From Thermothelomyces thermophilus ATCC 42464 (lineage: Eukaryota > Ascomycota > Sordariomycetes > Sordariales > Chaetomiaceae): a stretch of DNA of 64,000 nucleotides. Where the stretch lies: contig NC_016473.1 in the NCBI RefSeq assembly GCF_000226095.1, positions 2,852,001 to 2,916,000 of the forward strand, in the 5' to 3' direction. The number at the start of each line of letters is the position of its first letter. The stretch's first letter is position 1. The notes below the pieces were generated by a model. That model was not told where the DNA came from, searched no databases, and worked only from the letters and a program-made list of their open reading frames with translations. Both the position numbers and the translations under genes were made by a program. Shown here piece by piece: positions 1-64,000 of this stretch.

Positions 1-353
1 CTAAACGTCATGCCGAACTTGAGCTAGATGAATCCTAATGCTATCTAGAAGAAGCCTAGCACGAGTTGTCTAAAAAGCTTATACGGCTCTAGCGTCTTCG
101 TTAGTAGAAGGAGTTTTTAGTAGAGAAAGGTACCGATATAGTGGCGCGTGGTCTATCGACCTTAGACAAGTTAGAGGCGGTTAAACGGCAAGAGCGGCAA
201 GAGGCGCCTACTATGCCCTCGTTAGAGATTAGTGATGCCGCCGATGCTATCGACTAGGGCGTCGTCTTTAGTTCTGTCCTAGGTTTCCCTTTAGTCGATC
301 CAGATTCTGCTGGTGGAACTGTTCTAGTTTCTTAGGGCAATTTAGGTTCTTGA
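1..353 (+). pseudogene. aORF lineage I, C-terminal part, antisense to pol of E1
   Basis: One frame from position 3 runs to TGA at 351-353, broken only by TAG/TAA codons. It is antisense to E1 and overlaps the last part of pol. It reads a charged, probably helical stretch with GTDIVARGLSTLDKLEAVK around 129-185, then an acidic segment, then a tail ending near VS*GNLGS. The same core recurs in lineage II (GAEVFRRGVACLEEEEEL) and lineage III (GSELFRRGIQSLEEIEAEE), so the three are homologous although their DNA is diverged. I recall similar small predicted proteins of filamentous ascomycetes with an N-terminal cysteine cluster, but this is from memory. The N-terminus lies outside the window. Confidence 0.65.
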
Positions 354-3300
354 CTAGTTCCTATGAGTTGTCTTCTAGTCTAAAATCAAGCTATTTGACT
401 AGGTACTATAGTTCTCCGTTGATGATATATGAATCTAGAATTTCTTCGATGTCCTATTCTTCCTCTTTGTCCTCTGCTTTGATGTTTATAGCAACCTTGG
501 CATTTTTCGGTGCTAGTTTGAGAAGTGAAATATAAAAAACATCTGTCTGTAGTCGTATAGATGATGGTAACGATAGTTGGTAGTTAGATGTCGAAATTCG
601 TTCTTTGATAACGAAGGGTCCGACCTTCTTAAAGTCTAGCTTCGTGCTTGGTCGTTTGGTCTATAGGTTTCGTACAATCAGGTAGACTTTGTCTCCCCTC
701 TCTAGGCAAGGTCCCTCGAGCCTGTATTTGTCGTAGTAGTCCTTTATTCTAGTTTTGACAAACTTGAGTTCCTGCTTTAGCATTTTATATAGCGTGTACA
801 TTTGTTCTACCTTGACTGCTACTCGTAGTATAGTGACTTTTAGTCCTTGCCTAAGGTCTGCTTTATATCCGTAGTTCGCAAAGAACGGTGTGACTTTGGT
901 TGTTTCTGTTGGCGTCGTGTTATAGGCGAGTTATACTATTAGTAATAGTATGACCTAGTTGTCTTGCTAGTAATTGACGTAAGAGTAGAGGTATTGCTTA
1001 ACAACTTGGTTTAGTCACTCCGTTTGTCCGTCAGTCTGTAGGTGATATGCCGTTAATAGCTTGCTATTAACGCCTAATCGTTGCATTAATGCTTGCCAAA
1101 ACTTCGATGTGAACTTAGTGTCTCTGTCGGTAATCTATTCTTATGGCCAAGCGTACACTGATACGACTTGCCGATAGATTATGTCTACTAGCTGTTCCGC
1201 TATCTAGGACTCCTTATAGGGAAAGAAATATGCCCACTTGGTTAGGCAATCTACTATAGTAAGAATACTATTATAGGTCACTCTTGTGGCTATGTCCTTA
1301 GATTCTGGCAGCTTCGTAATAAAGTCTATTGTAATTAAACTCTATAGTTTGTCGGCTGTTGGCAGTGGCTAAAGTAGCCTATACGGCTTGTATTGTGCCG
1401 TTTTGCTTCGATTGCAGATGTCGTAGCTCTATATAACTTCCTTAACTCGTGCCGTTAACTGTGGAAAGTCATAGTGTCTCTTGACTTGTGCGATAGTCTT
1501 TGTAACTCCCTTGTATCCTCCGAGTTTCGACTCGTAGAGTTCTCGAATCATCCGTAGCTATTGATCTTTGTTATAGATATACGCTTTGCCTCGGTACTAG
1601 AGTTTCCTATCTTTCTCTTCTACTCTGTCAGGTACTACTGGTCCGGGTGCTGCTTGATACTATACCTCGTTGATCCTTTCTTCTCGAAAGATTGTATAGC
1701 ATTCTAGGAACGAGTTAAGTGGATCATCTTCCTCGGGTGTCTGCGTTTCGTGATGTAGTGTTCCGTCTATTCGTTCCTTAAACAACGGTAGTATTGTTCC
1801 CGTTTGTCCTTTCGTGTGATCCGTTCGTTAGCTTAAGATGTCTGCTTGTACGTTCTCTTTGCCCTTCTTATAGCGGATCTCGAAGTTAAATTCCGCGAGG
1901 AATTCTGCCTATCGTATTTGTCGTCTGTTAAGTTCCTTCGTCGTCGTGAAGTATCGTAGGTTCTTGTGATCTGTATACACTTGTACCGGTTTAATCGTGC
2001 TGCTAAGGTATAGTCGCCATTCCTTGAAAGCTTCGATAATCGTAAGTAGTTCCTTGTCGTGGATCGGATAATTGAGACGTGGTCTATCAAGCTTCTTTAA
2101 AAAGAAGGCTATAGGATATAGCTTCCCTTGTCTGTCTCGTTGTCCTAATTGTCCTCTAATAGCGTAGTCTAAAGCGTCCGTTTCTACCTCGAATGGCTTC
2201 TTGGGGTCTAATAGTACTAGTACTAGATCTTTAGTAATGGCGTCGCGGATCTACGTAAATGCTTGCTCGTGTTGCTCTTCCTATTGGAATTTAGTATTCT
2301 TCTTAGTAAGCTTGTATAAAGGTTATACGATCGCTCTAAAGTTCCTAATGAACATTCGGTAGAAGTTCGTAAATCCGATGAAGCTTCGTACTTCCGTGAC
2401 TAACGTCGGTTAGGGCTAATTCTTAATAGCTTTAACCTTTAAAGGTTCTATCTGAATTTGTCCTAGGGATATTTTGTATCCTAGAAAGACTATTTTCCTG
2501 ACATGGAATTCGCTCTTTTCCTTGTTAACTAATAGCTTGTACGCGTGTAGCGCGTCTAGCATTACTTCTACGTGCTTCCGGTATTCGTCTATTGTCTTAG
2601 AGAAGATAAGTATATTATCGAGATAATATACTGTAAATTTGTCGAGAAAGGGTCAGATAGCTTGATTAATTAGGGCTTGGAACGTTGCTAGTGTATTTGT
2701 AAGTCTAAATGGCATGACGAGGTACTCGTAGTAGCTATAGGGTATCCTAAAGGCCGTTTTCTACTCGTTGCCTTCTTTGATCTATATATAGTTGTAGGCC
2801 AATAGTAAGTCAAGACGCGTGAAATATTAGGCTCTTGCTAACTGATCTCGGAGCTGTGAGATTAGTAGTAACGGGTATCGATTTTTCACGGTCTATTCGT
2901 TAAGTTGCCAATAGTCGACGTATAACTATAGCTTTCCATCTTTCTTAGGTACAAACAGGATTAGGTAACCTACTAGCAATGTCGATAGGCAGATATGTCC
3001 TCTTTAAAGGTTCTCCTCCAAATATCGCTTAAGTTCTTCGTTCTATATCTAGCTTATATAGTAAATCTTAAAGAACTTTAGTCGTGCTCCTTCCTTAAGC
3101 TTGATCTCGTGATCCTATAGGCCGTGTTCTAGTAATCCTTCTAGATGCTTTGGTTCGAATGCTAGGTGTCCTTTGTACTCCTTCGGTACTTCCCTAGTCT
3201 TGTCTCGTTTCTCGGTTTTCTGATAGTATACGAACTTGGTTCTATCTATAGCGATGCTAGCAATTTCTCCTGTCTCAACCTACTACTCTAATTGCAGTGC

Positions 3301-6239
3301 TCTACATTCGTTAACGGAGAGAACAGCTATCGGCGATTTAGCTTGTTCCTCCTGTCGCGATATCGATGTCGTTGTACCGCCTCTTCTAGAGTCTGTAGTG
3401 GTCTGCCTGCCACTGTCCGTCTCTTACGGTAGATCCGTAGGATATACCTTTCTCTAAGCATCGTCTGCTTGCGATCTTTGTGTACTCCCTATCTCGCTAG
3501 TTAAATACGACTCTGTTTGGGGTCGTAGGTAGCTACTATTCTTCTAGCTAATGTCTAGGTTGTAATCTTCATGCTATAGTAACCCTAATATTATATCTTT
3601 ATTGTTGCCTATGTCTATAATACTAAATATGATTACTATAGTCTTCCCTATTATAGTAATGTCAATCGGTTTAGTCTCCCTATATACCTATTACGTTAGA
3701 AATAGCCCTTTGACTATGCTATGCTTCTGCTTCATTCTCTAGGGTATCCGTAGCTAGTTTATAAGTGTTGGCGAAATCAGGTTTATCTTTGCTCTATTGT
3801 CTACTAGTGCGAGCATTTCGTGCTGTTTCTACTATGCTGTTATCTATAATTGCTTGTCTTGCCGCCGTCGTCTAAAGATTATAGCGATTTCCTATATTTC
3901 TACCGGGAGGTCTTGATATAGTAGTTTCTTACGCTAGTTCCTCCTATACTACGTTACCACTTGCCACTACACAGGCGTTAATGGTTTCCGGGCCCCTCGA
4001 AGGGCCCTAACCCGTTTCCTAGGTCAGTACTGACTTTTTCGGTTGTTCGGCTGATAGCGGCTTCGTCGATCGTGCTCATTTCTGTAAGCCATTAAGTGCT
4101 TGTGGCTTCCTACCATTAGGTCCGTTCTGCTTTCCGTCGTGTATACCATAGCTTCGTCTAAAGCTCCCGAATTCGCAATTTCTTTTCGTCCGTGTGATAG
4201 AGGCAATCGTTGCTCTAATACGAGTCCTATATGTCTTGTCCGGTTCTGCAGTGCCTAGGCCAGGCTCGTTTTAGAACTATCGTAATGCTTTCTAGATCGC
4301 GGGCTTCGATTTTCCAGAGCAATTCGGCCGCTCTATTTCCCACATCGTAGACCTATTCTATAGGGCGTAAGCTTCTGTCCTCATTTCCTTGTCAGGTCGG
4401 CTAGTAATTGTTTTCAAATTTGTTACAGAAGTAATATTGACATTTGTATACTATATACTAGAACTAGGGCACTTGCGTATATACCTCGTGTTAAGGGTAT
4501 AGTTATATAGCGTCGCCTAGGAGGTATTAGAATTCTTTCCCAAATCCTTCCTACTGTATATAGACTATAGGTACTCTAGTGCTAATATAGGAGTATTTCT
4601 TCTAGTAGCTTTCCTATATACATTCGTCTTTCCCGCGGTTTATATATATAAACTAGTATTCTAGGTTCCGTATATCGTTGCTAAGTTACTAATCGTTAAG
4701 ATGCTTGGCGTAGCTATCAGGCCTATTATATATCATAGGCTGTTCTCCTTTGATGGCTTCTACAATACATTAGAGTTCCCTTATTTCGTCCTTTATCTTA
4801 TCGCTCTACTAGGCAAGTCGAATCAAGCGTCTATCCCGTTTATATAGTTCTATATTAAGTCGGAAAACTTCGTTACAGTACTATTTAATTTGTTCCTAGA
4901 GGAATAAAGCATTAGGTCTAGGTCTTTCGATTCCTTAGGTGTCGGTTGTCTACGATCTATCCCGCCTCTACGTGACTGTGAGACCCCACTGCCTTAAGGC
5001 TAGGAGAATCGAAACTGGCGGTACATATTCTCCTGCCATGTCCCATTCGGTAAGACCTGTCTCTGGATCTATAGTGACCAGTTCGGAGTACGGTGCTTGT
5101 TCGTCTTTACTGTTGCCGTCGTGTCCGAGACTGTCCGTGTTACTGCCCTTGTCTTCGTAGCTTGTAGCCGCTACTTTGATGATGTCCTTAGTGGTTTCGT
5201 CGATAGCCGTAATTTCCTTTCTAGGGGCTGGTTTCTATTCTTTCTTCGGGCTCTAGCATTCTTGCTTGTAATGCCCTTTCTTTCTATAGTTATAGTAGGT
5301 AATACCGGACTTGTCTCTAGTTATCTTCTTCTAGTCCTGCTTCTACGCTACGTCTACGTCTATGGCTCTAGGGTATATCCTGTACGAAGTACTGACGTAT
5401 GTCCGCTTTTTCTTATCATTAGCCTTAACCGGGGTTCTATTCATTTGACCTTGTTTCTACTACTCTTGTGTATAGAGTCGATCATCGATCCTAATAGCCT
5501 ATATAATATATTTGTCTAGAGTCTTAGGCTAATCGTACTTATATAGCTTGTCCTTAACCTTTTCCTTTAAGCCATTATAGAACAATTGTATTAATGCCTT
5601 ATCGTTAAGCTAAGACTTAAGCATGTCCTATCTAAACTATACGGCGTAGGAGGCTACTGACTTGGTCTGTCGGAGATTAGCGAGTCTTTCTTATATATGA
5701 ATCTTCTTGTCTTTGTCGCTAAAAACTTTCCGAAGCTCTTCTTCGAAACGGTCGTAGGATCAGAAGACCGCCTATATAAACGCGTCTCGGTCGTCTTCGT
5801 CTTCCTTAGTAAGATAGTTATTCTACGTAGGCTCGAACCATCTAAGTGCCTTGCCCTCTAGTCTCGTGGCTATATAGAGGACTTTGGCTTTATCGTCTAG
5901 AAACTTGTCGTCATTGAGCCAGAAGTAGGATTGGAGGTTTGTTAGGAATCCTGCGAGATCCTCCTTAGTTCCTCCGTATTTGCCAGGTAGTTCGATCTTG
6001 ATACGCTTCGCTTTGGCGCCCTTAAGTGCCTCGATTTTAGCGTAGGCCTCGTTGACTAACTTCTGCGAGTACTTTTCGCGGTTCTCGAGTTCCTTGATTC
6101 GAGCTTGAGCAGCCTTGTCTCTCTAGTCTAACTCCTAGATCTGCTGCTAGAGTTGACTAAGCTAGGCGAGCAGTTGTTTGGCTATAACGTTGGTATCTAT
6201 GTCGGTATCAAGGTCGAGGTCTCCTCCGTTCTAAACCAT
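268..6239 (-). pseudogene. gag-pol of E1 (gag, protease, RT, RNase H, integrase, chromodomain)
   Basis: One long frame starts at an intact ATG (6239-6237). Landmarks in order: CCHC zinc knuckle at about 5303-5257 (first two Cys read Tyr, then GHYKQEC); protease site ALVDNRAKIN at about 3820-3785 (DSGA changed to DNRA by G-to-A); RT motif YYLDNILIFS at about 2631-2601, with the second catalytic Asp as Asn; RNase H start VETDALDYA near 2205-2165; integrase HHCC about 1560-1400 and core with the TDGQTE region near 1060-1018; integrase C-terminus about 830-590; chromodomain about 480-350 with YLVK*LDF. Gag and pol appear to be one frame without a shift. The end at 268 is uncertain, because that TAA may itself be a mutated CAA and the frame lacks TGA further on. 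Confidence 0.88.
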
Positions 6240-6266
6240 GATAGAACAAAGGGAGTAGTAATAACG

Positions 6267-6711
6267 TGTAACAAACCTAACTCAGACTGCTCTAAAAGGG
6301 TCTAGACAGAGGTAGATTAAGCGGACGAGCAGGCAGGTCGTCTAAGGGATTCGGTGAAGCCAAAGGGTTTACAATAACACTAGAGTTATCTTTCATAGTA
6401 ATTAGCAATGCTTAATATAAGTACTGTGATTATGATTGTTACCACTGGTAAACTCCTAGAGTCTACTATAACGAGTGACTAGCTAGCTATATATATACAA
6501 TTATCTGTCCCTCTTTAATAGTTATCACTAGTACCATTTCTCCTTTTACTCTGTGACTCCGCGTCGTCGACGGTGATATGTTATTATCACCAGTGAAGAC
6601 CTTGGTCTTGGCGGTGATAATCTTCTGATTGGTCTGTCAAGTGATTGGCTGTCGGAAAGTCCCGCGTCCTGGCTGCAGCCTGCCAGGCCGTCTATATGCT
6701 TATCCGTGACA
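6267..6711 (-). repeat. 5' LTR of E1, type I
   Basis: 445 bp, TGTCACGGATAAGC at its 5' end and GTTACA at the inner end. The U3 (about 6480-6711) is unique to type I and holds two inverted repeats: ggtgata..attatcacc near 6580-6600, and agacc-tt-ggtct near 6597-6612. A TATA-rich stretch near 6488-6500 is the likely core promoter. The R-U5 part (about 6267-6480) matches all other gypsy LTRs here. The gag start lies 28 bp inside. Confidence 0.85.
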
Positions 6712-9700
6712 AAGAGGCAGCATAACAACATCGATATCACGACAGGAGAAACGAGCTAAATCGCTGATAGCTGTTCTCTCTATTGACGAATGCGGAGTAC
6801 TATAATTAGAGTAGTAGGTTAAGACAGGAGAAATCGCTAGCATCGCTATAGATAGAACTAAGTTCGTATACTACTAGAAAACCGAGAGACGAGACAAGAC
6901 TAGGGAAGTACCAAAGGAATATAAAGGATACCTAGCATTCGAACCGAAATATCTAGAAGGATTACTAGAACACGGCCTATAGGATCACGAGATCAAGCTT
7001 AAGGAAGGAGTATAATTAAAGTTCTTTAAGATTTACTATACGAGCTAGATATAAAACGAAGAACTTAAGCGATATTTAGAGGAGAACCTTTGAAGAGGAT
7101 ATATCTGCCCGTCAATATCGCTAGCAGGCTACCTAATCCTATTTGTACCTAAGAAAGACGGAAAGCTATAGTTATATATTAACTATTAGTAACTTAACGA
7201 ATAGACCGTGAAAAACTAATACCTGTTACCGCTAATCTTATAGCTCTAAGATTAGTTAGCAGGAGCCTAATATTTTACGCGTCTTAACTTGCTATCGGCC
7301 TACAACTATATATAGATCAAAGAAGGCAATAAGTGGAAAACGGCCTTTAGGACACCCTATAGCTACTACAAGTACCTTGTTATGCCATTTGGACTTACGA
7401 ACGCGCCGGCAACGTTCTAAGCCCTGATTAATCAAGCTATCTAACCCTTTCTCGACAAATTCGCAGTATATTATCTTAACGATATACTCATCTTTTCCAA
7501 GACGATAGACGAACACCAGAAGTACGTAAAAGTAGTACTAGACGCGCTATACACGTACAAGCTATTAGTTAACAAGGAAAAGAGCGAATTCTATATTAGG
7601 AAGACAGTCTTTTTAGGATACAAGATATCCCTAGGATAAATTCGGATAGAACCTTCAAAGGTTAAAGCTATCAAGAATTGGCTACGACCGACATTAGTCA
7701 CGGAAGTACGAAGCTTCATCAGATTTACAAACTTCTACCGGATGTTCATTAGGAACTTTAGAGCGATCGTACGACCTTTATACGAACTCACTAGGAAGAA
7801 CGCTAAATTCCAATAAGAAGAGTAACACGAGCAAGCATTTATGTAGATCTGTAATACTATTACTAAAGATCTAGTACTAGTACTGCTAGACCCTAAGAAG
7901 TCATTCGAGATAGAAATAGACGCTTCAGACTACGCCATCGGAGGACAATTAGGATAACAAGATAGACAAGGAAAGCTACATCCTATAGCCTTCTTTTCAA
8001 AGAAGCTCAATAGACTACGTCTTAATTATCCGATCTATAATAAGGAACTACTTATAATTATTAAAGCTTTTAAAGAATAGTAACTATACCTTAGTAATAT
8101 AATTAAACTAGTATAAGTATATATAGATTATAAGAATTTGCGATACTTTACGACAACAAAGGAGCTTAACAGACGATAAATACAATAGGTAGAATTCCTC
8201 GCGGAATTTAACTTTGAGATCTACTACAAGAAGGGCAAAGAGAACGTATAAGCAGATATCTTAAGTCGACGAACGGATTATACGGAAGGACAAATAGGAA
8301 CGATACCACTATTGTTTAAGGAACAGATAGACAGAACGCTACATCACGAAATATAGATACCCGTAGAAGATAATCTACTTAACTCGTTCCTAGAATGCTA
8401 TATAATCTTTTAAGAAGAAAGGATTAACAAGGTATAATATTAAGTAGCACCCGGACTACTAGTACCTAACGGAGTAGAAGAAAGAGATAGGAAACTTTGG
8501 TACCGAGGTAAAGCGTACATCTACGACAAAGATTAACAGCTATAGATGATTCGAGAACTCTATAAGTCGAAACTCGGAGGATATAAAGGAGTTACAAAGA
8601 CTGTCGTACAAGTCAAGAAACACTACGACTTTCTATAGTTAACGGCACGAGTTAAGGAAGTCATATAGAACTGCGACATCTGTAATCAGAGCAAAACGGC
8701 ACGATATAAGCCGTATAGGCTACTTTAGCCACTGCCGACAGCTAACAAACCATAGAGTTTAGTTACGATAGACTTTATTACGAAGCTGCTAGAATCTAAG
8801 GACATAGCTATAGGAGTGACCTACAATAGTATTCTTACTATAGTAGACTGCCTAACCAAGTAGGTATACTTCTTTCCTTATAAGGAGTCCTAGACAGCGG
8901 AACAATTAGCAGACGTAATCTATCGGCAAGTTATATCAGTATATACTTGGCCGCAAGAATAGATCACCAACAGAGACACGAAGTTCGCGTCGAAGTTCTG
9001 GCAAGCGCTAATGCAACGATTAGGCGTTAATAGTAAGCTGTTAACGGCATATTACCTACAGACTGACGGACAAACGGAGCGATTAAACCAAGTTATTAAA
9101 CAGTATCTCTGTTCTTACGTCAACTACTAGTAGAACGACTAGGTCATGCTATTGCCAATAGTATAACTCGCCTATAATATAACGCTAATAGAAACAACTA
9201 AAGTTATACCGTTCTTCGCGAACTACAGATATAAAGTAGACCTTAGGTAAGGACTAGAGGTTATAGTGCCAAGAGCAGCAGTCAAAGCGAAACAAATGCA
9301 CGCACTATATAAAAAGCTCAAAAAGGAACTCGAGTTTGTTAAGACTAGAATAAAGAACTACTACGACAAACATAGGCTCGAGGGACCTCGCCTAGAGAGG
9401 GGAGACAAAGTCTACCTGATCGTACGAAACTTACGAACCAAACGACCAAGCACGAAGCTAGACTTTAAGAAGGTCGGACCCTTCGTTATCAAAGAACGAA
9501 TTTCGACATCTAACTACCGACTATCGTTACCATCATCTATATGACTATGGATAGATGTTTTTCATATTTCACTCCTCGAACTAGTACCGAAAAACACTAA
9601 GGTTACTATATATATTAAAGCAGAAGACGAGGAAGAAGAATAAGACGTTAAAGAAATTCTAGATTTATATATTATTAATAGGGAACTATAGTATCTAGTT

Positions 9701-9803
9701 AAATAGCTCGATTTCGGACTAGAAGATAACTTATAAGAACCTATTAAGAACTTAAATTACCTTAAGAAACTAGAGTAGTTCTACTAGTAAAATCCTAACT
9801 AGC
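6712..9803 (+). pseudogene. pol of E2 (RT, RNase H, integrase, chromodomain)
   Basis: RT active site reads YYLNDILIFS at about 7467-7500 (one Asp changed to Asn). RNase H VEIDASDYAIGGQL is at about 7905-7950. The integrase core keeps QTDGQTERLNQ at about 9058-9092. The integrase C-terminus (9266-9544) is the longest stretch in this copy without a stop, 92 codons with LERGDKVYLIVRNL and KKVGPFVIKERI. The chromodomain follows at about 9640-9790. Many TAG/TAA codons elsewhere rule out function. The sense frame stays free of TGA beyond the chromodomain, so the true C-terminus is unclear. Confidence 0.88.
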
Positions 9804-10421
9804 TATAAGAACCGGCTCTAAAGCCTATTCCCTAATAGAAAAAGAAGGGAACCCGCTAGAATTAGGACTAGGATCTAACCTAATCGACTCCTAATCAAGT
9901 ACGTCAAAAGTACCTAATGCTTAAGCCTGACCCGTAAGGGTCTACGTCTCCGACATCGGCAGAGGGGTATCTAGTTCTTCCTCCTCCTCTAGACAAGCTA
10001 CGCCACGACGAAAAACTTCGGCACCACGATCGCGCAGGGATTGCTATAAACGACGCAATCGACTTAAACGGCTTAGCGTCTAAGCAAGTAGCGCCTTGGT
10101 CTTAGCAATCTCTTTCGAAACCTTCTCTTGCTCCGACAAATTCGAAAGGACTAAGACAGTTAGTAACCTAAGGCTATAAAGGAAAACAACGAGGAACCTA
10201 CAGGTATCTGTAATGTTCGGACTACTACACTTCTTGCCTATACGAATATAATTTTAACACTTGTTTAAACCCTCTATCATTATATAACGCTTCTATAGCT
10301 TCGCATTCTAACAACGCTCGTAAGGTATAGTAACTTTGTAACCCTCTTGCTTAATCTTGATTATAATGGCGTATTGTTTACGTTTAAGATTACGACGATT
10401 CCTAGGAATATAATTAGCTAT
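9744..10421 (-). pseudogene. aORF lineage II of E2, opposite strand to pol
   Basis: 678 bp, start codon now ATA, ending at TAA; the copies in E6 and E8 are also exactly 678 bp, so the frame has no net indel in three copies (225 codons). N-terminal part: basic, then P-Y-E-R-C and, further on, NKC*NYIRIGKKC. Comparing copies, several Tyr/His are RIP products of Cys/Arg codons, giving C-x2-C, C-x2-C and a Cys after x6, close to the fungal Zn2Cys6 layout; the third Cys is uncertain. Middle: LSRLSRLRRL, then GAEVFRRGVACLEEEEEL, likely coiled coil. C-terminus: Ser/Pro-rich. The 3' end overlaps the chromodomain end of pol on the other strand. A DNA-binding role is inference. Confidence 0.68.
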
Positions 10422-10502
10422 AGCAAAAGGAAGTTAGCAAAAGAAGGACATTACCTATTGAGAAAAGGGGGTGTTGGTAGTATTTGAAACAAGTCATAAG
10501 AA

Positions 10503-10532
10503 GCTTTTAGGTCGAAAGCCCTAAAGAGGGGG
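10503..10532 (+). other. Hairpin and polypurine tract of E2
   Basis: The degenerate hairpin gcttttaggtcgaaagc (10503-10519) is followed by aaagaggggg (10523-10532), the plus-strand primer tract, five bases before the LTR. Confidence 0.75.
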
Positions 10533-10537
10533 CATCG

Positions 10538-10990
10538 TGTCACAAGCTAACTATATACCGTGACCTGGTGGGGTACAGCAGGCTAAATGAGCCACTAATC
10601 AAGAAAGGGCACGAAGCGAGGCTGACATAGGATCGCTAGGGAGCGCGGGCTACTACGGGCGAACAATTGCCAAAAGGGAAAGATAGCAGAGGATAGCTAG
10701 CTACTAAGGGCGATCTAAGGACAGGATAGAAAGGGACTATAAGCGATCGATAGAAGTATATATATATATAGATAGTCACTCGTTATAGTGGACTCTAGGA
10801 GTTTACTAGTGGTAACAATTACAATTATAGTACTTATACTAAGCATTGCTAATTACTATAAGAGGTAACTCTAAGTGTTGTTGTAAACCCTTTGGCTTCA
10901 CCGAATCCCTTAGACGACTTGCCTGCTTGTCCCGCTTTACCTACCTCCGTCTGGACCCTTTCAGAAGAAGTCTAAGTTGGGTTCGTCATA
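10538..10990 (+). repeat. 3' LTR of E2, type II
   Basis: 453 bp, from TGTCACAAGC to GTCATA (GTCACA in the least mutated copies, so the ends were TGT...ACA). U3 is about 10538-10767 and ends in a long TA run (10758-10771) that would serve as TATA box; R-U5 is common to all types. The five bases after it (ttagg) would be the target duplication, but the other copy is outside the window. Confidence 0.87.
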
Positions 10991-13900
10991 TTAGGCAATC
11001 TACTATAGTAAGAATACTATCGTAGGTCATTCCTATAGCTGTGTCCTTGGATTCTAATAGCTTTATAATAAAGTCTATCATAACTAAACTCTATAGTTTA
11101 TCAGCTATTAGTAGTAGCTAAAGTAGCCTATACGGCTTATATCGTGCCGTTTTACTCCGATTGCAGATATTATAGTTCTATACGACTTCCTTAACTCGTG
11201 CCATTAACTATAGAAAGTCGTAGTGTTTCTTGACTTATATAATAGTCTTCGTAACTCCTTTATATCCTCCGAGCTTCGACTCGTAAAGTTCTCGAATCAT
11301 CCGTAGCTATTGATCTTTATCATAGATATATACTTTACCTTGGTACTAGAGTTTCCTATCTCTTTCTTCTACTCCGTTAGGTACTACTAGTCTAGGTGCT
11401 ACTTGATACTATGCCTTGTTAATCCTTTCTTCTCGAAAGATTGCGTAGCATTCTAGGAACGAGTCAAGTAGATTATCTTCCACGGGTATCTACGTTTCGT
11501 AATATAGCGTTCCGTCTGTCCATTCCTTGAACAATAGTAGTATCGTTCCTATTTGTCCTTCCGTATAATCCGTTCGTCAACTTAAGATGTCCGCTTATAC
11601 GTTCTCTTTACCCTTCTTATAGCAGATCTCAAAGTTAAATTCCGCGAGGAATTCTGCCCATCGTATTTGTCGTCTATTAAGCTCCTTTGTCATTGTAAAG
11701 TATCGCAAATTCTTATAATCTGTATATACTTATACTAGTTTAATCGTACTACTAAGGTATAGTCGCTATTCCTTAAAAGCTTTGATAATTGTAAGTAGTT
11801 CCTTGTTATAGATTAGATAATTAAGACGTAGTCTGTCGAGCTTCTTTAAAAAGAAGGCTATAGGATATAGCTTTCCTTGTCTGTCTCGTTATCCTAATTA
11901 TCCTCTAATAGCATAGTTTAAAGCGTCTGTTTCTACCTCGAATGGCTTCTTAAGGTCTAGTAGTACTAGTACTAGATCTTCGGTAATAGCGTCACGGATT
12001 TACGTAAATGCTTGCTTGTATTATTCTTCCCATTAGAATTTAGCATTCTTCTTAGTAAGTTTATACAAAGGTCATACGATCGCTCTAAAGTTCCTGATGA
12101 ATATCTAGTAGAAGTTTGTAAATCTAATGAAGCTTTGTACTTCCGTGACTAACGTCAGTCGTAGCCAATTCTTGATAGCTTTAACCTTTGAAGGTTCTAT
12201 CTAGATTTGTCCTAGGGATATTTCGTATCTTAGAAATACTGTTTTCCTAACGTGGAATTCGCTTTTTTCCTTATTAACTAATAGTTTATATATATATAGC
12301 ATGTCTAACATTGCTTTTATATACTTCTAGTGTTTGTCTATCGTCTTAGAGAAGATAAGTATATTATCAAGATAATATACTATAAATTTGTCGAGAAAGG
12401 GTCGGATAGCTTGATCAATCAGGGCTTAGAACGTTGCTAGCGCGTTCATAAGTCTGAAGAGCATGACAAGGTACTTATAGTAGCCATAGGGTATCCTAAA
12501 GGCCGTTTTCTACTTGTCGCCTTCTTTGATCTATATATAGTTATAGGCCGATAGTAAGTCAAGACGTGTAAAATATTAGGCTCCTGCTAACTGATCTCGG
12601 AGCCGTGAGATTAGCGGTAACGGGTATCGGTTTTTTATAGTCTGTTCGTTAAGTTGCCGATAGTCGACATATAACCATAGCTTTCTATCTTTCTTAGGCA
12701 TGAATAGGATTAGGTAGCCTACTAGCAATATCAACAGGCAGATATATCCTCTTCAAAGGTTCTCCTCTAAATATCGCTTAAGTTCTTCGTTCTATATTTA
12801 GCTTATATAGTAGATCTTAAAGAACTTTAGTTATACTCCTTCCTTAAGCTTGATCTCGTGATCCTATAGGCCGTATTCTAATAGTCCTTCTAGATATTTT
12901 GGTTCGAATGCTAGGTATCCTTTGTATTCCTTCAGTACTTCCCTAGTCTTATCTCGTCTCTCGGTTTTCTAATAGTATACGAACTTGGTTCTATCTATAG
13001 CAATACTAGCGATTTCTCCTGTCTCAACCTACTACTCTAATTATAGTGCTCCGCATTTGTCAACAGAAAGAATAGCTATCGGCGATTTAGCTCGTTCCTC
13101 CTATCACGATATCGATGTCGTTATATCGCCTCTTCTAGAGTCTATAATGGTCTACCTGCCACTATCTGTCTCTTACGGTAGATCTGTAGGACATGCCTTT
13201 CCCTAAGCATCGTCTGCTTATGATCCTTATATACTCCCTATCTCGTTAGTCGAATATAACTCCATTTAGGGTCATAGGTAGCTACTATTCTTCTAGCTAA
13301 TATCTAGGTCGTAATCTTCATACTATAGTAACCCTAATATTATGTCTTTGTTGTTGCCTATATCTATAATGCTAAATATAACTACTATAGTCTTTCCTAC
13401 TATAGTAATGTTGATTAGTTTAGTCTCCTTATATACCTATTGTATCGGAAATAGCCCTTTGACTATACTATACTTCTGCTTCATTCTCTAAGGTATCCGT
13501 AGCTAATTTATAAGTGTTAGCGAAATCAGATTTATCTCTACTCTATTATCTACTAGTACAAGCATTTTGTGCTATTTCTACTATGCTGTTATCTATAATC
13601 GCTTGTCTTACTGCCGTCGTCTAAAGATTATAGCGATTTCCTATATTTCTGCTAGGAGGTCTCGATATAGTAGTCTCTTACACTAGTCCCTCCTATACTA
13701 CGCTACTACCTGCTGCTACATAGGCGTTAATAGCTTCTAAGCCCCTTAAAGGGCCCTGACCTGTTTCCTAGGTTAGTGCTAACCTCTTTAGTTATTTAGC
13801 TAATAGCGGCTTCGTTAATTATACTCATTTCTGTAAGCTATTAAGTGCTTATAGCTTCCTACCATTAGGTCCGTTCTGCTTTCTGTTGTACGTACTATAG

Positions 13901-15988
13901 CTTCGTCTAAAGCTCCCGAATTCGCGATTTCTTTTCGTCCGTATAATAGAGGCAATCGTTACTCTAGCACGAGTCCTATATGTCTCGTCCTGTTCTATAG
14001 TGCCTAGGCTAGGCTTGTCTTAGAACTATTGTAATGCTTTCTAGATCGCGGGCTTCGATCTTCCAGAGTAATTCGGCTACTCTATTTCCTACATCGTAGA
14101 CCCATTCCACAGGGTGTAAGCTTCTGTCCTCATTTCCTTATCAGGTTAGCTAGTGATTGTTTTCGAATTTGTTACGGAAGTGGTATCGGCATTCGTGTGC
14201 TATATACTAGAACTAGGGCACTTGTATATGTGCCTTGTATTAAGGGTATAGTTGTGTAGCATTACCTAGGAGGTATTAGAATTCTTTCCCGAATCCTTCC
14301 TATTATATATAGACTATAGGTACTCTAGTGCTAATATAAGAGTGTTTCTTCTAGTAGCTTTCCTATATACGCTTGTCTTTTCCACGGTTTGCTTATATAA
14401 ACTAGTATTCTAGGTTCTATATATCGTTACTAAGTTATTAGCCGTCAAGATACTTGGCATAGCTATTAGGCCTATTATATATTATAGGCTATTCTCCTTT
14501 AATAGTTTCTATAATATATTAGAGTTCCCTTATTTCGTCCCTTATTCTATCACTCTACTAGGCAAGTCAAATCAAGCGTCTATCCCATTTACATAGTTTT
14601 ATGTTAAGCCGAAAAACTTCATTATAGTACTATTCGATTTATTCCTAGAGGAATAGAACATTAGGTCCGGGTCTTTCGATTCCTTAGGTATCGGTTGTCT
14701 ACGATCTATCCTGCCTCTACGTAACCGTGAAACCCTACTGCCTCAAGGCTAGGAGAATCGAAACTGGCGGTGCATATTCTCCTGCCATATCCTATTCGGC
14801 AAGACCTATCTCTAGGTCCATAGTGACTAGTTTAGAGTATAGTGCTTGTTTATCTTTATTATTGTCGTCATGTCCGAGACTGTCCGTGTCACTGCCCCTG
14901 TCTTCGTAGCTCGTGGCCGCTATTTCGATGACGTCCTTAGTAGTTTTATCGATAGCCGTAATTTCCTTTCTAGGGACTGTCTTCTACTCTTTTTTTAGGC
15001 TTCGACATTCTCGCTTATAGTGCCCTTTCTTTCTATAGTTATAGTAGGTAATATTAGACTTGTCTTTAGTTATCTTCTTCTAGTCTTACTTCTACGTTAT
15101 ATCTATATCTATAGCTCTAGGGTATGTCTTGTACAAGGTACTGATATATACTTGCTTTTTCTTATTATTAGCCTTAACTATAGTTTTATTTATTTGACTT
15201 CGTTTCTACTACTCCTATATATAGAGTCGATTATCGATTCTAATAGCCTATACGATATATTTATCTAGGGTCTTGGGCTAATCGTACTTATATAGCTTGT
15301 CTTTGACCTTTTCCTTTAAGCCATTATAGAATAGTTATATTAATGCCTTGTCGTTAAGCTAAGACTTAAGTATGTCCTGTCTAAACTATATAGTATAGGA
15401 GGCTACTAACTTAGTCTATTAGAGATTAGCAAGTCTTTCTTACGTATAAATCTTCTTGTCTTTATTGCCGAAAACCTTCTAAAGCTCTTCTTCAAATCGG
15501 TTATAAGATCAGAAGACTACCTATATAAATATGTCTCGGTCGTCTTCGTCTTCCTTAGTGAGATAGTTATTCCACATAGGCTCAAACTATCTAAGTACCT
15601 TACCCTCTAGTCTCGTAGCTATATAGAGGACTTTAGCTTTGTCGTCTAGAAACTTGTCATCGTTAAGCCGGAAGTAGGATCAGAGGTTTGTTAGAAATCC
15701 TACAAGATCCTCCTTGGTTCCTCTATATTTGCTAGGTAATTCGATCTTAATATAGCTCGCTTTGGCGGTCTCGAGCGTCTCGATTTTAGCGTAGGCCTCA
15801 TTAACTAACTTCTACAAGTACTTTTCACAGTTCTCGAGTTCCTTAATTCGAGCTTAAGTAACCTTATCTCTCTAGTCTAACTCCTAGATCTACTGCTAAA
15901 GTTAACTAAGCTAAGCAAGCAGCTATTCGGCCGTGATGTTAGTAGCTATATCGATGTCAAGGTTGAGGTTACCTCCGTTCTAAACCAT
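10991..15988 (-). pseudogene. gag-pol of E3, cut in the integrase core
   Basis: Start ATG at 15988 is intact; codon 3 is TAG. Landmarks: zinc knuckle about 15050-15003; protease site near 13567-13541; RT motif YYLDN at about 12380-12351; RNase H start near 11960-11921; integrase HHCC about 11290-11200. The frame is cut by E2 about 30 codons after the first catalytic Asp of the integrase core. TAG/TAA stops are scattered throughout. Confidence 0.87.
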
Positions 15989-16015
15989 AATAGAACAAAG
16001 GGAGTAGTAACAACG

Positions 16016-16468
16016 TATGACGAACCTAACTTAGACTTCTTCTAAAAGGGTTTAGACGAAGGTAGATTAAGTGGGACAGGTAGGCAGGTTGTCTAAGGGA
16101 TTTGGTAAAGCCAAAGGGTCTATAACAACACTTAGAGTTATCTCTTATAGTAATCTGTAATACTTGGTATAAGTACTATGATTGTGATTATTACCACTGG
16201 TAAACTCCTAGAGTCTACTATAACGAGTGACTATCTATATATATATATACTTCTGTCGATCGCTTATGGTCCCTTTCTATCCTGTCCTTGGATCGCCTTT
16301 GGTAGCTAGCTATCTTCTGTTATCTTTCCCTTTTTGGCAATTGTTTGCCCGTGGTAGCCCGCGCTCCCTAGCGATCCTATGTTAGCCTCGCTTCGTACCC
16401 TTCTTGATTGGTGGCTCATTTAGCCTACTACACCCCACCGGGTCGCGGTATTTGGTTGGCTCGTGATA
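16016..16468 (-). repeat. 5' LTR of E3, type II
   Basis: 453 bp, the same length and U3 sequence as the E2 LTR. The outer end reads TATCACGAGCC on the minus strand (TGTCAC mutated). TATA run near 16236-16250. Confidence 0.87.
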
Positions 16469-16995
16469 AGTAGTTAAAGCAGAACAAATATATATACTAT
16501 ATAAGAAGCTTAAAAAGGAACTCGAGTTTATTAGGACTAGAATGAAAAATTGCTATGACAAACATAAGCTTAAGGGACCTTGCCTAGAGAGGGGAGACAA
16601 AGTCTACTTGATTATACGAAACCTATAAACCAAACGACTAAGTATAAAGCTAGACTTTAAAAAGGTTAGACCTTTCATTATTAAAGAACGAATTTCGATA
16701 TCTAACTACTAACTATCGTTACTATTATCTATATGACTATAGATAGATGTTTTTTATATTTCGCTTCTCGAACTAGCACCGAAAAACGCTAAGGTTGCTA
16801 CGTATATCGAAGTAGAAGACGAGGAAGAAGAATAGAACGTCGAAGAAATTCTAGATTTATATATTATTAACGGGGAACTATAGTATCTAGTTAAATGGCT
16901 TGATTTTGGACTAGAAGATAACTTATAGGAACTAGTTAAGAATTTAAACTGCCCTAAGAAACTGGAACAGTTTTACCGGTAGAACCCGGATCGAC
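16469..16995 (+). pseudogene. pol C-terminus of E4 (integrase tail and chromodomain)
   Basis: Reads LKKELEFIRTRMKN, CLERGDKVYLI and a GPF-like K-x-RPFIIKERI segment, then a chromodomain (about 16840-16960) with YLVKWLDFGLEDN, where both Trp-region residues survive. Broken by TAG/TAA codons. Confidence 0.82.
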
Positions 16996-17310
16996 TGTAG
17001 GCACTAGCTTAGACAAAACGGCTAAGTCGGCCTCTAATAAATCTAGGCCTAAAGAAGACTAGTTAAATAGGACGTTAGTACCTTAGGACCGTTACAAATA
17101 AGTAGATGCTATGTTAGAACTATCGTAAGAACGACCCTAACGTATATACTCGCTATAGTAAGAAGAGCCTGACACTATATAATAAGCCAAGTTCCGCTTA
17201 AAACACTACAAATATAATATGACGTCTACGTTAGAAGAATTAATAAAAGAAGCAAGCGTGGCGTGCTATTGGGATTTCGAAGATCGGCGCTTAGAGATAC
17301 AATCTGCTAT
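16936..17310 (-). pseudogene. aORF lineage III of E4, internally deleted
   Basis: Same family as the aORF of E9, but 375 bp instead of 661: about 286 bp are missing, mainly around the base facing 17084, which removes the helical core and leaves the cysteine-rich N-terminus joined to the C-terminal tail. Start codon reads ATA. N-terminal residues include L*CFKRNLAYY and YYSEYIR*GRSYD, in which the Tyr codons are what RIP makes from Cys. Confidence 0.6.
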
Positions 17311-17435
17311 CTTGTTAGCTACTAGCAGTATAGAAAAAGGAAAAATTACAAGGTATACGTAGAAAAGAATGTTAGCGCTATTTGAAACGATCTAAAGAGG
17401 GCTTTTGGGTCGAAAGCCTTAGAGGGAGGGCATCG

Positions 17436-17863
17436 TATTACGGAAATATATATATAGATGCCGCCTAAGCTACTAGCATAAACGGGCTAATCAAGCTAAA
17501 GGAATGATAGACTAATCAGGACAAGATTACACTTAGTAAGAAATGATCCTAGTAGAGGATTACTAGCTTACGACATGAGCCAGGTAAGCTAGTATAGAGG
17601 ATTACTATGACTGCTAGTGATCCTAGGATTATATATATATATAGATAGTTACTCGTTACGGTGGACTCTGAGAGTTTACTAGTGATAGTAACCTACAATT
17701 ATAGTACTTATACTAAGCATCGTTGACTACTGTGAGAGATAACTCTAGTGTTGTTATAAACCCTTTGGCTTTACCGAATCCCTTAGACGACCTGCGCGCT
17801 TGTCCCGCTTTACTTACCTTCGTCTAAACCCTTTTAGAAAAAGTCTGAGTTGGGTTTGTTATA
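17436..17863 (+). repeat. 3' LTR of E4, type III (subtype b)
   Basis: 428 bp. U3 starts TATTACGGAAATATATATAT (TGTTACGG mutated) and is unlike types I and II; the R-U5 is common. The same middle-U3 version is found in E9. TATA run at about 17632-17645. Following bases gtatt would be the target duplication. Confidence 0.83.
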
Positions 17864-18760
17864 GTATTGCTTTAGCTCTAGAGCATCCTAGTAAGGCTTG
17901 TAGTCTAGTACCTAGGCATCCTAGACTATACCCTTATTATAGGCCTTCTAGGCCTCTTCGAGGTCCTATAGGCCTAGAAGTACCGTGGCCTACTTCCTCT
18001 ATAGGCTCTTTGGCAGCCAGAACTTGACCATTTCGATTAAGTATAGGCCTACGGCCCCTTTAAAGTCCTGTTTGCTAACCCCCTATAGCTCCTCCTTCTA
18101 GACTCCTTTAGCTAGGACTATATAAGCCTTACCGACCTTCCTAGCCTCCTCTCCGAAGGCTATAGCTATCTATCGCTTGTTAACCAAATACTAATCCTTA
18201 GTAGCCTTATCCTTAAAGACTACTATTATATCTCTGCTTAGGAGCTTCCTAGCTATAACGGCTCCCTAGCAGCTAAAAGCCTTATTAACTACTTAGACTA
18301 TCTTAGCTAGGGTTCGGGCTTTAAGGTCCTCCTGTAGGCTTACGTTCCGTATCGTGACCTCCTATAAGGCCTATAATAGTACCGCCTTAGCCGATAGTAG
18401 GCCTCCCTAGGGGTCTGTTGCCCCCTGTTACGAGCCTACGGCTACCTATGCCTAGGTAGGGCAGGGGGTAGCCTTAAGGGCTTCTTTAAGCCCCTTTTTA
18501 ACCTCCTTGGCTACAAGTTCCTATAGGTTCGGAACCGGGCCTATAATAGTGGTTATAAGGCCCTATAAGAGCCCATCGGCAAGGTTCTATGCCTTGCCCT
18601 ATTTAGGGCTTAGTATAAGGTTAACTAGTTATATGACGAGACCCCTTAGCTCCTTGATATCTAGGGTAGGGTAGGCCTATAGTAGGCCTCCCTTTAATTG
18701 GTTCGAAACTATAGGCCTCCCTACTTAGTGGCTTGGCGTTAGGCCTTAAATTGACGTTAT
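17864..18760 (-). pseudogene. LINE copy 1: ORF1 5' part (Tad1-like)
   Basis: Minus-strand frame broken only by TAG/TAA, collinear with 57575-58390 of LINE copy 2 and extending about 85 bp further 5'. It covers the N-terminal part of the LINE ORF1 (a gag-like RNA-binding protein), rich in Lys/Glu/Ala, with stretches such as NLADGLL, VVFKDKATKDQYLVNKR and FKGAVGLYLIEMVKFW. It is cut at 17864 by E4. The start is near 18760 (ATA now), chosen because composition changes there; this is tentative. The zinc knuckle and ORF2 lie left of the window. Confidence 0.75.
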
Positions 18761-19005
18761 GTTCAGGGGCGCTAAGTGGTCTGTACGGTGAAAATTTTGA
18801 CAGGCGCGCGAGGTGCGGTCGGAATGCGGTCAGGTCCGGTTCCTACGCCTGTGATGCCTATTGCATACCTGTAACGGCTCGCGCGCAGTTGAAAGTGGTA
18901 CCGTTAGATAGCGTTTTTCGAGAGCTTTCTAGCGATGGTAGTTTCGTATGTTTTGGTAGGGTATTCGCGAAGATGCAAGAGAAGCCCCTTGCTTTAGACT
19001 TATAA
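18761..19005. other. GC-rich island without RIP signature
   Basis: About 245 bp with normal CA/TG content (for example gtgatgcctattgcatacct) between RIP-mutated DNA on both sides. On the minus strand it lies directly 5' of LINE ORF1, so it could be the LINE 5' UTR or promoter; alternatively it is single-copy host DNA at an old insertion point. An open frame of 90 codons crosses it on the plus strand (18733-19005), but it starts inside the LINE and resembles nothing I know. Confidence 0.6.
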
Positions 19006-19686
19006 GCATTATATTTTAATAAGCTTAAGGATACTACCGAAAGCTTTAAGATTATTATATCTAGCTATTAGAATGTAGATAAAACTAGATATATACTTAT
19101 AATATTAAATAGGTAGTTTAAGATCTTAATAGTTAAAATAGATAAGGAGAAAAAAGTTAGTTCCTTCCTTTAGATATTAATATAGAATACTTATTATAGT
19201 ATTTTATTAGCTAGAGATTTTAGACCTTTATAATTAAGAGTTAATAAGTATAATTAGTATTAGAAATGCTATTAGTAATACTATCTTAGTATTTTATATC
19301 TTTAAATAGTAGCTATTAGAAGATTAAGATATCGATAGTCTTAATAAAGAGATTTAATTCTATAAGTTAGAGATAGTATTTAATAATATTAAGATTATAA
19401 TGGATTAGATATAACATTTTAATAAATACTCTTTTACTATTTATATTAAATTCTAATAATATAGTATAAGCTTTGAAGAATAGTTTAGTTATAACTATTA
19501 TAACTTTAGTCCTACTTTTAATATATACTTTATTAACCTAGATAATATTACCTTTAAAGATTTAATCTATATATTTATACTATTAAAAGAATATATATAT
19601 TAACTATAAATATATAGCGCACCTAGTCCACGATTGTAATAACCCTACCCTTACTACTATAACTATTATTTTAAAAGGGGAGGATA
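19006..19686. repeat. AT-rich, heavily mutated unclassified repeat
   Basis: Much more AT-rich than the gypsy copies, dominated by TA, TTA and TAG. Plus-strand frames show only short pieces between TAG/TAA codons and I could not assign a family. The last bases before the E5 LTR (about 19672-19684, aaaaggggagga) look like a polypurine tract placed directly before a TGTTACGG LTR start, so this stretch may be the tail of another LTR element; otherwise it is simply the target of E5. Confidence 0.45.
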
Positions 19687-20132
19687 TGTTACGGATAAGC
19701 ACATAGACGGCCTAGCAGGCTATAGCCAGGACGCGGGACATTCCAACAGCCAATCACTTGACAGACCAATTAGAAGATTATTACCGCCAAGACTAAGGTC
19801 TTCACTAGTGATAATAACATATTACTATCAACAATATAGAATTATAGGGTAAAAGGAAAAATGATACTAATAATAACCATTAAAGAAAGACAGACAATTA
19901 TATATATATAGCTAGCTAGTCACTTATTAGGTAGATTCTAAGAGTTTACTAGTAGTAATAATTACAATTACAGTACTTATATCAAGCATTGCTAATTACT
20001 ATAAGAGATAACTCTAGTATTATTATAAACCCTTTAGCTTCACCAAATCCCTTAGACAACCTGCCCGCTTGTCCTACTCAATCTACCTTCGTCTAAACCC
20101 TTTTAGAAGAAATCTAAGCCGGGTTTATTATA
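19687..20132 (+). repeat. 5' LTR of E5, type I
   Basis: 446 bp, TGTTACGGATAAGC to TTATA. Same U3 as E1 but more heavily mutated; the inverted repeats of the E1 U3 are degraded here. TATA run at about 19899-19909. Confidence 0.86.
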
Positions 20133-20159
20133 CGTTATTACCACTCCCTTTGTTCTATT

Positions 20160-23100
20160 ATAGTTTAGAACGGAGGTAACTTTGACCTTGATATCGACAT
20201 AGCTACTAACGTTACGGCCGAATAGCTGCTTACCTAGCTTGGTTAACTCTAGTAGCAGATCTAGGAGTTAGACTAGAGAGATAAGGCTGTTTAAGCCCGA
20301 ATTAAGGAACTTGAGAATAGCGAAAAGCACTTATAGAAGTTAGTTAACGAGGCTTATACTAAAATCAAGGCGCTTGAGACTGCCAAAGCGAGCCGTATCA
20401 AGATCAAATTACCTAGCAAATATAGAGGAACTAAGGAGGATCTCGTAGGATTTCTAATAAACCTTTAATCCTACTTCTAGCTTAATAATAACAAGTTTCT
20501 AGATAATAAAGCTAAAGTCCTCTATATAGCTATAAGACTAGAGGGCAAGATACTTAGATGGTTTAAACCTATATAAAATGACTATCTTATTAAGAAAGAT
20601 AAAGATAACCGAAACGTGTTTATATAGGCAGTCTTTCGATCTTATAACCATTTCGAAGAAGAGCTTTGGAAGGTTTTTAGTAATAAAGATAAGAAGATTT
20701 ATATATAAGAAAGACTTGCTAATCTCTAATAGACCAAGTTAATAGCCTCTTATACCATATAGTTTAGATAGAATATACTTAAGTCTTAGCTTAATAATAA
20801 GGCATTAATATAATTATTCTATAATAGCTTAAAGAAAAAGGTTAAAGACAAGCTATATAGGTATAATTAGCTTAAGACTTTAGATAAATATATTATATAG
20901 ACTATTAGAATCGATAATCGACTCTATATACGAGAGTAATAGAAATAAGGTCAAATAAACGAAACTATAGTTAAGGCTAATAATAAGAAAAAGCAAGTAT
21001 ATATTAGTACCTTGTATAGGATACACCCTAGAGCTATAGATATGGATATAGCATGGAAGCAATAGAAGAAGACGACCAAAGACAAGTCTAATATTACCTA
21101 CTATAACTATAGAAAGAAAGGGCACTATAAGTAAGAATGTCGAAGCCCGAAGAAAGAGTAGAAGACAGTCTCTAGAAAGGAAATTATAGTCATCGATGAA
21201 ACTACTAAGGACATTATCGAAGTAGCAGCCACAAGTTACGAAGATAGGGGTAGTAATATGGATAGTCTTAGATACGATGGTAATGGTAAAGACAAATAAG
21301 TACTATACTCCGAACTAGTCACTATAGACCTAGAGACAGGTCTTACTAAATAGGACATAGTAGAAGAGTATATACTACTAATTTCGATTCTCCTAGCCTT
21401 AAGGTAGTAGGGTTTTACGGTTATATAGAGGTAGAATAGATTATAGATAACCGATACCTAAGGAAACGAAAGACCTAGACCTAATGTTCTATTCCTCTAG
21501 GAACGAATCGAATAATACTATAATGAAGTTTTCTAACTTAACACGGAGCTATATAAACAGGATAGACGCTTAACTCGACTTGCCTAGTAGAGTAATAAAA
21601 TGAGAGATAAGATAAGGGAACTCTAATATATTATAGAAACTATTAAAGGAAAATAGCTTATAATATATAATAGGCCCGATAGCTACGCCGAGTACCTTGA
21701 TAACTAGTAACTTAGCAATGATATATAGAACCTAGAATACTAGTTCATACGCGTAAGCCGTAGAAAAGACGAGCATATATGGGAAAGCTACTAGAAGAAA
21801 TACTCCTATCTTAGCATTGGAGTACCTATAGTCTACGTATAGTAGGAAGGATTTAGGAAAGAATTCCAATACCTCCTAGGTAACGCCACATAACTATACC
21901 TTCGATATAAGGCATATACGCAAGTGCCCTGGTTCTAGTATATAGCATACAAATGCCGATACCACTTCCGCGACAAATTCGAAAATAATCACTAGCCGAC
22001 CCGATAGGAAAACGGGGATAGAAGCTTACGCCCTATAGAATAGGTCTATAACATAGGGAATAGAGCGGCCGAGTTACTCTAGAAAATCGAAGCTTAGAGT
22101 CTAGAAGGCATTATAGTAGTTCTAAAATAAGCCTAGCCTAGGCACTACGGAATAGGACAAGATATATAGGACTCGTGCTAGAGTAACGATTACCTCTATT
22201 ATATAGACGAAAAGAAGTCGCGAATTCGGGAGCTTTAGATAAAGCTATAACACGTACGATAGAAAGTAGAATAGACCTAATAGTAGGAAGCTACAAGTAC
22301 TTAATAGCTTATAGAAATAAATACGATCGACGAAGCTACTATTAGCCAAATAACTAAAGAGGTTAGCACTGACCTAGGAAACGGGTCAGGGCCCTTCGAG
22401 GGGCCCGGGAACCATTAACGCCCGTATAGTAGCAAGTAATAGCGTAGTATAGGAGGAACTAGCGTAAGAGACCACTATATTAAGACCTCCTAGCAGAAAT
22501 ATAGGAAATCGCTATAATCTTTAGACGACGGCAGCAAGACAAGCAACTATAGATAATAGTATAATAGAAATAGTATAAAATGCTTGTACTAGTAGATAAT
22601 AAAGCAGAGATGAACCTAATTTCGCCGATACTTATAAATTAGCTATAAATACCCTAGAGAATGAAGTAGAAGCATAGTATAGTTCAAGAGCTATTTCCGA
22701 CGTAATAGGTATATAAAGAGACCGAACTAATTAATATTATTATAGTAAGGAAGACTATAGTAGTTATATTTAACATTATAGATATACGTAATAATAAAGA
22801 TATAATATTAGGGTTACTATAGTATGAAGATTACAACCTAGACATTAGCTAGAAGAATAGTAGCTACCTATAACTCTAAACGGAGTCGTATTTGACTAGC
22901 AAGATAGGAAGCGCGCAAGGATCGTAAGTAGATAATGCTCAAAGGAAGGCATATCCTACAGATCTACCGCAAGAGATAGATAGTAATAGGCAGACTACTA
23001 CAGACTCTAGAAGAAGCGGTATAATAACACCGACATTATAATAGGAGGAACGAGCTAAACCGCCGATAGCTATTCTCTCTATTGACAAATGTAGAGCACT

Positions 23101-25970
23101 ATAACTAGAGTAATAGGTTAAGACAAGAGAAATCGCTAGCATCGCTATAGATAGAACCAAGTTCGTATACTATTAGAAAACCGAGAGACGAGACAAGACT
23201 AGGGAAATACTAAAGGAATACAAAGGATACCTAGCATTCGAACCAAAATATCTAGAAGGATTGCTAGAATATAGCCTATAGGATTATAAGATTAAGCTTA
23301 AGGAAGGAGTATAACTAAAGTTCTTTAAGATTTACTATACGAGCTAGATATAGAATAAAGAACTTAAGCAATATTTAAAGGAGAACCTTCGAAGAGGATA
23401 TATCTACCTATTGATATTGCTAGTAGGCTACCTAATCCTGTTTATATTTAAGAAAGACAGAAAGCTACGGTTATATGTCGACTATTAGTAACTTAACGAA
23501 TAGACTGTGAAAAATTAATACCCGTTATTACTAATCTTATAGCTCTAAGATTAGTTAGTAGAAGCCTAATATTTCATATATCTTGACTTATTATTAGCCT
23601 ATAACTATATATAGATTAAAGAAGGTAACAAGTGGAAAACGGCCTTTAGGATACCCTATAGCCATTATAAGTACCTCGTTATACTATTTAGACCTATAAA
23701 TACGCTAGTAACATTCTAAGCCCTAATTAATCAAGCTATCCGACCCTTTCTCGACAAATTTATAGTATATTATCCTAATAATATACTTATCTTCTCTAAG
23801 ACGATAGATAAACACTAGAAGCATGTAAAAACAGTGCTAGACACGCTATACGTATATAAATTATTAGTTAACAAGGAAAAGAGCAAATTCCACGTTAGGA
23901 AAACGGTGTTTCTAGGATACGAAATATCCCTAGGACAAATCTAGATAGAACCTTTAAAGGTCAAAGCTATCAAGGAGTGGCTATAACTAACGTTAGTAAT
24001 GGAAATACGAAGCTTTATTAGATTTGCAAACTTCTACTAAATATTCATTAGGAACTTTAGAGCAATTGTACGACCTTTGTACAAACTTACTAGAAAGAAC
24101 ACTAAATTCTAATAGGAAGAATAGTACGAGTAAGCATTTACGCAGATCTATAACGCTATTACCAAAGATCTAGTACTAGTATTACTAGATCCTAAGAAGC
24201 CATTCGAGGTAGAAACGGACGCTTTAGACTATGCCATCGGAGGACAATTAGAATAATAAGATAAACAAGGAAAGCTACATCTTATAGCCTTCTTTTCAAA
24301 GAAGCTCGATAGACCACGTCTTAATTATCTGATCTATAATAAGGAACTACTTATAATTATCGAAGCTTTTAAAGAATAGTAACTATACCTTAATAGTACG
24401 ATTAAACTAGTATAAGTATATATAGATTATGAGAATTTGCGATATTTTATAATGATAAAGGAGCTTAATAGACAATAAATACGATAGGTAAAATTCCTCG
24501 CGGAATTTAACTTTGAGATCTGCTATAAAAAAGGCAAAGAGAACGTATAAGCGGACATCTTAAGCCGACGAACGGATCATATAGAAGGATAAACGGAAAT
24601 AATACCACTATTGTTTAAGGAACAAATAGACGGAACGCTACATTACAAAACGTAGACACCTATAGAAGATGATCTATTTAACTCGTTCTTAGAATGCTAT
24701 ATAATCTTTCGAGAAGAAAGGATTAACAAGGTATAGTATTAAGTAGCACCCGGACTACTAGTACCTAACGGAGTAGAAGAAAAAGATAGGAAACTCTGGT
24801 ACCGAGGTAGAGCATATATCTACGACTAGGATCAACAGCTACAGATGATTCGAGAACACTATAAGTCGAAACTTAGAGGATATAAAGGAGTTATAAAGAC
24901 TATCGTACAAGTCAAGAAATACTATAACTTTTTATAGTTAACGGTATAAGTTAAGGAAGTTATATAGAATTACGATATTTATAATCGAAGCAAAACGGCA
25001 CGATATAAGCTGTATAGGTTACTTTAGCCACTGCTAATAGCTAATAAACTATAGAGCTCGGTTATAATGGACTTTATTATAAAGCTACCAGAATCTAAAG
25101 ATATAGTTATAGGAGTAATCTATAATAGCATTCTCACTATAGTAGATTGCCTAACTAAATAGGTATACTTCTTTCCCTATAAGGAATCCTAGATAGCTAA
25201 ACAGCTAGTAGACGTAATTTATCGGCAAGTTATATTAGTGTATACTTAGCTATAAGAATAGATTACCAATAGAGATACTAAGTTCGCGTCGAAATTCTAG
25301 CAAGCATTAATATAACAATTAAGCGTTAATAGCAAGCTATTAACGATATATTACCTATAGACTAACAGATAAATAGAATAACTAAACCAAGTTATCGAGT
25401 AGTATCTCCGTTCTTACGTTAACTACTAGTAAGATAACTAGGTCATACTATTACTAATAATATAACTCGCTTATAATATAACGCTAATAGAAATAACTAA
25501 AGTTATACCGTTCTTCGCGAACTACAGATATAAAGCAGACCTTAGGCAAGGACTAGAGGTTATAATGCCAAGAGCAGTAGTTAAAGCGAAATAAATATAC
25601 ATATTATATAAGAAGCTTAAAAAGGAACTCGAGTTTGTCAAGACCAGAATAAAGAACTACTACGATAAATATAGGCTCGAGGGACCTTGCCTAGAGAGGG
25701 GAGATAAAGTCTACCTAATTGTATAAAACCTATAAACTAAATGACTAAGCACAAAGCTAGACTTTAAAAAGGTCAGACCTTTTATTATTAAAGAACGAAT
25801 TTCGACATTTAACTACTGACTATCGTTACTGTTATCTATATAACTACAAATAAATGTTTTTTATATTTCACTTCTTAAACTAGTACTAAAAAATGCTAAG
25901 GTTACTATATATATCGAAGCAAAAGATGAGGAAGAGGAATAAGACATTAAAGAAATTCTAGATTTATATA
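20160..25970 (+). pseudogene. gag-pol of E5, cut at the chromodomain
   Basis: Start codon ATG is now ATA (20160-20162). Landmarks: zinc knuckle at 21094-21141 (Y-x2-Y, then GHYKQEC); protease MLVLVDNKAEMNLIS at about 22578-22625; RT active site YYPNNILIFS at about 23766-23800, with both Asp lost; RNase H VETDALDYAIGGQL at about 24205-24255; integrase HHCC about 24850-25000; core MDFIIKLPES near 25066; integrase C-terminus about 25560-25850; chromodomain starts at about 25935 and stops at 25970. The frame runs from gag to integrase without a visible shift. Confidence 0.88.
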
Positions 25971-26393
25971 TATTACGGAAATATATATATAGATGCCGCC
26001 CAAGCCACTAGTACAAATGGGCCAATCAAGTTAAAGGAACGAAAGGACCAATTATAACATAGGAAGCATAGTAATCACTACACTTACCAGTAATCAGGGT
26101 AATCACCACTATACGATCACTTATAATCACCGTAATCAGGAATAATCACTAGGATTATATATACATATAGATAGTCACTCGTTAGGTAGACTCTAAGAGT
26201 TTACTAGTGATAGTAACCTATCCTATAATCACAGTACTTATACCAAGCATTGCTAATTACTATAAAAGACAACTCTAGTGTTGTTATAAACCCTTTAACT
26301 TTACCGAATCCCTTAGACGACCTGCCTACTTGTCCCGCTTAATCTACCTTCGTCTAAACCCTTTTAGAAGAAGTCTAAGTTAGGTTCATTATA
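25971..26393 (+). repeat. 5' LTR of E6, type III (subtype a)
   Basis: 423 bp, TATTACGGAAATATATAT to TTATA. The middle of U3 (26071-26149) holds seven close variants of taatca(c/g). The same U3 version and the same length occur in the E7 LTR. TATA run near 26156-26168. Confidence 0.85.
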
Positions 26394-26420
26394 CGTTGCT
26401 ATTACTCTCTTTATTCCATT

Positions 26421-29400
26421 ATAGTTTAGAATAGAGGTGACTTTAACCTTGATATCGATATAGCTACTAATGTTATAGCCGAATAGCTGCTTGCCTAGCT
26501 TAGTTAACTCTATTAGCAAATTTAGGAGTTAGACTAGAGAGATAAGGCTATTTAAGCTCGAATCAAGGAACTTAAGAACGGCGAAAAGCACTTATAGAAA
26601 CTAGTTAACGAGGCCTACACCAAAATTAAGGTACTCGAGGGCGCCAAAGCGAGCCGTATCAAGATCGAACTACCTAGCAAATATAGAGAAACTAAGGAGG
26701 ATCTTGTAGGATTCCTAACAAACCTCTGATCCTACTTCTAGCTTAATGATGATAAGTTTCTAGATGACAAAGCTAAAGTCCTCTATATAGTTATAAGACT
26801 AGAGGGCAAGGTACTTAGATAGTTTAAGCCTATATAGAATGACTATCTTACTAAGGAAGATGAAAATAACCGAGATATGTTTATATAGGTAGTCTTTTAA
26901 TCCTATAACTATTTCGAAAAAGAGCTTTAAAAGGTTTTTGGTAACAAAGATAAGAAGATTTATATATAAGAAAGATTTATTAACCTCTAATAGACTAAGT
27001 TAGTAGCCTCTTATATTATATAGTTTAAATAGGATATATTTAAGTCTTAGCTTAATAATAAGGTATTAATATAATTATTCTATAACGGCTTAAAGAAAAA
27101 GGTCAAAGATAAGCTATATAAGTATAATTAGCCTAAGACTCTAGACAAATATATTATATAGGCCATTAGAATCGATAATTGACTCTATATATAAGAGTAG
27201 CAGAAATAAGGTCAAATAAATAGAACTATAGTTAAGGCTAACAATAAGAAAAAGCGTATATATATTAGTACCTTGTATAGGACGTACCCTAGAGCTATAG
27301 ATATAGATATAGCGTAGAAGAAGGACCAGAAAAGGATAACTAAAGACAAGTCTAATGTTACCTACTATAACTATAGAAAGAAAGGGCACTATAAGCAAGA
27401 ATGTCAAAGCCTAAAGAAAGAGTAAAAGATAGTCCTTTAAAAGGAAATTATAGCCATTAACGAAACTACTAAGGACGTTATCGAAGTAGCGGCTATAAGC
27501 TACAAAGACAAGGGTAGTAATATAGACAGTCTTAGACACGATAATAATGGTAAAGACGAACAAGCACCGTACTCTAAACTAGTCACTATGGACCTAGAGA
27601 TAGGTCTTGCCGAATGGGATATGGTAGGAGAGTATATACCGCTAATTTCGATTCTCCTAGCCTTGAGGTAGTAGGGTTTTATAGTTATATAGAGGTAGGA
27701 TAGATTGTAGATAACTAATACCTAAAGAATTGAAAGACCTAGACCTAATGTTCTATTCCTCTAGGAATAAATCGAATAGTACTATAATAAAGTTTTCTGA
27801 CTTAATATGGAACTATATAAATGGGATAGACACTTGACTTGACTTGACTAATAGAGCGATAAGATAAGGGACGAGATAAGGAAACTCTAATATATTATAG
27901 AAACTATTAAGGGAGAATAGCCTATAATATATAATAGGCCTAATAGCTATACTAAGTACCTTAATAACTAGTAATTTAGTAACGACGTATAGAACCTAGA
28001 ATACTAGTTTATATATATAAACCGTAGAAAAGACGAGTATATGTAGGAAAGCTACTAGAAGAAATATTCCTACCTTAGCGTTAGGGTACCTATAGTCTAT
28101 ATATAATAGGAAGGATTTAGGAAAGAATTTTAATACCTCCTAGGCGACGCTATATGATTATATCCTCGATATAAGGCATATATATAAGTGCCCTAGTTCT
28201 AGTATATAGTATATAGATGCTAATATTACTTCTATAACAAATTCGAAAACAATTACTAGCCGACCTGATAAAGAAACGAAGATAAAAGCTTATACTCTAT
28301 AGAATAGGTCTATAATATGGGAAATAGAGCGGCCGAATTGCTCTAGAAGATCGAAGCCTACGATCTAAAAGGCATTACGATAGTTCTAAGACAAGCCTAG
28401 CCTAGGTACTATGGAATAGAACAAGATATATAGGACTTGTGCTAGAGTAACGATTGCCTCTATTACGTAGATGAAAAGAAATCGCAAATTCGGGAGCTCT
28501 GGATAAAGCTATAGTATATACGACGAAAAGCAAAACAGACTTAATAGTAGGAAGCCGTAAGCACTTAATAGCTTATAGAAATGAGTATAATTAACAAAGC
28601 CGCTATTAGCCAAATAACCAAAGAGGTTAGCACTAACCTAGGAAACGGGTTAGGGCCCTTCGAGGGGCCTGAAAACTATTAATGCCTATATAGTAGCGAG
28701 TAGTAACGTAGTATAGGAGGAATTAGTATAAGAGACCACTATATCAAGACCTCCTAGTAGAAATATAGGAAATCACTGTAATCTTTAGACAATAGTAGCA
28801 AGATAAGCGATTATAGATAATAATATAATAGAAATAGCATGAAATACTTATACTAGTAGATAGTAGAGTAGAGATAAACCTGATTTCACCGATACTTGTA
28901 AATTAGCTACAGATACCCTAAAGAATAAAGCGGAAGTATAGCATAGTCAAAGGGCCATTTCCGACATAATAGGTACGTAGGGAGACCGAACTAATCGACA
29001 TTACTATAGTAGGGAAAACTATAGTAGTCATATTTAGCATTATAGATATAGGTAACGATAAAGACATAATATTAGGATTACTATAATATAAAGATTACGA
29101 CCTAGACATTAGCTAGAAGAATGGTAGCTACCTACGACCCCGAACGGAGTCGTATTTAACTAGTAAGATAGGGAGTATACAAGGATCGCGAGCAGACGAT
29201 GCTTAGGGGAAGGCATATCCTATAGATCTACCATAAGAGACGGATAGTAGTAGGCAGACCACTACAGACTCTAGAAGAAGCGGTATAACAATACTAACGT
29301 TACGATAGGAGGAACAAGCTAAACCGCCGATAGCTATTCTCTCTATTAACGAATATAAAGCATTATAACTAGAGTAGTAGGTTAAGATAAGAGAAATCGC

Positions 29401-32350
29401 TAGCATCGCTATGGATAGAACTAAGTTCGTATACTATTAGAAAGCCGAGAGACAAGACAAGACTAGAGAAGTACTAAAGGAATATAAAGGACACCTAGCA
29501 TTCGAACCGACGTATCTAGAAGGACTACTAGAACACGGCCTATAGGATTACGAGATCAAGCTTAAGGAAGGAGTATAACTAAAGTTCTTTAAGATTTACT
29601 ATACAAGCTAGACATAGAACGAAGAACTTAAGCGATACTTAGAGGAGAATCTTCGAAGAGGATATATCTACCTATCGACATCGCTAGCAGGCTACCTGAT
29701 CCTATTTATACCTAAGAAAGATAGAAAGCTATAGTTATATATTAACTATTAATAACTTAACGAATAGACTATAAAAAACTAATACCTATTACTACTAATC
29801 TTACGGCTCTAAGATTAGTTAGTAGGAGCCTAATATTTTACACGTCTTGACTTGCTATTAGCCTATAACTATATATAGGTCAAAGAAGGCGACGAGTAGA
29901 AAACGGCCTTTAGGATACCCTATAGCTATTATAAGTACCTCGTTATGCCATTTAGACTTACGAACACGCCGGCAACGTTCTAAGCCCTAATTAATCAAGC
30001 TATCTAATCCTTTCTTAACAAATTTATAATATATTATCTCGACAATATACTTATCTTCTCTAAAACGATAGACAAACACTAGAAGCATATAAGAGTAGTA
30101 CTAAATATATCATACGTATATAAGCTATTAGTTAATAAGGAAAAGAGCAAATTCTATGTTAGGAAGACGGTGTTTTTAGGATACAAGATATCCCTAGGAC
30201 AAATCCGGATAGAACCTTTAAAGGTCGAAGCTATCAAGGATTAGCCACGACCGACGTCAGTTACGGAAGTACAAAGTTTTATCGGGTTTACGAACTTCTA
30301 CCAGATATTTATTAGAAACTTTAGAGCGATCGTACGATCTTTATACGAACTTACTAAGAAGAATACTAAATTCTAATAGGAAGAGCAACACAAGCAAGCA
30401 TTTACGTAGATCTGTAACGCCATTACTAAAGATCTAGTACTAGTATTACTAGACCCTAAGAAGCCATTTAAGGTAGAAACGGACGCTTTAGACTATACTA
30501 TTAGAGGATAGTTAGGATAACGAGACAAATAAGGGAAGCTATATCCTATAGCCTTTTTTTTAAAGAAGCTTAATAGACTATGTCTTAATTATCCGATCTA
30601 TAATAAGGAACTACTTACGATTATCGAAGCTTTTAAGGAATGGCAACTATACCTTAGCGGTACAATCGAACTAGTACAAGTATATATAGATTATAAGAAT
30701 TTATAATACTTTATGACGATAAAGAAGCTTAATAGACAACAAATATAATAGGTAGAATTCCTTATAGAATTCAATTTTAAGATCTGCTATAAGAAGGGTA
30801 AAGAGAATGTATAAGCAGATGCCTTAAGCCGATAAACAGATTATATAGAAGGACAAACGGAAACAACGCCACCATTATTTAAGGAATAAATAGACAGAAC
30901 GCTATATTACGAAACGTAGACACCTATAGAAGATGATCTACTTAACTCGTTCTTAGAATGTTACGTAATCTTTCGAGAAGAAAGGATTAACGAGATATAA
31001 TATTAAGCAGCACCTAGACTAATAGTACCTAATGGAGTAGAAGAAAAAGATAGGAAACTCTAGTACCGAGGCAAAGCGTATATCTACAATAAAGATCAAT
31101 AGCTACAAATGATTTAAGGACTTTACGAGTCGAAACTCGGAGGATATAAAGGAGTTACAAAGACTATTATATAAGTTAAGAAATACTACGACTTTCTATA
31201 GTTAACGATATAAGTTAAGGAAGTTATATAGAACTATAACATCTATAATTGAAGCAAAACGGTATAATATAAGCCGTATAGGCTACTTTAGCTATTACTA
31301 ATAGCCGACAAACTATAGAGTTTAGTTACAATAGACTTTATTACGAAACTACTAGAATCTAAGGACATAGCTATAGGGGTAATCTACGATAGTATTCTCA
31401 CTATAGTAGACCGCCTAACTAAATAGGTATACTTCTTTCCCTATAAGGAGTCCTAGATAGCGGAACAGTTAGCAGACGTGATCTATTAGTAAGTCATATT
31501 AATATACGCTTAGCTATAGAAATAGATTACCAATAGAGATACCAAGTTCGTATTAAAGTTCTAGTAAGCGTTAATATAACGATTGGGCGTTAATAGTAAG
31601 CTATTAACAGCATACTACCTATAGACTAACGGATAAACGGAACGACTAAACTAAGTTATTAAGCAGTACCTCTGTTCTTACGTTAACTACTAGTAAAATA
31701 ACTAGGTCATACTATTACTAATAGTATAACTTGCTTATAATATAACGCTAACGGAAATGACTAAAGTCATACTGTTTTTCGCAAACTACAGATATAAAGC
31801 AGACCTTAGGTAAGGACCAGAGGTTATAGTGCCGAGAGCAGCAGTCAAAGTAGAACAAATGTACATATTATATAAGAAGCTTAAAAAAGAACTCGAGTTT
31901 ATCAGAACTAGAATAAAGAATTACTATAATAAATATAGGCTCGAGGGATCTTACCTAGAGAGGGGAGACAAAGTCTACCTAATCGTACGAAACCTACAAA
32001 CCAAATGACTAAGTATAAAGCTAGACTTTAAGAAGGTCGGACCCTTTGTTATCAAAGAACAAATCTCGACATCTAACTACCGACTATCGTTACCATTATC
32101 TATATAACTATGGATAGATGTTTTTTATATTTTACTTCTTAAACTAGCGCTAAAGAATGCTAAAGTTGCTATATATATCGAAGCAGAGGACGAAGAAAAA
32201 GAATAGGACATCAAAGAAATCTTAGATTTATATATTATTAATAGAGAACTATAGTACCTAGTTAAATAGCTTAATTTTAGACTAGAAGATAACTTATAGG
32301 AACTAATTAAGAACCTAAGTTACCTTAAGAAACTAGAGCAGTTCTACTAG
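26421..32350 (+). pseudogene. gag-pol of E6
   Basis: Start ATG is now ATA. Zinc knuckle 27361-27409; protease near 28841-28880 (ILVDSRVEIN-like, Asp and Ser visible); RT YYLDNILIFS at about 30031-30060; RNase H near 30455-30510; integrase core from about 31325 and C-terminus 31830-32110; chromodomain about 32200-32350. Stops are TAG/TAA. Any recombination point between the two parent elements lies in this frame and is not visible by eye because the parents are so alike. Confidence 0.86.
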
Positions 32351-32984
32351 TAAAATCCTAACTAGCTATAAGAACCGGCTCTAAAGCCTATTCCCTAATA
32401 GAAAAAAAGGGGAACCTACTAGAATTAGGACTAAGATCTAACCCGATCGACTCCTAATCAAGCACGTCAAAAGTACCTAACGCCTAAGCCTAACCTGCGA
32501 GGGTCTATATCTCCGATATTAGCGGAGGAGTATCTGGTTCTTCCTCCTCCTCTAGACGAGCTATACCACGACGAAAAACCTTAGTACTACAATCGCGTAG
32601 GGATTACTATAAACAACGTAATCGACTTAAACGGCTTAGTGTCTAAGTAAGAAGCGCCTTGGTCTTAGCAATCTCTCTTAAAACCTTCTCTTACTCTGAT
32701 AAATTCGAAAGGACTAAGACAATTAGTAACCTAGGACTATAAAGGAAAATAACAAGGAACCTATAGGTATCTATAACATTTAGGCTACTATACTTCTTGC
32801 CTATGTAAATATAGTTCTAACACTTGTTTAAACCCTCTATTATTATATAATGCTTTTACGGCTTTGTATTCTAATAATGCTTGTAAGGTATAGTGACCTT
32901 ATAACCCTCTCGTTTAATTTTGATTGTAATAGCATGTTATTCGCGCTTAAGATCGTAACGGTTCCTAGGAATACGATTAGCCAT
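32307..32984 (-). pseudogene. aORF lineage II of E6
   Basis: 678 bp, from an intact ATG (32984) to TAA, the same length as in E2 and E8. Cysteine-rich N-terminus: NKC*NYIYIGKKY follows a P-Y-K-H-Y segment in which Tyr and His stand where other copies keep Cys and Arg. A helical charged middle and the VTLGS-like end match E2. Antisense to pol, with the 3' ends overlapping; it starts 121 bp inside the 3' LTR edge, so the U3 of that LTR lies directly upstream of it. Confidence 0.67.
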
Positions 32985-33069
32985 AGCAAAAAGAAGCTAG
33001 CAAAAGAAGGACATTACCTACAGGGAAAGAAAAGGGGGTATTAATAGTATTTAAAACAAGTCATAAGAA

Positions 33070-33099
33070 GCTTTCGGGTCGAAAGCCCTAAAGAGGGGG
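33070..33099 (+). other. Perfect hairpin and polypurine tract of E6
   Basis: GCTTTCG (33070-33076), loop GGT, CGAAAGC (33080-33086): a perfect 7-bp stem. The polypurine tract aaagaggggg follows at 33090-33099 and the LTR starts at 33105. The hairpin is kept, slightly degraded, in lineages II and III. Confidence 0.75.
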
Positions 33100-33104
33100 C
33101 ATCG

Positions 33105-33533
33105 TATCACGAGCTAACCATATACCGTAACCCGGTAGGGCATAGGAGGCTAAATGAGCTACTAATTAAGAAGGGCACGAAGCAAGGCTAACATAGGATC
33201 GCTAGGGAGCGCGGGCTACTATAGGCGAACGATTGCCAAAAGGGAAAGATAGCAGAGGATAGCTAGCTACCAAAGGCGATCCAAGGACAGGATAGAAGGG
33301 GACTATGAGCGATTAGCAGAAGTATATATATATATAAATAGCTACTCGTTATGGTGGACTCTAGGAGTTTACTAGTGATAGTAACCTAACCTATAATTAC
33401 TATAGGAGATAACTCTAGTGTTGTTATGAACCCTTTGGCTTTACCGAATCCCTTAGACGACCTGTACGCTTGTCCTGCTTAATTTACCTCTGTCTAAACC
33501 CTTTTAGAAGAAGTCTGAGTTAGGTTTGTCATA
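33105..33533 (+). repeat. 3' LTR of E6, type II
   Basis: 429 bp, TATCACGAGC to GTCATA; shorter than the 453-457 bp of the other type II copies, mainly because about 24 bp after gatagtaacc are missing from R. TATA run near 33323-33334. Confidence 0.84.
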
Positions 33534-36500
33534 CTATTAATCCCTATCGTAGATATATACTTTACCTTGGTACTAGAGTTTCCTATCTCTTTCTTCTACT
33601 CCATTAGGTACTACTAGTCTAAGTATTACTTAATACTATGTCTCGTTGATCCTTTCTTCTCGAAAGATTATATAACATTCTAGTAACGAGTTAAGTAGAT
33701 CATCTTTTATAGGTGTCTACATTTTATAATATAGCGTTCTATCTATTCGTTCTTTAAACAATAGTAGTGTTATTTCTATTTGTCCTTCTATATAATCCGT
33801 TCGTTAGCTTAAGATATCTACTTGTACGTTTTCTTTGCCCTTCTTATAGCGGATCTCGAAGTTAAATTCCGCGAGGAATTCTACCTATCGTATTTATCGT
33901 CCGTTAAGCTCCTTTGTCGTTATAAAGTATTATAAATTCTTGTAATCCGTATATACTTATACTAGTTTAATTATACTGCTAAGATATAGTCGTCATTTCT
34001 TAAAAGCTTCGATAATTATAAGTAGTTCCTTATTATAGATCAGATAATTAAGATATAGTCTATCGAGCTTCTTTAAAAAGAAGGCTATAAGATGCAGCTT
34101 CCCTTGTTTGTCTCGTTATCCTAATTGTCCTCTAATGGTATAGTCTAGAGCATCCGTTTCTACCTTAAATGGCTTCCTAGGGTTTGGTAGTACTAGTACT
34201 AGATCTTTGGTAATGGCGTTACAGATCTACGTAAATGCTTGCTTATATTGTTCTTCCCATTAGAATTTAGTATTCTTCTTAGTAAGTTCGTATAAAGGTT
34301 GTATAATCGCTCTAAAGTTCCTAATGAATATTCGGTAGAAGTTTGTAAATCTGATAAAGCTTTGTACTTCTATAACTAACGTCGGTTGTAGCTAATTCTT
34401 GATGGCTTTAACCTTTGAAGGTTCTATTCGAATTTGTCCTAGGAATATCTTATATCCTAAAAACACCGTTTTCCTAATATAGAATTTGCTCTTTTCCTTA
34501 TTAACTAATAGTTTATATATATATAGCGCGTCTAGTATTGCTTTTATATACTTCTAGTATTTATCTATTATCTTAGAGAAGATAAGTATATTATCGAGAT
34601 AATATACTGTAAATTTATTGAGAAAGGGGCGGATAGCTTAATTAATTAAGGCAAATGGCATGACAAGGTACTTGTAATGGCTATAGGGTGTCCTAAAGGC
34701 CGTTTTCTACTTATCGCTTTCTTTGATCTATATATAGTTATAGGCCGATAGTAAGTTAAGACGTGTGAAATATTAGGCTCTTACTAACTGATCTCGAAGC
34801 CGTAAGATTAGCGGTAATAGGTATCGGTTTTTTATGGTCTGTTCGTTAAGTTACCGATAGTCGACATATAATCGTAGCTTTCTGTCTTTCTTAGGCATAA
34901 ACAGGATTAGGTAGCCTGCTAACGATATTAATAGGCAGATATATCTTTTTTAAAGGTTCTCCTCTAAATATCGCTTAAGTTCTTTATTCTATATCTAGCT
35001 TATATAATAGATCTTAAAGAACTTTAGTTATACTCCTTCTTTAAGCTTAATCTTATAATCCTATAGGCTATATTCTAGTAATCCTTTTAGATACTTCGGT
35101 TCAAATGCTAGATATCCTTCGTATTCTTTCGGTACTTCCCTAGTCTTGTCTCGTCTCTCGGTTTTCTAATAGTATACGAACTTAGTTCCATCTATAGCGA
35201 TACTAGCGATTTCTCCTGTCTTAACCTATTACTCTAATTATAATGCTCTGTATTCGTTAATAGAAAGAATAGCTATCGGCGGTTTAGCTCGTTCCTCCTA
35301 TTATAACGTTAGTATTGTTATACTACTTCTTCTAGAGTCCGTAGTAGTCTGTCTACCACTGTCCGTCTCTTACGGTAGATCTATAGGATATGCCTTCCCC
35401 TAAGCATCGTCTGCTTGCGATCCTTATACGCTCCCTATCTTACTAGTTAAATATGACTCCGTTTAGGGTTATAGGTAGCTACTATTTCTCTAGCTAATAT
35501 CTAAGTCGTAATCTTTATACTATAGTAACCCTAATATTATATCTTTATTATTATCTATATCTATAATACTAAATATAACTATTATAGTCTTCCTTACTAT
35601 GATAATATTGATTAGTTTAGTCTTCTTACATATCTATTACGTCGGAAATAGCCCTTTAACTATACTATACTTTTGCTTTATTCTCCAGGGTATTTGTAGC
35701 TAATTTACAAGCGTCGGCAAAATTAGGTTTATCTCTGCTCTACTATCCACTAGTATAAGCATTTCGTGCTATTTCCATTATACTATTATCTATAGTCGCT
35801 TGTCTTGCCGCCGTCGTCTAAAGATTGTAGCAGTTTTCTATGTTTCTGCTAGAAGGTCTTAATATAATGGTCTCTTGCGCTAGTTCCTCCTATATTACGC
35901 TATTACTTGCCGCTACACGGGCGTTAATAGTTTCCAGGCCCCTCGAAGGGCCTTGACCCGTTTCCTAGGTCAGTACTAATCTCTTTAGTTATTTGGCTAA
36001 TAGCAGCTTCGTCGATCGTACTTATTTCTATAAGCTATTGAATGCTTACGGCTTCTTACTATTAAGTCTATTCTGCTTTTTGTCGTATATGCTATAGCTT
36101 TATCTAGAGCTCCCGAATTCGCGATTTCTTTTTATCCGTATAATAGAAGCAATCGTTACTCTAGTACGAGTTCTATATGTCTCGTCCTGTTCCGTAGTGC
36201 CTAGGCTAGGCTTGTCTTAGAACTATCGTAATGCCTTCTAGATTACAGGCTTCGATCTTCTAGAGTAATTCGGCTACTCTATTTCCTATATCGTAGACCT
36301 ATTCTATAGGGTGTAAGCTTCTATCCTTATTTCCTTGTCAGGTCGGCTAATAATTGTTTTTAAATTTGTTACGGAAGTAATATTAGTATCTATATATTAT
36401 ATACTAGAACTAGGGCACTTGTATATATGCCTTATATTAAGCATATAATTATATAGCGTTGCCCAAGAGATATTAGAATTCTTTCCTAAATCCTTCCTAT

Positions 36501-37278
36501 TATATATAGACCATAGGTACTCTAACGCTAAGGTAAGAATGTTTCTTCTAGTAGCTTTCCTATATACGCTTGTCTTTTCTACAGTTCGTATATATAAACT
36601 AATATTCTAGGTTCTATACGTTATTACTAAGTTACTAGTCGTCAAGGTACTTAGTATAGCTATTAGGCCTATTATATATTATAGGCTATTCTTCTTTAAT
36701 GGTTTCTATAATATATTAGAGTTTCTTTATCTTGTCCCTTATCTCATTACTCTACTAGGCAAGTCAAGTCAAGCGTCTATCCTATTTGTGTAGTTCTATA
36801 TTAAGTTAGAAAACTTTATTATAGTACTATTCGATTCGTTCCTAGAGGAATAGAATATTAGGTCTAGGTCTTTCGATTCCTTAGGTATCGGTTGTCTACG
36901 ATCTATCCTACCTCTATATAACCATAAAACCCTACTACCTTAAGGCTAGGAGAATCGAAATTGGCGATATATACTCTCCTACCGTATCCTATTCGGCAAG
37001 ACCTATCTCTAGGTCTATAGTGACTAGTTCAGAGTATAGTGCTTATTTATCTTTATTATTATTGTTATGTCTAAGACTGTCTATGTCATTGCCCTTATCT
37101 TTATAGCTTGTGGCCGTTACTTTAATAACGTCCTTAGTAGTTTCGTCAATAGCCGTAATTTCCTTTCTAGGGACTATCTTCTACTCTTTCTTTAGGCTTT
37201 GACATTTTCGCTTATAGTACCCTTTCTTTCTATAGTTATAGTAGGTAATATTAAACTTGTCTTTAGTTGTCTTCTTCT
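33534..37278 (-). pseudogene. gag 3' part to integrase N-terminus of E7
   Basis: Continues the frame that starts at 45745. Zinc knuckle about 37255-37205; protease near 35768-35735; RT YYLDNILIFS at about 34605-34576; RNase H near 34200-34140; the integrase N-terminus is cut at 33534. Compared with the other copies, 30 bp (10 codons) are missing near 34652, just after the RT active-site region, an in-frame deletion unique to E7. Confidence 0.84.
37274..37278. repeat. Target-site duplication of E8 (left)
   Basis: cttct, identical to 44834-44838. Removing E8 and one copy restores the gag sequence found in E3 at this place, which confirms the LTR ends. Confidence 0.85.
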
Positions 37279-37735
37279 TATAACGAACCTAACTTAGACT
37301 TCCTCTAAAAGGGTTCAGACAGAGGTAAATTAAGCAAGACAAGTGTACAGGTCGTCTAAGGGATTTGGTAAAGCCAAAGGGTTTATAATAATACTAGAGT
37401 TATCTCCTATAGTAGTTAGCGATGCTTAGTATAAGTACTATAATTATAGGTTAGGTTACTATCACTAGTAAACTCCTAGAGTCTACTATAACAAGTGATT
37501 ATCTACATATATATATGCTTCTGTCGGTCGGTTATAGTCCTCTTCTAGCCTGCCCTAGGATTGCCTTTAGTAGCTAGCTATCCTCTGCTATCTTTCCCTT
37601 TTAGCAATTGTTCGCCTATAGTAGCCTGCGCTCCCTAGCGATTCTATGTTAACCTCGCTCCGTGCCCTTCTTGATTAGTGGCTCGTTTAGCCTGCTACGC
37701 CCTACTAGGTTACGGTATATGGTTAGCTCGTGATA
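37279..37735 (-). repeat. 3' LTR of E8, type II
   Basis: 457 bp. The U3 end at 37735 faces the aORF start 118 bp away, so this U3 is the nearest upstream DNA of the plus-strand aORF as well as the promoter region of the element. TATA run near 37508-37520. Confidence 0.9.
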
Positions 37736-37740
37736 CGATG

Positions 37741-37770
37741 CCCCCTCTTTAGGGCTTTCGACCCGAAAGC
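37741..37770 (-). other. Polypurine tract and perfect hairpin of E8
   Basis: PPT complement at 37741-37750; hairpin gctttcg-acc-cgaaagc at 37754-37770, a perfect 7-bp stem as in E6. Confidence 0.75.
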
Positions 37771-37852
37771 TTCTTATGACTTGTTTTAAATACTACTAAT
37801 ACCCTTTTTTCCCCTGTAGGTAACGTCCTTTTTCTATTAGCTTCCTTCTACT

Positions 37853-38530
37853 ATGGCTAATCGTGTTCCTAGGAACCGTTATAATCTTAAGCACGAACGA
37901 TACGCTATTACGATTAAGATTAAATAAGAGGGTTATAAAGTCACTATACCTTGTAAGTGTTATTAGAATACAAAGCCACGAAAGTATTATATAATGATAA
38001 AGGGTTTAAACAAGTATTAGAACCATATTCGTATAGATAAGAAGTATAATAGCCCGAACGTCATAAATACTTATAGGTTCCTTATTATTTTCCTTCGTAG
38101 TCCTAGGTTACTAACTATCTTAGTCCTTTTAAATTTATCAGAGCAGGAGAAGGTTTCGAAAGAGATTACTAAGACCGAGGTACTTCTTGTTTAGACACTA
38201 AGCCGTTTAAGTCGATTACGTCATTTATAGCAATCCCTACGCGATTATAGTACTAAAGTTTTTTGTCGTGGTGTAGCTTGTTTAAAGGAGGAGGAAGAAC
38301 TAGATACTCCTCTGCTAATATTAGAGACATAGACCCTCGTAGGTTAGGCTTAGGCGTTAGGTGCTTTTGGCGTGCTTGATTAGGAGTCGATTAGGTTAGA
38401 TCCTAGTCCTAATTCTAGCGGGTTCCCCTTTTTCTCTATTAGGGAATAAGCTTTAGAGCCGGTTCTTATAGCTAGTTAAGATTTTACTAGTAGAACTACT
38501 TTAATTTCTTAGGGTAACTTAGGTTCTTAA
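37853..38530 (+). pseudogene. aORF lineage II of E8 (complete, with stops)
   Basis: ATG at 37853 to TAA at 38530: 225 codons in one frame, interrupted about a dozen times by TAG/TAA that replace CAG/CAA. Domains: basic N-terminus (ANRVPRNRYNLKHERY), residues about 25-70 with PCKCY*, a Tyr/Cys-containing IKGLNKY*NHIRIDKKY stretch (Tyr where E2 has Cys), residues about 95-150 helical (LSEQEKVSKEITKTE, LSRLSRLRHL, VFCRGVACLKEEEEL), and a Ser/Pro-rich end. Convergent with pol and overlapping its chromodomain end. Predicted nuclear DNA-binding or regulatory role is inference; a host-gene capture or a silencing suppressor are equally open. Confidence 0.7.
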
Positions 38531-41500
38531 CTAGTTCCTATAAGTTATCCTCTAGTCTAAAATTAAGCTATTTAACTAAGTACTATAGTTTTCTATTAAT
38601 AATATATAAATCTAGAATTTCTTTAATGTTCTATTCTTTCTCTTTGTCTTTTGCTTCGATGTTTATAGCGATTTTAGCATTCTTCGGCGCTAGTTCAAGA
38701 AGTAAAATATAAAAAACGTCCGTCTATAGTCATATAGATAACGGTAATAATAGTCGATAGTTAGATGTCGAGATTCGTTCTTTGATAATAAAGGGTCTAA
38801 CCTTCTTAAAGTCTAGCTTTATATTTAGTCGTTTGGTTCGTAGGTTTCGTATGATCAAATAGACTTTATCTCCCCTCTCTAGGCAAGGTCCCTTAAGCCT
38901 ATATTTATCGTAGTAGTTCTTTATTCTGGTTCTAACAAACTCAAGTTCCTTTTTAAGCTTCTTATATAATATATACATTTGTTTTACTTTGACTACTGCT
39001 CTTGGCACTATAACCTCTAGTCCTTGCCTAAGGTCTGCTTTATATCTGTAGTTCGCGAAGAACGGTATAACTTTGGTCGTTTCCGTTAGCGTTATATTAT
39101 AGGCGAGTTATACTATTAGTAATAGCATGACCTAGTTGTCTTGCTAGTAGTTAATGTAAGAACGGAGGTACTATTTGATAACTTGGTTTAGTCGCTCCGT
39201 TTGTCTATTAGTCTATAGGTAGTATGCTGTTAATAGCTTGCTATTAACGCCTAATCGTTATATTAACGCTTGCTAGAACTTCGATACGAACTTAGTATCT
39301 CTATCGGTAATCTATTTCTATAGCTAAGTGTATACTAATGTAACTTACCAATAGATTATATTTGCTAACTGTTCCGCTATCTAGGACTCCTTATAGGGAA
39401 AGAAGTATACCTATTTAGTTAGGTAGTCTACTATAGTAAGAATACTATTATAGATTACCCTTGTAGCTATGTCCTTAGATTCCAGCAGTTTCGTAATAAA
39501 GTCTATTGTAACTAAACTCCATAGTTTGTTAGCTGCTAGTAGTAGCTAAAGTAGCCTATATAGCTTATATCGTACTATTTTACTTCGATTATAGATGTCG
39601 CAGTTCTATACGACTTCCTTAACTTATACCATTAACTATAGAAAGTTATAGTATTTCTTAACTTGTACAACAGTCTTCGTAACTCCTTTATATCCTCCGA
39701 GTTTCGACTCGTAGAGTTCTTAAATCATTCGTAGCTATTGATCTTTATCATAGATATATGCTTTACCTCGGTATTAGAGTTTCCTATCTTTTTCTTCTAC
39801 TTCATTAGGTACTACTAGTCCGGGTGTTACTTGATATTATACCTTGTTAATCCTTTCTTCTCGAAAGATTACGTAACATTCTAGGAACGAGTCAAGTAGA
39901 TCATCTTCTATAGGTGTCTACGTTTCGTAATATAGCGTTCCGTTTATTTGTTCCTTAAATAATAGTGGCGTTATTTTCGTTCGTCCTTCTGTATAATCTG
40001 TTTATTGGCTTAAGGCATCCGCTTATATGTTCTCTTTGCCCTTCTTGTAGCGGATCTCAAAATTGAATTCCGTAAGGAATTCTACCTATTGTATTTGTTA
40101 TCTATTAAGCTCCTTTGTCGTTATAAAGTATCGCAAATTCTTATAATCTATATATACCTATACTAGTTCGATTATACCGCTAAGGTATAGTTGCTATTCC
40201 TTAAAAGTTTCGACAATTGTAAGTAGTTCCTTATTATAGATCAGATAATTAAGACGTAGTTTATTAAGCTTCCTTAAAAAGAAGGCTATAGGATATAGCT
40301 TCCCTTGTTTATCTTATTATCTTAATTGTCCTCTGATAGCGTAGTCTAAAGCGTCTATTTCTACCTCAAATAGCTTCTTAGGGTCTAGTAATACTAGTAT
40401 TAGATCTTTAGTAATGGTATTACGAATCTATATAAATGTTTACTTATACTATTCTTCCTATTAGAATTCGGCGTTCTTCTTAGTAAGTTCGTATAAAGGT
40501 CGTATAATCGTTCTAAAGTTCCTAATAAACATCTAATAGAAGTTTGTAAACCTAATAAAACTTTGTACTTCCGTAACTAACGTCGGTTATAACTAATTCT
40601 TAATAGCTTTAACCTTTAAAGGTTCTATCCGAATTTGTCCTAGGGATATCTCGTATCCTAAAAACACCGTCTTCCTAATATAGAATTCGCTCTTTTCCTT
40701 GTTAACTAATAGCTTATACACGTGTAACACGTCTAGTATTACTCTTATATGCTTCCGGTGTTTGTCTATTATCTTAGAGAAGATAAGTATATTATTAAGA
40801 TAATATACTATAAATTTGTCGAGAAAGGGTTAGATAGCTTGATCGATCAGGGCTTAAAACGTTGCTAGCGCGTTTATAAGTCTAAATAGCATGATAAGGT
40901 ACTTGTAGTGGCTATAGGGTGTCCTAAAGGCCGTTTTCTACTCGTTATTTTCTTTAATCCATATATAGTTATAGGCCGATAGTAAGTCAAGACACATAAA
41001 ATATTAGGCTCCTACTAACTAATCTCGGAGCTATAAGATTAGTAGTAATAGGTATTAGTTTTTTACGGTCTGTTCGTTAAGTTGCCGATAGTCGACATAT
41101 AACCGTAGCTTTCTATCTTTCTTAGGTATAAATAGAATTAGGTAGCCTACTAGCGATATCGACAGGCAGATATATCCTCTTCGAAGGTTCTCCTCTAAAT
41201 ATCGCTTAAGTTTTTTATTCTATATCTAACTCGTATAGTAAATCTTAAAGAACTTTAGTTATACTCCTTCCTTAAGCTTGATCTCGTGATCCTATAGGCC
41301 GTGTTCTAGTAATCCTTCTAGATACTTCGGTTTAAATGCTAGGTATCCTTTGTATTCCTTCGGTACTTCCCTAGTCTTATCTCGTCTCTCGGCTTTCTAA
41401 TAGTATACGAACTTAGTTCCGTCTATAGCAATACTAGCGATTTCTCCTATCTTAATCTACTACTCTAGTTACAATGCTCTGTATTCGTTAACGAAGAGAA

Positions 41501-44349
41501 TAGCTATTGGTAGTTTAGCTTGTTCTTCCTATCGTAACGTCGGTATTATTATACCACTTCTTCTAGAGTCTATAGTAGTCTGCCTACTACTATTTGTCTC
41601 TTACGATAGATCTATAGAATATGCCTTTCCCTAAGTATCGTCTGCTTATGATTCTTATACGCTCCCTATCTTACTAGTTAAATATAACTCTATTCGGGGT
41701 CGTAGGTAGCTACTATTCTTCTAGCTAATGTCTAGGTTATAATCTTTATACTATAGTAATCCTAATATTATATCTTTATCGTTACCTATATTTACTATAT
41801 TAAATATAACTACTATAGTTTTCCCTATTATAGTAATATCGATTAGTTTAGTCTCCTTATATACCTATTATGTCAGAAATAGCCCTTTAACTATACTATA
41901 CTTCCGCTTTATTCTCTAGAGTATCTATAGCTAATTTATAAGTATCGGCGAAATCAGGTTTATCTTTACTCTACTATCCACTAATATAAGCATTTTATGC
42001 TATCTCTATTATGCTATTATCTATAGTCGCTTATCTTGCCACCATCGTCTAAAGATTGCGGCGATTTTCTATATTTCTGCTAGGAGGTCTCGATATAGTG
42101 GTCTTTTACGCTAGTTCTTTCTATATTACGCTACCACTTGCCACTATATAGGCGTTAATAGTTTTCGGGCCCCTCGGAGGGCCCTAACCCGTTTCCTAGG
42201 TCAGTGCTAACCTCTTTGGTTGTTCGGCTAATAGCGGCTTCGTCAATCGTGCTCATTTCTATAAGCCATTAAGTGCTAGTAGCTTCTTACTATTAGGTCT
42301 ATTCTGCTTTTCGTCATACGTACTATAGCTTTATCCAAAGTTCCCGGATTCGCGATTTCTTTTTGTCCGTACGGTAGAGGCAGTCGTTACTCTGGTACGA
42401 GTCCTATATGTCTCGTCCTGTTCCGTAGTACCTAGGCTAGGCTCGTTTTAGAACTACCGTAATACCTTCTAGATTGCGGGCTTTAATCTTCTAGAGCAAT
42501 TCGGCTGCTCTATTTCCTACATTATAGACCTATTCTATAGGGCAGAGACTTCTGTCCTTATTTCCTTATTAGGTTAGCTAGTAATTGTTTTCAAATTTGT
42601 TATAAAAGTAGTATTAGCATTTATATACTATATATTAGAACTAGGGTACTTATATATATGCCTTGTATTATAGGTATAGTTATATAGCGTTGCCTAGAAG
42701 GTATTAGAATTCTTTTCCAAATCCTTTCTAGTTTGTCTTTTCTACGGTTTATATATATAAACTAGTACTCTAGGTTCTATACGTCATAGCTAAGTTGCTA
42801 ATCGTTAAAATACTTAGTATAGCTGTCAGGCCTATTATATATTATAGGCTATTCCCCCTTAATAGTTTCTACAATACATCGGAGTTCCTTTATTTTGTCC
42901 CTTATCTTATCGTTTTACTAGACAAGTCGAATCAAGCGTCTATCCCGTTCGCACAGTTCCGTATTAAGCCAGAAAACTTTGTTACGGTACTATTCGATTC
43001 GTTCTTAGAGGAATAGAACATTAGGTCCAGGTCTTTCGATTCCTTAGGTGTCAGTTATCTATAATCTATCCTACCTTTATATAACTATAAAACCTCTACT
43101 GCCTTAAGGCTAGAAGAATCGAAATTAGTAGCATATACTCTCCTACCATATCCTATTCGGCAAGACCTATTTCTAGGTCTATAGTAACTAGTTCGGAATA
43201 CGGTGCTTATTTATCTCTACCGTCGCTATCGTATCCGAGACTATCTATATCGCTATCCCTGTTTTTATAGCTTATAGCCGCTACTTCGATAACATCCTTA
43301 GTAGTTTTGTTAATAGCCGTAATTTCCTTTCTAGGGACTAGTTTCTAGTCTTTCTTTGGGCTTTAACATTCTTGCTTATAGTGTCCTTTCTTTCTATAGT
43401 TATAGTAGGTAACATTAGACTTGTCTTTGGTTATCTTCTTTTAGCCCTGCTTCTATACTATGTCTATATCTATAGCTCTAGGATACATCCTATACGAGGT
43501 ACTAATGTATGCTCGTTTTTTCTTATCGTTAGCCTTGACTATAGTTCTGTTTATCTAACCTCGTTTCTACTACTCTTATATATAGAGTCGATTATCAATC
43601 CTAATAGCCTATATAATATATTTATCTAGGGTTTTAGGCTAGTTATACTTATATAGCTTGTCTTTAACCTTTTCCTTTAAGCTATTATAGAATAGTTATA
43701 TTAATGCCTTATTATTAAGCTAAGACTTAAGCATATCCTATCTAAACTATATAGTATAAGAGGCTACTAACTTAGTCTATCGGAGATTAGCAAGTCTTTC
43801 TTACGTATAAATCTTCTCGTCTTTATTACTAAAAACCTTCTAAAGCTCTTCTTTAAACCGGTTATAAGATTAAAAGACTGCCTATATAAATATATCTCGG
43901 TCGTCTTTATCTTCCTTAGTAAGATAGTCATTCTATATAGGCTTAAACTATCTAAGTACCTTACCCTCTAGTCTTATAGCTATATAGAGGACTTTAGCTT
44001 TATCGTCTAGAAACTTGTTGTTATTAAGCCAGAAGTAGGATTAGAGGTTTATTAGGAATTCTATAAGATCTTCCTTAGTTCCTCTATATTTGCTAAGTAG
44101 TTTAATCTTAATATGGCTCACTTTAGTACCCTCGAGTGCCTTGATTTTGGTATAGGCCTCATTAACCAGCTTCCATAAATGCTTTTCGCCGTTCTCGAGT
44201 TCCTTAATCTAAACTTAAGTAACCTTATCTCTCTAGTCTAACTCCTAGATCCGCTACTAGAGTTAACCAAGCTAGGCGAGCAGCTATTTGGCCGTGATAT
44301 TAGTAGCTATATCGATGCTAAGGTCGAAATTACCTCTATTCTGAGCTAT
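38480..44349 (-). pseudogene. gag-pol of E8
   Basis: Start codon ATA (ATG mutated), followed by GCT CAG, where all other copies read GTT TAG: direct evidence that the early TAG in the family is a mutated CAG. Zinc knuckle about 43410-43365; protease near 41995-41960; RT motif near 40810-40785; RNase H near 40390-40350; integrase core about 39480-39200; integrase C-terminus 39008-38730 is open for 92 codons, as in E2; chromodomain about 38640-38530. Gag is about 70 bp shorter than in other copies around 42730. Confidence 0.88.
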
Positions 44350-44376
44350 AATGGAACAAAGGGAGTGATAGCAACG

Positions 44377-44833
44377 TGTAACGAACCTAACTTAGACTTT
44401 CTCTAAAAGGGTTTAGACAGAGGTAAATTAAGTAGGATAAGTATATAGGTTGTCTAAGGGATTTAGTAAAGCTAAAGAGTTTATAATAACACTAGAGTTA
44501 TCTCCTATAGTAGTTAGTAATACTTAGTATAAATGCTATAATTATAGGTTAGGTTGCTATTACTAGTGAACTCCTAGAGTCTACTATAACGAGTGATTAT
44601 CTATATATATATATATTTCTATTGGTCGCTTATAGTCCCCTTCTAGCCTGCCCTAGGATCGCCTTTGGTAGCTAGCTATCCTTTGCTATCTTTCCCTTTT
44701 GGCAATTGTTTGCCTGTGGTAGCCTGTACTCCCTAGCGATCCCGTGTTAACCTCGCTCTGTGCCCTTCTTGATTGGTAGCTTGTTCAGCCTGCTACGCCC
44801 TACTAGGTCACGGTATATGGTTAGCTCGTGACA
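44377..44833 (-). repeat. 5' LTR of E8, type II
   Basis: 457 bp; the outer end TGTCACGAGC and the inner end GTTACA are well kept. TATA run near 44600-44613. Confidence 0.9.
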
Positions 44834-44838
44834 CTTCT
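44834..44838. repeat. Target-site duplication of E8 (right)
   Basis: cttct, matches 37274-37278. Confidence 0.85.
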
Positions 44839-45745
44839 AGTCTTACTTCCATACTATGTCTATATCTATAGCTCTAGGGTACGTTCTATATAAGGTACTA
44901 ATATATATACGCTTTTTCTTATCATTAGCCTTAACTATAGTTTTATTTATTTAACCTTATTTCTATTACTCTTATATATAGAGTTAATTATTGATTCTAA
45001 TAGCTTATACAATATATTCATCTAGAGTCTTAGGCCGATTATACTTATATAGCTTATCTTTAACCTTTTCCTTTAAGCTATTATAGAATAATTATATTAA
45101 TACCTTATCGTTAAGCTAGGACTTAAGTATATCCTATCTAAACTATATAATATAGGAGGCTACTAACTTAGTCTATTAGAGGTTAGTAAGTCTTTCTTAT
45201 ATATAAATCTTCTTATCTTTATCATTAAAAACCTTCTAAAGCTCTTCTTTAAAACGGTTATAGGATTAAAAGACTACCTATATAAATATATTTTAGTCAT
45301 TTTCGTCTTCCTTAGTAAGATAGTCATTCTATATAGGCTTAAACCATCTAAGTACCTTACCTTCTAGTCTTATAACTACGTAAAGGACTTTAGCTTTATC
45401 GTCCGGAAACTTATTATCATTAAGCCGGAAGTAGGATTAGAGGTTTGTTAGGAATCCTACAAGATCTTCCTTAGTTCCTCCATATTTACTAGGTAGTTCG
45501 ATCTTAATATGGCTTGCTTTAGTACCCTCGAGTGCCTTGATTTTGGCGTAGGCCTTGTTAACTAGTTTCTACAAGTGCTTTTCGCTGTTCTCGAGTTCCT
45601 TAATTTGAGCTTAAGCAGCCTTGTCTCTCTAGTCTAACTCTTAGATTTGCTAATAGAGTTAACTAAGCTAGGTAAGTAGCTATTTAGCTATAACATTAGT
45701 AGCTATATCGATATCGAGGTCAAAGTTACCTTTATTCTAAACTAT
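44834..45745 (-). pseudogene. gag N-terminal part of E7
   Basis: Start codon ATA at 45745. Contains the Leu/Glu-rich capsid-like region of gag, with LIQLSQQIQELDWRDKA-type coiled-coil residues near the start, broken by TAG/TAA. It is cut by E8 (the cttct duplication at 44834-44838), and the frame resumes at 37278. Confidence 0.82.
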
Positions 45746-45772
45746 AATAGAATAAAAGGAGTGATAGCAACA

Positions 45773-46195
45773 TGTGACAAACCTAACTTAGACTTCTTCT
45801 AAAGGGGTTTAGACGAAGGTAGATTAAGTGGGACAAGTAGGCAGGTCGTCTAAGGGATTTGGTGAAGCTAAAGGGTTTATAATAATACTAGAGTTATCTT
45901 TTATAGTAATTAGCAATACTTGGTATAAGTACTGTAATTATAGGATAGGTTGCTATTACTAGTAAACTTTTAGAGTCTACCTAACGAGTGACTATCTATA
46001 TATATATATAATCCTAGTGATTATTCCTAATCACGGTGATCGTAAGTGATCGCATGGTAGTAATTACCCTAATTACTAGTAAGCGTAATAATTACTATGC
46101 TTCCTATGTTATAATTAATCCTTTTGTTCCTTTGACTTGATTAGCCCATTTGTGCTAGTGGCTTAGGCGGCATCTATATGTATATTTCCGTGACA
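45773..46195 (-). repeat. 5' LTR of E7, type III (subtype a)
   Basis: 423 bp, equal in length and U3 version to the 5' LTR of E6, including the repeated gtgatta-like motifs (46016-46100). Outer end TGTCACGGAAATATAC. Confidence 0.85.
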
Positions 46196-49100
46196 AGTAG
46201 AGATAAACCTAATTTCGCCGATACTTATAAATTAGCTATAAATACCCTAGAGAATAAAGTAGAAGCATAGTATAGTTAAAGGGCTATTTCCGACGTAATA
46301 GGTATATAAAGAGACCGAACTAATTAATATTATTATAGTAAGGAAGACTATAGTAGTTATATTTAACATCATAGATATACGTAATAATAAAGATATAATA
46401 TTAGGGTTACTATAGTATGAAGATTACAACCTAGACATTAGCTAGAAGAATAGTAGCTACCTATAACTCTAAACGGAGTCGTATTTGACTAGCAAGATAG
46501 GGAGCGTATAAGGATCGTAAGCAGACGATGCTTAGAGGAAGGCATGTCCTATAGATCCACCGTAAGAGAGAGACAGTGGTAGACAGACCACTACAGACTT
46601 TAGAAGAGGCGGTATAACGATATCGATATTATAATAGGAGGAACAAGCTAAACCGCTAATAGCTATTCTCTCTATTAACAAATGTAGAGCACTATAATTA
46701 GAGTAATAGGTTAAGACAAAAGAAATCGCTAGTATTGCTATAGATAGAACCAAGTTTGTATACTATTAGAAAACCGAGAGACGAGACAAGACTAGGGAAG
46801 TACCAAAAAAATATAGAGGACACCTAGTATTTGAACCGAAGTATCTTAAAGGATTACTAGAATACGGCCTATAGGATTATAAGATCAAGCTTAAGGAAGA
46901 AGCACGACTAAAGTTCTTTAAGATTTACTATACGAGCTAGATATAGAACGAAGAACTTAAGCGATATTTAGAGGAGAACCTTCGAAGAGGATATATCTAC
47001 CTATCGATATTGCTAATAGGCTACCTAATTCTATTTGTACTTAAGAAAGACGGAAAGCTATGGTCATATATCGACTATTAGCAACTTAACAAATAGACCA
47101 TAAAAAACCAATACCTATTACCGCTAATCTTACGGCTCCGAAATTAGTTAGTAAGAGCCTAATATTTTATATATCTTGACTTGCTATCGGCCTATAACTA
47201 TATATAGATCAAAGAAGGCGACGAGTAAAAAATAGCCTTTAGGACACCCTATAGCTACTATAAGTACCTCGTTATGCCATTCGGACTTACGAACGTGCCG
47301 GCAATATTCTAAGCCCTGATTAATCAAGCTATCCGACCCTTTCTTAATAAATTTACGGTATGTTATCTCGATAATATACTTATCTTTTCTAAGACGATGA
47401 ATAAATACTAGAAGTATATTAAAGTAGTGCTAGATATACTATATATATATAAACTATTAGTTAACAAAGAAAAGAGCGAATTCTATATAAGGAAGACGGT
47501 ATTTTTAGAATACAAAATATCCTTAGAACAAATCTAGATAGAACCTTTAAAGGTTAAAGCTATTAAGAATTGGCTACAACTAACGTTAGTTATAGAAATA
47601 CAAAGCTTTATCGGATTTACAAACTTCTACTAAATGTTCATTAGGAACTTTAGAGCAATCATACAACCTTTATATAAACTTACCAAGAAGAATACTAAAT
47701 TCTAATAGGAAGAACAGTATAAGTAAGCATTTATATAGATTTATAATGCCATTACTAAAGATCTAGGACTAGTACTACTAGACCCTAAGAAGCTATTTAA
47801 GGTAGAAACGGACGCTTTAGACTATACCATTAGAGGACAATTAGGATAACGAGATAAACAAGGAAAGCTATATCCTATAGCCTTCTTTTCAAAGAAGCTC
47901 GATAGACCACGTCTTAATTATCTAATCTATAACAAGGAACTACTTGCGATTGTCAAAGCTTTTAAGGAATAGTAACTATACCTTAAGAGTATAATTAAAT
48001 TAATACAAGTATATACGGATTATAAGAATTTATAATACTTTATAACGACAAAGGAGCTTAATAGACGATAAATACAATAGGTAGAATTCCTCGCGGAATT
48101 TAACTTTGAGATCTGCTATAAGAAGGGCAATAAAAACGTACAAGCAGATATCTTAAGCCGACGAACGGATTATATAGAAGGACGAACGGAAACAATACCA
48201 CCGTTATTTAAGGAACGAACAGACGGAACGCTGTATTATAAAACGTAGATACCTGTAGAAGATAATCTACTTGACTCGTTCCCAGAATATTACGTAATCT
48301 TTTGAGAAGAAAGGATTAACAAGACATAGTATTAAGTAGCACCTAGACTAGTAGTATCTAACGGAGTGGAAGAAAGAGATAGGAAACTCTAGTACTAAGG
48401 CAAAGTATATATCTACGACGGGGACTAATAGCTATAAATAATTCGAGAACTCTATAAGTCGAAACTCGGAGGATATAAAGGAGTTATAAAGACTGTCGTA
48501 TAAGTTAGGAAATACTATAATTTTCTATAGTTAATAGTATAAGTTAAGGAAGTCGTATGGAACTACAATATTTGCAATCGAAACGAAACGGCACGATATA
48601 AGCTATATAGGCTACTTTAGCTATTGCTAATAGCTAATAAACTATAGAGTTTAATTACGATAGACTTTATTATAAAGCCATTAGAATCTAAGGATATAGC
48701 TATAGGAGTAATCTATAATAGTATTCTTACTATAGTAGATTACCTAATTAAATAGGTATACTTCTTTCCTTATAAGGAGTCCTAGATAGCTAAATAGCTA
48801 GCAGACATAATTTATCGCCAAGTTACATTAGTATATACTTGGCCGTAAGAATAGATCACCGATAGGGATACTAAGTTCGTATCAAAGTTCTAGCAAGCGT
48901 TAATATAATGATTAGGCGTTAATAGTAAGCTATTAACGGCATATTATCTATAGACTAATAGATAAATAGAGCGACTAAACCAAGTTATTAAGTAATACCT
49001 CTACTCTTATATTAACTACTAGTAAGACAACTAGGTCATACTATTGCTAATAGTATAACTCGCTTATAATACAACACCAATAGAAACGACCAAAGTTATA

Positions 49101-49700
49101 CCGTTCTTCGCGAACTACGGATATAAAGCAGACCTTAGGTAAGCACTAAAGGTTATAATGCTAAGAGCAGCAGTCAAAGTAGAACAAATGTACATACTAT
49201 ATAAAAAGCTTAAAAAGGAACTCGAGTTTATCAAGATTAGAATAAAGAACTACTACAATAAATATAGGCTCGAGGGACCTTACCTAGAGAAGGGAGACAA
49301 AGTCTATCTAATCGTATAAAACTTATAAACTAAACGACTAAGCACGAAGCTAGACTTTAAAAAGGTTAGACCCTTTATTATCAAAGAACGAATTTCGATA
49401 TCTAACTACCAACTATCATTACTATTATCTATACGACTATAGATAGATGTTTTTTATATTTCACTTCTCGAACTAGTACTAAAGAACGCTAAGGTTATTA
49501 TATATATCGAAGTAGAGAATAAAGAGGAAAAATAGGACGTTAAAGAAATTCTAGATTTACGTATTATTAATAGGGAACTATAGTATCTAGTCAAATGGCT
49601 TAATTTTAGATTAGAAGATAACTTATAGAAACTAGTTAAGAATTTAAACTGCCTTAAGAAACTAGAATAATTCCATCGGCAGAACCTAGATCGACTATAG
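46196..49700 (+). pseudogene. pol of E9 (protease end to chromodomain)
   Basis: RT motif CYLDNILIFS at about 47358-47390; RNase H VETDALDYTIRGQL near 47803-47845; integrase HHCC about 48440-48570, core about 48650-49000, C-terminus 49150-49430; chromodomain about 49540-49700 with YLVKWLNF. TAG/TAA stops throughout. Confidence 0.86.
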
Positions 49701-50296
49701 GCACTAGCTCGGACAAAATAGCCAAGTCGGCCTCCGACAAATCTAGGCCTAAAGAAGACTAGTCAAACGGGACGTTAGCACCCTAGGACCGTACGTTACT
49801 AATAACGCGTGCCTCGGAATCCTGTACCCTCTGTTCTTCTGCTTCTATTTCCTCTAGAGACTGTATACCTCGACGAAATAGCTCGGAACCCTGCTCCTTT
49901 AAGAAACGTTTCTGGCGACAAAGACGAGCTAATCAGCCGATAGCTATCTAAAGTTGAGTCTAAAGAACAAAAAGGGCCTCTTTAGTATCGGCCTCTTCTT
50001 ATTTTACACGTTTTTGTTTAGATATAATCTTTATTACTATAAAAGGTTAGCTACAAACATTAAGGTAACAAACTAGGTCACGAACAAGTAGACGCTACGT
50101 CGGAACTATCGTAAGAACGACCCCGACATACGTACTCGCTATAGCAAGAAGAGCCTAACGCTATACGATAAGCCAAGTTCTGCTTAAAACACTACAAACA
50201 TAGTATGACGTCTACACTAGAAGAATCAATAAAAGAAGCAAGTATAGTATACTATTAGGATTTCGAAGATCGGCGCTTAGAGATACGATCTGCCAT
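49636..50296 (-). pseudogene. aORF lineage III of E9
   Basis: ATG at 50296 (MADRISKRR) to TAA at 49636; 661 bp, so there is one net frameshift between the N- and C-terminal halves. N-terminal half: C-L-*-C-FKQNLA-Y, then SSC-Y-S-E-Y, then VCRGRS-Y. If each of these Tyr codons (TAT/TAC) is a RIP product of TGT/TGC, the layout is C-x2-C-x6-C-x8-C-x2-C-x6-C, the Zn2Cys6 pattern of fungal transcription factors. C-terminal half: LARLCRQKRFLKEQ and GSELFRRGIQSLEEIEAEE, probably coiled coil, then an acidic Leu-rich tail ending S*GSLNS. Antisense to pol and overlapping its 3' end. The role is inferred from motif only. Confidence 0.68.
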
Positions 50297-50388
50297 CTTA
50301 TTAGCTACTAGTAATATAGAAAAAGGGAAAAATTACAAGGTATATATAGAAAAGAATATTAGCGCTATTTAAAACGGCCTAAAAGAGG

Positions 50389-50419
50389 GCTTTTAGGTCG
50401 AAAGCCTCGGAGGGAGGGC
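50389..50419 (+). other. Hairpin and polypurine tract of E9
   Basis: gcttttaggtcgaaagc at 50389-50405, then the purine run cggagggaggg (50408-50418); the LTR starts at 50424. Confidence 0.68.
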
Positions 50420-50423
50420 ATTA

Positions 50424-50851
50424 TGTTACGGAAATATATATATAGATACCGCCTAAGCCACTAGTATAAACGGGCTAATCAAGCCAAAGGAATGATAGAC
50501 TAATTAGGATAGGATTACACTTAGCAAGAAATGATCTTAGCAAAGGATTACTAGCTTACGATATAAGCTAGGTAAGCTAGTATAGAAGATCACTATGACT
50601 ACTAGTAATCCTAGGATTATATATATATATAGATAGTCACTCGTTATAGTAGACTCTAAGAGTTCACTAGTAATAGTAACCTATAATTACAGTACTTATA
50701 CTAAGCATTGCTAATTACTATAAGAGACAACTCTAGTGTTATTATAAACCCTTTGGCTTTACCAAATCCCTTAGACGACCTGCCTACTTATCCTACTTAA
50801 TCTACCTTTGTCTAAACCCTTTTAGAAGAAATCTAAGTTAGGTTCGTCACA
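50424..50851 (+). repeat. 3' LTR of E9, type III (subtype b)
   Basis: 428 bp, TGTTACGG to GTCACA. This is the best kept pair of LTR ends and it fixes the terminal TGT...ACA for the family. Same U3 version as E4. TATA run near 50617-50631. Confidence 0.88.
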
Positions 50852-51208
50852 ACTAAGGCGTTACTTGCTTAGACGCTAAGCCGTTTAAGTCGATTATATC
50901 ATTTATAGCAATCCCTACGTAATCGTAGTGCCGAAGTTTTTCATTATAGCATAGCTCGTCTAGAGGAGGAGGAAGAGCTAGATACTCTAACGCCAATGTC
51001 AGAGATACAGACCCTTGTAAGTTAGGCTTAGGCATTAGGTGCTTTTGACGTGCTTAATTAGGAGTCGATTAGGTTAGATCCTAGTCCTAATTCTAATAAG
51101 TTCCCCTCTTTTTCCATTAGGGAATAGGCTTTAGAGCTAGTTCTTATAGCTAGTTAGGATTCTACCAGTAGAACTACTTCAGTTTCTCAGGGCAATTTAG
51201 GTTCTTAA
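50852..51208 (+). pseudogene. aORF lineage II of E10, C-terminal half
   Basis: Same frame and stop position as in E8; begins in the helical part after the cysteine region because E9 cuts it. Contains LSRLSRL, the charged EEEEELD segment and the Ser/Pro-rich tail with NSNKFPSF and SQGNLGS, where the final Gln is a real CAG in this copy. Confidence 0.63.
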
Positions 51209-54200
51209 TAGGTTTCTATAAGTTATCTTCTAGTCCGAAATCAAGCCATTTAACTAGGTACTATAGTTTTCTATTAATAATATATAAATCCAGAATTTCT
51301 TCGACGTCCTATTCTTCCTCTTTATCCTCTGCTTCGATATACGTAGCAACCTTAGCGTTCTTTAGTACTAGTTTAAGAAGTAAAATATAAAAAACATCTG
51401 TCTATAGTTATATAGATAATAGTAACGATAGTCGATAGTTAGATGTCGAAATTCGTTCTTTAATAACAAAGGGTCTGACCTTCTTAAAGTCTAGCTTCGT
51501 ACTTAGTCATTTAGTTTATAAGTTTCATACGATCAGGTAGACTTTGTCTCCCCTCTCTAGGCAAGGTCCCTTAAGCCTATATTTGTTATAGTAGTTCTTT
51601 ATTCTGGTCTTGACAAACTCGAGTTCCTTTTTAAGCTTTTTATATAGTATATACATTTGTTCCGCTTTGACTGCTACTCTTGGCACTATGACCTCTAGTC
51701 CTTGCCTAAGGTCTACTTTATATCTGTAGTTCGCGAAGAACGGTGTGACTTTAGTCGTTTCTATTAGTGTCGTATTATAAGCGAGTTGTACTATTAGTAA
51801 TAGTATGACTTAGTCGTCTTACTAGTAGTTAATATAAGAACGGAGATACTGCTCGATAACTTGGTTTAGTTACTCTATTTGTCTATTAGTCTACGGGTAA
51901 TATGCTATTAATAGCTTGTTATTAATGCCTAATCGTTATATTAATGCTTGCTAGAACTTTAATACGAACTTAGTATCTCTATTGGTAATCTATTCTTATA
52001 GCTAAGTATATACTAATATAACTTGCCGATAGATTATATCTACTAACTGTTCTGCTATCTAGGACTCCTTATAGGGAAAGAAGTATACCTATTTAGTTAG
52101 GTAATCTACTATAGTAAGAATACTATTATAGATTACTCCTATAGCTATATCCTTAGATTCTAGTAGCTTTATAATAAAGTCTATTATAATTAAACTCTAT
52201 AATTTATTAGCTATTAGTAGTAACTAAAGTAGCCTATATGGCTTATATTATACCATTTTACTTCGATTACAAATGTTATAGTTCTATATAACTTCCTTAA
52301 CTTGTACCATTAACTATAGAAAGTCGTAATGTTTCCTAACTTATACAACAGTCTTTATAACTCTTTCGTATCCTCCGAGTTTCGACTCGTAGAGTTCTTA
52401 AATCATTCGTAGCTATTGATCCCCGTTATAGATATATACTTTGCCTTAGTACTAGAGTTTCCTATCTCTTTCTTCTACTCTATTAGGTACTAGTAGTCTA
52501 GGTGCTGCTTAATACTATACCTCGTTAATCCTTTCTTCTTAAAAGATTACGTAACACTCTAGGAACGAGTCAAGTAGATTATTTTCTATAGGTATCTACG
52601 TTTCGTGATGTAGCGTTCTATCTGTCTGTTCCTTAAATAACGGTAGTATCGTTTCCGTTCGTCCTTCTATATAATCCGTTTGTTAGCTTAAGATATCCGC
52701 TTGTACGTTCTCTTTGCCCTTCTTATAGTATATCTCAAAGGTAAATTCTATAAGAAATTCTACCTATTATATTTATCGTCTATTAAGCTCCTTTATTATT
52801 ATAAAGTATTATAAATTCTTGTAATCTATATATACTTATACCGGTTTAATTATACCGCTAAGGTATAGTCGCTATTCCTTAAAAGCTTTGACAATCGCAA
52901 GTAGTTCCTTATTATAGATCGGATAATTAAGACATAGTCTATCAAGCTTCCTTAAAAAGAAGGCTATAGGATATAGCTTTCTTTATTTGTATCGTTATCC
53001 TAATTATCCTCTAATAGTATAGTCTAAAGCGTCCGTTTCTACCTTAAATAGCTTCTTAGGATTTGGTAATACTAGTACTAGACCTTTGGTAATAGCGTCG
53101 TAGATCTATATAAATGCTTACTCGTACCATTTTTCCTATTAGAATTTAGCATTCTTCCTAGTAAGTTTATATAAAGGTTATACAATCGCTCCAAAATTCC
53201 TAATGAACATCTAATAGAAGTTTATAAATCCGATAAAGCTTTGTACTTCTATAACTAACGTTAGTCGTAGCTAATTCTTAATAGCTTTAACCTTTAAAGG
53301 TTCTATCCGAATTTGTCCTAAGGATATCTTATATCCTAAAAATACCGTCTTTCTAACATGGAATTCGCTCTTTTTCTTGTTAACTAATGGTTTATATACA
53401 TATAGCGCGTCTAGTACTGCTTTTATATACTTCCGGTATTCGTCTATTATCTTAGAGAAGATAAATATATCGTCGAGATAATATACTATAAATTTGTCAA
53501 GAAAGGGTCGGATAGCTTGATTAATTAGGGCTTAGAACATTGCTAGCGCGTTTATAAGTCTAAATGGCATGACAAGGTACTTATAGTAGCTATAGGGTAT
53601 CCTAAAGGCTATTTTCCACTCGTCGCCTTCTTTGATCTATATATAGTTATAGGCTAATAGCAAATTAAAATATATAAAATATTAGGCCCTTACTAACTAA
53701 TCTCGGAGCTGTAAGACTAGCGGTAACAGGTATCGGTTTTTTATAGTCTATTCGTTAAGTTACTAATAGTCGATATATAACTATAGCTTTCTATCTTTTT
53801 TGGGTATAAATAGGATTAGGTAGCCTACTAGCGATATCGATGGGCAGATATATCCTCTTCGAAGGTTCTTCTCTAAATATTGCTTAAGTTCTTCGTTCTA
53901 AGTCCAGCTTATATAATAAATCTTAAAGAACTTTAGTCATACTCCTTCCTTAAGCTTGATCTTATAATCCTATAGGCCGTGTTCTAGTAGTCCTTCTAGA
54001 TATTTCGGTTTAAATGCTAGGTATCCTTTATATTCCTTTGGTACTTCCCTAGTCTTGTCTCGTCTCTTGGTTTTCTAATAGTATACGAACTTGGTTCCGT
54101 CTATAGCGATGCTAGCGATTTCTTCTATCTTAACCTACTACTCTAATTACAGTGCTCCATATTCGTTAATAGAGAGAATAGCTATCGGCGGTTTAGCTTG

Positions 54201-57094
54201 TTCCTCCTATTATAATATTAGTATCGTTATACCGCTTCTTCTAGAGTCTATAGTGGTCTGCCTACTACTATCTATCTCTTATGGTAGATCTATAGGATAT
54301 ACCTTCCCCTAAGCATCGTCTGTTTGCGATCCTTATATGTTTTCTATCTTGCTAGTCGAATATGACTCCATTTGGGGTTATAGGTAGCTACTATTCCTCT
54401 AGCTAATGTCTAGGTTATAATTTTTATACTATAGTAACCTTAATATTATATCTTTATCATTACCTATATCCATAATACTAAATATAACTACTATAGTCTT
54501 CCCTACTATAGTGATGTTAATCGGTTTAGTCTCTTTATATACCTATTATATTAGAAATAGCCCTTTGACTATGCTATACTTCTGCTTTATTCTCTAGGGT
54601 ATCTATAGCTAATTTATAAGTATTGGCGAAATTAGGTTTATCTTTGCTCTACTATTTACTAATATAAGCATTTTATGCTATTTCTATTATGCTATTATCT
54701 ATAGTCGCTTGTCTTACCGCTATTGTCTAAAGATTATAGCAATTTCCTATATTTCTATTAGGAGGTCCTAATATAGTAATCTCTTACGCTAGTTCCTCTT
54801 ATACTATATTACTACCCGCCGCTATATAGGCGTTAATAGTTTCTAGGCCCCTCAAAGGGCCCTGACCTGTTTCCTAGGTTAGTGCTAACCTCTTCGGTTA
54901 TTCGGCTAATAGCAGCTTCGTCAATTATACTTATTTCTATAAGCTATTAAGTACTTGTAACTTTCTACTATTAAGTCTGTTCTACTTTCTGTTATATATG
55001 CTATAGCTTTATCTAAAGCTCCCGAATTTGCGATTTCTTTTTATCCGCGTAATAGAGGCAATCGTTACTCTAGCACGAGTCCTATATGTCTTGTCCTATT
55101 CCGTAGTGCCTAGGCTAGGCTCGTCTTAGAACTATCGTAATACCTTTTAGATCGTAGGCTTTGATCTTCTAGAGTAATTCGGCCGCTTTGTTTCCTATAT
55201 TGTAGACCTATTCTATAGGGCGTAAGCTTCTGTTCTCATTTTCTTGTTAGGTCGGCTAGTAATTATTTTCGAATTTGTCATAGAAGTAGTATCGGTATTC
55301 GTATACTATATACTAGAACTAGGGCACTTGCGTATATACCTCGTGTCAAGGATATAGTCGCGTAGCGTTGCCTAGGAGGTACTAGAATTCTTTCCCAAAT
55401 CCTTCCTATTATATATAGACTATAGGTACCCTAATGCTAAGGTAGGAATGTTTCTTCTAGTAGCTTTCCTATATATGCTCGTCTTTTCCGCGGTTTACGT
55501 GCGTAAACTAGTATTCTAGGTTCTATACGTCGTTACTAAGTTGCTAGTCATTAAGGTACTTGGTATAGCTATTAAGCCTATTATATATAATAGGCTGTTT
55601 TCCTTTAATAGTTTCTATAATATATTAGAGTTCCCTTGTCTCGTCCCTTATCTTATTACTCTACTAGACAAGTCGAATCATACGTCTATCCCATTTGTAT
55701 AGTTCCGTATTAAGCTAGAAAACTTTATTATAGTACTATTCGATTTATTCCTAAAGGAATAGAATATTAGGTCTAGGTCTTTCGATTCCTTAGGTATCGG
55801 TCATCTATAATCTATCCTACCTCTATATAACTATAAAACCCTACTGCCTTAAGGCTAGGAGAATCGAAATTAGCGGTATATACTCTCCTACCATATCCTA
55901 TTTAGCAAGACCTATCCCTAGGTCTATAGTAACTAGTTCAGGGTATAGTACTTATTTATCTTTACTATTACTGTCGTGTCCGAGACTGTCCGTGTCACTA
56001 CCCCTGTCTTTATAGCTTATAGCCGCTACTTCGATAACGTCCTTAGTAGTTTCGTCGATAACCGTAATTTCCTTTCTAGGGACTATCTTTTACTCTTTCT
56101 TCGGGCTTTGACATTCTTGCTTATAGTGCCCTTTCTTTCTATAGTTATAATAGGTAATATTAGACTTGTCTTTAGTCGTCTTCTTCCGGTCTTGCTTCTA
56201 CATTACATCTATATCTATAGCTCTAGAGTATATCCTATACGAGGTATTAATATACGCTTACTTTTTCTTATCATCAGCTTTAACTATAGTTTTATTTATT
56301 TGGCCTTGTTTCTATTACTCTCGTATATAAAGTCGATTATTAATTCTAATAGCCTATATAATATATTTGTCTAGAGTCTTAGGCTAATTATACTTATATA
56401 GCTTATCTTTAACCTTTTCCTTTAAGCTATTATAGAATAGTTATATTAATACCTCGTTATTAAGCTAAGACTTAAGTATATCTTATCTAAACTATATAGT
56501 GTAAGAGGCTATTAACTTAGTCCATTAGAAATTAGTAAGTCTTTCTTATATATAAATCTTCTTATCTTTATTGCTAAAAACCTTTCGAAGCTCTTCTTCG
56601 AAACGGTTATAAGATCGAAAGACTACTTATATAAACGCGTCTTAGTTATTTTTATCTTCCTTAATAAGATAGTTATTCCATATAGGCCTAAATTATCTAA
56701 GTGCTTTACCCTCTAGTCTTATAGCTATATAGAGGACTTTAGCTTTATTATCCGGAAACTTGTTATTATTAAGCCAGAAGTAAGATCAGAGGTTTATTAA
56801 GAATCTTATAAGATCCTCCTTAGTTCCTCTATATTTGCTAGGTAGTTCGATCTTAATATAGCTTACTTTAGCACCCTTAAGTGCCTTAATTTTGGTATAG
56901 GCCTCGTTAACTAGTTTCTACAAGTGCTTTTTGCCGTTCTCGAGTTCCTTGATTCGAGCTTAAGTAGCCTTATCTCTCTAGTCTAACTCCTAGATTCGCT
57001 AATAGAGTTAACTAAGCTAGGTAAGCAGCTATTTGGCCGTAACGTTAGTAGCTATATTAATGTCGAGGTCAAAATCACCTCCGTTCTAAACCAT
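51160..57094 (-). pseudogene. gag-pol of E10
   Basis: ATG intact at 57094. Zinc knuckle about 56160-56107; protease near 54680-54640; RT motif YYLDDIFIFS at about 53485-53455, the only copy in which both active-site Asp codons survive; RNase H near 53080-53020; integrase core 52140-51880; integrase C-terminus 51700-51430; chromodomain 51330-51170. Stops are TAG/TAA. Confidence 0.87.
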
Positions 57095-57121
57095 AATAAA
57101 ACAAAGGGAGTGATAGCAACA

Positions 57122-57574
57122 TATAACGAACCTAACTTAGACTTCTTCTAAAAGGGTTCAGATAAAGGTAGATTAAGCGGGACAAGTAGGCAGGTCGTCT
57201 AAGGGATTTGGTAAAGCTAAAGGGTTTATAATAATACTAGAGTTGTCTCTTATAGTAGTTAATAATGCTTAGTATAAGTACTATAATTGTAAGTTACTAT
57301 TACTAGTAAACTCCTAGAGTCTACTATAACGAGTGATTATTTATATGTATATATACTTCTGTCGATCGCTTATAGTCTCCTTCTATCCTGTCTTTAGATT
57401 GCCTTCGGTAGCTAGCTATCCTCTGCTATCTTTCCCTTTTTGGTAATTGTTTGCCTATAGTAGCCTGCGCTCCCTAGCGATCCTGTATTAGCCTTGCTTT
57501 GTGCCTTTCTTAATTAGTGGCTCATTTAGCCTGCTACACCCCACCGGGTCGCGGTATATAGTTGGCTTGTGACA
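57122..57574 (-). repeat. 5' LTR of E10, type II
   Basis: 453 bp, outer end TGTCACAAGCC. TATA run near 57340-57354. Confidence 0.87.
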
Positions 57575-58912
57575 CCTACCCTAGATATTAAGGAGCTAAG
57601 GGGTCTTGTTACGTAACTAGTCGACCTTATACCAAGCCCTAAACAGGGCAAGGCATAGGACCTCGCCGATAGGCTCTTATAGGGCCTTACGACCATTATT
57701 ATAGGCCTGGTTCCAAACCTATAGGAACTTATAGCCGAGGAGGTCAAAAAGAGGCTTAAAGAAGCCCTTAAGGCTACCCCCCGCCCTACCTAGGCATAGG
57801 TGGCCGCAGGCTCGTAACAGGGGGCAACAGACCCCTAGGGAGGCCTACCGTCGGCTAAGGCGGTACCGTTACGAGCCTCGTAGGAGGTCACGATACGGAA
57901 TATAAGCCTATAGGAGGACCTTAAAGCCCGAACCCCGGCCGAGATAGTCTAAGTAGTTAACAGGGCTTCTAGCCACTAGGGAGCCGTTATAGCTAGGAAG
58001 CTCCTAAGTAGGGATATAGTAGTAGTCTTCAAGGATAAGGCTACTAAGGATTAGTATTCGGTTAATAAGCGATAGGTGGCTATAGCCTTTGGAAAGGAGG
58101 CTAGGGAGGTTGGTAGGGCCTATATAGTCCTAGCTAAAGGAGTCCAGAAGGAGGAGCTATAGGGGGTTAGCAAACAAGACTTTAAAGGGGCTATAGGCTT
58201 GCACTTAATTAAAACGGTCAAGTTCCGGCTGCCAAAGAGCCTATAGAGAAAGTAGGCTACAGTACTTCTAGGCCTATAGGACCTCGAAGAGGCCTAGAAG
58301 GCCTATAACGAAGGCGTAGTCTAGAATACCTAGGTACTAGACTACGAGCCCTACTAGGATACTCTAGAGCCAAAGTAGTACTATAGGTATTAGAGCTTTA
58401 GCTATACCTAGCAGTACTACTAGCAGCCGGCCCGTTATAGCCATTATAGCGCAAAGGCCTATGGGGAAGGGGGGAAGGCTAGAGAGGCCTAGTACCCTAC
58501 CTACTCTAACCAACTCCCTTATAGGTATACGGCCTGTAGAGGCCCCTATATAGCTTGGTATAGGGGCTGCCCGAAGAAAGTCGAGGCCCAGGAAAGAGCT
58601 AAAGAGGCCTACTAGTATAGACCCCGGACCTTCTAACCACTAGAGCAACTATACTAGAAGGTAGCCTTCGAGTTTAGCAGCCAGCCAGAGGACGACGACT
58701 ACTACTATACAGGGGCTAAACACCCCTATAAGAGGCCTACCCTAGCCTAATAGGCGGCTAGGAGTGCCTTGTTCAATGCCCGACAGACCTATATCTCCTT
58801 TCTATAGCCTAGAGCCCCCTCCCTCTTATAACCGGCCGAAGGGGCGATAGCTATAAAGCCTACTACTACCATGCCCCTATCCTCTGCTCTAGCTACCTTA
58901 AATACAAATTAA
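57575..58912 (+). pseudogene. LINE copy 2 ORF1 (RNA-binding, zinc knuckle)
   Basis: One frame with TAG/TAA stops only, ending at TAA 58910-58912. Collinear with LINE copy 1 over its first 820 bp or so. The N-terminal part is Lys/Glu/Ala-rich. The C-terminal part has one CCHC-like knuckle at about 58534-58570 (CRGPYIAWYRGCPKK, with Tyr where His is expected), a Gln/Tyr-rich stretch before it and an acidic DDDYYY stretch after it. ORF1 proteins of this class bind the element RNA. The start codon is outside the copy. Confidence 0.8.
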
Positions 58913-61900
58913 GGTCCTTTAGTAGAATACCTAAGGTAATAAACAGGCCCTTAAGGTCCTACTAAAGGAGGCTAAATACGACCTACTAGCTATCTAGGAA
59001 CTATAGATTAACCGGTTTATAAGGTTAATATACTACCCCTAGGCTTCGAAATACTACCTAGTCTACAAGCCTAAGGGCAAAGTAGCTATCCTAGTAGCCA
59101 AACGATTCCCGGTCGGCTAATAGGACTATTCGGCAGAGGAGAACTAGTATAGGGTAACCTTCCTAGCCCTAAGAGAGAGGAGGTTCAAGCTCTAGTCAGT
59201 CTATAACAATAAGGGAGAGTAGGCTCTTTTATAGGACCTGCTAACCTTACCTCGGCCAACCTACCCCCTAGTTCTTATAGGTAACTTTAACCTCTACTAC
59301 CTAGTCTAAGACCCATTTAATAGGCTTAGCCTAGGGGCTAGGGACCTCCTTAGCCTCATAGACCAGTAGGACCTTAACCTATATACGCCCTATAGCTAGG
59401 TCACTAGGGCACCTTAAGGGGACTAATATAGCTAGCCTTCTACAATAGACCTATTCTAGGCCTCGGTAGGGCCAGAAGCGACCTATAGGGATATCGTAGA
59501 ATATAGGAAGTCCGATTACTACCTATAGGCCCTAAACGTCTCCCTCTAAAGGACCAAAGGGCCTATACCGGCTAATAAAGGGTAGGACTAGAAGAGCCTA
59601 GACGAAGAGATTACGCGGGCCAAGGCGGCCTACCTTTTACTCTAGCTTGGTAGGTAGGTATTAGCCCCGGCCAGGCCTATTTTCTAGGGCCTAGAGGAGC
59701 TCCTATAGGCCTTAAATAGGCTTATAGAGGCCCTTAAGGAGATAGCTACAGTCTTGGCCCTGGCAAAGAAGGCCAGTACGGGCGGCAAACGAGCTCAATA
59801 GTAGACAAAGGAGGTTCGGGAGGCCTAGAAGAGGGCCAAGGAGGTAGAGAGGGCCTATAGGGGTACCCTAAACCCCTATACGTAAGAGGCACTTTGGCAG
59901 GCCCTATAGGACCAGGCTAAGACCATTATAGCCGTAAAGACCAAGAGCTAGAGAGCTACGTTATGGGAGGTAACTAACCGGCCGGACCTACTATAGAGGC
60001 TAGAGAGATAGGTAAGGCTATAAAGCTACCTACCGGTCGACCCCCTAAAGCTCCCGGCCTTTAAAGGAGGGCTTATAACCTACTAATAGAAGGCTAAAGC
60101 ACTAGCCAATAAGTTCTTTCCAAACCTAGAAGTAAACCTATCAGATATTAACGACCTAGATCTAAATGACCACTAGGAGCCGAAGTTCGAAATAAGCTAG
60201 GAGGTTATAGTAGGTAAAGTCAAGGTAGTACTAGCTAAGGCGGCCCTATGGAAAGCCCTAGGGGAGGACCTCCTCCCTATAGGCCTATTAAAGGCCTATA
60301 GGCAGCCGCTTTACCAGATACTAGCTAAACTAGCCTCGGAGAGCCTACGGCTCGGCTATTTCCCGGCCTGGTTTAAAAGGGCTAAGATAGTAGTCCTCTA
60401 TAAGCCTAGTAAATCCCTACAGGCCTACTTTACCCTAGGTAGCTATAGGCCTATAGCGCTCCTACTAACAGTAGGTAAGGTACTAGAGGCTATAGTTACC
60501 TAGAAGGTAATAGCCGTTATAAAGGCCTATAGGCTTCTCTTAGCTAAGTAGATAGGCAACCGGGAATATAGGTCTATAGAATTAGCCATTCGGCTTATTA
60601 TAGCCTAGGTTTAGGAGGCTTAGAGGTATAAGGCGGCTGCCTCCCTCCTATAGCTTAATATCTTAGAGGCTTTTGACACTATTAACCATACCTAGCTACT
60701 AGCCACTTTATAGAGCCAGGGCTTCCTAAAGTAGTTAGTAATCTAGGTTAGGGAATAGCTATAGGATAAGGTAGCTATCCTTTACTTCGATAGCTAGGAA
60801 ACAGAGAATATAGCAGTAAGGGCTAGGGTCCTATAGGGGTTACCCCTCTCCCCTATACTATTTATCCTCTATATAGCCTCCCTCTACTAGGCCATTTACT
60901 AGGCCAGCCCTATAGTCAGTTTAATAGGCTTTACTAACGATACTAACCTCCTAGCCTTTAGGAGGGCCGAGGAGGCCTATAACGGTTAGCTATAGAGGGC
61001 CTAAAAGGCCTACCTCTAATAGGCAAGGACCTAGGGTATAGCTTTTGCCCCGGAAAAGTACAAGCTTATTTACTTTAACAGGGGCCGGAAATAGTAGTCA
61101 CGACCACTAGAGCTCCTACGGCCCGGAAGGGGTACTATTACTATAGCCCCTTCGAAGTCGGCTAGATTCCTCGGGGTCTGGCTAGACTAGAGGCTATAAT
61201 AGGGCCCCTACTATATAAAGGTAGCTAAGAAGCTAGAAACCTAGGAGTTTACCCTAACTAGGCTTGCTACGAAGACCTAGGGCCCTGGCCTCTTACAGGC
61301 CTATAAGGTCTATACCAAGTGTATCTATAGCGCCTTAGCCTATAGAGCCTCGAACTTCTATAAGCCTACCAAGCTAAAGAGTAAGCCAGAAGGCCCTGTT
61401 AGGGAACTATCGAAGGCCTAATATAAGGCCCTTCGAGTGGTTATTAGGGCCTATAAGGCTACCCCTATCTAGTGCCTTAAAACAGAAGCCTAGGTGCTAC
61501 CCCTCGACCTCTATCTTAATAAGAGGCTAGCCGACTTCGAAGCCAAACTCGACTAACCACTCTTATAGACTAGGGCAGGTCTAGGGGCTGCCCGGGTCCC
61601 TACGAGAGCTCTTATCTAATAGGCCTATAATAGGCTTAGCTAGAGGTTCTAGAAGAAAAGGGCCAGGGCAAGGGGCCGGGAGCCAAAGCCTATAGCCCTA
61701 GAGGTAGCAAGGTCGACGGTCTGGCAGTAGGTTTAGGAGGGCTATAGAGGGGGTCGACCCCCCCTATAGATCCTATAAAGAAGGCTATAGGCGACAGAAC
61801 TAGCCGTGTTAGCCAGCTAGAGCAACCGTTAGAGGGCCGACCAAGCCGGCAGGAGGATATAGCGCGTGTTAGACAAGGACCCTCCATGCTTAGTTTTTAC

Positions 61901-62441
61901 AAGGGAAGGCCTACAAAGGCACTAGGGCCTGATAAAGGCCTAGAGCTCCCTACTAATACAGGCCTATATAGGGGCTATTAGCCTCTATAACTTCCTTTTT
62001 AAGGTTCAAGTTCTAGGGGTTAGTACCCCCTACTATACCTATAGCTAGGGGAGGGAAACTATAGAGCACCTAGTCGTATAGTACCCGAACCTACCAAGAA
62101 GCCGAACATAGGAATCCTAGGAAATACGGTCGCAAAGGGACCTTGACCTCGTTTTACGGGGTATAGGGGCCTGTAACCATCGTTTGGCAAGGAGGGTTCT
62201 ACGGTGGCTAATAGACCTAGGGAGGCTCCCGGAATACTGCCTTGTAGGAAGGCTAGACCGGGAAGGAAGGCCTCTTTAGGGCTATTCTAGCCACTTCTCC
62301 TTTTCTTTGTAGTGTATTAGTATTCTAGATCAGGCGTTAAAGGAGGGACAGAGGTTTTTATCTGGCCTATTAGATACGGTTTCCTTTGTATATAATTAGA
62401 GAGGCTCTGGTATGCTTATTAGCATAATGGCATAGAACTAA
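58908..62441 (+). pseudogene. LINE copy 2 ORF2 (endonuclease and reverse transcriptase)
   Basis: A second frame, shifted from ORF1 and starting at its end. Endonuclease: KVL**NT near 58911, I*EL*IN near 59000, PLVLIGNFNLYYLV at about 59262-59305 (GDFN changed to GNFN), SDYYLQ near 59512 (SDH changed). RT: LGSYRPIALL near 60435, AFDTINHT near 60670-60692 with the catalytic Asp kept, SPILFILYIASLYQ near 60850, and GFTNDTNLLAF at about 60928-60960, where FADD reads FTND. C-terminus: a zinc-binding-like PYYTYS*GRETIEHLVVQYPN near 62028-62090. Two Asp changes at the RT site and many TAG/TAA make it dead. The stop is ambiguous (62397, 62433 or 62439). Confidence 0.87.
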
Positions 62442-62453
62442 TAATAATAATAT

Positions 62454-63856
62454 ATATTATCTACTTATCCTAGATAACTTTATAGAATATTATAACCTTA
62501 AGCTTTATAAATACTATCTTTTATTTAATATTATTATTATTTTCCTCCTTCCTTATTTAATATACTTTATTTAGTTAATAGATATAAAAGTCTTTTATTA
62601 TCCTAAGGAAGTATATTAATAATATCTCTAATAGGTAATTTAAAATAATAATCTTATATTTATCTAGGTAGACTTTATTAAAGGATTCTAGGAAATCTAG
62701 GATATTAGTTTCAAATGCTAAAATATTATAGTAGGATTCGAAAAGACTAGTCTTTTTCTACTAAACTAATATATTATAATAGACTAGATTAAGGAGAAAG
62801 TATTATCTAATATAAGTATTAGATATCCCATAATAATTCCTAATAATAAGTAATGGATATATATAAAAAAGGTATTAATTATATTTAAAAATAATATCTT
62901 AAGCTTTTGAGTTTACTAATATAAGAATACTTTTAAGATATTATATTAATAGTTAATAAAGGTTAGCTAATATATAAATATCTAAATAACTTTACTAAAG
63001 ATAAAAGAGCCTATCTAGCTATACTATTTACTAAGAAAATATAAGGCTAACTTATTAAGCTAATAAGAAAGGTTATAATAAGTATAACTATCTAGTAGAT
63101 TCGATAGTTTTAGGAGATCTAAGCTTAGAAGAGTGCTAAAGCAATTCGAGATACTAGCTAAAAAGCTACCTATATTATTATTAAATAGATTAAATAAGAG
63201 TATAAAGAGGAATATAAAGTCTAGAAAAGGTACCTAGAAAATAAGATTCCTAATACTAATAAGTATTACCTTTATATAGTAACCTTTATTAAATTCTTAG
63301 AAAAGACTACTAAGAACGACTATCTTCTTCTTAATAATAAGGATTCTCTCTAAGTTCTACTAAAGGAGCATTAGCTATTAGCATTTTTCGACTTTAGAGA
63401 TAGAAAAGAAATCCTAATCCCTTAGTTAGCTAAGAAGCCGTTATTAGAAGTCAAACTCTTATCCCCTAAACATCCTAGGATATAGATTAGCGGTATAACT
63501 ATAATATTAATTAACAATAGTAATAATAATAGATTTGACTTTATAGATAGTAAAAATAGGTAGGAAGAGGATATTAAGTCACTATCTCTATCTAGGGGTA
63601 AGAAGGAGTCTCTATATATAGCTATTATTAAAGATATTAGGAGGTTTAAAAAGTAACATACCTATAAGTCTATAGTAGTAATACTAGGGATAGAAGATAA
63701 TAACTATTACTAGGAGGCTAAAAGAGAAGGTACTACTATAATTAGGAGTATTAAGAGTAATAGGGATAGGGGGTATAATATAGAGGGAGAAAAAGACAAA
63801 GGCAAGTTATATAACCTATTATTTAACTAGTTATAACTAGGTAGAATTAAATTTTA
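62454..63856. repeat. AT-rich, strongly mutated unclassified repeat
   Basis: TA- and TTA-rich DNA with frequent TAG/TAA. One plus-strand frame is fairly open from about 63060 to 63830 and reads basic and Ser-rich pieces (SRFDSFRRSKLRR, AKKPLLEVKLLSPKHPRIQ, DFIDSKN); it might be the end of an old transposase or gag-like gene, but I do not recognise a domain. It looks more decayed than the LINE, which inserted into it. Confidence 0.4.
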
Positions 63857-64000
63857 CCATATTTTTAAGCTTTTTAGAGCCTAGTTTAAAATTAAACTAT
63901 TTATAACTATTTAAGGCTGTTATTACAAGGGTAATTGAACTTAAATTGAAAAAAAACCATATTTTTAAGCTTTTTAGAGCCTAGTTTAAAATTAAACTAT
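63857..64000. repeat. Direct repeat with 100-bp spacing
   Basis: 44 identical bases, starting ccatatttttaagcttttta, at 63857-63900 and again at 63957-64000, running off the window edge. The 56 bp between them end in an A8 run (63949-63956). It could be the start of a tandem array, or an element end next to a related one. Confidence 0.7.

What the first reader, a model, noticed from the sequence alone, without database searches (positions are those of the whole stretch)
37853..38530. Antisense accessory ORF in Ty3/gypsy elements, predicting a Zn2Cys6-like protein
Between the chromodomain and the 3' LTR, seven of the copies carry an extra ORF on the strand opposite to gag-pol (1-353; 9744-10421; 16936-17310; 32307-32984; 37853-38530; 49636-50296; 50852-51208). 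Three copies have exactly 678 bp with the same start and stop. The protein has a cysteine-rich N-terminus that approaches C-x2-C-x6-C-x8-C-x2-C-x6-C once RIP-made Tyr codons are allowed for, then a helical charged core (GSELFRRGIQSLEEIEAEE and relatives). The three lineages share that core at protein level although their DNA differs, which speaks for past selection on the protein. Antisense ORFs are known in some plant LTR elements; a Zn-cluster protein in this position in fungal gypsy elements is not one I know as described. It could regulate its own or host promoters, or counter silencing; this is inference.
Basis: partly seen in the sequence, partly recalled or inferred. Interest (0 to 1): 0.88.

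Follow-up and report, generated by a model that had tools for sequence, protein, structure and literature searches.

The report
Spliced antisense gene in fungal retrotransposon
A fungal jumping element carries, on the strand opposite to its main genes, a real intron-containing gene for a possible DNA-binding protein, and this gene plus the neighbouring control region occurs in three very different versions on an otherwise uniform element.

Summary
The seven stretches exist and hold remains of an antisense gene, but none is an open ORF: 37853-38530 (+) has 12 internal stops. The frame is nevertheless real: 18 unmutated copies elsewhere in this genome carry it intact. They show that the gene is split. 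Exon 1 (69 codons) carries C-x2-C-x6-C-x8-C-x2-C-x6-C; an antisense-strand intron follows, whose length varies between copies; exon 2 is predicted as one long helix. Three versions share the phase-1 intron site and differ by 7 and 14 residues in the helix. The "lineages" are not separate families: the pol end differs at 0-1 of about 1,530 R/Y sites, the antisense gene at about 27-36%, and the U3 part gives no BLAST match, so antisense gene plus U3 behaves as an exchangeable cassette. Zn2Cys6 membership is not secured (Pfam 13.6 bits, cut-off 21). An antisense gene in this place is already known in a fungal Ty3 element (brtn of Boty). Best guess, untested: a spliced antisense regulator of its own U3, working like HBZ of HTLV-1.

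The parts
37853..38072 (+). Version I antisense gene, exon 1 (mutated copy), antisense to gag-pol
   Evidence: Frame and intron position
38073..38123 (+). Intron of the antisense gene, 51 nt; ATAGGT...ACTAAC...TTAG in this copy, GTAGGT in the copy at 9744
38124..38530 (+). Version I antisense gene, exon 2 (helical core); its last part lies in the DNA shared with the pol end
37279..37736 (-). 3' LTR of the same element (gag-pol on the - strand)
   Evidence: Boundaries of matches to the other LTRs
38730..39008 (-). Longest remaining pol ORF of this copy (92 aa); the ORF at 9266-9544, aligned with it, matches SH3_Tf2-1
32307..32984 (-). Version I antisense gene, mutated; intron 32714-32764
9744..10421 (-). 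Version I antisense gene, mutated; intron 10151-10201 with GTAGGT kept
50852..51208 (+). Version I antisense gene, exon-2 fragment only
49636..50296 (-). Version II antisense gene, mutated; intron 50037-50085 (49 nt, GTTCGT...GCTAAC...ATAG)
49791..50076 (+). 286-bp segment with GTACGT...TAG ends on the gag-pol strand, absent from the copy at 16936 and from 4 other scored copies
16936..17310 (-). Version II antisense region that lacks the 286-bp segment and so the core
1..353 (+). Version III antisense gene, exon-2 part; exon 1 lies before the window (C2:2851700-2851906)
10537..10991 (+). LTR of version I; its U3 part is specific to the cassette, its R-U5 part shared with II and III

Best explanation
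Shown: a chromodomain Ty3/gypsy element carries between pol and the 3' LTR an antisense gene of two exons; 18 unmutated copies encode the identical 69-codon exon 1 and an intact, equal-scoring exon 2 (spliced product 196 residues in the one copy read). Exon 1 has a six-Cys pattern with Zn2Cys6 spacing; exon 2 is predicted as a long helix that varies by whole heptads between versions. The gene ends tail-to-tail with pol and overlaps it by 125 nt. The antisense gene and the U3 part of the LTR differ together between three versions on one gag-pol. Inferred: an antisense transcript starts in or near the 3' LTR and is spliced; the protein forms a dimer through the coiled coil, binds DNA in the nucleus through a Zn-cluster-like head, and controls transcription from its own U3. 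Because the intron faces the antisense strand, the sense genomic RNA does not lose it during retrotransposition. One template switch near the pol end between co-packaged RNAs would give the mosaic, because U3 comes from the 3' end and U5 from the 5' end of the RNA; protein and target would then be inherited together.
For: Eighteen copies 99-100% identical over 1,201 bp, of 40 scored; 18 of 150 scored places with identical stop-free exon 1; 18 of 150 with equal-scoring stop-free exon 2. The distance between exon 1 and the exon-2 core varies from 198 to 212 nt in all three residues mod 3, so no continuous frame can be shared but splicing gives one product. Intron signals at the homologous phase-1 site in 29 of 29, 26 of 30 and 26 of 30 copies of I, II, III; the length mod 3 accounts for the frame relation in I and, at the commonest length, in II. 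Cys/Tyr columns. Heptad steps 42/49/56 (counted). Codon position 2 below position 3 in R/Y changes: 17 of 94 against 34 of 94, p 0.008, and 21 of 78 against 35 of 77, p 0.02. Mosaic. Helix 2-76. Chromo and SH3_Tf2-1 in the pol end of the unmutated copy. Analogy to HBZ: passages of PMC10186651.
Against: No RNA data: antisense transcription and splicing are read from sequence only. Pfam Zn_clus is below its cut-off; the exon-1 model has mean pLDDT 54.9. Among mutated copies at most 4 of 6 sites are still Cys in one copy, site 4 of II and site 3 of I are Tyr throughout, and version I has another spacing. The first G of the 5' splice site survives in 1 of 29 copies of I, 13 of 26 of II and 1 of 26 of III. 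A DNA target in U3 was not shown. Linkage of gene and U3 follows from a single crossover without any selection. Intron patterns and alignment blocks were chosen after looking at the sequences, the p-values are uncorrected, the pairwise comparisons overlap, and the I-II totals (18 of 78 against 27 of 77) show only a weak trend. One helix from a single sequence is weak evidence for a coiled coil.
Confidence: 0.5

Rival explanations
1. The antisense transcript, not the protein, is what matters: it makes double-stranded RNA with the gag-pol RNA and tunes silencing.
For: Proposed for antisense aORFs in general (passage of PMC7264820); tail-to-tail overlap with pol.
Against: A conserved frame, Cys/Tyr columns, heptad-step length changes and lower change at codon position 2 are not needed for an RNA function.
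Confidence: 0.15
2. The protein works on the nuclear phase of the element itself, for instance import or targeting of the pre-integration complex, rather than on transcription.
For: Position next to integrase and chromodomain; nuclear localisation is reported for the aORF product of plant Grande (passage of PMC7264820).
Against: The gene varies together with U3, not with the integrase end, which is the same in R/Y terms in all versions; this is weak, since one crossover explains it.
Confidence: 0.2
3. A captured host gene fragment carried as a passenger without function.
For: No relative above threshold in Pfam or in viral contigs; some version II copies exist without the core (5 of 40 scored).
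Against: Three strongly diverged versions keep frame, Cys/Tyr columns and intron site, and 18 copies are intact.
Confidence: 0.1
4. No gene at all: a frame left open by chance and by mutation bias.
For: Every window copy is full of stops; one antisense frame in pol also has few stops.
Against: 18 intact copies with both exons unchanged while the intron length varies.
Confidence: 0.03

Closest known systems
brtn, the antisense gene of Boty-like elements (Botrytis cinerea, Sclerotinia); Zhao et al. 2011, Virology 417:248
   Same: Fungal LTR element with a CHROMO domain in gag-pol and an additional gene between pol and 3' LTR on the opposite strand (passages of PMC7264820, PMC8365987 and PMC4227169). 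The 2011 paper is not held and was not read.
   Different: Homology to BRTN could not be tested; whether BRTN has the Cys pattern, the intron or linked U3 versions is not known to me from any call.
aORF-3R of plant Ty3 elements (Grande gene23, Retand ORF4 / TRP28, RIRE2)
   Same: Antisense gene between pol and 3' LTR; DNA binding or a nuclear role is suggested (passages of PMC7264820 and PMC11963269).
   Different: TRP28 is named as another domain; the word intron does not occur in the main text of PMC11963269.
HBZ of HTLV-1 and APH-2/3/4
   Same: Antisense gene expressed from the 3' LTR with spliced transcripts; nuclear HBZ interferes with CREB-2 binding, APH-3 and APH-4 suppress 5' LTR transcription (passages of PMC10186651). 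Works like, not member of.
   Different: HBZ is a bZIP protein of a retrovirus; here a Cys-rich head plus a helix, no bZIP match, no common ancestry claimed.
crapaud subfamilies of Podospora
   Same: Diverged U3 versions on a largely common internal region with conserved R and U5; template switching proposed (sections 8 and 12 of PMC10787394).
   Different: The figure legend there names two ORFs, and the word antisense does not occur in the main text; here an antisense gene changes together with U3.
Gal4-type Zn2Cys6 regulators (PF00172)
   Same: Spacing C-x2-C-x6-C-x8-C-x2-C-x6-C, then linker and coiled coil (architecture recalled).
   Different: Below the Pfam cut-off (13.6 against 21 bits).

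Membership tests
Zn2Cys6 binuclear cluster (PF00172) | Six Cys with Zn2Cys6 spacing (spacing rule recalled) | tested here: met
   Unmutated exon 1 has all six; II and III show the six Cys/Tyr columns; version I has x8 instead of x6 between sites 2 and 3 and site 5 is 25 Tyr, 3 His, 1 Cys
Zn2Cys6 binuclear cluster (PF00172) | Score above the curated Pfam cut-off | tested here: not met
   E 0.073, 13.6 bits, cut-off 21; pieces of mutated copies gave no family
Zn2Cys6 binuclear cluster (PF00172) | Zn-cluster fold | tested here: inconclusive
   Model mean pLDDT 54.9; no fold search made
Antisense aORF between pol and 3' LTR (aORF-3R, brtn type) | Opposite strand, between pol and 3' LTR | tested here: met
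Antisense aORF between pol and 3' LTR (aORF-3R, brtn type) | Sequence homology to BRTN | not testable with these tools
   No fungal protein collection at hand; the 2011 paper is not held
Antisense aORF between pol and 3' LTR (aORF-3R, brtn type) | Antisense transcript | not testable with these tools
   No RNA data
Chromodomain Ty3/gypsy element | Integrase C-terminal SH3 and chromodomain at the pol end | tested here: met
   SH3_Tf2-1 E 1.8e-16, Chromo E 2.9e-14 in the unmutated copy; reverse transcriptase was not tested
HBZ-like antisense regulator | bZIP domain | tested here: not met
   No bZIP family among Pfam matches up to E 10; analogy of working only
HBZ-like antisense regulator | Acts on LTR transcription | not testable with these tools
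   Needs a reporter assay

The most novel reading that the evidence does not exclude
The antisense gene and U3 form a self-contained control cassette (DNA-binding protein plus its own target promoter) that is exchanged as a unit between elements sharing one gag-pol, so that subfamilies differ in regulatory identity while all other functions stay the same; versions would not cross-regulate.
Probability: 0.3. Interest if true: 0.8.

Novelty: new variant of a known kind. Interest (0 to 1): 0.6.

Why it matters
The function of antisense genes in LTR retrotransposons is described as not known (PMC7264820). Here is one in a fungus with unmutated, near-identical copies, a defined intron, a testable DNA-binding-like head and a natural set of three protein/U3 pairs on one backbone, so specificity can be tested directly. 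It may also help to explain U3 subfamilies such as those of crapaud, and it shows that mutation-scarred repeats can hide a second, antisense gene with an intron that plain ORF searches miss.

Tried and rejected
Considered and dropped: (1) a continuous 678-bp ORF: rejected, two exons. (2) Independent lineages of an old element: rejected, gag-pol is nearly the same in all three. (3) An element copy without the antisense gene at 25750-26250: its junction matched over the whole length only in the window itself, 1 of 40 scored, so it looks like a nested insertion. (4) Pfam, PDB and viral-contig searches with exon pieces gave no relative above threshold. (5) Fold search was not run: the exon-1 model is poor and exon 2 is mainly one long helix. 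(6) CGG/CCG pairs near U3: two were printed for about 380 bp, by my own estimate not more than chance; no control was run. (7) dN/dS in the strict sense was not computed, since it would need the mutations undone; purine/pyrimidine differences by codon position were used instead. Their blocks were anchored on the splice site and the core, which favours matches somewhat; sliding the core block by 2-12 codons gave at least 0.41 against 0.26 (II) and 0.36 (I) observed. (8) One search used wrongly oriented loci and was discarded; one search replaced it.

Full report
What was checked. The window is C2:2852001-2916000 of a genome of 38,744,216 bases in 7 contigs. From memory this size and number fit Myceliophthora (Thermothelomyces) thermophila; no call tested it, nor that the host is a fungus. 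The seven stretches of the finding are homologous pieces next to the pol end, towards the 3' LTR, of repeats full of transitions; none is an open frame.

Is the frame more than chance? In 28 copies of version I (the type of 37853-38530; two are window copies) the proposed antisense frame has 13.3 stops per copy; the other five frames have 18.0, 20.8, 23.4, 25.1 and 25.6. Per 100 codons the spliced antisense frames of versions I, II, III have 5.9, 5.8 and 5.4 stops (copies with a recognised intron: 29, 26 of 30, 26 of 30); the lowest gag-pol-strand frame in pol, taken as the pol frame, has 5.9, 5.2 and 4.8. Against this: one antisense frame inside pol is as low (5.4-5.6; the rest 7.8-12.1), so stop counts alone do not prove a gene.

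Unmutated copies. A search with a stop-free exon-2 piece found, among 150 scored places of 519 candidates, 18 with equal score and a 133-aa frame without stops. A 1,201-bp stretch around it is 99-100% identical in 18 of 40 scored places of 983 candidates, and 18 of 150 scored places have an identical exon 1. One such stretch was fetched (L089) and read: LTR 105-552 (ends by inspection), exon 1 680-887, intron 888-957, exon 2 from 958 to the stop at 1338-1340, pol stop at 1216-1218 on the other strand, overlap 125 nt counting both stops (one search printed 124 because its end lay one base short), product 196 residues. Whether these copies still move was not tested; of pol only the last 194 codons of L089 were read. 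Between L089 and the mutated version III copies there are 2 R/Y differences in 1,685 sites although identity to one such copy is only 88%, and none in the exons apart from a gap of three codons (0 of 205 and 0 of 376): the differences are transitions, as repeat-induced point mutation makes them. The window copy at 1-353 is thus a mutated copy of an element whose antisense gene still exists intact in this genome.

The intron. In the 18 unmutated copies the distance from the end of exon 1 to the exon-2 core runs from 198 to 212 nt, with 9, 4 and 5 copies in the residues 0, 1 and 2 mod 3, while the exons score the same. A continuous frame cannot serve all of them; splicing can. The mutated copies agree: splice-like signals on the antisense strand occur at the same phase-1 place in 29 of 29 (I, 51 nt), 26 of 30 (II; 49 nt in 21, 50 in 4, 48 in 1) and 26 of 30 (III, 51-75 nt, poly-T) copies (patterns written after inspection, the eight misses not examined). 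The lengths account for the unbroken frame in I and, at 49 nt, for the frame change in II. The first G is kept in 1 of 29, 13 of 26 and 1 of 26; it follows a T, which the pattern required and which is the mutated context (TpG to TpA). An intron facing the antisense strand is not removed by splicing of the sense genomic RNA and can survive retrotransposition; this is inference from established knowledge.

The protein. Of the last 60 codons of exon 1, the columns with at least 90% Cys or Tyr are in II exactly six, in III the same six plus one column that is Tyr in all 26, in both with spacing C-x2-C-x6-C-x8-C-x2-C-x6-C. In I they are five of six plus one all-Tyr column, with x8 instead of x6 between sites 2 and 3; site 5 of I has 25 Tyr, 3 His, 1 Cys and misses the threshold. 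Site 4 of II and site 3 of I are Tyr in every copy, and no mutated copy keeps more than 4 Cys (29, 26 of 30 and 26 of 30 copies). The unmutated copy has all six Cys. Pfam Zn_clus reaches 13.6 bits against a cut-off of 21 and the fold model is poor: Zn2Cys6-like is a fair description, membership is not established. Exon 2 is predicted as one main helix, residues 2-76, block means of pLDDT 94-98 for residues 1-70, with two short helices after it (single sequence). The core glycine is at exon-2 codon 42, 49 and 56 in I, II and III (counted): steps of one heptad. R/Y differences, which such transitions cannot cause, are in the totals lowest at codon position 2 and highest at 3 in every comparison, though not in every block. 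Unmutated against II: 26, 17, 34 of 94 each, p 0.008 for position 2 against 3; against I: 28, 21, 35 of 78, 78, 77, p 0.02 (uncorrected; the comparisons of III repeat these, since III equals the unmutated copy in R/Y terms). I against II shows only a weak trend (23, 18, 27 of 78, 78, 77).

The cassette. On the pol side the versions differ at 0 of 1,530 (I-II), 0 of 1,529 (I-III) and 1 of 1,558 (II-III) R/Y sites. Over 6.2 kb of single window copies III and I differ by 28 transversions in 6,191; two version I copies by 17 in 6,503. In the compared blocks of the antisense gene the same measure is about 27-36%. From L089, BLAST matches to I and II exist in the part of the LTR taken as R-U5, around the polypurine tract and in pol, but none at E 1e-3 in the part taken as U3 nor in most of the antisense gene; the U3/R border is inferred, not mapped. 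So the block from the last part of pol to U3 is exchanged, with only the polypurine tract kept alike. A single template switch near the pol end would do this. Three versions were seen; others may exist, since only best-scoring places were looked at. U3 subfamilies on a largely common internal region, and template switching as a cause, are reported for crapaud of Podospora (PMC10787394: abstract, sections 8 and 12 read), where the main text does not use the word antisense.

A second intron-like segment. In version II, 286 bp with GTACGT...TAG ends on the gag-pol strand are missing in one piece in 5 of 40 scored copies (519 candidates), the one at 16936 among them. This removes the antisense core. 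Sense splicing before retrotransposition is a possible cause; a deletion between the two GT is another.

What is known. [quoted passage not shown]). The brtn paper is not held. Ten literature searches brought no listing whose title or abstract start describes a Zn-cluster-like or intron-bearing antisense gene in a fungal Ty3 element, or one linked to U3 versions; the lists were capped and the library holds open-licence papers only, so this is weak evidence of novelty. One lead not followed: in Blumeria, antisense transcripts from transposons were annotated as noncoding, and fungal zinc finger proteins are among the newly annotated coding genes (passages of PMC10648671). HBZ of HTLV-1 is the closest case of working: antisense, from the 3' LTR, spliced, nuclear (passages of PMC10186651).

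Verdict. Real, known in kind, unusual in detail: new variant of a known kind. The protein-coding, spliced nature is well supported (about 0.95 by my estimate); action on its own U3 is the likeliest use but only inferred.

Noticed in passing
49791-50076 and 16936-17310: 286-bp segment with splice-like ends on the gag-pol strand, missing in one piece in 5 of 40 scored version II copies.
   Followed up: partly
L089 and 17 further places on C1-C7: An unmutated gypsy family, 18 copies 99-100% identical over 1,201 bp, beside many heavily mutated copies of the same element.
   Followed up: partly
25971-26393 and 45777-46191: LTRs of a further type, about 76% like the version II LTR; 39 other scored places match it (whose query also held pol); one lies inside a pol copy of the window.
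   Followed up: no
17860-18670 and 57575-58385: An 811-bp inverted repeat pair, 89% alike, abutting LTRs, in DNA of higher G+C than the elements around it.
   Followed up: no
G000 C2:3051715, C3:2786467, C5:1554271: Version I places with stop-free frames of 160-170 aa around the core, longer than in the window copies.
   Followed up: no
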